Assembly (NCBI GenBank): GCA_019694335.1
Contig: JAIBCD010000012.1
Location: 1 to 64,000, forward strand
Length of the DNA stretch: 64,000 nt
Source: Rhodospirillaceae bacterium
GTDB lineage: Bacteria; Pseudomonadota; Alphaproteobacteria; Rhodospirillales; Rhodospirillaceae
Reading direction: 5' to 3'
Part shown: positions 1 to 64,000 of the stretch, piece after piece
Position numbering within the stretch: position 1 is the first letter of the stretch
Layout of the letters: the number at the start of each line of letters is the position of its first letter
Program-made: the position numbers and the translations under genes
The notes under the pieces: generated by a model
The model's database searches: none
Told to the model about the DNA's origin: nothing
Seen by the model: the letters and a program-made list of their open reading frames with translations, nothing else

Positions 1-1
1 C

Positions 2-631
2 CTCTCGGTGGGCGCGCGCCTTCGGAATTACTTCCTGGCCGGCATCCTGGTGACCGCGCCCATCGCCATCACGCTCTATTTCGCCTGGTCGATGGTCGAT
101 TACGTGGACAGCCGCGTCACCGCGCTGCTGCCGGAACGCTACAACCCCTCGACCTACCTGCATGTGGCGATCCCGGGCCTCGGTGTCATCATTCTGGTGC
201 TGGCGCTGACCCTGATCGGGTTCCTCACCGCCAATTTCCTCGGCCGCCTGATGCTCCGGTTGGGCGAGGGCGTGGTCTCGCGCATGCCGGTGATCCGGAA
301 TATCTACTCGGCGCTCAAGCAGATTTTCGAGACCGTGCTCTCGAACCGCGCCCAGTCGTTCAGTGAAGTGGTGCTGGTGGAGTTTCCGCGCAAAGAGATG
401 TGGACCCTGGGCCTGGTGGTGGGCCCGGCCTACGGCGAAGTTTCGGAAAAGGCGGGCGCCGAGATGTTCAACGTGTTCGTGCCGACCACGCCCAATCCCA
501 CATCCGGCTACCTGGTGTTCGTGCCGCGCAGCCAGATGATGAAACTGGAGATGACCGTGGAGGACTGCCTGAAGATGATCATCTCGGGCGGCATCGTGAC
601 GCCGCGCGCAGAAAATGCGCGCGATTCATAA
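2..631 (+). CDS. DUF502 family inner-membrane protein (5' end probably outside window)
   Basis: This frame stays open to the left edge. A GTG at position 8 is the first possible start, but the preceding codons are also open, so the true start may lie upstream. The protein has two hydrophobic segments near residues 9-30 and 52-78, separated by a short polar stretch with the NPSTYLHVAIPGLG motif. A soluble C-terminal half follows, with RNIYSALKQIFETVL and PTTPNPTSGYLVFVP, both characteristic of the DUF502 family. Members are about 200 residues long and have no established biochemical role. The gene ends 55 bases before the creatininase-like gene. Family assignment is from remembered motifs and is fairly secure; function is unknown. 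Confidence 0.8.
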   Translation, partial: LSVGARLRNYFLAGILVTAPIAITLYFAWSMVDYVDSRVTALLPERYNPSTYLHVAIPGLGVIILVLALTLIGFLTANFLGRLMLRLGEGVVSRMPVIRNIYSALKQIFETVLSNRAQSFSEVVLVEFPRKEMWTLGLVVGPAYGEVSEKAGAEMFNVFVPTTPNPTSGYLVFVPRSQMMKLEMTVEDCLKMIISGGIVTPRAENARDS

Positions 632-686
632 AAGCGCGCGGCCTTCCGCCGCGGGCCCCAAAATCAAACCCCGAGGGGAGGCTCCC

Positions 687-1505
687 ATGAAAACGCGTTC
701 GATCCTGGCGTCGCTGGCATGTTTGTTCGTGATGGGCGCCGCGCAGGCGGCGGCTCCGGCCGGCAGCGTGTTCCTGGAAGACATGACCACCAACGAACTC
801 AAGGACAAGATCGCCAAGGGTTGCCCGGTGGCGCTGATCTTCAGCGCCTCGACCGAACAGACCGGTCCGCATGTCGCGCTGGGCAAGCACATATTCCGCG
901 CGCGGGCCTACGGCGAAGCGCTTGCCAGGGAAATCGGCGACGCGGTGGTGGCGCCGGTGCTGCCGTTCGCGCCGGTGAACGGTTTGTCCAAGGCGCTGCC
1001 GGGGTCGATCAACCTGCCCAAGGACGCCTTCGCGCGGGTCAACGAGGAAGTGGCGCGCAGCATGATCGCGGGCGGCCTCAAGCGCGTGGCGTTGCTCAAC
1101 GACCACGGCGGCGATGCGCAGACCGCGCTCAAGGACGTGGCCGCGAAACTGGACGCGGAATTCTCCGGCCAAGGCGTGCGGGTGTTCTTCATCTCCGACG
1201 GCTACCAGAAGGCCCGGCTCGCGGTCGAAGCCGAGATCCGCGCCTCGGGCAGGGTGGCCGGCGGCCACGGCGGGCTGTGGGACGTCTCCGAGACCATGGC
1301 CGCAAAGCCGGGCGCGGTGCGCCCCGGGTTGTTCAAGCCCGGCAACCTGGAGCAGGAAGGCAACGGCCCCCTGAACGCGGAAGGCTTCTCCGGCGATCCG
1401 CGCGGCTCGACGGAAGCCTTGGGCAAACATTTCGGCGAGATGCGCGTGAAGGCCGCGGCGGCGGAGTTGCGCACGGCGCTGGCCGGCGCCGGCGCGTGCA
1501 AATAG
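687..1505 (+). CDS. Secreted creatininase-family protein with altered metal-ligand motif
   Basis: The ATG at 687 follows a good ribosome site (GAGGGGAG at 673-680). It starts a 272-residue protein with a Sec signal peptide (about residues 1-20, ending GAAQAAA), so it should act in the periplasm or outside. The creatininase/amidohydrolase fold is indicated by STEQTGPH, LLNDHGGDAQ and GGHGGLWDVSET. In classical creatininase the first motif is TEQHGPH followed by an Asp ligand (GTD). Here the His is Thr and the Asp position reads GKH, so the usual metal set is not intact. I infer a divergent subfamily with another amide or lactam substrate, or a different metal arrangement. An in-frame start at 615 exists but would overlap the upstream gene and lose the signal peptide. 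Confidence 0.75.
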   Translation: MKTRSILASLACLFVMGAAQAAAPAGSVFLEDMTTNELKDKIAKGCPVALIFSASTEQTGPHVALGKHIFRARAYGEALAREIGDAVVAPVLPFAPVNGLSKALPGSINLPKDAFARVNEEVARSMIAGGLKRVALLNDHGGDAQTALKDVAAKLDAEFSGQGVRVFFISDGYQKARLAVEAEIRASGRVAGGHGGLWDVSETMAAKPGAVRPGLFKPGNLEQEGNGPLNAEGFSGDPRGSTEALGKHFGEMRVKAAAAELRTALAGAGACK

Positions 1506-1588
1506 CGAGTTGATGCGGTGGCGGTGTGTGATGAGGCTCCACGCGGCGGAACCCCATCACGGATCGATTGCCATCGCGATTTTGCACT

Positions 1589-2533
1589 CTAATTATTCAC
1601 AATACACGCGACTGACATGTTCGTTAGCGAGTTGAGTTGCAAGTTGTTGATCGCAGAGGCTCCAAGACCGTAGTACGTGGCACCCGATACGCTAGGGCTG
1701 AAAACCATATTCACATGGTAGTCATTTGGCCCCGGAGTCCAGCCGAGAGTCTTTTCCGTCTGGGAAAATTCTTCGGAGCCGGTGTCGTTGGCGCCGAGAT
1801 TAAAAAAAACATTTCCAAGATATGCGCCGGTGCGGGCATTGAAAATGTCTACCCGGTAGCTCACCGGGAAGCTGGCATAGTTGTGGAGGAAGATGATGCC
1901 TGGATAGGCGGGGATGCGCGATGTGTGTACGTTTACAAGGATGCGATTTAGGTTCTCGTAGCTAACCGTGCTGGTGTACGTGCAAATGCTGGCATTTTCG
2001 AAGAAGCCGGTCGTGCTGTTCCATACGACGTGCTGGAATGCAGTATTTACCGGGTTGGAACTTTTTAAGTAGATCGATAGGCAGCAGTCACCATTCGTGG
2101 TGCCGCTGACTCCAATGACCGACAGAATGTCGGAGATGGAGTATTGAGGCGATGCGAATGGGGCAACGGTAATGGTCGCGGTTCCATAGTTGCGGGCCGA
2201 AGGTGAGCCGACGACCGTCGCGAAGTAGGTCGAGGTGGTCGATGCTCCGTTCATGAAGCGGATGAAGGAGTAGTTGTTGCCGTTGCCGAGAAACAGCGGT
2301 GTGATAACCGTGTACGCCGATCCAGCAACAGCTTGGGCGCGTTCTTTGGAGGAGTTCGCCTGGGGCGTGGAGATATCCATCGTCCCGGCATAGCGTTCGA
2401 TTTTGGGCTCGGCAGGAGGATCAATACGCGCTGGCGCGACGCCGTCTCCTCGGACTGAGCGGATTTCATCCGCCCAACTGCTATGGGGTGTGAGCAGCAC
2501 CGCAGTTAGAATGAGAATTCTCAAGCTGTCCAT
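1589..2533 (-). CDS. Unrecognised secreted protein, beta-rich, low GC
   Basis: The 314-residue product begins with a signal peptide (MDSLRILILTAVLLTP, cleavage probably after SSWA). The start is supported by GGGAGG at about 2539-2544 on the minus strand. The mature part is rich in Ser, Thr, Asn, Tyr and Phe, with alternating hydrophobic stretches such as NYSFIRFMNGAS, ATVVGSPSARNYGTATI and AYPGIIFLHNYASF, which suggests a beta-sandwich or extracellular domain. It has four cysteines in the mature chain: a CC pair, one in ASICTYT and one in VACIVNN. I do not recognise a family. The DNA is visibly poorer in GC than both neighbours and uses many A- or T-ending codons, which points to recent acquisition. 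It stands alone, converging with the creatininase-like gene. Confidence 0.7.
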   Translation of the reverse strand: MDSLRILILTAVLLTPHSSWADEIRSVRGDGVAPARIDPPAEPKIERYAGTMDISTPQANSSKERAQAVAGSAYTVITPLFLGNGNNYSFIRFMNGASTTSTYFATVVGSPSARNYGTATITVAPFASPQYSISDILSVIGVSGTTNGDCCLSIYLKSSNPVNTAFQHVVWNSTTGFFENASICTYTSTVSYENLNRILVNVHTSRIPAYPGIIFLHNYASFPVSYRVDIFNARTGAYLGNVFFNLGANDTGSEEFSQTEKTLGWTPGPNDYHVNMVFSPSVSGATYYGLGASAINNLQLNSLTNMSVACIVNN

Positions 2534-2634
2534 GGTCGCCTCCCGACGTGTTGTGAGGGGACGACGCTGTGCCTTCGTTTGGCTTTCGTCAACCGAAGCG
2601 GACAGTAAATTCGGGAGGCGCGTAGGCGCGCGGC

Positions 2635-3387
2635 TTAGACGCTAAGCCGCGTCCAGCCCTCGGGGCCGAGGCACTCGAGTGGCTGGAAGCGGGCCTTGTA
2701 GGCCATCTTGGCGCTGTCGGCGATCCAGTAGCCGAGATAGACGTAGGGCAGGCTGAGCCGCTGGCACTGGTCGATCAGCCACAGCACGACGAAATTGCCG
2801 AGACCGCTGCGCGCGGAGAACGCGCGGCCGTCGGTTCCCTGCACGGATTCCGTTTCGAAGAAGCTGTAGACCGCCGACAGGCCGTCGCTGGTGCGGTCGG
2901 TCAGGCACACCGCCACCAGCACACCGGCGCGATCCCGGAATTCGACCATGAAGGTGTCGATCGGGCTGTCCTCGACCATGGCGCTGTATTCGTAGAAACC
3001 CATCAGCGCCATGTCGCTGCCGGCGTGGCGCGATTGCTGGTAACGCGCGAACAGTTCGTACTGCTCGGTGGTGGCGCGCGCCGGCACCTTGATCGCGACC
3101 AGATCCTGGTTCTGTTTCCAGATGCGGGCGAGGGTGCGCTGGCGCGAGAATTCGGGCACCACCACGCGCACCGGCACGCAGGCCTTGCAGCCGGGGCAGG
3201 CGGGGGCGTAGGCGATGGAATGGCTGCGGCGGAAGCCGGAGCGGGCGAGCGCCTCGTGCAGCCCTTCCGCGCCCGGGCCCGACAGCTCGGTCACCAGCTT
3301 GCGTTCCAGGCGGTCGGACAGGTAGGGGCACGGCAACGGCGCCGTGGTGAAGAAGAACTGCGGACGTTTGAGTGGTGTCTGGTCCAT
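2635..3387 (-). CDS. bpt: Aspartate/glutamate leucyltransferase (Bpt), N-degron pathway
   Basis: Bpt moves leucine from Leu-tRNA to N-terminal Asp or Glu of proteins, marking them for ClpS/ClpAP degradation in the cytoplasm. The N-terminal block RPQFFFTTAPLPCPYLSDRL, the cysteine cluster CPGCKACVPVRV, and the C-terminal run PYVYLGYWIADSAKMAYKAR are all typical. I place the start at the ATG at 3387 (MDQTPLKRPQFF, 250 residues) because family members begin about eight to twelve residues before RPQFF. A GTG at 3423 would add 12 residues without a ribosome site. The gene is transcribed away from motB, with about 160 bases between them. Not in an obvious operon. Confidence 0.93.
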   Translation of the reverse strand: MDQTPLKRPQFFFTTAPLPCPYLSDRLERKLVTELSGPGAEGLHEALARSGFRRSHSIAYAPACPGCKACVPVRVVVPEFSRQRTLARIWKQNQDLVAIKVPARATTEQYELFARYQQSRHAGSDMALMGFYEYSAMVEDSPIDTFMVEFRDRAGVLVAVCLTDRTSDGLSAVYSFFETESVQGTDGRAFSARSGLGNFVVLWLIDQCQRLSLPYVYLGYWIADSAKMAYKARFQPLECLGPEGWTRLSV

Positions 3388-3551
3388 CCAACCCGGCTCG
3401 GCGCCCGCGTTGGGGGCCTGCACATCAGCTTAGGAGATCATAGCATGGCGTCCGGTGCCGCCTCTGGCAAGTACGCCCCGCACGCCCGTTCAGTTCCGCC
3501 GGGAGCGCCGGTTTCCCTCTGTAACCGGCTGAAACCGGCCGCGAACGGCTG

Positions 3552-4559
3552 TCACGGTTTGGCGGCGGGGGCCAAGGTCTCGCCCACGGCCGAATTGAGC
3601 GGCTGGGGCAGGGCGGATTTCTCCAGGAAGTTGGGCAGGCGGTCGAACTCGTTGCCCTTCAGGTTTTCACCGCGCAGCAGCACGATCGAAACGCGCCGGT
3701 TGCGCGGGCTGCGCGGAATCTTGGGGTCCATGGGCTGGCGGTCGGACACGCCGGTGATGTCGAACACCTGGCGGTCGTCGAGGCCGCCTTCCAGCAGCGC
3801 GCGGCGGGTGGCGAGGGCGCGGTCCGAGGACAGTTCCCAGTTGGTGTAACCCTGCGGGTCCACGGCGGTGGAGGGATCGGTGTGGCCGGTGATCTTGATC
3901 TTGTTGGGCATCTTGCGGATGACCTTGGCCACCTGGGCGAGCAGCTCGCGCGAGCGCGGCAGCAGGTTGGCGCTGCCGGGCTGGAACATGTCGACCTTGT
4001 CCTGGTCCATGATCTGGATGCGCACGCCTTCGGGCGTCTGGTCGACCATCAGGCTGTTGGCCAGCGGCGCGAGATCCGGGATGCCGCTGATGGTATCCTT
4101 GAGTTCCTGGGTGACCTGCTGGAAGTCCTTCTGATCCTTGGCTTCCTGGGCGGCCTTGACGGCTTCCTCGGTGGCCTGGGGCGTGTCCTTGGGGTCGGTC
4201 ATGTCGGATCCGCCGGAGCCGATGGACGACGGTGGCATCACCACGGCGGAGGTAGAGCCGGGGCGCGACTGCGAGGCGCCTTCGCCGATGGTCTGGCCGC
4301 CGAGCATGCCGCCGGCGCCGCTTTCGCGGGTCGAGGCGGCGATGGGCGTGAAGTAGTCGGCGACACCGTTGAGCTGCTGCTCGGTGACGGCATTCAGCAA
4401 CCACAAGAGCAGGAAGAACGCCATCATCGCGGTCACGAAGTCGGCGTAAGCCACCTTCCACGCGCCACCATGGTGGCCGTGTTCGCCCTTCTTCACCCGT
4501 TTGATGATGATGGGGGCCTTGTCGCCGCCGGCGCCGCCAAAATCTGGCCGTTCAGCCAT
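3552..4559 (-). CDS. motB: Flagellar motor stator protein MotB
   Basis: MotB anchors the proton-driven stator to peptidoglycan. A short cytoplasmic tail (KRVKKGEHGHHGGAWKVAY) leads into one membrane helix, ADFVTAMMAFFLLLWLLNAV, whose Asp is the conserved proton-carrying residue. A Gly/Ser-rich linker with a MLGGQTIG stretch follows, then an OmpA-like peptidoglycan-binding domain in the C-terminal half (ITGHTDPS, NWELSSDRALATRRALL, ITGVSDRQPM). Length of 335 residues fits the alphaproteobacterial type. The ribosome site GAGGAA sits about seven bases before the ATG. No motA lies beside it, so the partner must be encoded elsewhere or the gene belongs to a dispersed flagellar regulon. Confidence 0.95.
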   Translation of the reverse strand: MAERPDFGGAGGDKAPIIIKRVKKGEHGHHGGAWKVAYADFVTAMMAFFLLLWLLNAVTEQQLNGVADYFTPIAASTRESGAGGMLGGQTIGEGASQSRPGSTSAVVMPPSSIGSGGSDMTDPKDTPQATEEAVKAAQEAKDQKDFQQVTQELKDTISGIPDLAPLANSLMVDQTPEGVRIQIMDQDKVDMFQPGSANLLPRSRELLAQVAKVIRKMPNKIKITGHTDPSTAVDPQGYTNWELSSDRALATRRALLEGGLDDRQVFDITGVSDRQPMDPKIPRSPRNRRVSIVLLRGENLKGNEFDRLPNFLEKSALPQPLNSAVGETLAPAAKP

Positions 4560-4680
4560 CGCTCATTCCTCGAAAAACCCAGCGTTCCTAATGTAGTGCG
4601 CGTGGGTTGCAGCCACAAGGCGGACACATCGCCCCGATTCTCTCACACAGTGTCATCGCATCCTTAACAAACCCCTCCAT

Positions 4681-7077
4681 TCAAGGGGGATTCAGGGTCA
4701 GCCGGTTCACAATCGCGGCAGGGGCCGGTTGGGTGAAATACCGCCCGTCCCGCCAGTCCCTGAGCAGGTCGCCATAGTGGCGCGAGGCGATCTGGCCGGA
4801 CTGCCCGCCCGGCAGGGCGAAACGCGAGGCGGCGAGGTCGCCGAGGTCGTAGACCGCCCGCAAGGACGACCCATGCACATGGCGGAACGGCGCCCGGGAC
4901 GCCGGCGACAGGAAGGTGCCGCGGTTGACGGTATAAGTGTCGCCGGGCGTGGCGATCGACAACGCGCCCAGGCCGCCGATGACCGGGAAGTTGCCGAACA
5001 ACAGGTGCGGGAACCTGGCTTGGTGGAAATTGCCCCAATGCACCTTGTCGACAGTGGAGAGCCGCCGTTCCTTGAGCCAGGCCAGGGTGTCGGCCCAGGC
5101 CGCGGAGACCATCTGGTCGCAGGTTTCGGTGGCTTGCGTGGTCTTGTCGTCGCACCAGTCCGCTTCGCCGGTGAGTACGTCGCGCATCAGGAGGGGCCGC
5201 GCGCCGCCGAAATCCGGGTACAGATCCCCGAGGTCGTCGGCGAAGATGCGCCGCTTGACGCGCTCCATCCAGACCGCGAACACCAGGGGTTCCCATTTGT
5301 CCCGCGCCGCCGTGCCGTCCCAGGATTTGAGGCGGTCGAGCAGCTTTTTGTCGCCGACGCCAGCGGTATGGGCCATCAGCACCGGCAACAGGTCGCGCGC
5401 CATCAGCGACACCACGTCCTGCTGGAGCGCGGCCGTGGTATCGGGCGAGACCCGGGGCGTTGCGGCGATCGCATCGCGGATGCGGTTGGCGCGATACGCC
5501 TCGGGCCAATGGGCGGCGAGCAGGTAGGGATAGCCGTCGGGGACCATCTTGTTGTTGGCGTTGATCAGCACGCCCGATGGGGGATTGAGCGACTGCGGCA
5601 ATTCGGCGAACGGAATCCAGCCGGTCCAGTCGTAGTCGCCGCTCCAGCCCGGCACCGGGGTCATGCCATCGCCGGACTTGCGGATCGGCACGCGGCCGGC
5701 GGCGACATAGCCGATGCCGCCGGCGGTATCGGCGAACATGATGTTCTGCTGGGGCGCGTGGAAATCGGCGAGGGCGGCGCGGAAGGCGTCCACGGTGGCC
5801 GCGTGGTTCATGCGGTAGAGCGCCTGGGCGGAACGGTCGTCGGGCGCGAGCAGCCCGGCGGCCAGGGCCAGCACGCGCTTTTCCCCGGCGTAGTCCGGTG
5901 TCCCGGGCGAGGCTCCGAGGATGTCGCTGACCACGGGGCCGTGGCGGGTTTCGCGCACCGTCAGGGTCATGGCCGCGTTGAAGCGCGGGCGGATGGTCTC
6001 GGTGCGGACGATGAACGGCTCCGCGCCCGTGGGCGTCACATAGGAATCCGTGCCGCCCGCCTGGTTCTCAACGGTCTGTTCGACAAACAGGTCGGAGGTG
6101 TCGCTCTCGGTGGTGGTCAGGCCCCAGGCGACATGGCCGTTGTGGCCGACGATCTGCAGCGGCACGCCGGGGATGGTGGCGCCGAACATCTTGAGGTCAG
6201 GCGTGTCGATGCCGACGAAGTACCAGATGCTGGGCGCCTGGAAATTGAGATGCGGGTCGTTGGCCAGGATCGGCTTGCCGGTGGCCGTACGGTTGCCGGC
6301 GACGGTCCAGACATTCGACGCGCTGTTCGGTTGCACCACTTCGGTCATGGCGCGGCGCAGGTCCGCGAAGCGCAGGCCCGCGAGATCGCTTTGCGAGATG
6401 GTGACCGCGTCGGTGGGACGCGGATCGGGGTCCAGGGCGGCGGCGAGGGCGAGGCCGAATTTCGCCGCCAGCGCCGCCTGGGCAAGTTCCCGGTCCCAGT
6501 TGCTCGAGAGCTGTAGGCCCATGAGCTTCTGCCAGACCAGGGAGTCCGCCGGCTGCCAGCGTTCGGGGCGGAATTGCAGAAGGTCGAATTCCAGCGGCAG
6601 CGGATGGCGCTCGTCCAGCCAGGCGTTCACGCCCTCGGCGTAACGCGCGAAGGCGCGGCGCGTGGGCTCGTCCAGGCCGGCGAAGTCGGCGGCCGCGCGG
6701 CGGTAGACGCCGAGCGTGAGCATGAAGCGGTCGGGCGCGATGCCGGGATTGCCGACCAGCTCCGCGAGGCGCCCCTGGCCTTGGCGGCGCATCATTTCCA
6801 TCTCGAACAGGCGGTCCTGGGCGTGCACATAGCCCAGAGCGAAATAGGCGTCGTCCTCGGATGCGGCGGTAATCAGGGGGATGCCGTGCTTGTCGCGGCC
6901 GATCGTGACCGGGGCCAGCAGTCCCTTGGCGGTGACGGTTCCCTCATAGGCGGGCAGGGCGCGCCAGTCGGCGAGCCGCATGGCGCCGGCGATGAGGCCG
7001 AGCGCCATGACGATGAAGGCGGCGAACCAGAACAGCACCTTCGCGCCGCCGCGTATCGCTCGTCCTAAACCTTTCAT
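4681..7077 (-). CDS. Penicillin-acylase family N-terminal-nucleophile hydrolase
   Basis: This 798-residue protein has a positively charged N-terminus and one membrane helix (about residues 13-33), so it is exported and probably anchored or cleaved. The family cuts itself to free an N-terminal serine and then hydrolyses amide bonds of penicillins or acyl-homoserine lactones. The nucleophile is most likely Ser254 in PNSASNVWTVAG, followed by the conserved GKPILANDPHL. Before it lies the alpha-chain region with DKHGIPLITAASEDDAYFALGY and AQDRLFEMEMMRRQGQGRL. GHNGHVAWGLTTTESD and the C-terminal GQSGQIASRHYGD match the beta chain. Substrate cannot be read from sequence; quorum-signal degradation is one possibility. 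It stands alone with about 290 bases before the next gene. Confidence 0.9.
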   Translation of the reverse strand: MKGLGRAIRGGAKVLFWFAAFIVMALGLIAGAMRLADWRALPAYEGTVTAKGLLAPVTIGRDKHGIPLITAASEDDAYFALGYVHAQDRLFEMEMMRRQGQGRLAELVGNPGIAPDRFMLTLGVYRRAAADFAGLDEPTRRAFARYAEGVNAWLDERHPLPLEFDLLQFRPERWQPADSLVWQKLMGLQLSSNWDRELAQAALAAKFGLALAAALDPDPRPTDAVTISQSDLAGLRFADLRRAMTEVVQPNSASNVWTVAGNRTATGKPILANDPHLNFQAPSIWYFVGIDTPDLKMFGATIPGVPLQIVGHNGHVAWGLTTTESDTSDLFVEQTVENQAGGTDSYVTPTGAEPFIVRTETIRPRFNAAMTLTVRETRHGPVVSDILGASPGTPDYAGEKRVLALAAGLLAPDDRSAQALYRMNHAATVDAFRAALADFHAPQQNIMFADTAGGIGYVAAGRVPIRKSGDGMTPVPGWSGDYDWTGWIPFAELPQSLNPPSGVLINANNKMVPDGYPYLLAAHWPEAYRANRIRDAIAATPRVSPDTTAALQQDVVSLMARDLLPVLMAHTAGVGDKKLLDRLKSWDGTAARDKWEPLVFAVWMERVKRRIFADDLGDLYPDFGGARPLLMRDVLTGEADWCDDKTTQATETCDQMVSAAWADTLAWLKERRLSTVDKVHWGNFHQARFPHLLFGNFPVIGGLGALSIATPGDTYTVNRGTFLSPASRAPFRHVHGSSLRAVYDLGDLAASRFALPGGQSGQIASRHYGDLLRDWRDGRYFTQPAPAAIVNRLTLNPP

Positions 7078-7282
7078 TCGTTTTTCACCAACCTGCGCGG
7101 GTAAGCAGACAGCCTTGCTTCAAACCATGCGGTGGTTCCGCGCAGGTTGTCGAGATCGGATTTGGCGGCGCCGGGAAGGCGGCGCTATGTTTGCGGCGCG
7201 GGGGGCTTTCGCAAGCACGCTGCTGCGGCACCGCGGGCCGCGACAGCGCGCTCCCCACAGCGCTCCATCGTTCCAATCCTGG

Positions 7283-7334
7283 ATCCTCGGGACGGCCCTT
7301 CGGGCCGCCCAAGGATGACATCCAAGGATGACAT
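7283..7334. repeat. Intergenic hairpin followed by a 13-bp tandem duplication
   Basis: A long imperfect palindrome runs from 7283 to 7316. The outer arms are ATCCT/AGGAT, and the inner 6-bp stem CGGCCC/GGGCCG has a TTC loop at 7299-7301. The 13-mer CCAAGGATGACAT then occurs twice head to tail (7309-7321 and 7322-7334). The AGGATGAC end resembles the other palindromes near 33.7 kb and 57.4 kb in this window. It lies between divergent genes, and I see no other feature in the 291-base gap. Confidence 0.7.
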
Positions 7335-7368
7335 CGGTGTGCGGGAAAGCCCGTGCTAGACTCCCGGC

Positions 7369-7572
7369 ATGTCCGGCGGCGATGAAATCAACGAAGGCGA
7401 AGTTCTGTTCGAGGTGCGCCAGGTGGGCAACGCCGTGAAGGTGTCGGCCATCGACCCGGTGACCAACACCGAGGTCTGCGTGGTGGGCGCGGTGACCACC
7501 AGCCCCTATACCCTCAAGATGAACGCGGTCCGCAAACTGCGCATGGTGTTGCGCAAGAACGCCGGCGGTTAA
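7369..7572 (+). CDS. Conserved small protein, DUF6898-like
   Basis: The 67-residue product is rich in charged residues at the start and ends in a basic helix (MNAVRKLRMVLRKN). The core EVLFEVRQVGNAVKVSAIDP followed by TEVCVVGAV matches my memory of a small alphaproteobacterial protein of unknown function often found near rpiB or glyA. It has no signal peptide or membrane segment. It is read in the same direction as rpiB, with 140 bases between that hold a palindromic repeat. Family name is recalled, not searched; function is unknown. Confidence 0.7.
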   Translation: MSGGDEINEGEVLFEVRQVGNAVKVSAIDPVTNTEVCVVGAVTTSPYTLKMNAVRKLRMVLRKNAGG

Positions 7573-7650
7573 GCTAAAACTCCTTGCAAAACAATAGTTT
7601 GTGTCGCAGTGGCAGGTCCGCGCGACATATGGTATCCCCACGCCTCGCGC

Positions 7651-7694
7651 GCGTGCCCAGGAAAAGTGGAAACCGGTTTTCCGTTCGGGCACGC
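7651..7694. repeat. 44-bp dispersed palindromic element, copy 1
   Basis: The arms GCGTGCCC (7651-7658) and GGGCACGC (7687-7694) are exact reverse complements. They enclose a core with AGGAAAAGTGGAAACCGG. The reverse complement of 47488-47531 is the same element with a few changes. One of those changes is a paired arm substitution (C-G here, T-A there) that keeps the stem. The element lies inside the long 5' extension of the rpiB frame, which is a further reason to reject the upstream rpiB starts. Confidence 0.8.
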
Positions 7695-7712
7695 GCCAAT
7701 CAAATAACCCAT

Positions 7713-8192
7713 ATGGAGGCGATCTTCCCGGTGAGCGCAGCGGAGTCTCTTTTGGTCAAGCCGGGCGACACCGTCGCCATCGCCGCCGATCATGCGGGTG
7801 TGGCACTCAAATCCACGCTTGCCGCCGAGCTTCAGGGGCAGGGCTACAAGGTTCTGGACCTCGGCACCACATCGGCTGAGTCCGTCGATTACCCGGATTT
7901 CGGCCATGCCCTGGGCCGCGCGGTCGGCGAAGGCCAGGCCAAGGCCGGCATCGCCATCTGCGGTTCGGGCATCGGCATCTCCATCGCCGCCAACCGCCAT
8001 GCCGGCGTGCGCGCCGCGCTGGTCCACGACGCCGCCACCACCCAGCTCGCCCGCGAACACAACGACGCCAATGTGCTGGCCCTGGGGGCGCGCACGACCG
8101 CGCCGGAAACCGCCAAGAACCTCGTGAATATCTTCTTCACCACGCCTTTCGCCGGCGGCCGCCATGCGCGCCGCGTCGAGAAACTCGGATAA
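7713..8192 (+). CDS. rpiB: Ribose-5-phosphate isomerase B
   Basis: RpiB interconverts ribose 5-phosphate and ribulose 5-phosphate in the pentose phosphate pathway. The N-terminal [12 protein letters not shown], the catalytic cysteine Cys83 in [14 protein letters not shown], and the [15 protein letters not shown] stretch are the family's substrate-binding and catalytic segments. I chose the ATG at 7713 (159 residues) because the frame upstream runs through a dispersed palindrome. The N-terminus is still about ten residues longer than usual. It is followed after 11 bases by glyA, so the two are probably co-transcribed. Confidence 0.93.
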
Positions 8193-8203
8193 GGACTTTG
8201 CCT

Positions 8204-9499
8204 ATGGCCCCGCTTGAGACAAAAAATGTTGTGTCGCCCGCCTATTTCACCAAGAGCCTCGCCGACGCCGACCCGGCGGTGATGGACTCCATCAACAAGG
8301 AACTGGCGCGCGAGCAGTCGCAGCTGGAACTGATCGCCTCGGAGAACATCGTCAGCCGCGCGGTGCTGGAAGCCGTCGGCAGCGTGATGACCAACAAGTA
8401 CGCCGAAGGCTATCCCGGCAAGCGCTACTACGGCGGCTGCGAATGCGTCGACGTCGCCGAAAGCCTGGCGATCGAGCGCGCCAAGCAGCTGTTCGACTGC
8501 ACCTTCGCCAACGTCCAGCCCCACGCCGGCGCCCAGGCCAACGAGGCCGTGTTCCTGGCGCTGCTCAAGCCGGGCGACACCATCCTGGGCATGGATCTCG
8601 CCTCCGGCGGCCACCTCACCCACGGCGCCGCGCCCAATATCTCGGGCAAGTGGTTCAACGCCATCCGTTACGGCGTGCGCCTCCAGGACGGCCATATCGA
8701 CATGGACCAGGTGGAAAGCCTGGCCAAGGAACACAAACCGAAACTGATCATCGCGGGCGGCTCGGCCTATTCGCGCATCATCGACTTCAAGGCGTTCCGC
8801 GCGATTGCCGATTCAGTCGGCGCCTTCCTGATGGTCGACATGGCGCACTTCGCGGGCCTGGTGGCCGGCGGCGTGCACCCGAGCCCGCTGCCGCATGCCC
8901 ATGTGGTCACCACCACCACCCACAAGACCCTGCGCGGCCCACGCGGCGGCATGATCCTGTCCATGCACGAGGACATCGGCAAGAAGATCAATTCGGCGAT
9001 CTTCCCGGGCCTCCAGGGCGGCCCGCTGATGCATGTGATCGCCGGCAAGGCGGTTGCTTTTGGAGAGGCGCTGAAGCCCGAATTCAAGACCTACGCCCAG
9101 GCCGTGGTGAACAACGCCAAGACCCTGGCCGAGACCCTGCGCAAGGGCGGCCTCGAGATCGTCGCCGGCGGCACCGACACCCACCTGATGCTGGTGGACC
9201 TGCGGCCCAAGAAGCTCACCGGCAACGTCACCGAGCACCTGCTCGACCGGTCGGGCATCACCTGCAACAAGAACGGCATCCCGTTCGACCCGGAAAAGCC
9301 CACGGTCACCTCGGGCATCCGCCTCGGCACCCCGGCCTGCACCACCCGCGGCTTCGGCGCCGCCGAGTTCAAGCTGGTGGGCGAGCTGATCCTTGAGGTC
9401 ATGGACGCCCAGGCCAAGGGCGGGGACACCGCCCCGGCCGAGCAGTCCGTGAAGGGCCGGGTCCAGGACTTGTGCCGCCGGTTTCCGATTTATCAATAA
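8204..9499 (+). CDS. glyA: Serine hydroxymethyltransferase
   Basis: GlyA converts serine and tetrahydrofolate to glycine and methylene-tetrahydrofolate. The protein of 431 residues carries [18 protein letters not shown], the glycine-rich [14 protein letters not shown], and the pyridoxal-phosphate lysine Lys241 in [15 protein letters not shown]-terminal [17 protein letters not shown] is also conserved. A TTG at 8198 is in frame, but the ATG at 8204 has better spacing from the AAGGA at 8191-8195. RpiB lies just upstream and nrdR 60 bases downstream, an order seen in many alphaproteobacteria. Confidence 0.97.
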
Positions 9500-9559
9500 A
9501 TTGGGGTCATACCTGAGCCGACTGGCCTGAGCCGACAGGACTCATAGAGGGGTTAAGCG

Positions 9560-10033
9560 ATGCGTTGTCCCTATTGCGGGCATCTCGATACACAGGTGAA
9601 GGACTCCCGTCCGACAGACGACAATTCCGCCATCCGGCGGCGGCGGTCGTGCCCGGCCTGCGGCGCGCGGTTCACCACCTTCGAACGCATCCAGCTGCGC
9701 GAGCTGACGGTCGTCAAAAAGAACGGCCAGCGCACCCCCTTCGACCGCGACAAGATCGCCCGCTCGATCATCACCGCCTGCCGCAAACGTCCCGTGGACG
9801 AGGAGCGCATCGAGCGCGTGGTGAACTCGGTCCAGCGCCGCCTGGAGAGCATGGGCGAGTCCGATATCCCGTCCCACGCGATCGGGGAAATGGTGATGGA
9901 AGCCCTCCAGGGCCTCGACAAAGTGGCCTATGTCCGCTTTGCCTCGGTCTATAAAAATTTCCGTGAAGTCAGGGACTTCGAGAACTTTGTTGAATCTCTG
10001 GCTGAACCTGGATCCCAAGACCAGAACGTGTGA
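9560..10033 (+). CDS. nrdR: Transcriptional repressor NrdR
   Basis: NrdR senses ATP/dATP and represses ribonucleotide reductase genes by binding NrdR boxes. The 157-residue protein starts with a zinc ribbon (MRCPYCGH and [15 protein letters not shown], four cysteines), followed by an ATP-cone domain ([34 protein letters not shown]). Its stop TGA shares one base with the ribD start (TGATG at 10031-10035), so translation is probably coupled. The position before the riboflavin genes is conserved in this class. Confidence 0.97.
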
Positions 10034-11130
10034 TGGCCAGCGGGAAGGAGGCTGACGCCGCCTTCATGGCCGCGGCCCTGGCGCTCGCGGCCCGCACCAT
10101 CGGCGATTGCGCCCCGAATCCTTCCGTCGGCTGTGTGCTGGTGAAGGACGGCGTGGTGGTCGGCCGCGGCTGGACCCAGTCCGGCGGACGTCCTCATGCC
10201 GAGACGCAAGCGCTGGCCCAGGCGGGCGCCGCCGCCAGGGGGGCGACCGCCTATGTCACCCTCGAACCCTGCAGCCACCACGGCAAGACCCCGCCCTGCG
10301 CCGATGCCCTGATCGCGGCCGGCGTCGCCCGGGTGGTTTCCGCTGTCGGTGACCCCGACCCGCGCGTTTCGGGCAGCGGGCTGGCCAAGCTCCGCGCCGC
10401 CGGGATCGCGGTGGAGGAGGGCGTGGGCGCGGCCGAGGCCGCCCGCATCGCCGCCGGGTTCTTCCTCCGGATCAAGGAAAAGCGCCCGCTGTTCGCCCTC
10501 AAGATCGCCACCACCCTGGACGGGCGCATCGCGCTCGCCAACGGCAAGAGCCAGTGGATCACCGGCCCGGCCGCGCGGAATCTGGTGCAGGCCTTGCGCG
10601 CCCGCTTCGACGCCATCTTGGTCGGGTCGGGCACCGCGCTGGCGGACGATCCGCTGCTGACCTGCCGGTTGGAGGGGTACACCGGCCGCCCCAAGGTGCG
10701 GGTGATCCTGGACCGGCGCTTACGTTTGGCGGCGACCTCGCAACTGGTGAAGACGGCCGGGGTGTTTCCCACCTGGGTGATCACGGGCGGGACCGCGAAA
10801 GCCGATGCGTTGAAAGCCGCCCAGGTCGAGGTGATCGAACTTGGCATGGGGCTCAACGATCATGACTTCATACTCGCCGCCGCGCGCACCCTGGCCGAAC
10901 GCGGCCTCAACCGCGTCCTGATCGAAGGCGGCGCCGCCATCGCCGGGGCGTTCCTGAAGGCCGGCCTCGTCGACCAGGCCGCCTGGTTCCGTGCCCCCGC
11001 TGTCATCGGCGGCGACGGCCTGGGCGCGGTTTCCGACCTCCAGGCCACCGACCTTGCCGCCATAACCCGTTTCAAACGCAGGGAAACCCTGTCCCTGGGC
11101 GACGATCAGGTCGATTTTCTCGAGAGGTAG
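10033..11130 (+). CDS. ribD: Bifunctional riboflavin deaminase/reductase RibD
   Basis: RibD performs the second and third steps of riboflavin synthesis: deamination of the pyrimidine and reduction of the ribosyl side chain. The N-terminal deaminase (about 1-145) shows the zinc motif HAETQAL with PCSHHGKTPPCADALI. The C-terminal reductase contains KIATTLDGRIA, SQWITGPAARNL and RVLIEGGAAIAGAFL. I start at the ATG at 10033; a GTG three bases earlier is in frame but adds only one residue. Length 365 fits. RibE follows after 40 bases. Confidence 0.96.
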   Translation: MASGKEADAAFMAAALALAARTIGDCAPNPSVGCVLVKDGVVVGRGWTQSGGRPHAETQALAQAGAAARGATAYVTLEPCSHHGKTPPCADALIAAGVARVVSAVGDPDPRVSGSGLAKLRAAGIAVEEGVGAAEAARIAAGFFLRIKEKRPLFALKIATTLDGRIALANGKSQWITGPAARNLVQALRARFDAILVGSGTALADDPLLTCRLEGYTGRPKVRVILDRRLRLAATSQLVKTAGVFPTWVITGGTAKADALKAAQVEVIELGMGLNDHDFILAAARTLAERGLNRVLIEGGAAIAGAFLKAGLVDQAAWFRAPAVIGGDGLGAVSDLQATDLAAITRFKRRETLSLGDDQVDFLER

Positions 11131-11170
11131 GGGTATACCCCAGCCGGCTTTCCTCCCTATGTGAGGGTTC

Positions 11171-11761
11171 ATGTTTACCGGCATTGTCACCGACCTCGGC
11201 ACGGTCCTGGATTCAGCTCAAGGCGCCGCCGCCGTGCGCTTCCGTATCGGCACGGCCTATGCCACCGAAACCATCGCGCTGGGCGCCTCGATCTCCTGCA
11301 ACGGCTGCTGCCTGACGGTGGTGGAAACCGGGGCCGGCTGGTTCGCGGTCGATGTTTCGCGTGAGACCCTCGACCACACCACGCTGGGCGACTGGCGCGC
11401 CGGCCGGCGCGTGAACCTGGAACGCGCGTTGAAAGCCGGCGATGAACTCGGCGGCCATATCGTCTCGGGCCATGTCGATGCCGTCGCCGCCATTGAATCC
11501 ATCACCCCGGAAGAGGGCTCGCAGCGCTTTGTGGTCGCCGCGCCGGAAGGCCTCATGCGCTTCGTCGCGCCCAAGGGCTCGGTCACCCTCGACGGCGTAT
11601 CGCTGACGGTGAACGAAGTGAAGGCCAATACCTTCGGCGTGAACATCATCCCGCACACCCAGGCCGTGACCACCTTCGGCGCGTTGGCGCCGGGCTCCCG
11701 GGTCAACATGGAAATCGACGTCATCGCGCGCTATGTTGCGCGCGTACTGCAACCGAGCTGA
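11171..11761 (+). CDS. ribE: Riboflavin synthase alpha chain
   Basis: The enzyme dismutates two lumazines into riboflavin. The two similar half domains are clear: MFTGIVTDLGTV with GASISCNGCCLTVV and FAVDVSRETL in the first, and GGHIVSGHVDAV with SVTLDGVSLTVNEV in the second. The Cys in the N-terminal half (SCNGCCLTV) is where other family members carry theirs. Length is 196 residues. It is separated from ribBA by three bases, so the two form one transcription unit. Confidence 0.97.
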   Translation: MFTGIVTDLGTVLDSAQGAAAVRFRIGTAYATETIALGASISCNGCCLTVVETGAGWFAVDVSRETLDHTTLGDWRAGRRVNLERALKAGDELGGHIVSGHVDAVAAIESITPEEGSQRFVVAAPEGLMRFVAPKGSVTLDGVSLTVNEVKANTFGVNIIPHTQAVTTFGALAPGSRVNMEIDVIARYVARVLQPS

Positions 11762-11764
11762 GCC

Positions 11765-12892
11765 ATGCCCGATACTTCCGCCAAGGCCGTCCACGCCGAT
11801 TTCCTGTCCTCGATCGAAGAGATCATCGAGGATGCGCGCAACGGCCGAATGTTCGTGCTGGTGGACGACGAGAACCGCGAGAACGAGGGCGATCTCGTGA
11901 TTCCGGCGCAGATGGCGACGCCGGAGGTCATCAACTTCATGGCCAAGTACGGGCGCGGGCTGATCTGCCTGTCGCTCACCAAGAAGCGGGTCGAGGATCT
12001 GCGCCTCCCGCTGCTGCCGGCCCATAACCAGTCCAGGCTTTCGACGGCCTTTACGCTGTCAATCGAAGCCAAGCACGGCGTCACCACCGGCATCTCGGCC
12101 GCCGATCGCGCGCGGACCGTGGCCGTGGCGATCGACCCGGGCAGCAGCCACGCGGACCTCGCGACGCCAGGGCATGTGTTCCCGCTCATGGCGCGAGACG
12201 GCGGTGTCCTGGTGCGCGCCGGCCATACCGAGGCCGCGGTGGATATCTCGCGGCTCGCCGGACTGATTCCGGCGGGTGTGATCTGCGAGATCATGAACGA
12301 CGACGGCTCCATGGCGCGGCTTCCGGACCTGGTGAAGTTCGCCCAGTTCCACGGCCTCAAGATCGCCACCATCGCCGACCTGATCGCTTACCGCCGCAAG
12401 ACCGAACGCCTGGTGCAGATGGACGCCGAGGCGCCGTTCCAATCGCAGGTCGGCGGCGACTGGAAGCTGCGCATCTATTCCGATGCCGTGTCCGGCGACG
12501 AGCATGTGGCGCTGATCAAGGGCGAGGTGGCGACCGACGCGCCGGTGATGGTGCGCATGCACCAGCTCAACATGCTGCCCGACGTGCTGATGGACGCCGG
12601 CTCCGTGCGCACCGGCGATCTGCGCGCCGCGCAGGAGATGGTGGCTGAGTACGGGCGCGGCGTGATCGTGTTCTTCCGCGACCATGTGCTCGGCAAGCTG
12701 TCGGACCGCGTGAAGGCCAAGGCCCGGGGCGAGGAACATACCCGCCGTCTGGTGGACTACGGCGTCGGCGCGCAGATTCTGGTGGATCTCGGCGTCAAGA
12801 ACATGATCGTGCTCACCAATACTTCGAAGAAGGTGGTGGGCCTCGAAGGCTACGACCTGCACATCGTCGAGCAGCGGCCGATCAAGGCTTAA
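11765..12892 (+). CDS. ribBA: RibBA: 3,4-DHBP synthase fused to a GCHII-like domain lacking zinc cysteines
   Basis: Residues 1-205 form dihydroxybutanone-phosphate synthase: DDENRENEGDL (acidic metal loop), MAKYGRGLICLSL, SIEAKHGVTTGISAADRA, and HVFPLMARDGGVLVRAGHTE. This half should be active. The rest resembles GTP cyclohydrolase II, but where that enzyme has its zinc-binding cysteines this protein reads RMHQLNMLPDVLMDAG and contains none. I infer that the C-terminal half cannot act as a cyclohydrolase and that a separate ribA must exist elsewhere. Such degenerate fusions are known in alphaproteobacteria. It ends the first part of the flavin operon. The next gene is on the other strand. Confidence 0.92.
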   Translation: MPDTSAKAVHADFLSSIEEIIEDARNGRMFVLVDDENRENEGDLVIPAQMATPEVINFMAKYGRGLICLSLTKKRVEDLRLPLLPAHNQSRLSTAFTLSIEAKHGVTTGISAADRARTVAVAIDPGSSHADLATPGHVFPLMARDGGVLVRAGHTEAAVDISRLAGLIPAGVICEIMNDDGSMARLPDLVKFAQFHGLKIATIADLIAYRRKTERLVQMDAEAPFQSQVGGDWKLRIYSDAVSGDEHVALIKGEVATDAPVMVRMHQLNMLPDVLMDAGSVRTGDLRAAQEMVAEYGRGVIVFFRDHVLGKLSDRVKAKARGEEHTRRLVDYGVGAQILVDLGVKNMIVLTNTSKKVVGLEGYDLHIVEQRPIKA

Positions 12893-12903
12893 GCGGGTAA
12901 AGT

Positions 12904-14139
12904 TTAAACCGGCTTCGCCGCCAGCGTCCGCAAAGTGCGGAAGTGGCTGACGACCGTCTCCCGGTATGTCTCATAGAGATTGTACGGCAGGCCATGTTCC
13001 TGCGCGGTGCGCCGGACGATGGCGCTGATCGCCGGGTAGTGCGTGTGGCTGATCTGCGGGAACAGGTGGTGTTCGATCTGGAAATTGAGTCCCCCGGAGA
13101 ACCAGTTCAGCACATGGTTGCTGGTGGCGAAATTCACCGTGGTGCGTAGCTGGTGGGCCGCCCATTCGTCATTGATGCAAAAAGTCCCGCTGCACGGCGC
13201 CGGAAACTCGGCCTTCTCGATGGCATGCGCCAGGTTGAACACCAGGGTCAGTACCAAGCTTAGGATCACGTGAAAGATCAAAAGGCCGATCACGACCTGG
13301 CCGGCGGGAAACAACGCGAACGGCAGGCCGACGAACAGCGCCAGATAAAACGCCTTCGCGCTCCAGAACTCCCACTTCTCGCCGGAGGACATGCCGGGGA
13401 TCGCCTGGTAGGAGTTCATGCGTAGCGAGAAGTATTGGACGAAATCCTTGATGAACAGCCACTCTATGGTGGCGAGGCTGTAGGCGAAGCCGAACCAGAC
13501 ATGCTGGTGCCGGAACTTGGGCTGCCACGGCTGGCGCGGCGACAGGCGCAAGGAGCCGCGGGTCTCGATATCGTCGTCCCACTCGAAAATGTTGGTGTAG
13601 TGGTGATGCAGGACATTGTGCTTGTACCACCAGAAGTACCGCCCGGTGCCGAGCACGGCGCAAGTCAGGTGACTGAGCAGGAGATTGGTGCGCCGGCTCG
13701 ACGAGAACGAGCCATGCACGGCGTCATGGAACACGTTGAAGCCCAGGGCGCCCGCCGAGAAGGCGAAGGACACGCACAACAGGGCGCGGAGGAAGGCGGA
13801 CTCGGTGGTCAGAAGCAGGGCGTAAGACCCCGTGAACCACAAGCCGATGATCGCGGCCTTGCGGTAGAGGCGGGGGTCGTCGCGCCGGTTCGCGCCGGCG
13901 AAATGTTCATCCACCCGCGCGCGCACCGTGGCGAAGAACGCGTTTGGTTCGGTGAAGTGCACGCGCCGCGCGGCACAATCCGCGCGCGCCTGCTCCGGAA
14001 GAGCGGCGTCCGATTGAATTGTCTTATGTCCCCAGCCCCGGCGCGCCGTCTGAGACGCGAAAACGCGCTGTCCCCCGACAGCTGGTGCGAGCCTTACACG
14101 GCGTGGTTCGCTTGGCGATTGATAAAAGTCCCACGGCAT
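12904..14139 (-). CDS. Membrane fatty acid desaturase (front-end/acyl-lipid type)
   Basis: The three histidine boxes of membrane di-iron desaturases are present: HDAVH (138-142), HNVLHHH (174-180), and QIEHH (354-358). The Gln in the third box is typical of front-end desaturases (delta-5 or delta-6 type) and of linoleoyl-CoA-type bacterial enzymes. At least four hydrophobic segments surround them, and no cytochrome b5 domain is fused. The start is uncertain. The ATG at 14139 gives 411 residues, but family resemblance begins near HFTEPNAFF, so a GTG at 13962 (352 residues) is a credible alternative. It begins the accessory block between ribBA and ribH. Confidence 0.85.
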   Translation of the reverse strand: MPWDFYQSPSEPRRVRLAPAVGGQRVFASQTARRGWGHKTIQSDAALPEQARADCAARRVHFTEPNAFFATVRARVDEHFAGANRRDDPRLYRKAAIIGLWFTGSYALLLTTESAFLRALLCVSFAFSAGALGFNVFHDAVHGSFSSSRRTNLLLSHLTCAVLGTGRYFWWYKHNVLHHHYTNIFEWDDDIETRGSLRLSPRQPWQPKFRHQHVWFGFAYSLATIEWLFIKDFVQYFSLRMNSYQAIPGMSSGEKWEFWSAKAFYLALFVGLPFALFPAGQVVIGLLIFHVILSLVLTLVFNLAHAIEKAEFPAPCSGTFCINDEWAAHQLRTTVNFATSNHVLNWFSGGLNFQIEHHLFPQISHTHYPAISAIVRRTAQEHGLPYNLYETYRETVVSHFRTLRTLAAKPV

Positions 14140-14214
14140 GGAATGTCATTATCCTGGCCGCGTTCGAGATGGAAAAAACGCGATAACGCAATCTAGAGAG
14201 GAATCCTCGGAGCC

Positions 14215-14625
14215 ATGAGCCAGATTGCGCAGTGTAGCTGCGGCGCGCTTCGCGCCGAGGTGGCGGGCGAGCCCGATGCGGTGGTGGCCTGCCATTGCAC
14301 GGAGTGCCAGCGGCGCACCGGCTCGGTGCTGGGCGTGGGCGCCTACTACCCGAAGGACCGGGTGAAGATTACCGGCGAGAGCAAGGAATTCGTCCGCGGC
14401 ACCGCGTCCGGCGGCGAATTCCGCCAGAACTTCTGCACCACTTGCGGCACCACTTTATTTTGGAGCACGGCCAATAAACCGGACTCGATCGGCATCGCGG
14501 TCGGGGCTTTCGCCGACCCCTCGTTCGCGCCGCCCGTGCGCTCGGTGTGGGAGCAGACCCATCACGCCTGGCTCGGCCTGCCGGAGGAAATCCCTCACTT
14601 CTCACGTGGCAGAACGGCGACATGA
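14215..14625 (+). CDS. GFA/CENP-V-type zinc protein
   Basis: This 136-residue protein has the cysteine pattern of the glutathione-dependent formaldehyde-activating enzyme fold: CSCGAL at residue 8, CHCTECQRRTG near 26, and FCTTCGTTLFW near 75. Two zinc ions are expected. Most family members are not proven formaldehyde enzymes, so the reaction is open. Its TGA overlaps the ATG of the next gene (ATGA at 14622-14625), which means the two are translated together. Confidence 0.9.
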   Translation: MSQIAQCSCGALRAEVAGEPDAVVACHCTECQRRTGSVLGVGAYYPKDRVKITGESKEFVRGTASGGEFRQNFCTTCGTTLFWSTANKPDSIGIAVGAFADPSFAPPVRSVWEQTHHAWLGLPEEIPHFSRGRTAT

Positions 14626-15107
14626 GCTTCGAGGCGCACCGCATCACCGCCGCGTCCAAGCCGGAGTTCTACCGGCAACTGTGCGATCAGTTGCGTGGGT
14701 TGCTGGCGGGCGAACACGACCGTATCGCCAACGCCGCCAACTGCGCCGCGCTGCTGTTCCAGCACATGCCGGACATCAATTGGGCCGGATTCTATTTCCT
14801 GCGTGAGAATGACGAACTGGTGCTTGGCCCGTTCCAGGGCAAGCCCGCCTGCGTGCGCATCGCCAAAGGCAAAGGTGTCTGCGGCGCGGCGGTGGAGCGG
14901 CGCGCGACGGTGCTGGTGGAGGACGTGCACGCGTTCCCCGGCCATATCGCCTGCGACGCGGCCTCGCGTTCGGAACTGGTGGTGCCGTTGATCGAGCAGG
15001 GGCGCGTGACGGGGGTGCTGGACATCGATAGCCCCATACCCGGGCGCTTCGATGCGGATGACCAAGCGGGTCTCGAACAAATCGCCGCGATTTTCGGCGC
15101 GCCGTAA
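14622..15107 (+). CDS. msrC: Free methionine-(R)-sulfoxide reductase (GAF domain)
   Basis: The protein reduces free methionine-R-sulfoxide using a GAF-domain pocket. All three cysteines of the family are present, in KPACVRIAKG, GKGVCGAA, and GHIACDAAS; the last is followed by SELVVPLIEQG. HMPDINWAGFYFL and GVLDIDSPIPGRFDADD are also typical. The ATG at 14622 overlaps the GFA stop and gives 161 residues, the usual length; the longer in-frame start at 14547 lies inside the GFA gene. The stop codon directly abuts the stop of the convergent repeat-protein gene, with no spacer or terminator. Confidence 0.92.
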   Translation: MSFEAHRITAASKPEFYRQLCDQLRGLLAGEHDRIANAANCAALLFQHMPDINWAGFYFLRENDELVLGPFQGKPACVRIAKGKGVCGAAVERRATVLVEDVHAFPGHIACDAASRSELVVPLIEQGRVTGVLDIDSPIPGRFDADDQAGLEQIAAIFGAP

Positions 15108-16484
15108 CTACCCGATCGCGTGGAACTGGGTGGTGGACATCGCCTGGATCTGGGTGGTCGTGAAGGCCGCGATCTGCGATGTGCCCAGGCCGCGCAGCGC
15201 GGTCGGGGTGAGGCCCTGGATCTGGGTCGTGGACAAAGCCGCGATCGCGGAAGCCGACAGACTCTTGATCTGCGTTGAACCCAATGCCGCCAGCTGCGTA
15301 GCGGTGAATTGCGCGATTTGGCCGGTGGCCAGGGCGCCGATCTGGGACGCGCCCAGGCCGGCGACCTGCCGGGTCGAGAGCGCGGCGATCTGGGCGGAGC
15401 CGAGCGCGGCCACGCCGGTCGAGGTCAAGGCCCGCACCTGAGTCGTCGTGAGGTTGGCGATCTGCGCCGTGCTGAGCGCGCGGATGTCGGCGCCGTCGAG
15501 CGCCGCGATCTGGCTGGTCTTCAGGGTGCGCAGCTGCGTGGCCGAGAGCGCCGCCAGCTGCGTGGACGCGAGCGCCTTCAGCGCCGTGGAGGAAAGCGCC
15601 TGGACCTGCGTTGAACTCAACGCCGTGATCTGCGATGGCGTGATGGCCGCGATGCCGGTGGTGCCGAGGCCGGCGATCTGGCTGCTCTTGAGCGCGGCGA
15701 CTTGCGTGGTGGTAAGTCCGGCGATCTGCGTGGGCGCGATGGCGTTGAGCTGGCTGGTCTTGAAGGCGCCGATCTGCGTGGTGGTGAGACCGCCGATCTG
15801 CGTGGGGGTAAGGGCGGCCACGGCGGTGGTGTCCAGCACGCGCGTCTGGGTGGTGGCGAGGCTCGACAGCTGCGTCGGCGTCAGCGCCTTCAACGACGTG
15901 GTCGAGAAATTCGACAGCTGCGTTCCCGTCAGCGCGGTGATCTGCGTGGTGGTGAGCGCGCCGGCCTGGGTCGGCATCAAGGCCTTGACGCTATCGGTGT
16001 TCAGGCCGCGGATCTGGTCTGGCGTGATGGCCGCGATCAGGTTGCTGGCCAGGTTGATGATCTGGGTCGATGTCAGGCCCGCGATTTGCGTGCGGTCGAG
16101 GGCAGCGATCTGGCTGGGAACCAGGCCGCCGATCTGCGATGGCGTCAGTTGCGCGATCTGGGTCGAGGCGAAGCCCTTGAGCTGGGTGGGCGAGAGGTTG
16201 GCGACCTGGGTGGAGGTCAGGCCAAGGATCTGCGTGCGGTCCAGGCCCGCGATCTGGCTGGGGACCAGCGTGCCGATCAGCGTGGGCAGGAGTGTCCCGA
16301 TTTGCGTCGGCACAAGCGTGCTGATCTGCGTCGGCACGAGCGTACCGATCTGTGTCGGCACAAGGGCCCCGATCTGCGATGGCGTGAGCGTGCCGATCAG
16401 GCCGGTGCTGGAGCCGCCGGTCTGAGTCGACGTATTGCCGAGGAGGCCGCCGGGTAGTGGATCGATCTGTGGTGGCAGCGCCAT
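15108..16484 (-). CDS. Protein of 53 perfect-register octapeptide repeats, unknown function
   Basis: After a 33-residue Gly/Pro/Thr-rich head (MALPPQIDPLPGGLLG...), the whole remaining chain is 53 consecutive 8-residue units without one insertion or deletion, ending with a single Gly (33 + 424 + 1 = 458). The consensus is [TS]-x-[TS]-Q-[IVL]-x-x-[LF], for example VPTQIGTL, TTTQVAAL and GTSQIAAF. Gln is at position 4 in most units. There is no signal peptide, membrane segment or cysteine, and the chain is very rich in Thr and Ser. The S/T-x-x-Q pattern resembles a helix-capping box, so a stacked solenoid of short turns is one possible fold. That is inference. The gene is downstream of, and read with, the glycosyltransferase gene (132-base gap). 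The opposite strand is also partly open (15448-16425), but only this strand is open throughout. Confidence 0.75.
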   Translation of the reverse strand: MALPPQIDPLPGGLLGNTSTQTGGSSTGLIGTLTPSQIGALVPTQIGTLVPTQISTLVPTQIGTLLPTLIGTLVPSQIAGLDRTQILGLTSTQVANLSPTQLKGFASTQIAQLTPSQIGGLVPSQIAALDRTQIAGLTSTQIINLASNLIAAITPDQIRGLNTDSVKALMPTQAGALTTTQITALTGTQLSNFSTTSLKALTPTQLSSLATTQTRVLDTTAVAALTPTQIGGLTTTQIGAFKTSQLNAIAPTQIAGLTTTQVAALKSSQIAGLGTTGIAAITPSQITALSSTQVQALSSTALKALASTQLAALSATQLRTLKTSQIAALDGADIRALSTAQIANLTTTQVRALTSTGVAALGSAQIAALSTRQVAGLGASQIGALATGQIAQFTATQLAALGSTQIKSLSASAIAALSTTQIQGLTPTALRGLGTSQIAAFTTTQIQAMSTTQFHAIG

Positions 16485-16616
16485 GGTTCCCCGCGCCCAA
16501 GCTAATCCGCTGTTTTATCGCGGGCAAAATGCATCCGGCAATGATTTTGGCGGCTCCCGGCCGCGGCCCAACCGGGAGTGTCGGAGCGGCCTATATCGGC
16601 ACAAGCGGCGGGAGGC

Positions 16617-18368
16617 CTAATGCGCCCGGGCCTCGTGCATGCCTGTGTAGGCGGCCTCGATATTGCGGGTGAAGGCGTCGGTGTCGAACAGCGGCGCGGT
16701 CGCGCGGGTCGCGATCAGGTGGTCCTTCAGCGCCTGAAGGCGCGTGGGATCCTGGGCCAGGGCGATCGCCAGGGTTTCATACTCCTCGAGCGTCGGCGCG
16801 GCCAGTTCGGGCAGGCCCACGGCGGTGAGCAGGCTGGCGGCGACGCGCGCCGGGAAACTCTCGCCCGGACAGGTCACCAGCGGCACGCCGACCCACAATG
16901 AGTCGCTCGCGGTGGTGTGGGCGTTGTAGGGCAGGGTGTCCAGGAACAGGTCGGCGAGCTTGTGGCGGGCGAGGTGTTCGTCGGGCGGGATGCGCGGCGC
17001 GAAGACGATGCGCGCGGGGTCGAGGCCGAAGGCGGGCGCGTTGCGCTTGAGGTTGGCGGCGGCCTGGGGGTTGTCCTCGATCAACCACAGCACGCTGCCC
17101 GGCACGGCGTTCATGATCCGCGCCCACCGCGCGAAAATGCCCGGCAGGATCTTGAAGTTATTGTTGAAGCAGCAGAACACGATGCCGGTCTCGGGCAACC
17201 CGGCCTCGGCGCGGGTGTAGGCGCGCTTCGACACCGCGCGTTTGCGGTCGTTGCACTGATAGCTGCCGGGCAGGTTCACGACTTTCTCGGTGTAGAACCG
17301 CTTGTGGCTCTCGGGGATCACCACGCCGTCGGCGATGATGTAATCCATGTAGGGGGTGCCCATGGTGCCGGGGAAGCCCAGGTAGTTCACCTGCACGGGC
17401 GCGGCGCGGTGGGCGAAGATGCCGATGCGGTTCTGCAGGGTGAAGCCCTTGAGGTCGATGGCGATGTCGATCTCGAGGGTGCGGGCGAGGGCGGCGATGT
17501 CGCGGTCGCTGCGCGCGCGCACGTCGAGGTAGCGGGTGCAGCCGGCGGCGATGCGCTGCTGCATGTCGTCGCCGGTGTCGTCGCCGAAGGAGAAGGCGAT
17601 CACCTCGAACTTGGCGCGGTCATGGCGCTCGAACAGCTCGGCGATCAGATGCGCGGTGGCGTGGCGATGATAATCGGCGGAGAAATAGCCGAGTTTGATG
17701 CGCTGGTGGCCGGTGTAGGTCTTGAGTGGCCCCAGCGCCGGCACTTCCGGGCATTTGGTCCGCATCCACCGTTCCATGACCTGGCGCTTGAGCGCGGCGT
17801 CGTCGGTCAAGGCCAGCAGCGGCCACGGCGGCGTGGCCTGCACGCCGCGCTTGACCGCGTCGAGCAGCGCCGCGATCTCGGGTTCCAGGTTCACCCAGTC
17901 GCAGACGTGGACTTTATTGAGCAGCCTGATGCCCGCGACGTCGGGGAAGTCGGGGGCGAGTTGCAGGCAGCGGTCGAAACAGGCGTTGGCGGCCGCCGGC
18001 TGCTGCAGCTCGGTCAGCACCATGCCGCGGTTGCTGTGGGCATTGGGGTTGTGGGGATCGAGCGCCACGGCCTTCTCCAGGCTCGCCAGCGCCGCGTCGT
18101 GGCGGCCCATGTCCCTGAGCACCATGCCGCGGTTGATATGCGCCGAAGCAAAAAATGGATCGAAACGGATCGCGGTCTCGAAGGACTGCAGCGCGGCGGC
18201 CTGGTTGCCCGCGCCGTAGAGGCATAGCCCAAGGCCGTTGTGGGCCGGGGCAATATTGGATGCCTGTTGCAATATCCGCTCGAACAGGCGGCCGGCCTGT
18301 TGGAGGTCGCCGTTCCGGTAAAACGCCGTGGCCTCGATGTAGAGCCGCTCGAGTTCCTCCGGGGACAT
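16617..18368 (-). CDS. TPR-containing O-GlcNAc-transferase-like glycosyltransferase (GT41 type)
   Basis: Residues 1-170 hold tetratricopeptide repeats (AHNGLGLCLYGAGN, AHINRGMVLRDMGRHDAALA, AHSNRGMVLTELQQ). The C-terminal two thirds match the GT41 catalytic domain: KLGYFSADYHRHATAHLI, DLKGFTLQNR, NYLGFPGTMGTPYMDYII, FCCFNNNFKILP and DTLPYNAHTTASDSLWVGVP. The Lys in NFKILP and the HTT motif correspond to nucleotide-sugar-binding positions in O-GlcNAc transferase. Enzymes of this type glycosylate Ser/Thr of proteins in the cytoplasm; Caulobacter FlmG, acting on flagellin, is a related TPR enzyme. The ATG at 18368 lies two bases after the greB stop. The Thr/Ser-rich octapeptide-repeat gene is the next gene downstream and a possible acceptor. 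Confidence 0.9.
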   Translation of the reverse strand: MSPEELERLYIEATAFYRNGDLQQAGRLFERILQQASNIAPAHNGLGLCLYGAGNQAAALQSFETAIRFDPFFASAHINRGMVLRDMGRHDAALASLEKAVALDPHNPNAHSNRGMVLTELQQPAAANACFDRCLQLAPDFPDVAGIRLLNKVHVCDWVNLEPEIAALLDAVKRGVQATPPWPLLALTDDAALKRQVMERWMRTKCPEVPALGPLKTYTGHQRIKLGYFSADYHRHATAHLIAELFERHDRAKFEVIAFSFGDDTGDDMQQRIAAGCTRYLDVRARSDRDIAALARTLEIDIAIDLKGFTLQNRIGIFAHRAAPVQVNYLGFPGTMGTPYMDYIIADGVVIPESHKRFYTEKVVNLPGSYQCNDRKRAVSKRAYTRAEAGLPETGIVFCCFNNNFKILPGIFARWARIMNAVPGSVLWLIEDNPQAAANLKRNAPAFGLDPARIVFAPRIPPDEHLARHKLADLFLDTLPYNAHTTASDSLWVGVPLVTCPGESFPARVAASLLTAVGLPELAAPTLEEYETLAIALAQDPTRLQALKDHLIATRATAPLFDTDAFTRNIEAAYTGMHEARAH

Positions 18369-18370
18369 GG

Positions 18371-18937
18371 CTAGGCGTTCCCGCCATATCGGATGGCCAG
18401 CACTTCGATCTCCTCCTCGCCCGCGGGCGTGCGGACTTTGACGGTATCGCCCACGCGCGCCTTCAGCAACGCCCGCGCCACCGGCGACACCCAACTCACC
18501 AGCCCGGCGTCGGTGTCGGCTTCATCCACACCGACGATGGTGATCGTGCGTTCGGCGTCGTGGTGGTCGATATAGGTGACGGTGGCGCCGAAAAACACCT
18601 GGGCGTGGTTCTTCTGCAACGCCGGATCGACCACATGGGCGCTCTCGTGGCGCTTGGTCAGGTAGCGGATGCGGCGGTCGATCTCGCGCAGGCGTTTCTT
18701 GCCGTAGATGTAGTCGCCGTTCTCCGAGCGGTCGCCGTTGCCGGCGGCCCAGGACACGATCTCCACCACCTTGGGCCGTTCCACCCGGCGCAGTTGATGC
18801 AGCTCGGTCTCCAGATCCTTGAAGCCTTGCGGGCGGATGTAGTTCTTCGACCCCGCCGGCAACTGATCCGGCGCGTCGCCCCCTTCATCGGTGGCTTCTT
18901 CCTCGGTCTCGGTTTCCTTGGTGAAGGCCTTGCTCAT
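18371..18937 (-). CDS. greB: Transcription elongation factor GreB
   Basis: Gre factors rescue backtracked RNA polymerase by stimulating transcript cleavage. The coiled-coil region RVERPKVVEIVSWAAG, GDRSENGDYIYGKKRLREID and RRIRYLTKR carries the acidic DRSEN tip and the GreB-type YGKKRLREID wording rather than the GreA one. The C-terminal FKBP-like domain ends with VGDTVKVRTPAGEEEIEVL. An acidic, unstructured head of about 30 residues (ETETEEEATDEGGD) precedes the conserved part, which is longer than usual. The start overlaps the MOSC gene stop (ATGA), and the glycosyltransferase starts two bases after its stop, so three genes form one operon. Confidence 0.93.
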   Translation of the reverse strand: MSKAFTKETETEEEATDEGGDAPDQLPAGSKNYIRPQGFKDLETELHQLRRVERPKVVEIVSWAAGNGDRSENGDYIYGKKRLREIDRRIRYLTKRHESAHVVDPALQKNHAQVFFGATVTYIDHHDAERTITIVGVDEADTDAGLVSWVSPVARALLKARVGDTVKVRTPAGEEEIEVLAIRYGGNA

Positions 18938-19647
18938 GCCAGCCACACCTTCATCCCGGGTGCGAGGCCGCCCAGGCGTTCCGGCACGCAATGGACGCCG
19001 ATCTCGTTGTTGAAGTTTTCCACCACCGTGCGCATGAGCGTGGCGTCCCGGGCGGCGGTCTCGGGGTCGACGGTGATGAAGGCGCAGCGCTCGATCGGCC
19101 GGTTGACCTGCAGGCGCACGCCGTTGTCCGGGTCGCCGAAGATCAAGGTTTTGTCGAGCCAATCGCGTTCGCGGCCCGCGTCGATCACGATATTGGGCCG
19201 GAACCGGTCGATGCCGACGGCGGTGCCGTGGGCCGCGCTCAGGTCGTCGATGGTGCCTTGGCCGATCACCGAGACCGGCAGGCTGTCGTGACAGCCGCGC
19301 CCGAGGCGGATCATGCCGACCGCCATGCCGGCGGCGTCCGCGAAGCGCGCGGTCAGGCCGGGCGAGGCGACGTCGAACACCGCGCCATCGGGCGCGGCGA
19401 CCGCCACCGGCGCGGTCTTGGTATCGGCGGCGCCGTAGCGCGCGGTGTACAGCACCATCTCGGCGTGGATGCGCGCGGTGAACCACGGGAAGCGCGAGGG
19501 CGCGGTGGGCTTATGGAAGGCGTATTGCCGGTCGCCGTCGAGGCCCGTGCCGCCGAGCGCGATGCCGTCCAGGGCCTCGCCGCGCATGGACTTGACCGGA
19601 TAGCGGTAGAGGCGGGCGACGCGCCCGATTTCGGTGGGCTGGTTCAC
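18934..19647 (-). CDS. MOSC-domain protein
   Basis: The N-terminal beta-barrel (GRVARLYRYPVKSMRGEAL, GLDGDRQYAF) and a C-terminal MOSC domain (FRPNIVIDA, NRPIERCAFITVDPET, GVHCVPERLGGLAPGMKVWL) identify the family. MOSC proteins bind sulfur or molybdenum cofactor and include molybdenum-dependent N-hydroxylate reductases. The Cys in PIERCAFI is where the family's active cysteine lies. It is 237 residues long. It is the first gene of the MOSC-greB-glycosyltransferase unit and starts eight bases after the amidohydrolase stop. Confidence 0.88.
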   Translation of the reverse strand: MNQPTEIGRVARLYRYPVKSMRGEALDGIALGGTGLDGDRQYAFHKPTAPSRFPWFTARIHAEMVLYTARYGAADTKTAPVAVAAPDGAVFDVASPGLTARFADAAGMAVGMIRLGRGCHDSLPVSVIGQGTIDDLSAAHGTAVGIDRFRPNIVIDAGRERDWLDKTLIFGDPDNGVRLQVNRPIERCAFITVDPETAARDATLMRTVVENFNNEIGVHCVPERLGGLAPGMKVWLA

Positions 19648-19654
19648 GCGAGGC

Positions 19655-21016
19655 TCAATCGCACTCGGCGACGGGGGCGAGGCTGACGCCTTGCTCGGTC
19701 AGCGCCTTGCCGAGGCGCGCGCTGGTTTCGGCCAGGTTGCCGCCCGCGGCGGCGGTGTTGATCGCCACCTGCGCCTTGCACAGCGTGGTCTCTTCGATTT
19801 GCGCCACGCCCAGCGTTTTGAGGTAACCGCCTTGGCCGCTCACGGGCACGCCGTTCACCAGGGTCAGGGTGACATCGCCGGGCGATGCCTTCAGCAGCGC
19901 GTCATAGGGTGCGGCGGCATCGCCATGCAGCAGGAACAGGTCGGCGTAGAGCCCCGGCTTCAAGGCGCCGACCTTGTCGTCGATACGCGCGGTCCTGGCG
20001 GGCACGGCGCTCGCCATCTCGAACAATTGCTTGGCGGTGAACAGACCCTTGAACTGGCCGTCGTTCACCTGTTTGGCGAATTTCAGTTCCGCCAGCATGT
20101 TGGTGCTGCCGGTGGGCGACCAGTCGGGGGCCAGCGCGATGGCGACTTTTTCCGCTGCCGCGTCCGCGACATTGGCGGTTTCCTTGTAGAGTTCCATGTT
20201 GCTGCGCGGCGACCACACCAATGTCGCGCCCGCCGCATGCATCTTGGCGAAGTCCGCACGAGTCAGCGCCACGCCGTGGATCACGGCGGTGCGCGAGGTC
20301 AGCCAGCCCTGTTTCTCCAGTTCCGCGAACTCGGCCCGGGTCTTGGGATCGGAGCGCTGGCCTTCGGCGATATGGATCACCAGAAGATCGGCGTCGCCCT
20401 TCTTCAGGCTCTCGGCCAGGCTGGCGGGTGCGTATTTCACGTCGTCGGGCTGCACGCCGAGCACATTGACCACGCGCTCGGGCCCGACCTTCGCGCCGTA
20501 GAAGCCCGTGAACCAGTCGAGGTTGCGCGCGAGACCGGCGATGCAGGAGATGTCGGTGTCGCGCGGCTGCGAGATGCCGACCATGGTGGTGGTGCCGCCC
20601 AGCAGCTCCTTGAGCTCGACAAAACGGTCGATATCGCAGAAGTGGCCGGGCGCCATGGGCCGGTGCGGATTGGCGATGGCCTTCAGGTAGGCTTCGTCGC
20701 CGCGCCATTCATAGCGGTTGTGATAGGCGTGCGACGGCGTCCAGCGCGGATAGATGTTGTAGAGCGGATGGTTGTGCAGATCGACGAAGCCCGGAAAGAT
20801 GATGTCGGTGGTTTCCAGGGTGCGCGCGGCGGCGAGCGCGGGCTTGGCGGCGGTAATGGAAATGATCTTACCGTGGTCGATCGCCACCCAGCCGCCCGGG
20901 ATCACGGCGTCGGGCGTCACCACGGTGCCTTTGATCACCATGGCCGTGGGCGCGGCGGCCAGGACCGGCGCCGCCCACGCACATAACAGAAGAATCGCCC
21001 ATCCCGCCCGCGTCAT
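19655..21016 (-). CDS. Secreted metal-dependent amidohydrolase
   Basis: The ATG at 21016 gives 453 residues with a clear signal peptide (MTRAGWAILLLCAWAAPVLA). The metal-binding motif of the amidohydrolase superfamily is present as GFVDLHNHPLYN, with later ligands in LLVIHIAEGQR, AVIHGVAL and LAPDWSPTGSTN. The pattern HxH, His, His, Asp fits the guanine-deaminase/chlorohydrolase branch with a single metal. A periplasmic location is unusual for that branch, and I cannot name the substrate. Transcription probably runs on through MOSC, greB and the glycosyltransferase because the gaps are tiny. Confidence 0.88.
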   Translation of the reverse strand: MTRAGWAILLLCAWAAPVLAAAPTAMVIKGTVVTPDAVIPGGWVAIDHGKIISITAAKPALAAARTLETTDIIFPGFVDLHNHPLYNIYPRWTPSHAYHNRYEWRGDEAYLKAIANPHRPMAPGHFCDIDRFVELKELLGGTTTMVGISQPRDTDISCIAGLARNLDWFTGFYGAKVGPERVVNVLGVQPDDVKYAPASLAESLKKGDADLLVIHIAEGQRSDPKTRAEFAELEKQGWLTSRTAVIHGVALTRADFAKMHAAGATLVWSPRSNMELYKETANVADAAAEKVAIALAPDWSPTGSTNMLAELKFAKQVNDGQFKGLFTAKQLFEMASAVPARTARIDDKVGALKPGLYADLFLLHGDAAAPYDALLKASPGDVTLTLVNGVPVSGQGGYLKTLGVAQIEETTLCKAQVAINTAAAGGNLAETSARLGKALTEQGVSLAPVAECD

Positions 21017-21457
21017 TGCCCGGTTCCTTGATCGGTGTCGGACGAGAGTTCCACGCGCGCGCGGGCAGTTCAAGCGCGCTCACATTAAGCCATTGGAAAA
21101 GCGGCTGGTTTACTTCGATCCAGGCGCGCTGCCGGCCGCGGCGGAACCGCCGGGCGGGGCCGGAGGTTAGACCCCCTGTCGCGCCATCTCTGTCCTGAGC
21201 CGCGCCATGCGCAACCACCCTCCGCGCCGCGACGGCGCGGCCGTGATGCCGCGCGATCCGCATGATCGAGGCGTGAGTGTCCGGTCTCCGTTTGAGCCCG
21301 CGCGATGAGGTGGCGCCTGGCCGTGCGTGAGCACTGAATGGCCCTTCCGCCGCGACGTACTACCGGTTGCGGCATGGCAGCCATGATCATTTGCCCGCGC
21401 CGGCCGGCGGACCGACATAAATGTTGCGCGCATGGGGCGCGCGGGACATAAGGAGCC
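21017..21457. other. Intergenic region between divergent amidohydrolase and ribH
   Basis: This stretch of 441 bases contains no coding frame I can support. I looked for a flavin riboswitch before ribH and saw none of its conserved core. The GGAG at 21452-21455 next to the ribH ATG is a plausible ribosome site. Promoters for both flanking genes should be here, but I cannot assign boxes with confidence. Confidence 0.5.
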
Positions 21458-21922
21458 ATGGCCCAGGCCCCCAACATTCTTGTCATCGAAGCGCGGTTCT
21501 ACGACGAAATCGCCGACGACCTGCTCGCGGGCACGAAACGCGTGCTCGAGGCGGCGAACGCCAAGGTCGAGGTGCTGACCGTGCCCGGTATCCTCGAACT
21601 GCCGGCGGCCGCGTCCTTCGCCTTCCACCCATCGCGCCGTCTGTCGCAAACAGGGGGCGGGCAGCGCTATGACGGCGTGGTCGTGCTCGGCTGCGCGGTC
21701 AAGGGCGAGACCGACCACTATGAACATGTCTGCCGCGAGTCCATGAGCGGCGTGCAACGCGTGGCGCTGGATTTCTCGGTGCCCTGCGGTAACGGCATCC
21801 TGACCGTGCCGACCTGGGAGCTGGCGCAGCACCGCGCCGACCCGGAGCGGGGGGACGCCGGCGGCCGTGCCGCCAAGGCCTGCTTGCGCATGATCGCGCT
21901 CAAGCGGGATTTCGGACTTTAA
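21458..21922 (+). CDS. ribH: 6,7-dimethyl-8-ribityllumazine synthase
   Basis: RibH condenses the pyrimidine from RibD with dihydroxybutanone phosphate from RibBA. The family pattern is visible in ILVIEARFYDEIADDLLAG, VPGILELPAAASFAF, VVLGCAVKGETDHYEHVC and NGILTVPTWELAQHRA. The His in the DHYEHV stretch is near the catalytic position. An insertion (HPSRRLSQTGGGQR, about residues 55-68) follows the ELPAA motif, making this loop longer than usual. In related genomes ribH directly follows ribBA. Here about 8.6 kb of other genes intervene. NusB follows after 27 bases. Confidence 0.93.
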   Translation: MAQAPNILVIEARFYDEIADDLLAGTKRVLEAANAKVEVLTVPGILELPAAASFAFHPSRRLSQTGGGQRYDGVVVLGCAVKGETDHYEHVCRESMSGVQRVALDFSVPCGNGILTVPTWELAQHRADPERGDAGGRAAKACLRMIALKRDFGL

Positions 21923-21949
21923 TTTTTTCCAAAAGAGTTTTGTTTCGCC

Positions 21950-22459
21950 ATGACGGACGCGCCGTCCTCCACTGAAGTCCGTGACCCGCAGGGCCGTACC
22001 GCCGCGCGGCTTGCCGCCGCCCAGGCGCTGTACCAGATCGAGGCGTCGCAGAATGCGCCCGACGCGGTGATCAAGGATTTCCTCATGGGCAAGGTCGGCT
22101 CGCTGGCCGTGGTCGAGGACGCCGACACCGCCCAGGAATCCATCGTGGCCCTGGCCGAGTTGGACAGCGAGCTGTTCATCGGCCTGATCCGTTGCGTGCA
22201 GGACCGCGAAGCCGAAATCGACGGCATGATCCGCGAAAGCGTCTCCAAGGACTGGCCTTGGGAGCGCCTGGAAATGATCCTGCGCGCGATCCTGCGCGCG
22301 GGCGTCGCGGAACTCCTGACCCGCACCGATATCCCGCCGGGCGTCACGGTGAACGAGTTCATCGACGTGGCGCATGCCTTCTATCCCGGGCCGGAGCCGC
22401 GCATGGTCAATGCCGTGCTGGACCGCATCGGCAAGGCGCTCGGCCGCTTCGGAAGCTGA
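21950..22459 (+). CDS. nusB: Transcription antitermination factor NusB
   Basis: NusB binds boxA RNA with NusE and helps antitermination in rRNA operons. The 169-residue helical protein begins with a short disordered head, then RTAARLAAAQALYQIEAS, WERLEMILRAILRAGVAEL and TPPGV-like TDIPPGVTVNEFIDVAH, and ends with NAVLDRIGKALGR. The position between ribH and thiL is a conserved arrangement. The thiL ATG follows after one base. Confidence 0.95.
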   Translation: MTDAPSSTEVRDPQGRTAARLAAAQALYQIEASQNAPDAVIKDFLMGKVGSLAVVEDADTAQESIVALAELDSELFIGLIRCVQDREAEIDGMIRESVSKDWPWERLEMILRAILRAGVAELLTRTDIPPGVTVNEFIDVAHAFYPGPEPRMVNAVLDRIGKALGRFGS

Positions 22460-22460
22460 G

Positions 22461-23417
22461 ATGAGCGCTCCGCGATCAGGTGAGTTCGACCTTATCGCGC
22501 GCTTCTTCGCGCCGCTGGCCGGCCCCGGCGCTCTCGGCCTCAAGGACGACGCGGCCCTGGTCAAGCCTTCGCCCGGCTGCGAGCTGGTGCTCACCGCCGA
22601 CACCGTGATCGCGGGCGTGCACTTTCGCGAAGGCGATCCCGCCGACCTGATCGCCAGGAAAGCGCTCCGGGTCAATCTCTCCGATCTCGCCGCCAAGGGC
22701 GCCAGGCCCATCGGTTTCCTGCATGCCCTGACCTTGAACCCGGGTATCGACGATACCTGGCTGGAACTCTATGCGCGCGGCCTGGGCCAGGACGCGCACG
22801 CGTATGGCATGCCGCTCCTGGGCGGCGACACCACCATGAGCCACGGGCCGTTGACGATCACGATCACCGCGCTTGGCGAGGTGCCGGCGGGCGAGGCGCT
22901 GTTGCGGTCCGGCGCGCGGGCGGGGGACGTGGTCTATGTGACCGGCACCATCGGCGACAGCGCGCTCGGGCTGGCCTGTCTCAAGGGCGATCTCTTATTG
23001 CCACGCGAGGACCGCGCGGCGCTGGTGGAGCGCTATCATCTTCCGCGTCCGCGCGTGGATGCGGCGCTGCGCGGCATCGCCAACGCGGCGCTCGATGTCT
23101 CCGACGGATTGGTGGCGGATCTCGGGCATATGGCGGCGGCGTCTCAGGTGGCGATCGTCCTCGATCGCGACGCGGTGCCGCTGTCTCAGGCCGCGCGCAA
23201 GGCCGTGACCAAGGATCCGCGCTTGTGGGAAAGGGTGCTGGCCGGCGGCGACGACTATGAAATCGCTTTCGCCGCGCCGGAAAGCGCCGCTGCGCGCATC
23301 GTATCCGGTGTCCCGCCGATCACCGCCATCGGCCGCGTCGGTGCCGGCAGCGGCGTGACGGTGACAGTGAACGGCACGCCGCTCGCGCTGTCATCGACCG
23401 GATACCGGCACCGGTAG
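22461..23417 (+). CDS. thiL: Thiamine-monophosphate kinase
   Basis: ThiL makes thiamine diphosphate from the monophosphate with ATP. The N-terminus GEFDLIARFF and LKDDAALV, the metal and phosphate motif VLTADTVIAGVHF, LRVNLSDLAAKGARPIGFL, LLGGDTTMS and ALDVSDGLVADLGHM are all family signatures. The ATG at 22461 gives 318 residues; the upstream in-frame starts lie inside nusB. It is the last gene of the ribH-nusB-thiL unit. About 200 bases follow before the next gene. Confidence 0.95.
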   Translation: MSAPRSGEFDLIARFFAPLAGPGALGLKDDAALVKPSPGCELVLTADTVIAGVHFREGDPADLIARKALRVNLSDLAAKGARPIGFLHALTLNPGIDDTWLELYARGLGQDAHAYGMPLLGGDTTMSHGPLTITITALGEVPAGEALLRSGARAGDVVYVTGTIGDSALGLACLKGDLLLPREDRAALVERYHLPRPRVDAALRGIANAALDVSDGLVADLGHMAAASQVAIVLDRDAVPLSQAARKAVTKDPRLWERVLAGGDDYEIAFAAPESAAARIVSGVPPITAIGRVGAGSGVTVTVNGTPLALSSTGYRHR

Positions 23418-23616
23418 CGAATAGCCCCGGCCTCCAGGCCCGCGCGTGTAACTCCGGCGGCCGCGCAGCGCCCCCTCCGTATCAAATGCTTCTTCATGGC
23501 GACGGACGCCACAGAAGCACCCGTCATCGTGAACAACGTGAGGGTGGCCGAAGGCGTTCCGGCGGGAGTAGACTGCGGACAGCTCACAGCCTTTCCGTGT
23601 CCTCTCGCCTCCGGTC

Positions 23617-24126
23617 ATGAAGCGCATCATCGTCATTCTGCTGATTCTGATCCTGGTGGCCGGCGGGGGCGCCGGGGCGCTGATCATGCTGGGGATCGTC
23701 AAGAACCCGTTCGCCCCGCCCCAGGTGGAAATGAGCGCCGCCGAAAAGGCCGCCGACGCGGCCGACAAGAAGAAATTCCAGCCGCCGCCGACCAACTACA
23801 CCCTGATCAAGTTCACCCATGACCTGATCATCCCGGTGCTGATCGACGGCGAGGTGAAGAAGCGCGTCTACTTGACCGGGCGCATCGTGGCGAGTTCGGC
23901 GGGGTCGAAGGCGGCTATCGAAGGCGGCATGAACCGCTTCCTGAACGATGTGATCGGCGACCTGGTGCCGTTCTTCCAGACCTATTTCCAGACCCACGAG
24001 AACGTGGACCTCAAGCTGCTCAAGGAAAAGCTCGTGGAGCACGCCAAGAAAGTTTACGGCGCGGACGCCCAGGACGTCCTGCTGACCAATGTCTTCGAAC
24101 AGGCGGGCAACGGCGCCCCCCGGTAA
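23617..24126 (+). CDS. FliL-like single-span membrane protein
   Basis: The chain of 169 residues starts with one membrane helix (KRIIVILLILILVAGGGAGALIML) followed by an Ala/Lys-rich linker. A periplasmic domain follows with YTLIKFTHDLIIPVL, KRVYLTGRIV and a C-terminus near VLLTNVFEQ. This layout matches FliL of the flagellar basal body and its relatives, which modulate the stator. Sequence agreement is moderate, and no flagellar genes adjoin it. Proteins of this sort between thiL and hppA occur in other alphaproteobacteria. Treat the FliL name as provisional. Confidence 0.6.
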   Translation: MKRIIVILLILILVAGGGAGALIMLGIVKNPFAPPQVEMSAAEKAADAADKKKFQPPPTNYTLIKFTHDLIIPVLIDGEVKKRVYLTGRIVASSAGSKAAIEGGMNRFLNDVIGDLVPFFQTYFQTHENVDLKLLKEKLVEHAKKVYGADAQDVLLTNVFEQAGNGAPR

Positions 24127-24329
24127 GCCTTCCGGGCGTTTCCGCGCGGGCCCTAGACCCCTTTATTCCAGGGGCTTTCCTGTATTCAACGTTGCGTCTT
24201 AGGGGCTGTTCTGGCACTCTCCCGCGCGATTTCCGAGGGATGGCGGGAACAGCCTTTAATCATCTGAATTAATTACTGTTTTCGCTGTTTCAGGCGATCG
24301 CGGCGCAACTCACGACCGACGGGGTAAGC

Positions 24330-26417
24330 ATGAGCTCTCTAGAATTACTGGTGATCGCCTGCGGTGTGCTGGCGGTCCTTTACGGCATCTACGGCGTCCG
24401 CCAGATCCTGGCGAAGTCCGCCGGGACCGAACGGATGCAGGAAATCGCGGGCGCGGTCCAGGAAGGGGCGGCCGCTTACCTCAATCGCCAGTACACCACC
24501 ATCGCCATCGCGGGCGTGGTCGTGGCCATCATCCTGGCCGCCACCTTGGGCATCATCTCGGCGGTCGGCTTCGTGATCGGCGCGGTGCTCTCGGGCGCCG
24601 CCGGCTACGTCGGCATGAACGTCTCGGTGCGCGCCAACGTGCGCACCGCCGCCGCCGCCAAGGACTCAGGCCTCAAGGCCGCCCACGCGGTCGCATTCCA
24701 GTCGGGCGCGGTCACCGGCCTCCTGGTGGTCGGGTTCGGCCTGCTCGGCATCGCCGGCTACTACATCGCCTTGCGCAACGCCGGCGTCGAACAGCGCGCG
24801 CTGATCGACGGCCTGATCGCGCTCTCGTTCGGCGCTTCGCTGATCTCCATCTTCGCCCGTCTCGGCGGCGGCATCTTCACCAAGGGCGCCGACGTCGGCG
24901 CCGACCTGGTGGGCAAGGTCGAAGCCGGCATCCCCGAGGATGACCCCCGTAACCCGGCCGTGATCGCCGACAACGTGGGCGACAACGTCGGCGACTGCGC
25001 CGGCATGGCAGCCGACTTGTTCGAGACCTACGCGGTCACCATCGTCGCCACCATGTACCTGGGCGTGATCTACTTCGCCGGCGACGAAAGCAGCCGCGCG
25101 ATGCTGTATCCCCTGGTGATCGGCGGCGTGTGCATCATCGCCTCGGTGATCGGCACCTTCTTCTCCGGCATCGGCGCCAGCGGCAAGATCATGTCCGCGC
25201 TCTACCGCGGTTTCGTGGTCACCGCCGTGCTGTCCGGGGCGATCATCATCGGCATCACGATGAAGTTCTTCGACACCGGCCTGATCATGAACGACGGCCG
25301 CGTCATCTCGGCCGCCAACCTGATCACCTGCGCCATCACGGGATTGGTCCTCACCGGCCTAATCGTGTGGATAACCGAGTACTACACCGGCACGGGCTTC
25401 CGTCCGGTGCGCAGCGTGGCCCAGGCCTCGACCACCGGCCACGGCACCAACATCATCCAGGGCCTCGCCATCTCGATGGAAGCCTGCGCCCTGCCGGTGC
25501 TGGTGATCTCGGCCGCGATCATCGTCGCCTACACCGCCGCCGGCGTGTTCGGGCTGGCGGTGGCGGCGACCACCATGCTGGCCCTGGCCGGCATCGTCGT
25601 GGCGCTCGACGCCTACGGCCCGGTGACCGACAACGCCGGCGGCATCGCCGAAATGTCGCACCTGCCGAAGGAAGTCCGCGTCATCACCGATGCGCTGGAC
25701 GCGGTCGGCAACACCACCAAGGCCGTGACCAAGGGCTATGCCATCGGCTCGGCCGGTCTGGCGGCGCTGGTGCTGTTCGCGGCTTATACCGAAGACCTCA
25801 AGCACTTCTTCGGCAACCTGACCATCGAGTTCAAGCTCGACAACCCGTACGTGGTGGTCGGCCTGTTCGTCGGCGGCCTGCTGCCCTACCTGTTCGGGGC
25901 GCTGGGCATGCAGGCGGTGGGCCGCGCCGCGGGCGCGGTGGTGAACGAAGTGCGCCGCCAGTTCAAGGAAATCGCCGGCATCATGGAAGGCACCGCCAAG
26001 CCCGACTACGGCCGCGCTGTCGACATGCTGACCAAGGCGGCGATCCGCGAAATGATCGCGCCCTCGCTGCTGCCGCTGCTGTCGCCGATCGTGTTCTACG
26101 TGGTGATCTACCTGGTCGCTGGCCAGGCGGAAGCCTTCACCGCGCTCGGCGCCATGCTGCTCGGCACCATCGTCACCGGCCTGTTCGTCGCCATCTCGAT
26201 GACCTCGGGCGGCGGCGCGTGGGACAACGCCAAGAAGTACATCGAAGACGGCCACCACGGCGGCAAGGGCTCCGACGCCCACAAGGCCGCGGTGACCGGC
26301 GACACGGTCGGTGACCCCTACAAGGACACCGCGGGTCCGGCCGTGAACCCGATGATCAAGATCACCAACATCGTGGCGCTCCTGCTGCTCGCGGTGCTGG
26401 CGGCCAACGCGAAGTAA
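24330..26417 (+). CDS. hppA: Potassium-independent proton-pumping membrane pyrophosphatase
   Basis: HppA couples pyrophosphate hydrolysis to proton export across the inner membrane. The 695-residue protein is almost entirely hydrophobic helices. The substrate loop reads [20 protein letters not shown], and a second acidic motif lies in [13 protein letters not shown]. Lys464 in [18 protein letters not shown] is the position that separates the potassium-independent type (Lys) from the potassium-dependent type (Ala), so this one should not need potassium. The upstream 203-base gap has an AT-rich patch (24250-24290) that may hold the promoter. A strong terminator follows. Confidence 0.97.
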
Positions 26418-26440
26418 GATCGCGGAAAGGCCGAAAAGAC

Positions 26441-26475
26441 AAAACGCCCCGAGGCAACTCGGGGCGTTTTTGTTT
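26441..26475 (+). terminator. Rho-independent terminator after hppA
   Basis: The 9-bp perfect stem CGCCCCGAG (26445-26453) and CTCGGGGCG (26458-26466) has a GCAA loop and is followed by a T-rich tract from 26467. It also has an A-tract upstream (AAAA at 26441-26444), so it may serve the convergent gene too. Confidence 0.92.
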
Positions 26476-26541
26476 GTGAGCACAAAGTCTCGACGTATTC
26501 AGGCGTCATCCTCGGGTCAGGCCAGAGGGCGACGGACAGCG

Positions 26542-26844
26542 CTAGGCTTCAACGGTCTCGTAGTGCCTGACAGTGCGGTCGAACTCATCCAGTGCGGCGA
26601 CCGCTTCGGGTTCCACCACGGCCTGCTCGTAGTCCTCGCCGGCGAAGGCCTTGATGGCGTCCAGCGACGCCCAGCGGGTCAGCACGAAGTACTCGACCTG
26701 GCCGTCCTTCTCTTCTTTAAGCAGATCGGCGCCCAGGAAGCCGGGGATCGCCTCCAACTCGGGCATGACATTGCCGTGGAAGTGGCGCGGATAGGCGTCC
26801 GCCCAGGCGGACGTGGTGCGCCCGCGCCAGGTTCTGACGATCAT
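26542..26844 (-). CDS. Antibiotic biosynthesis monooxygenase (ABM) domain protein
   Basis: The product is 100 residues long and fits the small ferredoxin-like dimeric ABM fold: MIVRTWRGRTT, GNVMPELEAIPGFLGADLL, QVEYFVLTRWASLDAIKAFAG and YEQAVVEPEA. Members include quinol monooxygenases and heme-degrading enzymes, and many only resemble them. No catalytic residues are diagnostic here. It lies 15 bases downstream of the BamE-like gene in the same direction, so the two may be co-transcribed. Confidence 0.88.
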   Translation of the reverse strand: MIVRTWRGRTTSAWADAYPRHFHGNVMPELEAIPGFLGADLLKEEKDGQVEYFVLTRWASLDAIKAFAGEDYEQAVVEPEAVAALDEFDRTVRHYETVEA

Positions 26845-26859
26845 GGGAAAACTCCCGCT

Positions 26860-27309
26860 TTAACGACCCTTGGGGGGACCGCCGGTGGTGATCCGGCCCA
26901 GATTGCCGACCAGCTGCTCGAGGAAGCTGTACTCGCGGCCCTTGGTCGGGGTCTCGCGCTTCGCGATCGACACGTTCTTGCCGTCCTCGAGGTCCAATTT
27001 ACGCACGTCCTTGAGGATGCCGCGCTCGTCGAAGGCGACGGCGTAGATGGTGCGGTCGAATTCGTGGTTGGGGTAGAAGGCGTACTGGGTGGTATGGGCG
27101 CTGATATAGTACCAGGTGTCGCCATCAAACACCGCGGTGGTGGACGGCGTGCCGAGGATGGCTTCCACGTCCTGGCGGGTCTGTTCGCCCGGCGCCAGCT
27201 GGGCGAGCATCTCCGGCTTCAGGAAATTGCCGCGCTGCTCCACGTCCTTGATGCACCCGGCCAGCGGCAGGGCGAGGGCGATTAGAAAGGCGATTCTCTT
27301 GGTGTTCAT
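26860..27309 (-). CDS. bamE: BamE/SmpA-family outer-membrane lipoprotein
   Basis: The start at 27309 gives a lipoprotein signal, MNTKRIAFLIALALPLAGC, with the lipid-bearing Cys at residue 19. The mature domain has FLKPEMLAQLAPGEQTRQDV, LGTPSTTAVFDGDTWYYIS and FDERGILKDVRKL, the BamE pattern. BamE is an accessory subunit of the outer-membrane beta-barrel assembly complex. The chain of 149 residues has a C-terminal tail beyond the core. It is transcribed divergently from the ubiquinol-cytochrome c chaperone gene. Confidence 0.9.
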   Translation of the reverse strand: MNTKRIAFLIALALPLAGCIKDVEQRGNFLKPEMLAQLAPGEQTRQDVEAILGTPSTTAVFDGDTWYYISAHTTQYAFYPNHEFDRTIYAVAFDERGILKDVRKLDLEDGKNVSIAKRETPTKGREYSFLEQLVGNLGRITTGGPPKGR

Positions 27310-27446
27310 GGTGAGACGTATTATATCAGCCGGGACGGGAAGCCCAGCCCCCAATATGTAATGAAACCGGGGGCTTGCGTCACAATTGCCCCTCTGGTGC
27401 GACCCCACCTACAACCCTTTCTCAGTGCTGGCCGGAAGATTCCACC

Positions 27447-27989
27447 ATGTTCGCGGGTTTATTCAAGAAAACCGATCCGGCGGTGCATGAGCTTTACAGC
27501 CGCATCATCGAGAAAGCCCGCGATCCGGCGTTCTATGGGGCCCTGGGCGTGCCCGACACGATCGACGGGCGCTTCGACATGATCGTGCTCCACGCCATGC
27601 TGGTGCTGCGCCGCCTGCGCGGCCAGGGCGCCGCCGCCGAGAGCCGCGGCCAGGAGTTGTTCGACCTGATGTTCAAGGACATGGACCAGTCCTTGCGCGA
27701 GATCGGCGTCGGCGACATGAGCGTCGGCAAGCACATCAAGCGCATGGCCCAGGCGTTCTACGGCCGCGCCGAACAGGCCGAAGCGGGCCTGGATGCGAAG
27801 CTCAACGATCCCGCCAGCACCGCCCTCGCGCAAGCCTTGAGCGCCAATGTCTACCGCAAGGCGCCGCCGGCCGACGCCGCGCTCGCGGCGATGCAGGACT
27901 ATCTGATCCGCGCCGACCGGCATGTGAGCGCGCAATCGCCGGCGGAGATCACGGCCGGGCGCCTGGATTTCGCGGTGCCGGTAAAGTGA
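27447..27989 (+). CDS. Ubiquinol-cytochrome c chaperone (CBP3-like)
   Basis: Proteins of this family help assemble cytochrome b into the bc1 complex. The conserved segments are FYGALGVPDTIDGRFDMIVL, MLVLRRLRGQG, ELFDLMFKDMDQSLREIGVG and GKHIKRMAQAFYGR. The ATG at 27447 gives 180 residues. Its stop overlaps the GTG start of the DUF177 gene (GTGA at 27986-27989), an arrangement that is common in alphaproteobacteria. Confidence 0.93.
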   Translation: MFAGLFKKTDPAVHELYSRIIEKARDPAFYGALGVPDTIDGRFDMIVLHAMLVLRRLRGQGAAAESRGQELFDLMFKDMDQSLREIGVGDMSVGKHIKRMAQAFYGRAEQAEAGLDAKLNDPASTALAQALSANVYRKAPPADAALAAMQDYLIRADRHVSAQSPAEITAGRLDFAVPVK

Positions 27990-28546
27990 GCGGCGATTTC
28001 ACACTCACGGTCGAGATCGACCGCATCCCCGCGTCCGGCGGGCACTACGACATAACCGCCTCGCCCGAACAGCGCGCGGCGGCGGCGCGGCGCCTGGACG
28101 TGCCGGAGGTAAAAGTACTTACCGCGCAGTTCGTGGTGAACCTGGGCGCGGGCGGGATCGCCCGGGTCACCGGCAAGGTGCACGCCGAAATCGTGCAGGC
28201 CTGTGTGGTGAGCCTCGCCCCCGTGCCGGCGGTGATCGACGAGGAGATTGCGGCGTCCTTCGTGCGGCCCGCGCCGGCCGGCCGCAGAAAGCACAAGGAT
28301 GCAGAGGAGGAAGAGGTGGTGGCCCTCGAGTCCGAGGATCCGCCCGAGGTGGCCGAGGACGGTCGAATCGATCTCGGTGAACTCGCCGTGACCCAGGTCG
28401 CCCTGGTCCTCGACCCGTACCCCCGGGCCCCCGGCGTGGCCTTCAACCCGGCGGCGGCGGGCCTGAAAGCATCCGATCTCGCGGAAACTGCGCCGGCCGG
28501 ACCCTTCGCGGCACTGGCCAAGCTCAAGAAAACACAGCCGAAATAG
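27986..28546 (+). CDS. yceD: DUF177 protein (YceD family)
   Basis: The GTG at 27986 overlaps the previous stop, giving 186 residues. The family appears in LTAQFVVNLGAGGIARVTGK, HAEIVQACVVSLAPVPAVID, and the C-terminal GELAVTQVALVLDPYPRAPG with FAALAKLKK. YceD proteins lie before rpmF in many bacteria and are linked to 23S rRNA maturation. The acidic middle section (DAEEEEVVALESEDPPE) is typical. RpmF follows after 143 bases. Confidence 0.92.
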   Translation: MSGDFTLTVEIDRIPASGGHYDITASPEQRAAAARRLDVPEVKVLTAQFVVNLGAGGIARVTGKVHAEIVQACVVSLAPVPAVIDEEIAASFVRPAPAGRRKHKDAEEEEVVALESEDPPEVAEDGRIDLGELAVTQVALVLDPYPRAPGVAFNPAAAGLKASDLAETAPAGPFAALAKLKKTQPK

Positions 28547-28689
28547 CCTTGGGGATGGGGTGGGGCGGGAACCGCCTTGCCCTTGCACCGCCACAGGTTT
28601 TTCGCTATCTAGTCGCGCTTTCCGGCCCGGCCATGTAGGCCCGAGGGCTGATCCCGCTATCCAGCGGCCTTATACGAAAGAACACGACG

Positions 28690-28878
28690 ATGGCGGTTCC
28701 TAAAAAGAAAGTCTCCAAGTCGCGCCGCGACATGCGTCGCTCGCACCACGCCCTCAAGTCCCCGGCGCACCAGGAGTGCCCGAACTGCGGCGAAACCAAG
28801 CGGCCCCACCATGTGTGCGGCTCCTGCGGCTACTACGACGGCCGCGAAGTGGTGTCTCAGACCGAGGCTGTGGCCTAA
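28690..28878 (+). CDS. rpmF: 50S ribosomal protein L32
   Basis: L32 is a small basic subunit protein of 62 residues. [20 protein letters not shown] is the conserved N-terminus. The cysteines in [18 protein letters not shown] make the zinc-binding form, not the cysteine-free form some bacteria switch to under zinc shortage. PlsX follows, the usual partner. Confidence 0.98.
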
Positions 28879-28984
28879 CGGCCCCTCGCATATACTTTGA
28901 CATGTACGGGATGCGCCCCGGGCAGATGACCGGGCGCGCGTCTCGCGTTGCGCGATTGGCTTTGGCACAGGTTCGGGGAGCACC

Positions 28985-30040
28985 TTGAGCGCGGCCTTTA
29001 CCCTGTCTTTGGACGCGATGGGCGGCGACGCCGCGCCGGCGATCGTGGTGAAGGGCGCCGCGCTCGCCCACGTCCGCTATCCCAATGTCCGCTTCCAGCT
29101 CCACGGCGACGAGGCGCGGATCGCGCCGCTGCTCGCGGCCGAGCCCGGCCTCAGGGACTGCTGCACCATCGTGCACACCACCGAGGTGGTGACCAACGAT
29201 GACAAACCCAGCCAGGTGATCCGCTCCGGCCGCCAGACCAGCCTGTGGAAGGCGATCGAGGCGGTGAAGAACGGCGCGGCGGCGGGCGTGGTCTCCGCCG
29301 GCAACACCGGCGCGCTCATGGCCATGGCGGTTCTGATCATGCGCACGCTTCCGGGCGTGCACCGTCCGGCGATCTGCTGCCTGCTGCCGACCAAGATCGG
29401 GGAAAGCGCCATGCTCGATCTCGGCGCCAATGCCCAATGCGATGCGCGCAACCTGGTCGAGTTCGCGGTGATGGGCGAGTGCTTCTCGCGCGCCATGCTC
29501 GGACTCGCGCGCCCCAGCGTCGGCCTGCTCAACATCGGTTCCGAGGACTTGAAGGGGACCGAAGTGCTGCGCGAGGCCGCCCAGATCCTGCGCGGCGCGC
29601 ACCTCGATATCGAGTTCAAGGGCTTCATCGAGGGCGACGCCATCCTGCAGGGCGCCGTCGATGTGGTGGTGACCGACGGGTTCACGGGCAACGTCGCCCT
29701 CAAGACCATGGAAGGCACCGCCAAGCTCTATTCCAACTTCCTCAAGACCGCGATCAAAAGCTCGATTCTCGCGCAGATCGGCATGCTGTTCGCCAAGCCG
29801 GTTTTGTCCCAGGTCATGGCGCGCACCGATCCCCGCCGCTATAACGGCGCACTTCTGGTGGGACTGAACGGCATTGTCGTGAAAAGCCACGGCGGCACCG
29901 ACGCCTGGGGCTTCTCCAATGCCATCGGCGTGGCGGTGGACATGGTCGAACGCGATCTCAATACCCGCATCGGCGAGGATCTCGCGCGCATCAAGGCCGA
30001 GCAGGCGGAACAAGCCGCGGCGCAACAGGCGGGACAATAA
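28985..30040 (+). CDS. plsX: Phosphate acyltransferase PlsX
   Basis: PlsX converts acyl-ACP to acyl-phosphate for phospholipid synthesis. The N-terminal [66 protein letters not shown] and [17 protein letters not shown] define it. The start is TTG at 28985, supported by GGGGAG four bases earlier and by the position of SLDAMGGD. Length is 351 residues. FabH begins five bases after its stop. Confidence 0.96.
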
Positions 30041-30044
30041 ACGC

Positions 30045-31016
30045 ATGCGCCGTTCGGTCATCGCGGGCACCGGGTCCTATCTTCCCGCCAAAATCCTCAC
30101 CAACCATGACCTCGCGAAGATGGTCGATACGTCCGACGAGTGGATCGTCGAGCGCAGCGGTATCCGCCAGCGCCACATCGCCGCCGACGGCGAGAAGACC
30201 TCCGACCTCGCCATCGCCGCCGCCCACAAGGCGCTCGCCGCCGCCGGCATCAAGGGCGCCGACATCGACCTGATCGTCGTCGCCACCGCGACGCCCGACC
30301 AGACCTTTCCCGCCACCGCGGCGCGCGTGCAGGCGGCGCTGGCGCGCCCCGGCATCCCGTCGTTCGACGTCCAGGCCGTGTGCTCCGGCTTCGTTTATGG
30401 CCTTGCCACCGCCGACAACTTCATCAAGGCGGGGCAGGCGAACACCGTTCTGCTGATCGGCGCGGAAGTGTTCTCGCGCATCCTCGACTGGAAGGATCGC
30501 GCCACCTGCGTGCTGTTCGGCGACGGCGCCGGCGCCGTGGTGCTGAAGGCGGCCGACGGGAAGGGCACCCCGGCCGACCAGGGCGTGCTGTCGACGCACC
30601 TGCATTCCGATGGCCGCCATCACGACATGCTCTATGTCGATGGCGGGCCGTCCACCACCCAACTCGCGGGGCATATCCGCATGAAGGGCAAGGAAGTGTT
30701 CCGCCACGCCGTGGTGAACCTTGCGGCCACGGTCGAAGAAGCGCTCGCCGCCAACGCCCTGCCGGTCTCCGCGATCGACTGGCTGGTGCCGCACCAGGCC
30801 AACCGGCGCATTCTCGATTCCACGGCGGACAAATTGGGCCTCGACCCGTCCAAGGTCGTCATCACCGTCGATAAACACGCCAATACCTCCGCCGCCTCGA
30901 TTCCCTTGGCGCTGGATACCGCCGTCGGTGACGGCCGGATCAAGCGGGGCGACTTGCTCCTGCTGGAGGCCATGGGCGGTGGATTCACCTGGGGTTCGGC
31001 CCTGGTCAGGTTCTAA
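30045..31016 (+). CDS. fabH: Beta-ketoacyl-ACP synthase III
   Basis: FabH starts fatty acid chains by condensing acetyl-CoA with malonyl-ACP. The catalytic triad is visible: Cys113 in [13 protein letters not shown], His in [12 protein letters not shown], and Asn in [13 protein letters not shown]. The N-terminus [13 protein letters not shown] and [17 protein letters not shown] are typical. Length 323 residues. It ends the yceD-rpmF-plsX-fabH group; a weak hairpin follows before ihfA. Confidence 0.97.
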
Positions 31017-31075
31017 AAGCGCCCATTACGGGTGTTTTATAATGAACAAATCTATCATTAGTTGATTTTTGCCGC

Positions 31076-31100
31076 GCCACGGGCAGCGGGCGTGGTCTTT
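31076..31100 (+). terminator. Possible weak terminator after fabH
   Basis: A 5-bp stem (CCACG 31077-31081, CGTGG 31091-31095) is followed by TCTTTT. The loop is long and the stem short, so readthrough into ihfA is likely. Confidence 0.3.
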
Positions 31101-31202
31101 TGTGACCTAAAGCCTTGCTACACATAGATAACCTGTATTGACGGAGGGGGGCTTAAAATATAACCTCTTGTTTTCACGCTGTTTCCAAAGGGAGCGCGAA
31201 AA

Positions 31203-31544
31203 GTGGCCGAGACCATTACCCGCGCGCAGCTCAGCGAAGCCATTTACCAAGAAGTGGGTCTGTCCCGTAACGAGTCAGCGGACCTGCTGGAAATGGTGCT
31301 CGCCGAAATCACCCAGGCGTTGCTGCGCAATGAGACCGTGAAGATTTCATCCTTCGGCAGCTTCTCGGTGCGCCAGAAGGGCCAACGCATTGGGCGCAAT
31401 CCCAAAACCGGCGACGAAGTGCCGATCCTTCCGCGCAAGGTTCTGGTGTTCCGTCCGTCCCAGCTGTTGAAAGCCCGCATCCGCCAGGGCCATACCGGCG
31501 CCGCCGCCGCGCCCCGGCCGCCGGGCACGCCTCCTAACCCGTGA
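31203..31544 (+). CDS. ihfA: Integration host factor alpha subunit
   Basis: IHF is a DNA-bending heterodimer. [42 protein letters not shown] and [17 protein letters not shown] are the HU/IHF signatures, with the intercalating Pro in RNPKTG. The GTG start at 31203 has the ribosome site AAAGGGAG at 31187-31194. A Pro/Ala-rich C-terminal tail extends past the usual end. Its TGA overlaps the GTG of the MerR gene, so the pair is coupled, an arrangement common in this class. Confidence 0.95.
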
Positions 31545-32062
31545 GTCCCGGCGAATTTCCCGGCCAGGACGGCCCAGAGCTGGACCTCGATCTGCCTGAG
31601 GCGCCCAGGGGAGATACGCGCGCCGATTCCACGCGTGGCGACTACCGCGCGGCGAAATCAGACGCGGCCTTCCGCACCATCAGCGAGGTGGCCGCTGACC
31701 TCAATGTTCCTCAACACGTCCTGCGTTTCTGGGAAACCAAGTTCAGCCAGGTCCGCCCGCTCAAGCGTGGTGGCGGCCGGCGCTACTACCGGCCCGAGGA
31801 TGTGGCGCTGCTGAAGCGTATCCGCAGCCTGCTCTATACCGACGGCATGACCATTCGCGGCGTGCAGAAGCTCCTGCGCGAAACCGGAGCGAAAGCGCCC
31901 GAGGAAGCCCAGCGCGAAACCAAGGCGCCCGAAGCGCCCCGCGCCGAAGCCGCGCGTGAAGTTGCCCCTGCCGGCCCGCATCTTTCGCGTGACGAGGCCA
32001 AGCTGCTCCTAACCGAGCTGAGCGGCCTCCGCGACGATCTGAAAAAGGCCCTGGCGGCCTGA
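31541..32062 (+). CDS. MerR-family transcriptional regulator
   Basis: A disordered acidic head of about 40 residues is followed by a MerR winged helix: [40 protein letters not shown] and [21 protein letters not shown] helix ([13 protein letters not shown]) follows, then an Ala/Glu/Pro-rich region and a short helical tail. No metal-binding cysteines are present, so it is not a classic metal sensor. It is translationally coupled to ihfA. The end of the gene overlaps a terminator hairpin. Confidence 0.92.
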
Positions 32063-32077
32063 ATCCCCGGCCTTTTT
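32042..32077 (+). terminator. Rho-independent terminator overlapping the merR stop
   Basis: AAAAAGGCC (32042-32050) and GGCCTTTTT (32069-32077) form a 9-bp stem ending in a T-run. The first arm is coding, in the last codons of the MerR gene. The 18-base loop is long, so efficiency is uncertain. Confidence 0.55.
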
Positions 32078-32083
32078 GAGAAG

Positions 32084-32111
32084 TTGTTTTGCGGAAAGGC
32101 GCTGTTATAGT
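32084..32111 (+). promoter_or_regulatory. Candidate promoter of tRNA-Pro
   Basis: TTGTTT (32084-32089) and TATAGT (32106-32111) are separated by 16 bases and lie about 45 bases before the tRNA. Start-site mapping is lacking; read as a plausible sigma-70 type promoter. Confidence 0.4.
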
Positions 32112-32155
32112 GCCGCCCGCTCAAGGCCCGGCTATACCCAGGGCCGGGGCACGGT

Positions 32156-32232
32156 CGGAGCGTGGCGCAGCCTGGTAGCGCACCAGACTGGGGGTCTGGG
32201 GGTCGCAGGTTCAAATCCTGTCGCTCCGACCA
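32156..32232 (+). tRNA. tRNA-Pro (anticodon GGG)
   Basis: The acceptor stem CGGAGCG (32156-32162) pairs with CGCTCCG (32222-32228). The anticodon arm CCAGA/TCTGG encloses a loop CTGGGGG, giving anticodon GGG. The T arm contains GGTTCAAATCC. The discriminator A is followed by an encoded CCA (32230-32232). Length is 77 bases. Extra copies of its T arm lie just downstream. Confidence 0.97.
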
Positions 32233-32260
32233 TTTTTCCCCAAATTCCTTCGGTGCGGGT

Positions 32261-32330
32261 CAGGATTTGAACCTGCTCGCTTTTTTTTGGCCCGCCTTCG
32301 GCGGGACGGTTCAAATCCTATCGCTCCGGC
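32261..32330. repeat. Inverted and direct copies of the tRNA-Pro T arm, with a GC hairpin
   Basis: CAGGATTTGAACCTGC (32261-32276) is the exact reverse complement of tRNA bases 32205-32220. The stretch 32308-32330 repeats tRNA bases 32208-32230 directly with 21 of 23 matches, offset by exactly 100 bases. Between them are an eight-T run (32281-32288) and the hairpin CCCGCCTTCGGCGGG. The 3' copy resembles an attachment-site remnant, but no integrase lies nearby. The rest of the gap to gcdH holds one more TTC-loop hairpin near 32340-32360. Confidence 0.75.
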
Positions 32331-32444
32331 TCTATCTTTCGCGCGCCTTCGGCGCGCGTCAAAGTCATTAAGTTATCAAGTTAATTCGCTTTCGTTGGCG
32401 CGTGCTGAGACGGTACACCGCGTGCGACTGAGAAGAGGAACGCC

Positions 32445-33662
32445 ATGACCAAACCGACATTGAAGCCCAAGGACGCGCCGGATCTGGGGAAGTTTGCGTG
32501 GGAAGACGCGCTCCTGCTCGACGGCCAGCTCGAGGACGACGAGCGCATCATCCGTGACGCGGCGCGCGGCTATGCCCAAGGCAAGCTGCAGCCGCGCGTC
32601 ATCAAGGCGTTCCGCGAGGAGAAGACCGACCCCGCGATCTTCCGCGAGATGGGCGAGCAGGGCCTGCTCGGCGTGACCTTGCCCGAGGAATACGGCGGCG
32701 CCGGTGCGTCTTATGTGTCCTACGGCCTGGTCGCGCGCGAAGTCGAGCGCGTCGATTCCGGCTTCCGCTCCATGATGAGCGTGCAGTCCTCGCTGGTGAT
32801 CTACCCGATCTACGCCTACGGCACCGAGGAACAGCGCAAGAAGTACCTGCCCAAGTTGTGCTCGGGCGAATTCATCGGCTGCTTCGGCCTGACCGAGCCC
32901 AACGCCGGCTCCGATCCCGCCAGCATGACCACCACCGCCACCAAGACCGCGACGGGCTATAAGCTCTCCGGCACCAAGATGTGGATCTCCAACAGCCCGA
33001 TCGCCGACGTGTTCGTGGTGTGGGCCAAGTCCGACGCCCACAAGGGCAAGATCAAGGGCTTCGTGCTCGAGAAGGGCATGAAGGGCCTGTCGGCGCCCAA
33101 GATCGAAGGCAAACTCTCGCTGCGCGCTTCCATTACCGGCGAAATCGTCATGGACGGCGTCGAGGTGGGCGAGGATGCGCTGCTGCCCAATGTCGAAGGG
33201 CTGAAGGGCCCGTTCGGCTGCCTCAACCGTGCGCGCTACGGCATCGCCTGGGGCGTGCTGGGCTCGGCCGAGTTCTGCTGGCACGCCGCGCGCCAGTACG
33301 GCCTCGACCGCAAGCAGTTCAACCGGCCGCTTGCCAACAACCAGCTCTACCAGAAGAAGCTCGCCGACATGCAGACCGAGATCACCCTGGGCCTGCAAGC
33401 CTGCCTGCGCGTCGGACGCCTGATGGACCAGGCCCAGGCCGCGCCCGAGATGGTGTCGCTGATCAAGCGCAACAACTGCGGCAAGGCGTTGGACATCTGC
33501 CGCATGGCGCGCGACATGCACGGCGGCAACGGCATCTCGGAGGAGTTCCAGGTCATCCGCCACATGCTGAACCTGGAAACCGTGAACACCTACGAAGGCG
33601 CCCACGACGTGCACGCGCTCATCCTCGGCCGTGCGCAGACCGGCTTGCAGGCGTTCTTCTAA
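32445..33662 (+). CDS. gcdH: Glutaryl-CoA dehydrogenase
   Basis: GcdH oxidises and decarboxylates glutaryl-CoA to crotonyl-CoA with FAD, in lysine and glutarate breakdown. The 405 residues match the family closely: [51 protein letters not shown], and the catalytic base Glu384 in [20 protein letters not shown]. The [13 protein letters not shown] ending separates it from other acyl-CoA dehydrogenases. It stands with its own start, and a terminator follows. The CoA-transferase and LysR genes 5-7 kb away are the usual partners. Confidence 0.95.
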
Positions 33663-33670
33663 ACTTAACG

Positions 33671-33740
33671 GTCATCCTTGGGCGCGCGCTTCGCGCGCGA
33701 TTCATAGAGTAGCGGGCTTCGCCCGCGGGCCCGGGAATGA
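33671..33740. repeat. Compound palindrome with two TTC-loop hairpins
   Basis: Outer arms GTCATCC (33671-33677) and GGAATGAC (33733-33740) flank two perfect inner hairpins: CGCGCGC/GCGCGCG (33683-33699) and GCGGGC/GCCCGC (33712-33726). Both have TTC loops. The arrangement resembles the elements near 7.3 kb and 57.4 kb. Confidence 0.7.
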
Positions 33741-33749
33741 CAAAGGACA

Positions 33750-33785
33750 AAAAAGGCCCGCCACAAAAATGGCGGGCCTTTTTGC
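33750..33785. terminator. Bidirectional terminator between gcdH and the permease
   Basis: AAAGGCCCGCCA (33751-33762) and TGGCGGGCCTTT (33769-33780) form a 12-bp perfect stem, with A-rich and T-rich flanks on the two sides. It can end transcripts of both convergent genes. Confidence 0.92.
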
Positions 33786-33801
33786 GTCCCGGAAGACGGC
33801 C

Positions 33802-35127
33802 TCAGTCTTCCAGAATTTTGCTGTGCGCCTTCATGTCGCGGGCGTAGATCGCGGTCGCGAGGAAGATGGCGATGAAGAAGGTCACGTACCAGTAGAACAG
33901 CGACTCATGGCCTTCGTTCTTGAACAGCAGCGCCACGAACGGGCCGGTGCCGCCGACCAGCGAGACGCCCAGCGCATAGGGCAGGCCGACGCCCAGGGCG
34001 CGGATTTCGGTCGGGAACATCTCGGCCTTGAACAGGCCGCTGATCGAGGTGTAGCAGCTCTGGACGATCAGGGCCAAGGACACCAGGGTGATGGCGGTGG
34101 TGGCGTCCTTGGTGCCTTCCAGGGTGCTCATGATCGGTACGGTCATGAGCGTGCCGAGGATGCCGAAGGCGATCAACAGCGGCTTGCGGCCCACCTTGTC
34201 CGAGATCCAGCCGAACAGCGGCTGGACGCACATGAAGATCAGCATCGCCACGGTGGTGATCTCGGTGGCGGCCTCTTTTGTGAACCCGGAGGTGTTGGCC
34301 AGGAACTGCTGGATATACGTGCTGAAGGTATAGAAGCCGAGCGAGCCGCCGCAGGTCAGGCCCAGCACGATCAGGAGTTCCTTGGGGTGCTCGGCCATCA
34401 TCTTCCATGAGTTGATGGGCTTGGCTTTCTTCTTCACGGCTTCGAAAGATTCGGTTTCCTCGAGGCGCAGCATCACGAACAGGGCGAGGATCGACAGCAC
34501 CGCGCCGATGGCGAACGGAATGCGCCAGCCCCAGGCCGCGAGGTCGGCGGGGTCCATCTGAGTCTGGAGCACCACCGCGGTGGCGAGCGCCAGCAGTTGG
34601 CCCATGATCAGGGTGACGTACTGGAAGCTGCCGAAGAAGCCGCGCAGGTTCTTGCCCGCCACTTCCGAAAGGTAGGTGGCGCTGGCGGCGTATTCGCCGC
34701 CCACCGACAGGCCCTGGCCGATACGCGCCAGCACCAGGATCAGCGGCGCGAAGAAGCCGATCGCGGCGAAGTCCGGCGTAATCGCGATCACCAAGGATCC
34801 GAGCCCCATCACCACCATCGACATCACCAGGGCGGCACGGCGGCCGTGCTTGTCGGCATAGACGCCCATCAGCCAGCTGCCGATCGGGCGCACGATGAAG
34901 CCGGCGGCGAACACCGCGGCGGTATTCAGGAGCTGCGCGGTCTGGTCGCCGCTCGGGAAGAACGACTTGGCGAAATACAGCGCGAAGGCCGAGTACACGT
35001 ACCAGTCGTACCATTCCACCAGGTTGCCGATGGACCCCCCGAAAATGGCCTTGATTCGCCAGGCCATGGAACGTTTGGCGGCACCGGCCGGCGCATGGGT
35101 GGCTTCCACTGTTTCAACTGAACTCAT
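33802..35127 (-). CDS. MFS transporter, metabolite:H+ symporter (KgtP-like)
   Basis: The 441-residue protein has about twelve membrane segments. The MHS subfamily of the major facilitator superfamily is indicated by GGSIGNLVEWYDWYVYSAFA, FAAGFIVRPIGSWLMGVYAD, HGRRAALVMSMVVMGLGSL and ARIGQGLSVGGEYAASATYL. KgtP carries 2-oxoglutarate and relatives carry other dicarboxylates. The start at 35127 is preceded by GGGGAG on the minus strand. It is divergent from the aldehyde dehydrogenase gene, so it probably takes up the substrate of that operon. The exact substrate is unknown. Confidence 0.9.
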   Translation of the reverse strand: MSSVETVEATHAPAGAAKRSMAWRIKAIFGGSIGNLVEWYDWYVYSAFALYFAKSFFPSGDQTAQLLNTAAVFAAGFIVRPIGSWLMGVYADKHGRRAALVMSMVVMGLGSLVIAITPDFAAIGFFAPLILVLARIGQGLSVGGEYAASATYLSEVAGKNLRGFFGSFQYVTLIMGQLLALATAVVLQTQMDPADLAAWGWRIPFAIGAVLSILALFVMLRLEETESFEAVKKKAKPINSWKMMAEHPKELLIVLGLTCGGSLGFYTFSTYIQQFLANTSGFTKEAATEITTVAMLIFMCVQPLFGWISDKVGRKPLLIAFGILGTLMTVPIMSTLEGTKDATTAITLVSLALIVQSCYTSISGLFKAEMFPTEIRALGVGLPYALGVSLVGGTGPFVALLFKNEGHESLFYWYVTFFIAIFLATAIYARDMKAHSKILED

Positions 35128-35274
35128 CGCTTGCTCCCCTGTACCGCAGTGCGGTCTTCCCCGAGGCCTTGGCAGGCCTATGCCGCAAAACGGACTATTA
35201 AGACGCCGCAGCATCTCTAAAAATCGCGGCGAAAGCTACCACTTATCGCACCACAAATATGGATTGAGGCTCAC

Positions 35275-35358
35275 GAACTGGTGTGCCGGAGGCGCGCGAG
35301 CGGGTGTGCCCGAGGCGCACGAGCGGGTGTGCCGGAGGCGCACGAAGTGGTGTGTCTG
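35275..35358. repeat. Three and a half copies of a 23-bp tandem repeat
   Basis: Units start at 35275, 35298, 35321 and (partial) 35344. The shared core is GTGTGCC-GAGGCGC. They lie head to tail in the 350-base gap between the divergent permease and dehydrogenase genes, 120 bases before the dehydrogenase start. They could bind a regulator as spaced helical sites (about two turns each). Nothing else is visible in the gap. Confidence 0.8.
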
Positions 35359-35477
35359 CGCAAGGGATCCCGGAAAGCACCTTCACTGCTTGTAAAACTC
35401 ATAACTCAATTCGAATCTTTCCCTATCCCTGGTAACAGGCTTTAGATGAATATCCGCCGCCTTTTTGAGGAAAGACC

Positions 35478-36926
35478 ATGTCCAGCCCAAAGCTGCACAC
35501 CAATCTGATCGCCGGCGAATGGGTCCAGGGGCCCACGGCGGCCCCGAACATCAATCCTTCCAACCTCGACGACGTGGTGGGCGAGTTCACGCAAGCCTCC
35601 GCCGTCCAGGTGCAGACCGCGGTCGAGGCCGCCCAGGTCGCGGGGCCAAAGTGGGCCAAAGCGACGGCGCAGACCCGCGGCGACCTGCTCGACAAGGTCG
35701 GCGAGAAGATGCTGGCGCGGGAAAGCGAGCTTGGCAGCCTTCTCGCCCGCGAGGAAGGCAAAACCCTGGCCGAGGCCCGGGGCGAGGTGCAGCGCGCCGC
35801 GCGCATCTTCAAGTATTTCGCCAACGAATGCCTGCGCGAACACGGCGACACCATCCCGTCGGTGCGCCCGGGTGTGACGGTGGAGACCCGCCGCGAGGCC
35901 GTGGGCGTGGTCGGCATGATCACGCCGTGGAATTTCCCGATCGCGATCCCGGCCTGGAAAGTGGCGCCGGCGCTGGCTTACGGCAACGCGGTGTTGCTCA
36001 AGCCCGCCGATATCGCGCCCGCCAGTTCCTGGGCCATGGCAAGCATCATTCATGAGTCCGGCTGCCCGGCCGGCGTGTTCAACCTGGTGATGGGCCCGGG
36101 CCGCGCGGTCGGCGAGGCCATGCTGAAGAATTCCGGCATCAACGCCATTTCCTTCACCGGCTCCCAGACCGTGGGCGCGGCGGTGGCGGCGGAATGCGCG
36201 GCGCGCTTCCGGCCATTCCAACTCGAGATGGGCGGCAAGAATCCGCTGGTGGTGCTCGACGACGCCGACCTCGCGACGGCGGTCGAGGTGGCGACCAACG
36301 GCGCCTATTTCTCCACCGGCCAGCGTTGCACGGCGTCCAGCCGCCTGATCGTCACCAAGGGCATCTACAAGAAATTCCTGGAGGCGATGCTGGCGCGGCT
36401 GGACGGGATCGTGGTCGGCGACGCCATGGACCCCAAGACCCATATCGGCCCGGTGGTCAGCGAATCCCAGCTCAGGCAGAACCTGTCCTATGTCGAGATC
36501 GGCAAGGACGAAGGCGCGCGCCTGGCCACGGGCGGCGCGCGCATCGACGGCGCCACGCCCGGCTACTATATGCGCCCGGCGCTATTCGCCGACGCCGACA
36601 ACAAGATGCGCATCAGCCAGGAAGAAATTTTCGGTCCGGTGGCGGCGATGATCCCCGCCGATTCACCCGAACACGCCCTGGAACTGGCCAATGACTCGCC
36701 GTTCGGCCTGTCGGCCGGGGTTTGCACCACCTCGCTCAAATACGCCAAGCTCTTCCAGGCGGACCTGAAGGCGGGCATGGTGATGGTCAACCTGCCCACG
36801 GCCGGCGTCGAGTTGCAGGCGCCGTTCGGCGGCACCAAGATGTCGAGCTTCGGCCCGCGCGAACAGGGTCCGCTGGCCCGCGATTTCTACACCAAAGTGA
36901 AAACGAGTTACGTCTATGCCGGATAA
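35478..36926 (+). CDS. NAD(P)-dependent (semi)aldehyde dehydrogenase
   Basis: A complete aldehyde dehydrogenase of 482 residues. It shows the cofactor motif GMITPWNFPIAIPAWKVAPA, FTGSQTVGAAVA, general base Glu250 in QLEMGGKNPLVV, and nucleophile Cys284 in STGQRCTASSR. EEIFGPVAAM and the C-terminal PFGGTKMSSFGPREQG point to the 2-oxoglutarate-semialdehyde and succinate/glutarate-semialdehyde branch, not to acetaldehyde enzymes. Its last 11 bases overlap the start of the thiamine-diphosphate enzyme, so the two act together, presumably the decarboxylase making the aldehyde that this enzyme oxidises. Confidence 0.9.
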   Translation: MSSPKLHTNLIAGEWVQGPTAAPNINPSNLDDVVGEFTQASAVQVQTAVEAAQVAGPKWAKATAQTRGDLLDKVGEKMLARESELGSLLAREEGKTLAEARGEVQRAARIFKYFANECLREHGDTIPSVRPGVTVETRREAVGVVGMITPWNFPIAIPAWKVAPALAYGNAVLLKPADIAPASSWAMASIIHESGCPAGVFNLVMGPGRAVGEAMLKNSGINAISFTGSQTVGAAVAAECAARFRPFQLEMGGKNPLVVLDDADLATAVEVATNGAYFSTGQRCTASSRLIVTKGIYKKFLEAMLARLDGIVVGDAMDPKTHIGPVVSESQLRQNLSYVEIGKDEGARLATGGARIDGATPGYYMRPALFADADNKMRISQEEIFGPVAAMIPADSPEHALELANDSPFGLSAGVCTTSLKYAKLFQADLKAGMVMVNLPTAGVELQAPFGGTKMSSFGPREQGPLARDFYTKVKTSYVYAG

Positions 36927-38595
36927 CACATCTGATTTGGGGCGAAACACCCCCGTCACCGCCGCCCAGCGGCTGGTGGAGACGCTGATCGCCAATGGCG
37001 TCACGCACGTATTCTGTGTGCCGGGCGAGAGCTACCTCGCGGTACTCGATGCCTTCGCCGATGTGAAGAAGGACATCCAGGTGATCGCCTGCCGCCACGA
37101 GGCCGCCGCCGCCAACATGGCGACCGCCTACGGCAAGCTCACCGGCCGGCCCGGCATCTGTTTCGTCACGCGCGGGCCCGGTGCCACGCAAGGCGCGGTC
37201 GGCGTGCACACCGCGCAGCAGGATTCCGTGCCCATGATCATGTTCGTGGGGCAGGTGGGCACGGCCGACAAAGGCCGCGAGGCCTTCCAGGAAGTCTATT
37301 ACCCGGCGATGTTCGGCGGTCTCGCCAAGCACGCCGAGGAGATCGACGATCCTTCGCGCGTGGTCGAGATCACCACCCGCGCTTTCGCCAACGCCCAGCA
37401 GGGCCGGGCAGGGGCGGTGGTGGTGGCATTGCCCGAGGACATGCTGGTGTCCGATCCGGGCGCGCGCGTGCCGACGCCCGTGCAAGTGGCCGAGACCGGA
37501 ATGGAGTCCGCCGCGCTCGCCACGCTCAAGGCGCGCCTGGAGCAAGCCGATAAGCCGCTGCTGATCCTCGGCGGCACCGGTTGGAGCAAGGAGTCTCTCG
37601 ACCAGCTCGCCGCCTGGGCCAAGGGCATCGACCTGCCGGTGATCCTGTCGTTCCGGCGCAAGGATCTGCTCGACAACCATCATCCCTGTTATGTCGGCGA
37701 TTTGGGCCTCGGCCCGAACCCGAAGCTGCTCGCGCGCGTGCGCGCGGCAGATCTGCTCGTCACCATCGGCGCCCGTCTTGGCGAGAACCCATCCCAGGGC
37801 TATGGCCTGTTCACGGCCGCCGAGACGGCGGAGAAGCTGATCCACATCCATCCCGATCCGCGCGAGCTCAACCGCGTATGGCCGGCCTCGGTGGCGGCGG
37901 TGTCGGGCACCGCCAATGCGGCCAAGGCCCTCGCGGGTCTCAAGATCGCGAAATCCTGGAGCGCGTGGCGTGCCGAGGCCCGCGCGGAGTTCGAGGCGTT
38001 CGTGGCGCCCGTGAACGTCACCGGCGCGGTCAACCTGTCGGAGATCTTCACCTGGCTCTCGAAGACCCTGCCGCCGGACGCGATTGTCGCCAACGGCGCC
38101 GGCAACTACGCCGCCTGGCTGCATCGCTATTACCTGCACCGCGCGTTCCGCACCCAGCTCGCGCCCACCAGCGGCGCCATGGGTTTCGGTTTCCCCGCGG
38201 CCATCGCCGCCAAGCTCACCTTTCCCGAGCGCACGGTCGTGGGTGTCGCGGGCGATGGCTGCTTCCTGATGGCGGCGTCCGATCTCGCCACCGCCGTGCA
38301 GTACGGGGCCAACTTCCCGACCATCGTCGTCGACAACGGCTCCTACGGCACCATCCGCATGCACCAGGAACGCGAGTATCCCGGCCGCGTGTCGTCCACG
38401 GACCTCCGCAATCCGGACTTCGCGGCTTATGCCCGTTCGTTCGGCGCCTGGGGCGCGACGGTGACCAAGACCGAGGAATTCGCGCCCGCGTTCACCGAAG
38501 CGCTCAGGCAGAACACGCCCTCGCTGCTGCACGTGAAGACCAGCGTCGAGGACATCCTGCCCGGCAAGCGCCTCTCGCAGATGGCGGCGAAGTAG
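36916..38595 (+). CDS. Thiamine-diphosphate enzyme, acetolactate-synthase-like 2-oxo acid decarboxylase
   Basis: The fold has three domains: an N-terminal Pyr domain with the catalytic Glu62 in ACRHEAAAANMATAYGKLTG, a central domain (LLILGGTGWSKESLDQLA), and a C-terminal PP domain with GDG at about 446-448 (VAGDGCFLMAASDLATAV), followed by the metal-binding Asn (VVDNGSYGTI). VTRGPGATQGAVGVHTAQQDSVP is typical of the acetolactate synthase, oxalyl-CoA decarboxylase and indolepyruvate group. No FAD-specific segment is obvious. An acetolactate-synthase homologue next to a semialdehyde dehydrogenase in cyanobacteria is a 2-oxoglutarate decarboxylase. Here glutarate genes nearby make 2-oxoadipate another candidate. 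The start overlaps the preceding gene by 11 bases. Confidence 0.88.
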   Translation: MPDNTSDLGRNTPVTAAQRLVETLIANGVTHVFCVPGESYLAVLDAFADVKKDIQVIACRHEAAAANMATAYGKLTGRPGICFVTRGPGATQGAVGVHTAQQDSVPMIMFVGQVGTADKGREAFQEVYYPAMFGGLAKHAEEIDDPSRVVEITTRAFANAQQGRAGAVVVALPEDMLVSDPGARVPTPVQVAETGMESAALATLKARLEQADKPLLILGGTGWSKESLDQLAAWAKGIDLPVILSFRRKDLLDNHHPCYVGDLGLGPNPKLLARVRAADLLVTIGARLGENPSQGYGLFTAAETAEKLIHIHPDPRELNRVWPASVAAVSGTANAAKALAGLKIAKSWSAWRAEARAEFEAFVAPVNVTGAVNLSEIFTWLSKTLPPDAIVANGAGNYAAWLHRYYLHRAFRTQLAPTSGAMGFGFPAAIAAKLTFPERTVVGVAGDGCFLMAASDLATAVQYGANFPTIVVDNGSYGTIRMHQEREYPGRVSSTDLRNPDFAAYARSFGAWGATVTKTEEFAPAFTEALRQNTPSLLHVKTSVEDILPGKRLSQMAAK

Positions 38596-38598
38596 CGC

Positions 38599-39564
38599 CT
38601 AATTCTTGATCTGCTCCAGCAGCCAGTCGCGGAACGCCACCAGCGGCGGATAATTCGCGCGTTCGCGCGGGTAGGCGAGGAAATACGCCTTGCTGTCGAT
38701 GATCGACTGGTCGAACAGCTCGACCAGTTCGCCGCTCGCGACTTCTTCCTTCACCAGCAGCTTGGGCACCAGCGCCACGCCCAGCTCGGCGATGGCCGCC
38801 TGCAGCACCATGGCGAACTGCTCGAACACCAGCATCGACGGCGGCTCCACGGCGGTGAGGCCGACGCGTTCGAACCAGTTGGTCCAGGCCTCGGGCCGCG
38901 TCGCCTGCACCAGCAGCGTGGATTGATTGAGATCCTCGGGCTTCTTGATCTTCTCGCGCTTGATCAGCTTGGGCGAGGCCACCGGGATCAGTTCCTCGCC
39001 GAACAGCCGATGCAGCACCACGCCCGGCCATTCGGCCTCGCCGAAATGCACCGCCGCGTCGAGGAAGTCGCGCTGGAAATCGACCTGGCGGATGTGGCTG
39101 GAGAAATTGATGGTCACGCCGCGGTGGCGGGCGAAGAAATCCGGCAAGCGCGGGATCAGCCACTTGGTGCCGAAGGTCGGCAGCAGGCCCAGGCGCAGGA
39201 TCCCGCCGGCGGTGCGGAAGGAAATCGCCTGGGCGGTGGCGGCGGCGAAGCGGTCCAGGGTCTGGCGGATCTCGCCGGCGTAATAGGCGCCGGCTTCGGT
39301 GATGATGATGCGCTGGCGCACGCGCTCGAACAGCGTGATGCCGAGCTGGTCCTCGAGCAGTTTGATCTGCCGGCTGATGGCGCCTTGGGTAAGGTTCAGT
39401 TCCTCGGCCGCGCGCGTGAAACTGCCCAGGCGGGCCGACGCCTCGAACGCCACCAGGGCGGCGAGGGACGGGACCAGGCGCCGGCTGACGGCGAATTTCA
39501 TGAGGGCGTCAGGCATGGTGCGGCCCGGTGAAAACGGCAAAGGCGGAGCGGGAGACGACATCAT
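38599..39564 (-). CDS. LysR-family regulator (GcvA-like), probable regulator of the CoA-transferase
   Basis: The N-terminal helix-turn-helix (LAALVAFEASARLGSFTRAA, EELNLTQGAISRQIKLLEDQ, LGITLFERVRQRIIIT) and the C-terminal effector domain (GILRLGLLPTFGTKWLIPRL, FEQFAMVLQAAIAELGVALV) match GcvA-type LysR proteins. It is transcribed divergently from the CaiB/BaiF gene, the usual place for a regulator that acts on the shared intergenic region. In pseudomonads a LysR gene beside gcdH senses glutarate, so this may do the same. Starts at 39564, 39516 and 39501 are all possible. None has a strong ribosome site. Confidence 0.9.
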   Translation of the reverse strand: MMSSPAPPLPFSPGRTMPDALMKFAVSRRLVPSLAALVAFEASARLGSFTRAAEELNLTQGAISRQIKLLEDQLGITLFERVRQRIIITEAGAYYAGEIRQTLDRFAAATAQAISFRTAGGILRLGLLPTFGTKWLIPRLPDFFARHRGVTINFSSHIRQVDFQRDFLDAAVHFGEAEWPGVVLHRLFGEELIPVASPKLIKREKIKKPEDLNQSTLLVQATRPEAWTNWFERVGLTAVEPPSMLVFEQFAMVLQAAIAELGVALVPKLLVKEEVASGELVELFDQSIIDSKAYFLAYPRERANYPPLVAFRDWLLEQIKN

Positions 39565-39661
39565 TACTTCAGGTAATGGGCGTCCTCAATCGAAATGGTC
39601 CAGGCGCGCGTCAAATCGTTTATCGCGCGGGGCCGGAAACGTGCTATTCGGCCAACCCCCG

Positions 39662-39692
39662 AGAATGTAACGACCGAATGTAACGACCATTC
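39662..39692. promoter_or_regulatory. Candidate LysR operator: 13-bp direct repeat inside an AGAATG/CATTCT palindrome
   Basis: GAATGTAACGACC occurs twice without a gap (39663-39675 and 39676-39688). The whole is bounded by AGAATG (39662-39667) and its reverse complement CATTCT (39687-39692). It ends 15 bases before the CoA-transferase start, so a bound protein would affect that promoter or transcript start. Functional reading is inference. Confidence 0.5.
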
Positions 39693-39707
39693 TGTGTTGA
39701 GCTGTTC

Positions 39708-40913
39708 ATGAAGCCGCTGCGCGACCTCCGCGTGATCGACTTGTCCCGGATCCTGGCCGGACCGTGGTGCGCGCAGATTCTCGCCGACATGGGCGCGGAT
39801 GTGATCAAGGTGGAACGCGCCGGCGTCGGTGACGACGCGCGTGGCTGGGGCCCGCCGTTCGTGAAGGACGCCGCCGGCGAAACCATCGCCGCCACCTATT
39901 TCCACGCCGCCAACCGCGGCAAGCGCTCGATCGCCATCGACTTCGACAACCAGGACGACCTGGACATCGTGCGCCGCCTGATCGCGGGCGCCGACATCGT
40001 CATCGAGAACTTCAAGGTCGGCGGCCTGAAGAAATACGGGCTGGACTACGAGACCGTGAGTGCCGGCCATCCGCGCCTGGTCTATTGCTCGATCACCGGC
40101 TTCGGCCAGACCGGGCCCTACGCCAAGCGCCCGGGCTATGACGCCATGATCCAGGCCATCGGCGGGTTGATGCATATCACCGGCGAGGCCGACGGCGAGC
40201 CCACCAAGGTCGGCCTGCCGCTGGCCGACATCATGACGGGGATTTACAGCGCGGTCGGCGTGCTGGCGGCGGTGTTGAACCGCAACGCCACCGGCAAGGG
40301 CGCCTACGTGGACATGAGCCTGTTGGACACGCAGGTCGGCGTGCTGGCCAACCAGGGCCTGTCGTATCTGATCGCCGGCCTCGAGCCCAAGCGCCTGGGC
40401 AACGCCCATCCCAACCTGGTGCCCTATCAGGTGTTCCCGACCGCCGACGGCGAGATGATGATCGCGGTCGGCAACGACGAACAATACCGGCGGCTGTGCG
40501 GCGTGCTGAAGGCGCCCGAGCTCGCCACCGATCCGGACTTCCTCACCAACGCCGACCGCGTGCGCAACCGCGACCGCCTGATCGTGCTGCTCTCCGGTCT
40601 CACCGCGCGGCGCAAGAAAGTCGATCTCCAGGCCGACATCGAAGCGGCGGGCATTCCCGCCGGCCCCATCAACACCATCTCGGAGGTGTTCGCCGACCCG
40701 CAGGTGCGCCACCGCGGCATGCGCGTGGACCTGCCGTTCCCGGATGGGCCCGCGGGAACGCTGCCGGCGATCCGGACGCCGGTGCTGATGAACGGCGAAC
40801 CCTGCGTCGCCGAACGGGCTTCCCCCCGCCTCGGCGAGCACAGCCAGGAAGTGCGCGACGAACTGAACGCCCCGGCGGAGCGCACGGTCCGGGCCGGCCG
40901 CCACGGCGGCTAG
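39708..40913 (+). CDS. CaiB/BaiF CoA-transferase, probable succinyl-CoA:glutarate CoA-transferase
   Basis: Family III CoA-transferase of 401 residues. LRDLRVIDLSRILAGPWCAQ, ADMGADVIKVER, RGKRSIAIDFDN and the conserved Asp in KRPGYDAMIQAIGGLMHITG are present, as is the C-terminal GPINTISEVFADPQVRHRGM. This class includes the glutarate CoA-transferases that adjoin gcdH in many bacteria. With gcdH and LysR in the same 8.5 kb, transfer of CoA from succinyl-CoA to glutarate is the simplest reading. Substrate choice is inferred from neighbours. Intergenic DNA of about 520 bases follows. Confidence 0.88.
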   Translation: MKPLRDLRVIDLSRILAGPWCAQILADMGADVIKVERAGVGDDARGWGPPFVKDAAGETIAATYFHAANRGKRSIAIDFDNQDDLDIVRRLIAGADIVIENFKVGGLKKYGLDYETVSAGHPRLVYCSITGFGQTGPYAKRPGYDAMIQAIGGLMHITGEADGEPTKVGLPLADIMTGIYSAVGVLAAVLNRNATGKGAYVDMSLLDTQVGVLANQGLSYLIAGLEPKRLGNAHPNLVPYQVFPTADGEMMIAVGNDEQYRRLCGVLKAPELATDPDFLTNADRVRNRDRLIVLLSGLTARRKKVDLQADIEAAGIPAGPINTISEVFADPQVRHRGMRVDLPFPDGPAGTLPAIRTPVLMNGEPCVAERASPRLGEHSQEVRDELNAPAERTVRAGRHGG

Positions 40914-41431
40914 GTTCGCGGCCGCCACGGCGGCCAATCCATTTATCGGACAAATTTCGGGCGCGGCGCCGTCTTCCGCGACGCATAGCCTGAAGGCATA
41001 TGGATCCCCGCAGAAAGCATATAGAGTGGCCGCATGTTGGTCGTGAATCGCCGGGTCATTTCCCGTATAACGCCTGACGATATAAAATAAAGGGAACGTG
41101 GTGGCGACCTCGTGCGGGCCGAGGGCAGGCGAGGTCATGCTGGGAATTCAATAACTCATCACCAGATATCGCTTTTTGGTAATATATCCGGCTCGCATTC
41201 TGGGCGCGTAAGTTGGCCCAAGACGTTGGTACTGAAGCGACATTTTTGCCGCAGGCAGTCCGCATTCCGACCGCGGAAACCTGCATTTGTTTGAAACAAA
41301 GCGTCGGATAGTGGTACCGGGATTCAACCCGGCGGCCGCGAAAGGTTAACGCTGGAGAAAGTTATAAGCGCCGGGGGCATGCACGACACCGCGACGGTGT
41401 CGCCTCCGCCAATCATGTAAGGGGATTTTTG
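40914..41431 (+). other. Long intergenic region and structured leader of the TonB receptor
   Basis: No coding frame can be supported in these 518 bases. The last 150 bases contain three perfect small palindromes: TTTGTT/AACAAA (41286-41300), CCGGG/CCCGG (41317-41332) and an 8-bp stem CGACACCG/CGGTGTCG with a CGA loop (41384-41402). The receptor ATG at 41432 follows AAGGGGA at 41419-41425. The hairpins may be part of a regulatory leader. I do not see the conserved core of a cobalamin riboswitch. Confidence 0.45.
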
Positions 41432-44305
41432 ATGACTTTTTTGAATGGCTCAGTAAAGCAGCGCGCGCTGGCGACCGTCAGCACGTCGGCGGTCCTGATG
41501 GCGTTCTCGACCGTGGCCGCCCAGGCCCAGACGCCGGCGGCCCAGACCGCCCAGGCGGCGCCCGTCGAAGAAATCGTCGTGACCGGCACGCGCGTGCAGC
41601 GCGATGGTTATGAAGCGCCGACGCCGCTGACCGTTGTCGGCATCGAGCAGATCGAAGCCGCCGCCCCGGCGAACATCGCCGAATTCGTCAACACGATGCC
41701 GCAGATCTCGGGCTCGGCGACGCCGCAGACCTCCAACTCCTCGATCTCCTCCGGCACCGCCGGCCTGAATACCCTGAACCTGCGCAACCTCGGTTCGACC
41801 CGCACCCTGGTGCTGCTCGACGGGCAGCGTTCGGTGTCCTCGACCCTCGACAATAACGTCGACGTCAACACCTTCCCGCAGCAACTCGTCAGCCGCGTCG
41901 ACGTGGTGACCGGCGGCGCCTCGGCCGCCTACGGTTCCGACGCGCTTTCGGGCGTGGTCAACTTCATCCTCGACAAGAAGTTCACCGGCTTCAAAGGCGA
42001 AGTCTCCGGCGGCGTGACCACCTACGGCGACGACCGCAGCTGGAAAGTCGCGCTCGCCAGCGGCGTCAACCTCGGCAGCCGTGGCCACATGCTGCTCTCC
42101 GGCGAGTGGTCGGTGAAGGACGGCGTGTTCGGCAACAACCGCCCCTGGAACAACACCGGCACCTACATGGTCGTGAACCCGTCCTACGGCACGGGCGCCG
42201 GCCAGTCGACCTCGGTCCCGCAATGGCTGGTGGTCTCGGGCGCGCAGCCCAGCAACGCCACCCGCGGCGGCATCATCACCTCGACCGCGCTCAGGGGCAT
42301 CGCCTTCGGCGCGGGCGGCACGCCCTACCAGTTCAACTATGGCTCGATCACGCTCGATCCGTGGACCGTGGGCGGCAACTGGCAGGCCAACCAGTTCAAC
42401 AACGAAGGCACCCTCGACGGCGCCGAGAAGCGCCAGGGCATCTTCACCCGTTTCGCTTATGACGTGACGGACGACGTCAACCTGTACGTCCAGGCGTCGT
42501 GGAACAACTCCCGCGTCTCGCAGAACTCGGCGCCGGCCTACCAGCTCGGCAACCTGACCATCAAGGCGGACAACGCGTTCCTGCCGGCGGAAGTGGCCGC
42601 CCAGGCCGCCGCGCTCAAGATCACCCAGTTCGCGATGGGCAAGTTCCTGTCCGACCTGCCGACGCGCGGCACCACCAACACGCGCCGCACGATGCGGCTC
42701 GTGGTCGGCGGCGAAGGCCGCGTCACGGCTTTCGACACCGATTGGAAGTGGAACGCCTACTACCAGAAGGGCGTGACGCTCGCCTCGGAAACCCTGCCCA
42801 GGATCACCAACAACGCCAGCCTGGCCTTCGCGATCGACGCGGTGCGCAACGCCAACGGCACCATCGTCTGCCGCTCGGCGCAGGCGCAGGCCGCGGGCTG
42901 CGCGCCCTTGAACATCTTCGGCACCGGCGTCGCCTCGCAGGCGGCGATCAACTATGTGATCGGCACGCCGCACCGTAACGAAGACTTCAAGGAAGACGTG
43001 CAGGCGGTCAGCGTCACCGGCGAGCCGTTCTCCTCCTGGGCCGGCCCGGTCTCGCTCGCGACCGGCGTCGAACACCGCCGCGAAGGCGTCAACGGCTACG
43101 TCGATCCGGCGTACAACTCCGGCTGGAACGTCGGCAACTACCTGGTGACCACCGGCCACTACGACGTGACCGAAGGCTTCGTCGAAACCGTGATCCCGCT
43201 CGCCAAGGATCAGGTGTGGGCCAAGGCGTTGGACCTCAACGCCGCGGTGCGCGCCACCGGTTACTCGACCTCGGGCTATGTCACCACCTGGAAGGTGGGC
43301 GCGACCTGGAGCCTGATCGACGACATCCGCGTCCGCGCCACCCGTTCGCGCGACATCCGCGCCCCGAACCTGCAGGAACTGTTCCAGAACGGCGCCTCGA
43401 ACACCAACACCGTTCAGGACCGCACGCAGCCCGGCAACCCGGTCACCACCTATGTCGGCTTCACCGTCGGCAACCCGAACCTGGTGCCGGAAAAGGCCGA
43501 CACCACCGGTCTCGGCGTCGTGCTGCAGCCCCAGTTCTTCCCGGGCTTCCAGGCGTCGTTCGACTACTACAACATCGACATCGACGGCACGATCGACACC
43601 GTCAGCGCGCAGAACATCGTCGACCTGTGCGCCGCCGGCCGCCAGGAATACTGCGCCGCGCTCACCCGCGGCCCGGTGTCGGGCGGCGCGATCGGCTTCT
43701 CGCGCATCCTGATCCAGCCGTTCAACTTCGTCACCAAGACCAGCCGCGGCTATGACATCGAGACCAGCTACCGTACCCGTCTCGACAACATCTCCGCGGA
43801 TTGGAACGGCGAGATCTCGCTGCGCTTCCTTGCCACCCACTTCCTGAAGAACTACACCAACACCGGCCTGGTGCCGCCGACCGACACCGTCGGCACCGTC
43901 GGCGCCACGGCGCTTCCCGCCTGGCGCTACAACTTCCAGATCAGCTACACCAACGATCCGATGTCGCTCAGCCTGACCGGCCGCGGCTTCAGCGGCGGCA
44001 CCTACAACAACAGCTACGTGCAGTGCACCTCGGGCTGCCCGGTGTCGACCTCGTTCGCCCCGACCGTCAGCAACAACTACATGAGCGGCGCGCTCTATTG
44101 GGATGCCAACATCTCGTACAAGATCGCGATGGGCGATGCCGGCGAAAGCCAGGTGTTCCTCACCGTCCGCAACCTGACCAACAAGGACGCCGAGATCTAT
44201 CCGCAGGGTCCGGCCGGCACGGGCTTCCTCACCCAGGCCACCAACCCGTCTCTGTACGACCAGCTCGGCCGTACGTTCCGCGCCGGCATCCGCTTCAAGA
44301 TGTAG
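41432..44305 (+). CDS. TonB-dependent outer-membrane receptor
   Basis: This 957-residue receptor has a signal peptide (to about AAQAQ), a TonB box (VEEIVVTGTRV), and a plug domain with ANIAEFVNTMPQIS, NLRNLGSTRTLVLLDG and RVDVVTGGASAAYGSDALSG. A large 22-strand type barrel follows, ending in RTFRAGIRFKM with a terminal aromatic/hydrophobic pattern. RATRSRDIRAPNLQELFQ is the usual barrel motif. It imports an unidentified large substrate (siderophore, glycan or peptide). No N-terminal signalling extension is present. A strong terminator follows, and the converging neighbour is a TPR/dioxygenase fusion. The ATG at 41432 has the better ribosome-site spacing. Confidence 0.95.
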   Translation: MTFLNGSVKQRALATVSTSAVLMAFSTVAAQAQTPAAQTAQAAPVEEIVVTGTRVQRDGYEAPTPLTVVGIEQIEAAAPANIAEFVNTMPQISGSATPQTSNSSISSGTAGLNTLNLRNLGSTRTLVLLDGQRSVSSTLDNNVDVNTFPQQLVSRVDVVTGGASAAYGSDALSGVVNFILDKKFTGFKGEVSGGVTTYGDDRSWKVALASGVNLGSRGHMLLSGEWSVKDGVFGNNRPWNNTGTYMVVNPSYGTGAGQSTSVPQWLVVSGAQPSNATRGGIITSTALRGIAFGAGGTPYQFNYGSITLDPWTVGGNWQANQFNNEGTLDGAEKRQGIFTRFAYDVTDDVNLYVQASWNNSRVSQNSAPAYQLGNLTIKADNAFLPAEVAAQAAALKITQFAMGKFLSDLPTRGTTNTRRTMRLVVGGEGRVTAFDTDWKWNAYYQKGVTLASETLPRITNNASLAFAIDAVRNANGTIVCRSAQAQAAGCAPLNIFGTGVASQAAINYVIGTPHRNEDFKEDVQAVSVTGEPFSSWAGPVSLATGVEHRREGVNGYVDPAYNSGWNVGNYLVTTGHYDVTEGFVETVIPLAKDQVWAKALDLNAAVRATGYSTSGYVTTWKVGATWSLIDDIRVRATRSRDIRAPNLQELFQNGASNTNTVQDRTQPGNPVTTYVGFTVGNPNLVPEKADTTGLGVVLQPQFFPGFQASFDYYNIDIDGTIDTVSAQNIVDLCAAGRQEYCAALTRGPVSGGAIGFSRILIQPFNFVTKTSRGYDIETSYRTRLDNISADWNGEISLRFLATHFLKNYTNTGLVPPTDTVGTVGATALPAWRYNFQISYTNDPMSLSLTGRGFSGGTYNNSYVQCTSGCPVSTSFAPTVSNNYMSGALYWDANISYKIAMGDAGESQVFLTVRNLTNKDAEIYPQGPAGTGFLTQATNPSLYDQLGRTFRAGIRFKM

Positions 44306-44326
44306 GAACACGCACGCGCGTGTGAG

Positions 44327-44358
44327 AAGAGGGGGCCTCGCGGCCCCCTCTTTTTTTG
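44327..44358 (+). terminator. Rho-independent terminator after the TonB receptor
   Basis: GAGGGGGCC (44329-44337) and GGCCCCCTC (44342-44350) form a 9-bp stem with a short TCGC loop, followed by seven T. Placed between convergent genes. Confidence 0.93.
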
Positions 44359-44364
44359 TCCGCG

Positions 44365-45810
44365 CTATTTGGGCGGCGGAAAGTGCATCCAGCCGGTGAT
44401 GACGTACTTCCGGCCCGATTTCACCACCGCGCCGTGATGGGCGTGGGTCCATTCCGCCGGCCAGATCAGCGTCTTGCCGCGTTCCGGCTTCACCGCGATG
44501 CCGTAGTGGTCGAACACCGTCTCGCCGCCGCCATCTCCATCGGCATCCACGTCGTTGAGGTAGGTCATCCAGGCCATCACCCGGTGGATATAGGCGAATG
44601 ACATGCGCTCGGCGTGCACGCGTTGGAAATGCCCGCCGGGCAGGTAGCGCTGAATGTTGAACGGCATCACGTCGACATGGCCGAACATGGAGGCGAATTG
44701 CGGCCACTGCGCCGCGTAATCGGCAACGCAGGACTCCAGCTGGCCGAGGTAATCCTGCACGGGCGCGAAGGCGGGATCGCCGATATCCGCCGGCTGCACG
44801 GTGAGGTCGGTGGAATTCTTGATGGTGGTGTCCACGCCCTTGGCGCTGCGGCCGCTGAGATGTTCCGAACTGCGGCTTTCGAAGAACGCGATCAGATCGT
44901 CGCACACCCCGGGGCGGTGCAAGGTCCAGGCGCCGATGAAGTGCGGCCCGCCTGGGATCGCGATCCGTGCCGGCGATTTTGCCGGAGGCGCGAGCGACAG
45001 GCTGACGATGCCGGGGCCGCTCGCGATGATTTTCAGGCCTTCGGCGTGGCGGCCGACATGGTTGAGCGCGAGGCCCAGGTTGTAGCCGGCTTCGCGGTCG
45101 CCGGGTTTCAGCTCCAGCGCGCGCCGGTAATAGGGGAAGGCCTCGTCCATGCGCCCCAAATCGCGCAGCACATTGGCCAGCATGATGGCGGCCTCCGAGG
45201 ATTGCGGCATCAGATCGGCGGCGCGTTTCAACGCCGCCGCCGCGTCCTCGCGCCTTCCAAGGTGGACCAGGCCGCGCCCGAGGTTGAGTTGCGCGGCGGC
45301 GAACCCTGGTTGAATCTCGGCCGCACGCTGGAAGCAGGCGACGGCTTCGGCGAGGTCACGGTCGAACAGTGCCGCGCCGAGATTGCTGTAGGCGGCCGCC
45401 TGATGCGGGCCAGGACCGAGCGCCTGGCGGTAGATGTGTATGGCTTCGTCGATGGCGCCGGTTTCCTTGAGGGCATTGCCGAGATTGATCGCGGTGGCGG
45501 CATTGCCCGGCTTGCGCCGCAGGGCCTCGCGCAGGCTCTCGGCGGCGCCGGCGAAGTCCCGCGCCTGGGTCTGGAACAGGCCGAGATTGGCGTGCGGTTC
45601 CTCCCAGGCCGGATTCAGCGCCCCGGCCTTGCGGAACATCTCGGCCACGCCGGGTTTGCCTTGTTGGGCGAGGATCACGGCCAGCAGGTTGTGGATCGCG
45701 GCATCATCGGGCCGCGCCGCGATCAGTCGATGCGCGGCCGCTTCCGCCTCGGCCAACCGTCCGGAATTGTAGAGGGCGGCGACCTCCTTGAATTCCAGCA
45801 GTTGGGCCAT
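44365..45810 (-). CDS. TPR protein fused to a prolyl-hydroxylase-type Fe(II)/2-oxoglutarate oxygenase
   Basis: Residues 1-265 are about seven tetratricopeptide repeats (HANLGLFQTQARDFAGAAES, AINLGNALKETGAIDEAIHI, AYSNLGAALFDRDLAEAVAC, AAIMLANVLRDLGRMDEAFP). Residues 285-481 look like a P4H/EGLN-type oxygenase. The metal ligands would be His399 and Glu401 (RVHAE, a variant of HxD) and His458 (THAHHG), with Lys468 (SGRKYVITGW) as the 2-oxoglutarate anchor ten residues later. The protein has no signal peptide. Such fusions probably hydroxylate a protein bound by the TPR part. It converges with the TonB receptor and has no operon partner. Confidence 0.85.
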   Translation of the reverse strand: MAQLLEFKEVAALYNSGRLAEAEAAAHRLIAARPDDAAIHNLLAVILAQQGKPGVAEMFRKAGALNPAWEEPHANLGLFQTQARDFAGAAESLREALRRKPGNAATAINLGNALKETGAIDEAIHIYRQALGPGPHQAAAYSNLGAALFDRDLAEAVACFQRAAEIQPGFAAAQLNLGRGLVHLGRREDAAAALKRAADLMPQSSEAAIMLANVLRDLGRMDEAFPYYRRALELKPGDREAGYNLGLALNHVGRHAEGLKIIASGPGIVSLSLAPPAKSPARIAIPGGPHFIGAWTLHRPGVCDDLIAFFESRSSEHLSGRSAKGVDTTIKNSTDLTVQPADIGDPAFAPVQDYLGQLESCVADYAAQWPQFASMFGHVDVMPFNIQRYLPGGHFQRVHAERMSFAYIHRVMAWMTYLNDVDADGDGGGETVFDHYGIAVKPERGKTLIWPAEWTHAHHGAVVKSGRKYVITGWMHFPPPK

Positions 45811-46254
45811 GGCGTCCTTATTGAGGGCAGGGGCCGGGGATGGGTTTGTGCAAGAGCGCTTGTCCCGCTAACACGCCGGTGGTCTTGCTGTCGAGCATCG
45901 CGCGCCGCGCGTGAACGCGTGCACCGAGAGGAGTTTGCGCTCGTCCGCGATGGTGACGTCGGCAGGCGCGGCGAGGACGGTGGGGCGCGCAACATCGTCG
46001 CCATGCGTGGCGCGCGGGAGGAGGCATGCTTCAGGGGAGCGTCCTTTCCCGGTGCAAGGCCAGGCCGCCGGTTCCCGCCATCGGGTAGGGTAATTCCAGG
46101 TCACGCCCCGCCTGGTATGCGTTGTTCCCGGCCGAGTCCGGTCTGTCGAAATTTCCATTGTATTTACAGCGAGATAGATTGAGGACAGGGTGATTGCTCG
46201 CATTGCGCGAATCCTTTATGAATCCTTAAGGGAAGAGGGGGTTCGCGTCAGTTC
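45811..46254. other. Intergenic region between divergent TPR-oxygenase and hypothetical genes
   Basis: These 444 bases include short frames on both strands, but none has a credible protein or ribosome site. The DNA around 46140-46200 is AT-richer and could hold the promoter of the gene at 46255. Nothing else is recognised. Confidence 0.45.
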
Positions 46255-46698
46255 ATGGCGATCACGATCGACGCCGTCACTTTGCAGCCGGTCAGGGCCG
46301 TGCCGCAGCCGGCCGCAGCCTTTGTCGCTGCGCCGCCGGTCGTGGTGGCGGATTCCGCCCGCAGCTCCCGGCGCGACCAGAAGGAAGAGCGCGGCAAGCA
46401 ATCGCTCAGCTTCCGCGCGGTGCTCGATGCCGCCGCCGCCGGCCAGGTCAAACTGGATGCGGTCCAGCCGGAAACGGTCAAGCCGGATGTTCCGCCGCGT
46501 CCCACCAAACTCCCGAAAGGCAACCCCGCCGAACTGAATGGCGGCGACTCATCGATCCTGCTGGATGCGGCCTACGGCCGACGCGCCGACAGCGGCGCGC
46601 GGATCCATCTCGCGGCCACCTCGCGCTACGCCCAGGCATTCTTCGCCGACACCCGCACCTTCGCGCGGCCGGGTGAATCCCTGGAATTGACGGTCTAG
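46255..46698 (+). CDS. Hypothetical protein
   Basis: The 147-residue product has no signal peptide or membrane span. It has an Ala/Val/Pro-rich start, a basic stretch (RSSRRDQKEERGKQSLSFRA) and a C-terminal part with SSILLDAAYGRRADSGARIH and TSRYAQAFFADTRTFARPGE. I recognise no family. Codon use resembles neighbouring real genes. It is read toward the convergent gene ending at 46711. Confidence 0.55.
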   Translation: MAITIDAVTLQPVRAVPQPAAAFVAAPPVVVADSARSSRRDQKEERGKQSLSFRAVLDAAAAGQVKLDAVQPETVKPDVPPRPTKLPKGNPAELNGGDSSILLDAAYGRRADSGARIHLAATSRYAQAFFADTRTFARPGESLELTV

Positions 46699-46710
46699 GG
46701 GAATTGCGGC

Positions 46711-47052
46711 CTAGGCCGGTTCCTTAAGCGCGGTCCTGCCGGCGGCGGTAAGCTTGCACACCAGCCAGTCCGGCTTCAGTTGATTGGCAAACCAGGGTTC
46801 GGCCCAGCCCGCCTCGACGCATTTTTTCACCACCTGCGGACTGACCTTGCGGCCGTCGGCGTCGAACAGCGGCAGTTTGCCGCCGGGCTGGGTGAGGCCG
46901 CGCTCCAGCCATTTGCGTTGAGCTGTGGAGAGTTTGGTCTCGGCCCGAGAGCTTTGATGAGCGGAGTGGGTATCGTCGGCAGTGTTCTGCGCCGGCTGCG
47001 AAAGCTCGCGTCCGTCCATGGTCCGTCCCCTGTGCATATTCGTATCAGCCAT
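46711..47052 (-). CDS. Conserved hypothetical protein, possible winged-helix domain
   Basis: I place the start at the ATG at 47052 (MADTNMHRGRT), giving 113 residues; the longer frame would run back over the cutA start. After a Ser/Thr-rich head, the C-terminal half reads STAQRKWLERGLTQPGGKLP, KVSPQVVKKCVEAGWAEPWF and KLTAAGRTAL. The last part resembles the end of small helix-turn-helix proteins common in this class. Function is unknown. It is divergent from cutA. Confidence 0.55.
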   Translation of the reverse strand: MADTNMHRGRTMDGRELSQPAQNTADDTHSAHQSSRAETKLSTAQRKWLERGLTQPGGKLPLFDADGRKVSPQVVKKCVEAGWAEPWFANQLKPDWLVCKLTAAGRTALKEPA

Positions 47053-47135
47053 GATCCGTCTGAACGCGGACCTTCGGACATCGGCTATCATGCCGGGCTG
47101 AATATTTCCTAAAGGCAGCATAGCGGGAGTCCCCG

Positions 47136-47459
47136 ATGGCCGACACATGCATGATCTACGGGACCGTGGCTTCCCCCGAGGAAGGCCGCCGGATCGCCCG
47201 TGCCCTGGTGCAGGACAAGCTGGTGGCCTGCGTGAACCTGCTGAATGGCGCGACCTCGGTCTACCACTGGCAAGGAGCCGTGGAGGAAGCGACGGAGACC
47301 GTATTTATCGCCAAGACCACCAAGGCCTTATCGGGCGAAGCTCTGACACGGTTTAAAGCACTGCACGGCTACGACGTGCCCTGCGCGGTGGTCTACGACA
47401 TGACCGGCGGCCTGCCCGATTACCTGGCCTGGATCATGTCCACGACTGGAGCGGGATGA
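47136..47459 (+). CDS. cutA: Divalent-cation tolerance protein CutA
   Basis: CutA1 is a small trimeric protein. The conserved regions are YGTVASPEEGRRIARALVQD, KLVACVNLLNGATSVYHWQG, VEEATETVFIAKTT and PDYLAWI near the end. 107 residues is the usual length. Its role is uncertain in most bacteria despite the copper-tolerance name. A dispersed palindrome lies directly after its stop, before modA on the other strand. Confidence 0.95.
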   Translation: MADTCMIYGTVASPEEGRRIARALVQDKLVACVNLLNGATSVYHWQGAVEEATETVFIAKTTKALSGEALTRFKALHGYDVPCAVVYDMTGGLPDYLAWIMSTTGAG

Positions 47460-47487
47460 TTATCCCGCTCCAGCTTATCGATTTGTC

Positions 47488-47531
47488 GCGTGTCCGGCCG
47501 GAAAACCGGTTTCCACTTTTCCTGGACACGC
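47488..47531. repeat. 44-bp dispersed palindromic element, copy 2
   Basis: The arms GCGTGTCC (47488-47495) and GGACACGC (47524-47531) are exact reverse complements around a core with CCGGTTTCCACTTTTCC. It is copy 1 (7651-7694) in inverse orientation. Position 6 of the arm and its partner have both changed (T-A here), so pairing is kept. It ends one base before the modA stop codon and fills the cutA-modA gap, where it could act as a bidirectional terminator. Confidence 0.8.
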
Positions 47532-47532
47532 T

Positions 47533-48294
47533 CTAGGGGGCCGTGAAGCCGTAACGCTTGAAGATCTCTTTCGCGGCGGGGGTCTTGAGAAACGCGAGAA
47601 ACGCCCGGGCCGCGGCGGAGTCATGGCCCGCGACCGCCGCCACCGGATAAGAGATCGCGGGATGGCTGTCGGCCGGGAAGACGCCGGCCACTCTGACCTT
47701 TTGGGTGAGCGCCGCGTCCGAGCCATAGACGATCCCGGCGGCGGCCTCGCCGCGTTCCACGAAGGCGAGCGCGGTGCGCACATTTTCGCCCCGGATCACG
47801 GCGGATGAGACCCCTGTCCAGGCGCCCAGCTTCTCCAGCGCCGCCCTGCCGTATTTGCCGGCGGGCACGCTGTCGGGATCGGCCATGGCGAGCTTGCCGC
47901 CGGCGAGGGCTTTAGCGAGGTCGAAGCCGGGGGCGATCGTCACGTTCAAGGGGTGGTCGGCGGGGGCCACCAATACCAGCGTATTGCCCAGCAGGGAGAT
48001 GCGGCTGTCGGCGGCGATCAGTTTGCGGGCGGCGAGATAATCCATCCATGCCTCGTCCGCCGACAGGAACAGGGCGGCCGGGGCGCCGTTCTCGATCTGG
48101 CGGGCCAGCGCCGAACTGGCGGCGAAGGAGAAGGACGGCGCCGGGTGACCCTGCGCGGCATAGGCCTTACCGGCTTCGGTCAGCGACTCACTCAGGCTCG
48201 CGGCGGCGAACACCAGCAGTCTGGCGTCCGCGGCGGCCAGGGCCGGCAAGGCGAAAATCAGGACGGCGAAACACGCGGCGAGAAAGCGGTTCAT
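47533..48294 (-). CDS. modA: Molybdate ABC transporter substrate-binding protein
   Basis: The ATG at 48294 gives 253 residues with a signal peptide (MNRFLAACFAVLIFALPALA). The ModA signatures are LLVFAAASLSESLTEAGKAY, FSFAASSALARQIENGAPA, LFLSADEAWMDYL, LAMADPDSVPAGKYGRAALE and GIVYGSDAAL. The Ser residues in AAASLSE and AASSALA are the oxyanion-binding ones. No modB or modC adjoins, so the permease and ATPase must be elsewhere. A long open frame upstream of the ATG is a shadow of the ispDF gene. Confidence 0.93.
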   Translation of the reverse strand: MNRFLAACFAVLIFALPALAAADARLLVFAAASLSESLTEAGKAYAAQGHPAPSFSFAASSALARQIENGAPAALFLSADEAWMDYLAARKLIAADSRISLLGNTLVLVAPADHPLNVTIAPGFDLAKALAGGKLAMADPDSVPAGKYGRAALEKLGAWTGVSSAVIRGENVRTALAFVERGEAAAGIVYGSDAALTQKVRVAGVFPADSHPAISYPVAAVAGHDSAAARAFLAFLKTPAAKEIFKRYGFTAP

Positions 48295-48428
48295 GACGCG
48301 AGCATAAAGGATCGATATGTCCCGCGGAATATGTCGAGGGGGTTCCTCGCGCGTTTTCCGGGCGCTGGGACTCACATGGGCCGGCGGGACTGAAATGTAC
48401 CTGGTACATTTCAGTCCGCACTCTGCCG

Positions 48429-49577
48429 CTACAGCCGCACCGTCGCTACCGCCTGCGCCCCAATGCCTTCGCCGCGGCCGGTGAAGCCCAGGCCCTCGGT
48501 CGTCGTGGCTTTCACGCTGACGCGGTGAGGTTCGATCCCCAGAATTTCCGCGATCTTCGCCACCATCGCGGCGCGATGCGGCGACACCTTGGGACGCTCG
48601 CAGACGATGGTGATGTCGAGGTGCAGAAGCATCGCCCCGCGCGCTTTCACCAGGGAGTGAGCGTGCTGGATGAACCGGTCGGAGGGCGCGCCGCGCCATT
48701 GCGGGTCGGTGGGCGGAAAGTGCTGGCCGATGTCGCCGTCGCCGATGGCGCCGAGGATCGCGTCGGTGGCGGCATGCAGCGCCACGTCGGCGTCGGAATG
48801 GCCGATCAGGCCGTGGCTGTGCGGGATGCGTAGGCCGCACAGCGTGACGAAATCGCCCGCGCCCAGGCGGTGTACGTCGAACCCGGTGCCGGTGCGGATT
48901 TCCCCGGAGGCCGCCTGCAAGCGCGAGAGGTCGTCGGTGGTGGTCACTTTGATGTTCATCTCCTCGCCGGGCACGCAGATGACGCCGTGGCCCGCGCGTT
49001 CCATTACGGCGGCGTCGTCGGTCAAATTCTCGCCCGCGGTTTTCTGATGCGCCGCGCGCAAGGCGGCGAAACGGAAGCCTTGCGGCGTCTGTACCCGCAC
49101 CAGGTTGTCGCGGGACACGGTTTCCGCAATCTGCGCGCCGTTCACGCGCTTCAGGGTGTCGATCACCGGCACCGCCGGAACCACCGCTTCGGCGGCGGCG
49201 AGGCCCGCGATCACCCGGTCGATCAGGGCCGCCGACACCATGGGCCGCGCGCCGTCGTGGATCAGCACCAGGTCGGGCGCGGAAGCGGCGATCGCTTCAA
49301 GGCCCAGGCGCACCGAATCCTGCCGCGCCGCGCCGCCGAGCACGGCGGCCACCGGCAAGCCCGCGGCGGCGGCGGCGAACGGGCCGGCGTCGTCGCGGCG
49401 GATCGCGGCCCAGACCCGGGAAATGCCGGGATGAGTGCAGAACGCCCGGAGGGTATGGCGCAGGATCGGCTCACCCTTGAGGGGCAGGTATTGCTTGGGC
49501 AGGCCCAAGTTTGGTGATCCGGCGCCGAAGCGCTGTCCGCGCCCGGCGGCGACGATCAATGCGGCGGTCTCTAGCAT
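48429..49577 (-). CDS. ispDF: Bifunctional IspDF (MEP isoprenoid pathway)
   Basis: Residues 1-225 are IspD (cytidylyltransferase): AALIVAAGRGQRFG, LPKQYLPLKGEPILRHTL and VLIHDGARPMVSAALID. Residues 226-382 are IspF (cyclodiphosphate synthase): GTGFDVHRLG, GHSDADVALHAATDAILGA, HFPPTDPQW and SVKATTTEGLGFTGRGEGIG. The enzyme does the third and fifth steps of the methylerythritol route. This fusion is common in alphaproteobacteria. The start at 49577 is chosen because the IspD core begins at once. Confidence 0.96.
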   Translation of the reverse strand: MLETAALIVAAGRGQRFGAGSPNLGLPKQYLPLKGEPILRHTLRAFCTHPGISRVWAAIRRDDAGPFAAAAAGLPVAAVLGGAARQDSVRLGLEAIAASAPDLVLIHDGARPMVSAALIDRVIAGLAAAEAVVPAVPVIDTLKRVNGAQIAETVSRDNLVRVQTPQGFRFAALRAAHQKTAGENLTDDAAVMERAGHGVICVPGEEMNIKVTTTDDLSRLQAASGEIRTGTGFDVHRLGAGDFVTLCGLRIPHSHGLIGHSDADVALHAATDAILGAIGDGDIGQHFPPTDPQWRGAPSDRFIQHAHSLVKARGAMLLHLDITIVCERPKVSPHRAAMVAKIAEILGIEPHRVSVKATTTEGLGFTGRGEGIGAQAVATVRL

Positions 49578-49858
49578 GTCCCAATCCCTGGCGTGATCGC
49601 TCGCGATCACACCCGATTCATATTTGGTCGCATTTTTAGCGGCCGAACCGGTTACCGCTTCGGCCTAAAATGCTCCGCGAGAGGGCGGCACAGTATGTAG
49701 CCGGCGGCCCCCAGGCAATTTCTGTTTTCGGTCAAAGTGTTGCAGGAAGGCCAAAGTTCGTGCACCAGCTGGGCGATGCGATCTTGCCACACATAATCGA
49801 ATATCCTTGATTTGCCCGTCACTTCCTGGACAAATGCCCAACAATTGCACAGTGGTAA
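49578..49858. other. Intergenic region before dusB, with a doubtful small frame
   Basis: These 281 bases separate divergent ispDF and dusB. A minus-strand frame of 56 codons from a GTG at 49822 to 49652 reads like protein in part (SRIFDYVWQDRIAQLVHELW, AAGYILCRPLAEHF), but its only ribosome-like sequence abuts the start. It could be a small gene, a remnant or chance. The DNA is lower in GC than the genes. Confidence 0.3.
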
Positions 49859-50875
49859 ATGCGCAACAGCATGGCTTTTGGCATTCAGATCGGTTCGATC
49901 ACGACGGCGGGCAATGTCCTGCTGGCGCCCATGTCCGGAGTCACGGACCAGCCTTTCAGGCGGTTGGTGAAGCGCTACGGTTGCGGGCTGGTCTATTCCG
50001 AGATGATCGCCAGCCGCGAGTTCCTGCTGGCCGCCCGCGACGCCCAGAGCCACAGGAAAAGACATGCCATCGACGGCGCCGCCGAGGCGCCCATCGCCGT
50101 TCAGCTCGCGGGGTGCGAGCCCGAGATCATGGCGGAAGCTGCCCGCATCACCGAGGAGCGGGGCGCCGCGCTGATCGACATCAACATGGGCTGCCCGGTG
50201 AAGAAGGTGGTCACCGGCTGGGCCGGGTCCGCCCTGATGCGCGACGAGGATCACGCCGCGCGCATCGTCGAGGCGGTCGCGAAAGCCGTGCGCATCCCGG
50301 TCACCCTGAAAATGCGCATGGGCTGGGACCACGACAATCTCAACGCCCCGTCCTTGGCTAAGCGCGCCGAGAGCGCGGGCGCGCAACTCATCACCGTGCA
50401 CGGGCGCACCCGCCAGCAGCTTTACAACGGCACGGCCGACTGGGCCTTCATCCGCCGCGTGAAGGAGGCGGTATCGGTGCCGGTGATCGGCAACGGCGAT
50501 GTCTGCTCCGCGAACGACGCCCGCGAACTGCTGCGCCTGTCCGGCGCCGACGGCGTGATGATCGGCCGCGGCGCGTTCGGCAAGCCATGGTTCCCGGCGC
50601 AGGTGATGGCGGAACTCGCCGGCAATCCGGTCCCTGAGCCCTCTCTGACCGGGCGCCGTGACCTTCTCCTGGAACATTACGACGCATTGCTCGGCCACTA
50701 TGGCCGCGACAAAGGCCTGCGCATCGCGCGCAAGCATCTCGCCTGGTCGGCCTTTGGCCTGCGCGGCGCGAATGCTTTCCGGGTGGCCGTGAACACCGAG
50801 CTGGAACCCGCCAAGGTTCAAGCCGCCATCGTTCGTCTGTTTGCGGGCGATTACGACTTGGCCGAGGCGGCATAG
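49859..50875 (+). CDS. dusB: tRNA-dihydrouridine synthase (DusB-type)
   Basis: Dus enzymes reduce uridines in tRNA with FMN. The chain shows [20 protein letters not shown], the catalytic Cys in [48 protein letters not shown] and [13 protein letters not shown]. The ATG at 49859 gives 338 residues; another ATG at 49871 would drop four and cannot be excluded. The ntrB start follows the stop directly, so the gene heads the nitrogen-regulation operon, a widespread arrangement. Confidence 0.95.
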
Positions 50876-52014
50876 ATGGCGCCCACCATTCCGTTCCTGC
50901 GGCCCAAGGCCGCCGGCAAGGGCGTCGGGCTCGAGGTCAGCGCCGAAGCGGTGCTGTCGGTCATGCCGGCCGCGACCCTGGTGGTCGATCACGCGACCGT
51001 CATCCGCTACGCCAACCCGGCCGCGGAGCAGTTGTTCAAGGCCAGCGCCCAGGCGCTGGTGGGCGAGCCGCTGGCCAGTATCCTGCCGCCGCAAGGGCCG
51101 GTGGTGGCGCTGGTGGAGCAGGCGGTCGCCAACGCCACCGACATGACCGCGCACAGCGTGACGCTCGACACGCCGCGCACCGGCACGCGCACCATGTCGA
51201 TCTATGTGACGCCGCTGGTGGACAAGCCGGACTGGGTGGTGGTGTCGTTGCAGGAGCAGACCCGCGCGCTCAAGATCGGCCAGCAATTGGAATACCGCGC
51301 GGCGGCGCGTTCGATCACCGCCATGGCGGCGATGCTCGCCCACGAAGTGAAGAACCCGCTGTCGGGCATTCGCGGCGCGGCGCAGTTGCTGGGGCAGGGC
51401 GCTTCCGAGGGCGACCGGCACCTGACCCAGCTGATCTGCGACGAGGCCGACCGGATCGTGGCGCTGGTCAACCGCATGGAAGTGTTCTCCGACGACCGGC
51501 CGCTGGCGCGCGAACCGGTCAACATCCACGTCGTGCTGGAACGCGTGCGGCGCCTCGCGGAAAACGGTTTCGCCAAGGGCGTGAAGTTCACCGAACGCTA
51601 TGACCCGTCGCTGCCGCCGGTGGACGGCAATCTCGATCAGCTGGTGCAGGTGTTCCTGAATCTGGTGAAGAACGCCGCCGAAGCGGTATCGTCGATGGGC
51701 GGCGAGATCACCCTGTCCACGTCCTATCAGCCGGGCGTGCGCGTGGCGGTGCTGGGCGCCTCGGGGCGCATCCAGCTGCCGCTTCAGGTCACCGTCCAGG
51801 ACAACGGCAGCGGCATTCCCGAGGAACTGCGCCCGCATCTGTTCGATCCGTTCGTGACCACCAAGCCCAAAGGCACCGGCCTCGGCCTCGCGCTGGTGGC
51901 CAAGATCGTCAGCGACCACGGCGGGGTGATCGAATTCGAGAGCCAGCAAGGCCGCACGACCTTCAAGGTCATGCTGCCGATCGTGGTCCGTGAAGCAAGC
52001 GGGCGGGACGGAGC

Positions 52015-52018
<4 letters not shown>
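50876..52018 (+). CDS. ntrB: Nitrogen-sensing histidine kinase NtrB
   Basis: NtrB phosphorylates or dephosphorylates NtrC according to PII signalling. A PAS domain (about 25-125) is followed by the phospho-accepting His156 in [20 protein letters not shown], and the kinase domain with [32 protein letters not shown] and [16 protein letters not shown]. It has no membrane segments, as expected of a soluble kinase. It starts immediately after dusB and its stop overlaps the ntrC start (ATGA). Confidence 0.95.
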
Positions 52019-53429
<1,411 letters not shown>

Positions 53430-53445
<16 letters not shown>

Positions 53446-53507
53446 CCGACGCCGCGCCAAAACAAACCGCGGGGGGTCAAATGACCGACGCCGCGCCAAA
53501 ACAAACC
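53430..53507. repeat. Perfect 39-bp tandem duplication across the ntrC stop and ntrY start
   Basis: Bases 53430-53468 are repeated exactly at 53469-53507. Each unit contains GCGGGGGGTCAA followed by ATGACC, so the ntrY start codon, its upstream G-rich context and the first 9 codons are doubled. At the protein level this gives [13 protein letters not shown] followed by [11 protein letters not shown]. The unit is a multiple of three, so the frame is kept. Confidence 0.95.
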
Positions 53508-55802
53508 GCGGGGCGTGGAACGAACGAGAGCGTTCAGGAGCGCAAAGGCGTATTGGCCGCGTTCAGGCCGCGCAGCGCGGCCGACGTGATCGCCATCGCC
53601 CTGATCGTCGCCGGGTTCATCTCGGGCGCCGCGACCTTTATCTCGCTCGCGACCCTCGAGCCGCTGGCGCCCAACGCCACCACCACCCTGATCCTGGTCA
53701 ATATCGATCTGCTGATCGTGGTGGGGCTGGCGCTTCTGGTGGCACGCCGCCTGGTGCGGCTTTGGAAGTCCCATCGCGCCGGGACGGTCGGCTCCAAGCT
53801 TCAGGTGAGGCTGGTGGCGCTGTTCGGCGTCATCGCCATGACGCCCACGGTGCTGATCGCGCTGTTTTCGATCCTGTTCTTCGCGCTGGGTGTGCAGACC
53901 TGGTTCGGCGCGCGCGTGAAGACCGCGGTGGACGAGTCCGCCGCGATCGCGCGCTCTTACTTCACGGAGCACCAAAACGCCATCAAGGCCGATGCCCTGG
54001 CGGTCGCGAACGACGTGAACCGGCAATGGTCGCAGTTCGCCATGAGTCCATTGCTCCGCGATAACGCGCTCTCGACTCAGATCGCCTTCCGCGGCCTGAC
54101 CGAAGCGGTGATTTTCCGGCCCGACGGCCAGGTGATCGCCAAGGCCGGCTATACGTTCAGCCTGGCCTTCGGCGACGTGGTGCCGTTCTCGGAACTCGCC
54201 AAGGCCGATTCAGGACAGGTTCCGGTCATCACCGGTGAGAATCTCGACCGCGTGCGCGCCCTGGTGCGGCTCGAACCTTATACCGGCGCCTACCTCTACG
54301 TCGGCCGGTTCGTAGATCCCAATGTCGTGGCGCGCGTCACGCGCGCCGAAGCGGCGGCGTCCGAGTACCAGCGCCTGGAACGTCAGCGGTCGGAATTGGA
54401 ATCCAGCTTCACCATCCTGTTCACGGTGGTGGCGCTGCTTCTGCTGCTGGTGTCGATCTGGTTCGGGTTGACGCTCGCGCGGCGCCTGGCCGGCCCGCTC
54501 GTCGACGTGATCAGCGCCGCCGAGAAGGTGCGCGGCGGCGACCTGACGGCGCGGGTGCGGGAAGGGGAGGCCAGCGACGAAGTCTCGGTGCTGTCGCGCG
54601 CCTTCAACCGCATGACCTCGCGCCTGGGCGAACAGCAGTCGGAACTGAAAGACACCAACGCCCAGCTCGACGAACGCAGGCGGTTCACCGAAGCCGTATT
54701 GGCGGGCGTCAGCGCCGGCGTGATCGGCCTCGACCGTTCGGGCCACATCACGCTGCCCAACCGCTCGGCCTCGCTGCTCTTGGGCCAGGATCTCACCGAC
54801 GCCATCGGCAAATCGCTCGCGGTCGTGGCGCCGGACTTCGCGCCGTTGCTGGCCGAGGTCATGCAATCGCCGCAGAAGGTCGTGCAGCACGAAGTGCAGG
54901 TCGCCGAAGGCGGCATGCAGAAGACCTTCCTGGTGCGCCTGTCGAGCGAACAGGTCGCCACATCCGAGGGTACCGTGGCGACCGAAGGCTATGTCATGAC
55001 CTTCGACGACATCACCGCCCTGCAATCCGCGCAGCGCAAGGCCGCCTGGGCGGACGTGGCGCGGCGCATCGCCCACGAGATCAAGAACCCGCTCACGCCC
55101 ATTCAGCTCTCGGCCGAACGGCTCAAGCGCAAGTACCAGGGCCGCCTGCCGGACGATTCCGGACTGTTCGCCCAGTGCACCGACACCATCATCCGTCACG
55201 TCGGCGACATCGGCCATATGGTCGACGAGTTCTCGGCCTTCGCCCGCCTGCCGGCGGCGGTCCTGAAGCCGGCGGAACTGGCGGCGGTGATCCGCGAGGC
55301 GGTGTTCCTGCAGCGCACCGCCTATCCCAACATCACCTTCACCTTCGAGCCGGGCGCGCCGGTGCGTCTCAAGTGCGACACACGCCAGGTCGGGCAGGCG
55401 CTGACCAACGTGCTCAAGAACGCCGTCGAAGCCATCGAAGCGCGGTTCGGCCCTGCCGTGGTCGGCCAGAAGAGCCCGGGCGCGGTGCTCATCCGCCTGG
55501 CGACGACCCCCACGGAAATCCTGGTGCGCGTGCAAGATAACGGCACCGGCCTGCCGCAATCCTCGCGCGAGCGCCTGACCGAGCCTTACGTCACCACCCG
55601 CGCCAAGGGCACCGGGCTCGGCCTCGCGATCGTCAAGAAGATCATGGAAGACCACGGCGGCAACCTCTCGCTCGCCGATTCCCCGATCGCTGAATCCGCC
55701 GACGGCAAGCGCGTCGGCGCGGAAGTGACCTTGCACTTCCCGATTACGCTGTTGCTTGAAACTGAACCGTCCGCTTTTGTCGCAGCGCAAGCTGGAGAAT
55801 AG
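53442..55802 (+). CDS. ntrY: Membrane histidine kinase NtrY
   Basis: NtrY is the membrane kinase of the second nitrogen two-component system. Hydrophobic segments near residues 47-70, 82-105, 127-155 and 325-350 frame a periplasmic region. A HAMP domain ([20 protein letters not shown]), a PAS domain ([20 protein letters not shown]), and the phosphoacceptor His545 in [20 protein letters not shown] follow. The ATPase part has [20 protein letters not shown] and VQDNGTGLP. The start is either 53442 (overlapping the ntrC stop) or 53481, since a 39-bp duplication supplies both. NtrX begins three bases after its stop. Confidence 0.95.
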
Positions 55803-55805
55803 GTC

Positions 55806-57293
55806 ATGTCAGCACAAACCGGTAGCTTGGCCAATGCCCCCGAGGTTCTGGTGGTCGACGATGAGGACGATATCCGCCTCCTCATCAGCGGCATCCTGCA
55901 GGACGAAGGCTACGCCACGCGCGAAGCCGCCACCGGCGAGGCCGCGCTGGAGCAGGTGAAAACCCGCGCGCCCGCCGCGGTGGTCCTGGACATCTGGCTG
56001 GAGAACAGCCGTTTCGACGGCTTGCAGGTGCTGTCGGCGATCAAGGCCATGCGGCCCGCGGTTCCGGTGGTGATGATCTCCGGCCACGGCACCATCGCCA
56101 CCGCCGTGCAGGCGATCAAGCAGGGCGCCTATGACTTCATCGAAAAGCCGTTCGAGGCCGACCGCCTCTTGGTGGTGCTGGGCCGCGCGATGGAGGCCGC
56201 GCGCCTGAAGCGCGAGAACCTGGAACTCAAGACCCGCGCCGGCGCGCCGGAAACCCTGATCGGCAACTGCCCCGCCATCACGGCGCTCCGCCGCACCATC
56301 GAGCGCGTCGGTCCCACCGGCAGCCGCGTGCTGATCACCGGCCCGGCCGGCTCGGGCAAGGAAGTGGTCGCGCGCCAGATCCATCTGCATTCCACGCGCG
56401 CGCAAGGGCCGTTCGTGGTGGTCAACTGCGCCTCCCTGCACCCCGACCGCTTGAACGAAGTGCTGTTCGGGCAAGGCGGTGGTGTGGGTGGCCGCAACGA
56501 CGGCGAGGGGCAATCGGGCGTGCTCGAGCGCGCCGACGGCGGCACCTTGCTCCTGGACGAAGTGGCCGACATGCCGCTCGCGACCCAGAGCGCCATCATC
56601 CGCATCCTCCAGGATCAGCGGCTGGAGCGGATCAACGGCCATGGACCCGTGGGCGTCGATGTGCGCGTCATTGCCACCACCAACCGCGAACTGCGCGAGG
56701 AGATCGCGCGCGGCGCGTTCCGCGAGGAGCTGTTCTATCGCCTGAACGTGGTGCCGGTGCCGGTGCCGGCCCTGTCCGACCGGCGCGAGGACATCCCGGA
56801 ACTGGCCCGCCACCTCCTGGACCGCACGGCGGCGGCGGCCGGTTTGCCCAAACGCCTCCTGGGCGAGGACGCCATCGCCGCCATGCAGGTCTATCCCTGG
56901 CCGGGCAACGTGCGCCAGTTGCGCAATGTCATCGAGCGCCTGCTGATCATGGCGCCGGGCGCGGTGGCCGATCCGATCCGCGCCGACATGCTGCCGGCGG
57001 ATATCGCCAACGAGGTGCCGCAGACGTTGAAGCTGCAATGCTCGGACGAGATCATGACCCTGCCGTTGCGCGACGCCCGCGAGATGTTCGAACGCGAGTA
57101 CCTGATGGCCCAGGTGGTGCGCTACGGCGGCAATATCTCGCGCACCGCCGATTTCGTGGGCATGGAGCGCTCGGCCTTGCACCGCAAATTGAAGTCCCTG
57201 GGTGTGTCCACCGAAGTCCGCCACCGCCGCGACGTGCCGGAGCCGCCCACGCTCACCCGCGACCCGGCGAAACGGCTGACGCCGGTGAACTAA
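55806..57293 (+). CDS. ntrX: Response regulator NtrX, AAA+ type without GAFTGA loop
   Basis: The receiver has phospho-acceptor Asp62 (AAVVLDIWLEN) and IKQGAYDFIEKPFEADRL. The AAA+ domain has Walker A GPAGSGKEVVARQIHLHS and LDEVADMPLATQSAIIRILQ. Where NtrC has the sigma-54 loop, this protein reads LFGQGGGVGGRNDGEGQSGV, so no GAFTGA is present. NtrX proteins of this class share that loss and probably regulate without sigma-54. The C-terminal helix-turn-helix is NISRTADFVGMERSALHRKL. Dat follows after 167 bases. Confidence 0.95.
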   Translation: MSAQTGSLANAPEVLVVDDEDDIRLLISGILQDEGYATREAATGEAALEQVKTRAPAAVVLDIWLENSRFDGLQVLSAIKAMRPAVPVVMISGHGTIATAVQAIKQGAYDFIEKPFEADRLLVVLGRAMEAARLKRENLELKTRAGAPETLIGNCPAITALRRTIERVGPTGSRVLITGPAGSGKEVVARQIHLHSTRAQGPFVVVNCASLHPDRLNEVLFGQGGGVGGRNDGEGQSGVLERADGGTLLLDEVADMPLATQSAIIRILQDQRLERINGHGPVGVDVRVIATTNRELREEIARGAFREELFYRLNVVPVPVPALSDRREDIPELARHLLDRTAAAAGLPKRLLGEDAIAAMQVYPWPGNVRQLRNVIERLLIMAPGAVADPIRADMLPADIANEVPQTLKLQCSDEIMTLPLRDAREMFEREYLMAQVVRYGGNISRTADFVGMERSALHRKLKSLGVSTEVRHRRDVPEPPTLTRDPAKRLTPVN

Positions 57294-57305
57294 GCTCGCC
57301 TGTCG

Positions 57306-57437
57306 CCCTCGCGCTTGACGCGAGGGTCCAGAGCAGGAAAGAAGAAAGGCTGTAAGGGGCGCGCATGCCACCGGGGAGCGCGCCGACTGCAGTCTACGTT
57401 GCGATCAACCCTGAATCCTCGGATCAAGTCCGAGGAT
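57306..57437. repeat. Two perfect palindromes between ntrX and dat
   Basis: CCCTCGCG/CGCGAGGG (57306-57326) and ATCCTCGGA/TCCGAGGAT (57414-57437) have loops CTTGA and TCAAG, reverse complements of one another. The second is followed by GAC, as in the elements near 7.3 and 33.7 kb. They could act as transcript-end hairpins after ntrX. Confidence 0.75.
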
Positions 57438-57460
57438 GACCGACTGAGGCTCGAACCACC

Positions 57461-58339
57461 ATGTCGCATATCTCCTACGTCAACGGCCGCTACCTGCCGC
57501 ATGCCGCGGCCAATGTGCATATCGAGGACCGCGGCTATCAGTTCGCCGACGGTGTCTACGAGGTGATCTGCTACTGGAAGGGCAAGCCGATCGACTACAA
57601 GGGCCACATCCAACGCCTCGAACGGTCTCTGTCCGAGTTGCAGATCCGCCAGCCCTGCACCATGCAGGCCCTGACGGTGATCGTGCGCGAGGTGGTGGCC
57701 CGCAACCGGCTCACCACCGGGCATATCTACATGCAGATCAACCGCGGCGTCGCCAACCGCGCCCACTATTTCCCCAAGCCGAGCGTGAAGCCGAGCGTGG
57801 TGGTCGTGACCAAGCCGGTCGCCGGCCCGTCGGACGCGGTGGCGGAGAAGGGCGGCAAGGTCGTGACCGCGCCCGACATCCGCTGGGAACGCGTGGACAT
57901 CAAATCCGTGAGCCTCCTGCCCAACTGCCTCGCCAAGCAGCTCGCGCAGGAAGCCAAGGCGTTCGAGACCTTCCTGCATTTGCCGGACGGCACGGTGACC
58001 GAAGCCTCCGCCTCCAACGCCTGGATGGTGACGCCCGACAAGACCATCGTCACCCATCCCGCCGACGGCGCGATCCTCTCGGGTATCACGCGCGCGACGG
58101 TCATCAAGCTCGCGCGCGAGGCCGGCTACAAGGTCGAGGAGCGCGCTTTCACCCTGACCGAGGCCTTCGCGGCCAAGGAGCTGTTCGTCACCGGCACCAC
58201 CAGCTTTGTGATGCCGATCGTGCAGATGAACGACCGCATGATCGCCAATGGATCGCCGGGCACCGTCGCGCTCGACCTGCGCGCGCGCTACCGGAGCTAC
58301 GTCGATACCGTCGATCCCGCCACCGCCTGGGACTTGTAA
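57461..58339 (+). CDS. dat: D-amino-acid aminotransferase (class IV PLP)
   Basis: Class IV aminotransferase of 292 residues. YVNGRYLPHAAANVHIEDRG and QFADGVYEVICYWKGKPIDY form the N-terminal part. The pyridoxal-phosphate Lys is in RVDIKSVSLLPNCLAKQLAQ, and TVTEASASNAWMV binds the cofactor phosphate. D-alanine/D-glutamate exchange is the known activity of dat, which supplies peptidoglycan precursors. The gene sits between ntrX and hfq in many alphaproteobacteria. Branched-chain specificity is less likely because of the ADGVYEVI wording. Confidence 0.92.
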   Translation: MSHISYVNGRYLPHAAANVHIEDRGYQFADGVYEVICYWKGKPIDYKGHIQRLERSLSELQIRQPCTMQALTVIVREVVARNRLTTGHIYMQINRGVANRAHYFPKPSVKPSVVVVTKPVAGPSDAVAEKGGKVVTAPDIRWERVDIKSVSLLPNCLAKQLAQEAKAFETFLHLPDGTVTEASASNAWMVTPDKTIVTHPADGAILSGITRATVIKLAREAGYKVEERAFTLTEAFAAKELFVTGTTSFVMPIVQMNDRMIANGSPGTVALDLRARYRSYVDTVDPATAWDL

Positions 58340-58347
58340 ACGGTTTC

Positions 58348-58998
58348 ATGGGGCTCATTCGTCCTAAGGCGCTGATCTTCGACTGGGACAACACTCTGGT
58401 CGATACCTGGCCGTGCATCGGCAAGGCCACCAACATCACCCGCGCGGCGTTCGGCCTGGACCCGTGGACGCCCGCGGATTTGCGTAGCCATGTCGCAGGC
58501 TCGCTGCGCGACACCTTCCCCAGGATTTACGGCGACCGCTGGGAAGAGGCGCGCGAGACCTATTTGAAAGCCTTTGCCGCCATCCACCTCGATATGCTCC
58601 AGGCCTTGGCCAGCGCCGAACAATTGTTGCGCACCGCGGGCGCCGCCGGACTTTATCTGGGTGTCGTGAGCAACAAGACCGGATCATATTTGCGCGCCGA
58701 GGCCGCGCACCTGGGCTGGACCGGACTATTCGGCAGGCTGGTGGGTGCCCAGGACGCGGAACGCGACAAACCCGACCCGGCGCCGGTGCATATGGCGCTC
58801 GACGGCAGCGGCATCGAAGCCGGGCCGGAGGTCTGGTTCATCGGCGACGCGCCGATCGACGCGGCCTGTGGAAAAGCCGCCGGCTGCACCACCATAGGCG
58901 TGGGGCCGCATCCGTGGAATGACCCCAGGGCCGACCACCATGTGGCCGATTGCGCCGCCCTGGCGGCGCTCCTGGATAGTTTCGGCCCCCATGGTTAA
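58348..58998 (+). CDS. HAD-superfamily phosphatase
   Basis: The 216-residue protein has the HAD nucleophile and acid Asp12/Asp14 in IFDWDNTLVDTWP, the second motif VVSNKTGSYLRAEA, the Lys of motif III in ERDKPDPAPVHMAL and acidic motif IV VWFIGDAPIDAACGKAAG. The helical cap inserted after the first motif suggests the phosphoglycolate-phosphatase-like group. Substrate is unknown. It lies 8 bases after dat and is probably co-transcribed. Confidence 0.9.
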   Translation: MGLIRPKALIFDWDNTLVDTWPCIGKATNITRAAFGLDPWTPADLRSHVAGSLRDTFPRIYGDRWEEARETYLKAFAAIHLDMLQALASAEQLLRTAGAAGLYLGVVSNKTGSYLRAEAAHLGWTGLFGRLVGAQDAERDKPDPAPVHMALDGSGIEAGPEVWFIGDAPIDAACGKAAGCTTIGVGPHPWNDPRADHHVADCAALAALLDSFGPHG

Positions 58999-59190
58999 CC
59001 GGTTATTCCCGGGGTCCGGGCGCATTTTGGGCGTACCGGCGCGAGAACCCTGGTTGACCCATTTCGCCCAATAATTCTACAAAAGTGGGTCGGGCTGGCT
59101 GCGGTTCCCATCACTTCCCAAAAGTACGGCCCGGACAAGCGCCCTATAACAACAAGCCGTCCACGCACGCGGCACCTAGAAGAGGCACCG

Positions 59191-59454
59191 ATGACCGCAG
59201 AGAAATCCCAAAACGTGCAGGACGTTTTCCTGAACGCCATCCGGAAGAACAAAACCCCGGTTACGGTGTTTCTTGTAAACGGCGTGAAGCTCCAGGGCAT
59301 CGTGACATGGTTCGACCAGTTCTCCATGTTGCTGCGCCGTGATGGGCACACCCAACTGGTTTACAAGCACGCGATCTCGACCGTGATGCCCTCGGCGCCG
59401 GTCCAGTTGTTCGAACCCAAGGAGGAGGGAGGCAAGGAAGAGGTCGCCCCGTAG
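59191..59454 (+). CDS. hfq: RNA chaperone Hfq
   Basis: Hfq is a hexameric Sm-like protein that pairs small RNAs with mRNAs. The 87 residues include [40 protein letters not shown] and [13 protein letters not shown], the Sm1 and Sm2 motifs. The C-terminus is short and acidic, as in alphaproteobacteria. The gap of 192 bases upstream should hold its promoter. HflX follows in the same frame after the stop. Confidence 0.98.
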
Positions 59455-59496
59455 GCCCATGGCCGCAGCGTCACTTCCCCTCCCACATTCGATCTT

Positions 59497-60819
59497 TTGT
59501 TAGAAACCGCCAAGGCCGCCACCGCAACCCTCGTCGTCCATCCGCGCCTCAAGACGCGCGGATACCGGGAAGACGGGACGGATGAGCGCGCGCGCCTCGA
59601 GGAAGCCCAGGGCCTCGCGGCCGCCATCTCGCTCGACGTGCGCCACGCCGAGTCCGTGACCATCGCCAAGCCCAACCCGGCCACCTTGCTGGGCGAGGGC
59701 ACGGTGGAGCGCATCGCCGGGCTGGTGAAGGATTTCGAGATCCAGCTGGTAGTGGTCGACGGCCACCTCTCGCCCGGCCAGCAACGTGCCCTCGAGAAGG
59801 CCTGGAGCGCCAAGGTCATCGACCGCACCGGGTTGATCCTGGAGATCTTCGGCGCCCGCGCCCGGACCCGCGAAGGCCAGCTACAGGTGGAACTCGCGCA
59901 TCTGAACTACCAGAAGAGCCGCCTGGTGCGGAGTTGGACCCACCTGGAGCGCCAGCGTGGCGGCTTCGGCTTCCTCGGCGGCCCCGGCGAAACCCAGATC
60001 GAAATCGACCGCCGCCTGATCGGCGACCGCATCGCGCGCCTGAAGAAGGAACTCGAGACCGTCACCCGCACGCGCGGCCTGCACCGCGAAGCGCGCCGCC
60101 GCGTGCCTTATCCGATCGTCGCCCTGGTGGGCTACACCAACGCCGGCAAGTCGACCTTGTTCAACACGCTCACCGACGCCGAAGTGACCGCCAAGGATCA
60201 GCTGTTCGCGACCCTCGATCCGACCATGCGCAGCCTCAAGCTGCCCTCGGGACGCAAGGCGATCCTGTCCGATACCGTGGGCTTCGTGTCCGACCTGCCG
60301 CATGAACTGGTCGCCGCTTTCCGCGCTACCCTGGAAGAGGTGCTGGAAGCCGACGTCATCGTCCATGTACGCGACATCGCCCATATCGAAAGCGACGCGC
60401 AGAAAAAGGACGTCGAACAGGTTCTGAACCAACTCGGCATCGAGATCGGCGAGGAGGGGGCGAGCAAGCCTTTGATCGAAGCCCTCAACAAGATCGACAT
60501 GCTGGACGCGGACGCCCGTGGTGCGGTCAGCGCCGCAGCCAAGCGAGATCCGTTCGAGGTCGCCTTGTCCGCATTGACCGGTGAGGGGACCGAAGAACTG
60601 CTCGAGGCTATCGATCGGGAATTGTCGCGCCACAAAAAGGCGCTCGATATCAATGTGCCGCTCGAGGATGGCGAGACCATTGCCTGGCTGTACCGGCGCG
60701 GCGAGGTGCTGTCGCGCGAGGACGGCGAGCACGGCGCGCGGCTGACGGTGTTGCTCGACGAGGCGGACGTGGCCCGCATGCGGAAGCGCGGCTTCGACCT
60801 TCAGCGCGCGGCGGAATAG
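59497..60819 (+). CDS. hflX: Ribosome-associated GTPase HflX
   Basis: HflX splits stalled ribosomes in stress. The N-terminal domain shows ERARLEEAQGLAAAISLDVR, and the GTPase domain has GYTNAGKSTLFNTLTD (G1), DTVGFVSDLPHELVAAFRAT (G3) and NKIDML (G4). The start is taken as TTG at 59497 because hfq's stop TAG lies in the same frame 45 bases upstream with no ATG or GTG between. 440 residues is typical. The next gene begins right after its stop. Confidence 0.93.
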   Translation: MLETAKAATATLVVHPRLKTRGYREDGTDERARLEEAQGLAAAISLDVRHAESVTIAKPNPATLLGEGTVERIAGLVKDFEIQLVVVDGHLSPGQQRALEKAWSAKVIDRTGLILEIFGARARTREGQLQVELAHLNYQKSRLVRSWTHLERQRGGFGFLGGPGETQIEIDRRLIGDRIARLKKELETVTRTRGLHREARRRVPYPIVALVGYTNAGKSTLFNTLTDAEVTAKDQLFATLDPTMRSLKLPSGRKAILSDTVGFVSDLPHELVAAFRATLEEVLEADVIVHVRDIAHIESDAQKKDVEQVLNQLGIEIGEEGASKPLIEALNKIDMLDADARGAVSAAAKRDPFEVALSALTGEGTEELLEAIDRELSRHKKALDINVPLEDGETIAWLYRRGEVLSREDGEHGARLTVLLDEADVARMRKRGFDLQRAAE

Positions 60820-61656
60820 GTGGCGGGGACCGCCACCCTGGTGAGCGCGGTATGCGCGGCGCTCACCGAGATCGCCCAGGGCATCATCCTGCCGCGCTAC
60901 AGGCAGTTGGGCGAAGGCGACGTGCGCGCCAAGACCAGCGCCACCGATCTGGTCACCATCGCCGACGAGGAAAGCGAGCGGGCGCTGGCGCCCCGGCTCA
61001 TGGCGCTCTTGCCCGGCGCGAAGGTGGTGGGCGAGGAGGCGATCGCCGCCGATCCGTCCGCGCTGCCCGGGTTGCTGTCGCACGATCCGGTCTGGATCGT
61101 CGACCCCATCGACGGCACGCTCAACTTTGTCCATGGCCGCGACACCTTCGCGAGCGTGGTCGCGCTGGTGAGCCAGGGCGAGACCGTCCTGGGCTGGATT
61201 CATGATCCGCTCACCGGCCGCACCGTCTGGGCCGAGAAAGGCAAGGGGTGCTGGCGGCGGCCGCTCAAGGCGGTCTCGGCACCCAGCGACACGCGCCTGC
61301 GCCTTCCCGGCGACGTCACGCGTCCGGGCGTCGATCTCAAATCCCTCAACGCCGCGCTCTACGACAAGAAATTCGCCGGCGCCAAGGGTGCCTTCGCGCG
61401 CAACGCCAACCAGGGCAGCGCCGCGCACGACTACTGGGCGCTGGCGGAAGGGCGGCTGCATATCTCGGGCTACAAGAACCTGAAGCCCTGGGATCACGCT
61501 GCTGGCGTGCTGATACACGCGGAGGCGGGCGGCTATGGACGGCTGCTCTCGGGTGCGCCTTACAATCCGGTGGTTGCGGGACAGACGGGAATTCTATCGG
61601 CGCCTTCGCCGGATATTTGGCAGCGGGTGGCTGCGCTGACGCAACCGAATCCGTGA
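60820..61656 (+). CDS. Inositol-monophosphatase-family phosphatase
   Basis: The GTG at 60820 abuts the hflX stop. The metal-binding motifs of the Li-sensitive phosphatase family are all present: GEEAIAADPS (motif 1), WIVDPIDGTLNFVHG (motif 2) and KPWDHAAGVLIHAEAGG (motif 3). Substrates in the family include inositol phosphates, 3'-phosphoadenosine 5'-phosphate and histidinol phosphate; the sequence does not decide between them. 278 residues is usual. Co-transcribed with hflX. Confidence 0.9.
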   Translation: MAGTATLVSAVCAALTEIAQGIILPRYRQLGEGDVRAKTSATDLVTIADEESERALAPRLMALLPGAKVVGEEAIAADPSALPGLLSHDPVWIVDPIDGTLNFVHGRDTFASVVALVSQGETVLGWIHDPLTGRTVWAEKGKGCWRRPLKAVSAPSDTRLRLPGDVTRPGVDLKSLNAALYDKKFAGAKGAFARNANQGSAAHDYWALAEGRLHISGYKNLKPWDHAAGVLIHAEAGGYGRLLSGAPYNPVVAGQTGILSAPSPDIWQRVAALTQPNP

Positions 61657-61771
61657 CGGCCATCGTCATCAAGTGCGGCGGCCTGCCACAATTGATGCCC
61701 AGGTTCCGCCGCAGTGGGTTGTTACAGTTTTTGGTGTGCGAAAGCTGAACCCCAATCCGGTGCACAGGAAA

Positions 61772-63415
61772 ATGTCTCCCAAAGTGAGAGTCGGTGCCTT
61801 GTTGTCGGCCGCGGCCTTTGCTTTCGCGGCCTTCCCCGCCGCCGCCCAGAGTGACATTCAATGGGATCCGTACCGCGCCGGCCCGCAGGCGGGATATGTC
61901 GCGGCGCGCGAAGCGGAGTCCCTGGTGGCGCCGATCGCGCTGTTCCCGGACACCCTCGTGGCCCAGATCCTGATGGCCGCCACATACCCCTATGACATCG
62001 AGGATGCCGCCGCCTGGGTGGCCGATCCGCGCAACAGGCGCCTGGTCGGCTACGCGCTTGCCGATGCGCTGGAGGACATGGACTGGGATCCCTCGGTGAA
62101 GGCGCTGACTTCGGCGCCCGAAGTCCTGCGCATGATGGACGAGCGCCGCGATTGGACCCAACGCCTGGGCCAGGCCTTCATGGCCGACCAGGGCGGGGTG
62201 ATGGACGCCGTGCAGCACCTGCGCCGACAGGCGCGCGCGGCAGGCCGCCTGTACTCCGACCGCTACCGCCGCATCGTCGACCGCGGCGGCGAGATCATCA
62301 TCGAGCCGGTGTCGCCGTCCGAGATGTATGTCGCGTTCTACGACCCGGCCATTGCCTTCGGCGCTTGGGCATATCCCGAGTACCCGCCGTATTATTTCCC
62401 CCGCGTCTACTACGACATCGTGCGCCCGGTCCCGATCGTCGCCCCGCTGTGGGGCTGGAGCAGCTGGGACTGGCGCGGCCGTCACTTGCGTCTCGATGTC
62501 GGCCGCTGGCGGCAGCTCAGCCACGACCGTCCGAATGTGATCGTCGGCAATACCTGGCATCACGATCCGGGCCGCAACCAGGGCCGCCAGTTCCGCGGCG
62601 GCCTGGACCGCACCAACTTGGGCCGCCCCGATTTTGGCCGCCCCGATTTTGACCAGGCCGATCCAGGCCGTGCTTGGAACCCGCGCGGCAACGATCGCCG
62701 CGACAATGACCGTTGGGGCGGCAACCGCGTCCGCGGCGACGAACCTTCGGTAAATGCCGGCCTCAATCCGTTCTTCCATGGGCGTGGCCCCGGCCTGAAC
62801 CAGGACACCAATCAGCGTTGGCGCGGCCCGGAGAATCGGGAGCGCGATGACCGGAATGGGCGTCGGGAAGCTTCGGTCAATCCGGGCGCGGCTCCCGGAC
62901 CTACGCCTGACGTCAATCGCCAGCGCTTCAACGGACGCGGGTTGATGGGGTCACGCGAGGAGTTCAACCGCCAGGGGCGCGGCGATGAGGGCCGTCAGTG
63001 GCGTCAAGACCTCAACGTCAATCCGGCGCCGCTACCGCAGGCGCAGCCCGCGCCGGTCCCGCAACCCGAGGGGAACCGCTTTGGCCGAGGTGGAGATCGT
63101 GGTGAGGGCCGCGGCTGGCAGCGGCGCGAACAGGTCAACCTGAATCCCACGCCGGCGCCGCAGGCTCAACCGAGCTTCCCGCAGCCGAATTTCCAGCAAC
63201 CTCATTTCCAGCAGCCAAATTTCCAGCGAGGCCGCGACAACGAGCAAGCCAACGCCGGTGGCGAATTCCGGGGCAGGGGCCGTTTCGGCGGTCAATTTCA
63301 ATCGCCGCAGGCCGCGCCTCAACCGCTGCCGCAGGCGCAACCGCAGAACAGTGACACCAACCGGGATCCACGCCGCTTCCACGGCCGGGGCCGGGGTGAC
63401 GATCCGGCCCGCTAG
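61772..63415 (+). CDS. DUF3300 secreted protein with low-complexity tail
   Basis: The ATG at 61772 (ribosome site AGGAA just upstream) gives 547 residues with a signal peptide ending near PAAAQ. The DUF3300 core is SLVAPIALFPDTLVAQILMA, YPYDIEDAAAWV and DMDWDPSVKALTSAPEVLRM, followed by a Tyr/Trp/Pro-rich stretch (AYPEYPPYYFPRVYYDI, GWSSWDWRGRHL). From about residue 270 the chain is low complexity: Arg/Asn/Gly/Asp-rich, with short repeats such as LGRPDFGRPDFD and FQQPHFQQPNFQ. Function is unknown; the family is common in envelopes of Gram-negative bacteria. Confidence 0.85.
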   Translation: MSPKVRVGALLSAAAFAFAAFPAAAQSDIQWDPYRAGPQAGYVAAREAESLVAPIALFPDTLVAQILMAATYPYDIEDAAAWVADPRNRRLVGYALADALEDMDWDPSVKALTSAPEVLRMMDERRDWTQRLGQAFMADQGGVMDAVQHLRRQARAAGRLYSDRYRRIVDRGGEIIIEPVSPSEMYVAFYDPAIAFGAWAYPEYPPYYFPRVYYDIVRPVPIVAPLWGWSSWDWRGRHLRLDVGRWRQLSHDRPNVIVGNTWHHDPGRNQGRQFRGGLDRTNLGRPDFGRPDFDQADPGRAWNPRGNDRRDNDRWGGNRVRGDEPSVNAGLNPFFHGRGPGLNQDTNQRWRGPENRERDDRNGRREASVNPGAAPGPTPDVNRQRFNGRGLMGSREEFNRQGRGDEGRQWRQDLNVNPAPLPQAQPAPVPQPEGNRFGRGGDRGEGRGWQRREQVNLNPTPAPQAQPSFPQPNFQQPHFQQPNFQRGRDNEQANAGGEFRGRGRFGGQFQSPQAAPQPLPQAQPQNSDTNRDPRRFHGRGRGDDPAR

Positions 63416-63430
63416 CCGGCCGCGGGAATC

Positions 63431-63470
63431 AAAAGCCTCCGTATCCCTTGGATGCGGAGGCTTGTGCTTT
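63431..63470. terminator. Terminator hairpin between convergent genes
   Basis: AAGCCTCCG and CGGAGGCTT (within 63433-63463) form a 9-bp stem, extended inside by ATCC/GGAT around a TTG-type loop. It is followed by TGTGCTTTT on the plus strand and flanked by AAAA on the other side. Confidence 0.75.
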
Positions 63471-63476
63471 TAGGGA

Positions 63477-64000
63477 TTACCGCTTGCCGTCGTCCTGTTC
63501 GACATTCACCCCTTTGCCGCCGCTATAGGCGGGTACGCCGGTGCGCGGATCGACCGCCAGCTTGGCGGACAGGTGCGGGGGGATGTCGGTGAAATCGCGG
63601 ATGCGCCAATCGTAGATCGTGAAGCCGGGCGCGGGTGACTGCCGCTTGAACTGGGCGTTGCTCTCGGTCACCTCGGCATCGGTGACGACACGGAACAGCC
63701 CCTGGGTTTTCAGGCCCACCTCGCCCAGCTGCTTGGCGTAGAGCTTGCCCTGGCCCGAGCCGTTGACCTCGACCGTGGCGCTTTCGGTGGTGCGCACGCG
63801 GAAGATCGGCTCCTGGCGGCTGACGAAGGTCACCTGCTGATGCGCGCCGGCGAAGCGCCCGGTGCGCTCATAGCGCACCTGGTAGCGGCCCTTGCCGAGG
63901 CTGGTGACTTGCTTGAACCCGTCGTCGCGCTTGAGCTGCTCCATCATCATGCGCTCGTTATCCTTGGCATGCTGCTCGTCGATGGCGCCGCGCGCGATCT
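63477..64000 (-). CDS. Unrecognised protein, 5' end beyond the window
   Basis: The frame stays open past the first ATG (63950) to the right edge; the extra codons read IARGAIDEQHAKDNER, so the true start is outside. The visible 174 residues are polar and charged, with QVTSLGKGRYQVRYERTG, FVSRQEPIFRVRTTESATVE and TIYDWRIRDFTDIPPHLS. No membrane span or known motif is seen. The tail (SAKLAVDPRTGVPAYSGGKG) looks disordered. I do not recognise a family. Confidence 0.6.
   Translation of the reverse strand, partial: IARGAIDEQHAKDNERMMMEQLKRDDGFKQVTSLGKGRYQVRYERTGRFAGAHQQVTFVSRQEPIFRVRTTESATVEVNGSGQGKLYAKQLGEVGLKTQGLFRVVTDAEVTESNAQFKRQSPAPGFTIYDWRIRDFTDIPPHLSAKLAVDPRTGVPAYSGGKGVNVEQDDGKR

Follow-up and report, generated by a model that had tools for sequence, protein, structure and literature searches.

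Type I adhesins of the LapA/RTX kind are large repetitive proteins exported by ABC-HlyD-TolC systems, and ABC-HlyD exporters read C-terminal signals. Another described arrangement is that of HMW1/HMW1B/HMW1C, in which a large surface protein is clustered with its own exporter and with a GT41-related cytoplasmic transferase (PMC3983070). In Caulobacter, flagellins are O-glycosylated in the cytoplasm by FlmG, an enzyme combining TPR and GT-B parts (PMC7591256).

The locus considered here lies in a window of 64,000 nucleotides (the whole stretch of DNA that was analysed) from a Rhodospirillaceae bacterium. Its repeat gene occupies positions 15108..16484 of the minus strand (ATG start, stop included) and encodes a protein of 458 aa, which resembles the ALTTAQ repeat family (Pfam PF20080) in sequence throughout and shares its units of eight residues. 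The membership in this Pfam family and the existence of a sequence relative of solved structure are known already. As to the assignment of ALTTAQ proteins to a cassette of GT41 glycosyltransferase and type I export, no description of it was found among the open-licence papers that the searches listed, and the association of the family with GT41 and with an exporter appears to be new.

The cassettes containing ALTTAQ genes differ from that of HMW1, which employs Sec and a two-partner pore, sugars on asparagine and a non-TPR relative of GT41, in that they comprise ABC-HlyD, a GT41 of the TPR type and a protein with no Sec signal by eye and with a predicted helical-screw fold. The GT41 linked to ALTTAQ genes is similar to FlmG, which also consists of an N-terminal TPR domain and a glycosyltransferase domain and acts on an exported acceptor (PMC7591256); unlike the ALTTAQ case, the acceptor of FlmG is flagellin, exported via the flagellar machine. 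The LapA/RTX adhesins are alike in being repetitive, and all three genes of an exporter of this kind are present at two ALTTAQ loci of Pseudomonas, although scanning the window protein against Pfam gave no RTX or Ig-like family.

Octapeptide array and its gene

The preliminary description of this DNA had reported 53 octapeptide repeats without an indel, and this is borne out: 53 eight-residue units (15114..16385, minus strand) follow each other in a single register from residue 34 to residue 457, preceded by an N-terminal stretch of 33 residues (16386..16484, minus strand). Unit position 8 is L, F, I or M in all 53 units, position 5 is I, V, L, M or F in 51, position 3 is S or T in 45 and position 4 is Q in 42 of them, while position 1 is S or T in only 27. 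The motif proposed initially, [TS]-x-[TS]-Q-[IVL]-x-x-[LF], captured the periodicity correctly, but only 17 of the 53 units match it in full (1000 shuffles of the sequence contain 0.13 such units on average and never more than 2). The self-identity of the array is 0.39-0.42 at lags of 8, 16, 24, 32 and 40 residues and 0.05-0.11 at the remaining lags up to 39.

Directly upstream of the repeat gene, on the same strand and separated from it by 132 bp, is the gene of a TPR-GT41 glycosyltransferase (16617..18368, minus strand; 583 aa, with the start taken from the ortholog), and the convergent neighbour (14622..15107, plus strand) encodes a GAF-domain protein, which marks the syntenic locus in a relative. 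The order MOSC (recognised by eye), GT41, ALTTAQ, GAF is conserved in a genome of the same genus, G656. The window repeat protein is 69% identical to its ortholog there (dN 0.22, dS 1.00, dN/dS 0.22 over 177 codons), the GT41 is 75% identical to its counterpart (dN/dS 0.26) and the GAF protein 91% identical (dN/dS 0.08). The GC content of the repeat gene by codon position is 0.58/0.56/0.90, and its high third-position value together with the dN/dS of 0.22 indicates that the frame is translated and is under purifying selection; the possibility of an untranslated frame, considered earlier, is thus not borne out by the data. The ortholog of G656 is only 182 aa long vs 458 aa in the window, from which it follows that the number of repeats changes quickly between close relatives. 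The length of the unit, described initially as exactly kept, is so within the window array but not family-wide, since the alignment with the G656 ortholog needs a 13-residue gap near the start of the latter.

Beside close homologs of the GAF gene in four other genomes of the genus (G650, G647, G646 and G654), no ALTTAQ gene was found in the stretches available. The open reading frames of the window include no HlyD homolog. A scan of positions 10000-25000 against Rfam gave no match, and a promoter and terminator scan of 14900-18700 gave no excess over shuffles. Elsewhere in the window, we noted a gene whose product combines TPRs with a 2OG-Fe(II) oxygenase domain at the C-terminus (44368-45810, minus strand) and a perfect tandem repeat with a period of 39 and 2.2 copies (53430-53513).

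Family assignment and predicted fold

The preliminary description knew of no named family for the protein, which proved to be wrong. PF20080 (ALTTAQ repeat, ALTTAQ_rpt) matches it with 242.2 bits against a cut-off of 26.4 (E 2e-73), in 15 stretches across the array, and a PDB chain of solved structure, 9zem (HeliScrew4), matches it by sequence: phmmer gave an E-value of 1.2e-16, gap-free over 109 residues and in the same register, and a profile made from 23 sequences gave 7.3e-32. A match of this kind, to an established repeat family for which a structure has been solved, had been named in the preliminary description as something that would refute it, and it has now been found. The HeliScrew4 chain differs in having only 120 aa and, judging by its name and idealised sequence, is probably a design. 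No NCBIfam model matched the window protein above threshold. CAAP1 (PF15335) also matched 43 residues of the array with 38 bits, above its cut-off of 25; as these residues are part of the PF20080 match too, we take the CAAP1 match to be compositional. No function of the ALTTAQ family was found by name in the open-licence literature, and the Pfam name carries none. Phage origin was considered and rejected, as tblastn of 50,697 phage records was negative and a scan of viral contigs produced no confirmed relative; PHROG 15773, of unknown function, matches the repeat protein at E 4.6e-11. Far outside Pseudomonadota, a CDS of 3453 bp with a 28% ALTTAQ-like match is present on the Spiroplasma plasmid CP117533.1.

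When supplied with an alignment (the window protein and 22 segments taken from relatives, picked for an unbroken register), AlphaFold2 placed one short helix in every one of the 53 units, 4-7 and mostly 5-6 residues long (pLDDT 92.8, pTM 0.78), residues 1-8 of the protein having pLDDT below 50. Run without the alignment (pLDDT 80.2), it returned mostly the same helix pattern from about residue 75 onwards, a few of the helices being fused, and its confidence ahead of this point was poor. The structure prediction proposed earlier as a check is, therefore, helical and strand-free, with one helix per unit, and agrees in silico with the solenoid of short capped helices that had been guessed from the sequence. 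In the model made with the alignment, the helix starts at unit position 2 in all units but one, which places position 1 at the N-cap and the glutamine of position 4 at N3; we take these two positions to form an S/T-x-x-Q capping box. Each unit would accordingly form about 1.5 turns of N-capped helix, and successive units would wind into a screw-like rod. For this putative fold of the HeliScrew type, the single helix per unit comes from prediction, and the likeness to 9zem is that of sequence. Foldseek against the PDB gave weak matches only, the best of them being mesothelin (probability 1.00, E 7.5e-6) with a TM-score of only 0.26 on the query, for which we claim no homology; 9zem was not among the 50 matches listed.

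Cassettes in the genome of the window and in the genus

Matches to PF20080 occur on at least five contigs of the window's genome (among the matches listed, of 163). On one of these contigs, C105, the genes of an ABC exporter (PF00664 and PF00005) and of HlyD (PF13437) are followed on the same strand by the gene of a 1533-aa ALTTAQ protein, then by those of a TPR-GT41 and a methyltransferase, and lastly by the gene of another ALTTAQ protein, with 804 aa. The window gene, which encodes a short member of the family, is a further copy lying apart from this cassette. The order ABC, HlyD, ALTTAQ, GT41 is repeated in another genome of the same genus, G080, and all four genes stand in that order at two loci of the ABC-seeded set described below, L238 and L246. 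Both genomes that carry the window-type locus, i.e. the window's own and G656, contain ABC-HlyD-ALTTAQ elsewhere. The genome of the window (4.0 Mb) has 37 GT41 domain matches distributed over many loci.

Linkage of ALTTAQ genes to GT41 glycosyltransferases

The GT41 of C105 was used as the query against 317 genomes of the order, at most three candidates being scored per genome. Among the matches listed, the scores form a group above 600 bits and then drop below 500. An ALTTAQ ORF was present within 1.5 kb at 26 of the 30 best-scoring GT41 loci and at none of 20 lower-scoring ones (Fisher p 2e-10, which is indicative, since the rows are related). As for the four exceptions, one starts 526 bp from a contig end, and another is the second of two GT41 genes in tandem, the first of which comes after an ALTTAQ gene. 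Of 20 longer regions (16 belong to loci of the best-30 set), 17 had ALTTAQ and GT41 directly adjacent on the same strand, with a median gap of 21 bp; in the non-adjacent ones, ALTTAQ was located 6.5 kb downstream (G634) or about 10 kb away (G642), and for the GT41 of G643 it was not found in the stretches read. ABC together with HlyD was found in 0 of 20 GT41-seeded regions, and apart from the GT41 cluster no other neighbour was conserved in more than 3 of 32 loci. Tandem pairs of GT41 genes of the clade described below directly follow the ALTTAQ gene at L126, L133 and L134.

In a tree of 64 GT41s, the 31 rows (27 loci) labelled as linked, with G643 and G634 counted among them, form a single clade together with one control row (100/100), and the label requires 2 changes vs 21.6 in shuffles, although some of the rows were chosen for their score to the C105 GT41, a choice that by itself favours a single clade. 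All 16 rows that were reached from the opposite side, namely from ALTTAQ proteins of named records (L015, L023-L025 and the plasmid loci), lie inside this clade, and the control GT41 found in it (L078) has ALTTAQ ORFs at 2.2 and 7.5 kb, beyond the flank of 1.5 kb. The GT41 of the window is placed outside the linked clade, in the other half of the tree, and ALTTAQ was found within 1.5 kb of none of 29 of its homologs (G656 being absent from that search). The content of Ser/Thr per unit was 2.36 in linked and 2.03 in unlinked proteins, with kinship uncontrolled; this difference being small, it was set aside as a test of glycosylation.

Linkage to type I exporters

The search with the ABC protein of C105, again with at most three candidates scored per genome, yielded at least 17 members of the C105 type at 960 bits or more, followed by scores of 780 or less (among the matches listed). 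Two of the 17 are those of the C105 and G080 cassettes. At the remaining 15 loci, the order ABC, HlyD, ALTTAQ was observed in 13; the other two lie on contigs that stop 123 and 561 bp past the HlyD ORF. None of five stretches around lower-scoring ABCs contained ALTTAQ (Fisher 13/15 vs 0/5, p 0.001).

From 57 matching named records, 21 plasmid loci were picked by hand for spread; they include close kin (two Cereibacter, two Thioclava and two Pseudomonas) as well as L173, retained with no repeat ORF counted. GT41 was present in the stretch at 10 of these 21 ALTTAQ loci, and ABC plus HlyD at six, all of them also with GT41 (two Cereibacter sphaeroides, Niveispirillum, Pseudoroseomonas and two Pseudomonas). 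Conversely, 11 of the 21 stood without GT41 and 15 without ABC plus HlyD, as did, respectively, 9 and all 13 (lacking any exporter) of 13 ALTTAQ loci on genome contigs, some of which are cut by contig ends. Thus, only some members of the family have an exporter nearby. The ABC beside ALTTAQ scored above 950 bits to the C105 type in Niveispirillum and Pseudoroseomonas, 742 in Cereibacter HJ and only 189 in the two Pseudomonas, whose loci carry ABC, HlyD and TolC genes.

In a first control of 20 stretches (L136-L155), GT41 was found once, in L136, which was placed near an already known GT41, and ABC plus HlyD not at all; the resulting p-values of 0.004 and 0.02 are overstated, as the control stretches were shorter (15-20 kb vs 14-33 kb for the plasmid stretches) and came from other genomes, those of the window's order. 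A length-matched control of nine 33-kb stretches, taken from nine of the same plasmids, five of which come from records with an exporter-linked ALTTAQ, contained GT41 in one and ABC plus HlyD in one (10/21 vs 1/9, p 0.10, for GT41 and 6/21 vs 1/9, p 0.39, for the exporter). The plasmid set agrees with the cassette but is not decisive by itself, the proof of linkage being provided by the GT41-seeded and ABC-seeded sets.

The exporter of the matched control is a second TolC-HlyD-ABC set on a plasmid of Pseudomonas asturiensis (L258:28340-31415), in a stretch where ALTTAQ is absent; the ABC on the ALTTAQ side of the same plasmid is remote from the C105 type (189 bits). Plasmid pA of Cereibacter sphaeroides 2.4.1, a laboratory strain (NZ_CP030273.1, L163), holds ALTTAQ (DQL45_RS23715), GT41 (DQL45_RS20570), ABC (DQL45_RS20575), HlyD (DQL45_RS20580) and methyltransferase genes together, with dTDP-rhamnose genes a few kb away. 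Methyltransferase genes recur near ALTTAQ loci, and the sugar-nucleotide genes (rfbABCD, UDP-glucuronate decarboxylase, gmd, glf) vary among L156, L159, L162, L163 and L171; the donor sugar may not be the same in all species. The ALTTAQ gene of Pseudoroseomonas (L159:15349-20436) is split over several ORFs with near-identical blocks, which would reflect frameshifts or an assembly error.

Termini of the ALTTAQ proteins

No export signal had been recognised in the preliminary description, and for the N-terminus this stands: the 33 residues ahead of the array show no Sec-type signal by eye, and the ALTTAQ N-termini listed consist of repeats or a short leader with no signal peptide by eye, some of the starts being uncertain or cut. 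The C-terminus, however, bears a signature of the family, and some of its members are linked to ABC-HlyD exporters. Of 59 family ORFs, broken ORFs included, 28 have the pattern F[ST]xxQ[IVLF]xxM within their last 34 aa, vs 37 of 13,034 internal unit pairs; with the four ORFs of loci found by the pattern and the ten ORFs used for devising the motif left out, the count is 15 of 45. The window protein, in its last 20 residues (15111..15170, minus strand), and the ALTTAQ proteins of the cassette in its own genome all end in this signature, a candidate type I secretion signal or end cap.

Proposed pathway and alternatives

The cassettes in which the longer relatives are often found suggest a family of proteins that receive a coat of sugar and are destined for the outside of the cell. 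From gene linkage and structure prediction we infer that ALTTAQ proteins could be substrates of a dedicated pathway, being glycosylated by GT41 and secreted by a type I system, with the window copy served in trans; we lean slightly towards this reading. The chain would be synthesised in the cytoplasm, where the dedicated TPR-GT41 transferase would add sugar to the exposed Ser/Thr residues of the repeats; the ABC-HlyD exporter would then read the C-terminus and pass the chain out, and the chain would fold outside into a glycosylated rod, either secreted or held at the surface. The genome of the window encodes the C105 cassette, so that the window protein would be served in trans by it, possibly together with its own GT41 neighbour. 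The hydroxyl of the N-cap would be partly buried, a point against sugar attachment. The wider proposition that ALTTAQ proteins constitute a distinct class of exported glycoproteins, characterised by a screw fold of tens to hundreds of one-helix units, by a dedicated TPR-GT41 and ABC-HlyD and by short orphans served in trans, is more tentative, and we regard it as quite possible without preferring it.

The neighbourhood of the window gene itself could be read in two other ways. It is rather unlikely, in our opinion, that the protein is an orphan cytoplasmic scaffold, that is a soluble helical rod binding some partner, with the linkage to exporter and GT41 confined to the longer paralogs: the absence of an HlyD homolog from the window, the existence of family members without GT41 or exporter nearby and the mere 182 aa of the short ortholog would fit a scaffold, but the window protein has retained the C-terminal signature of the exporter-linked paralogs, and ABC-HlyD-ALTTAQ is present elsewhere in both genomes with a window-type locus. 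There is a modest chance that the adjacent GT41 is a dedicated modifier of the window copy and represents a second GT41-ALTTAQ pairing, which would be compatible with export in trans. The common strand, the gap of 132 bp and the conservation in G656 of both genes and of the order from MOSC (by eye) to GAF speak for such a pairing, while the lack of ALTTAQ within 1.5 kb of the 29 other homologs of this GT41 and its position outside the linked clade speak against it, and with 37 GT41 domain matches in the genome chance neighbours should not be rare.

The remaining two readings concern the array as such. A leucine-rich-repeat or beta-solenoid protein is hardly tenable: plasmid records of the family do carry the names 'heme utilization' and 'ICE nucleation', and weak LRR matches exist, but the leading LRR family, PF13855, reaches 24.3 bits against a cut-off of 27, the LRR chains of the PDB match the sequence more weakly than 9zem does, the Pfam scan of the window protein gave no haemagglutinin and (up to E 10) no ice-nucleation family, and both AlphaFold2 models contain helices and no strand. 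On these profile scores and models, the LRR and beta-solenoid readings were rejected. It also seems improbable that repeat turnover accounts for most of the array and that the array has little function. The strong difference in repeat number between close relatives (458 vs 182 aa) and the DNA repeats of 24 and 48 bp still recognisable in the gene are what turnover would leave behind; however, the dN/dS of 0.22 over 177 codons, the divergence of units at synonymous sites (pS 0.53) while core positions stay conserved, and the linkage of the family to GT41 and exporter genes argue against it.

Significance for the family

With the proposed pathway, a family annotated up to now as 'heme utilization', 'ICE nucleation' or hypothetical gains a testable function, that of the substrate of a glycosylation and export cassette. 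If it is true, the ALTTAQ cassette would represent the type I equivalent of the HMW1 system, differing from it in fold and in the branch of GT41. A clade of OGT-like enzymes would also gain a defined acceptor, on which Ser/Thr residues recur periodically, and this would help with the question of how OGT-like enzymes choose their substrates. A helical solenoid would, in that case, join the exported rods of bacteria.
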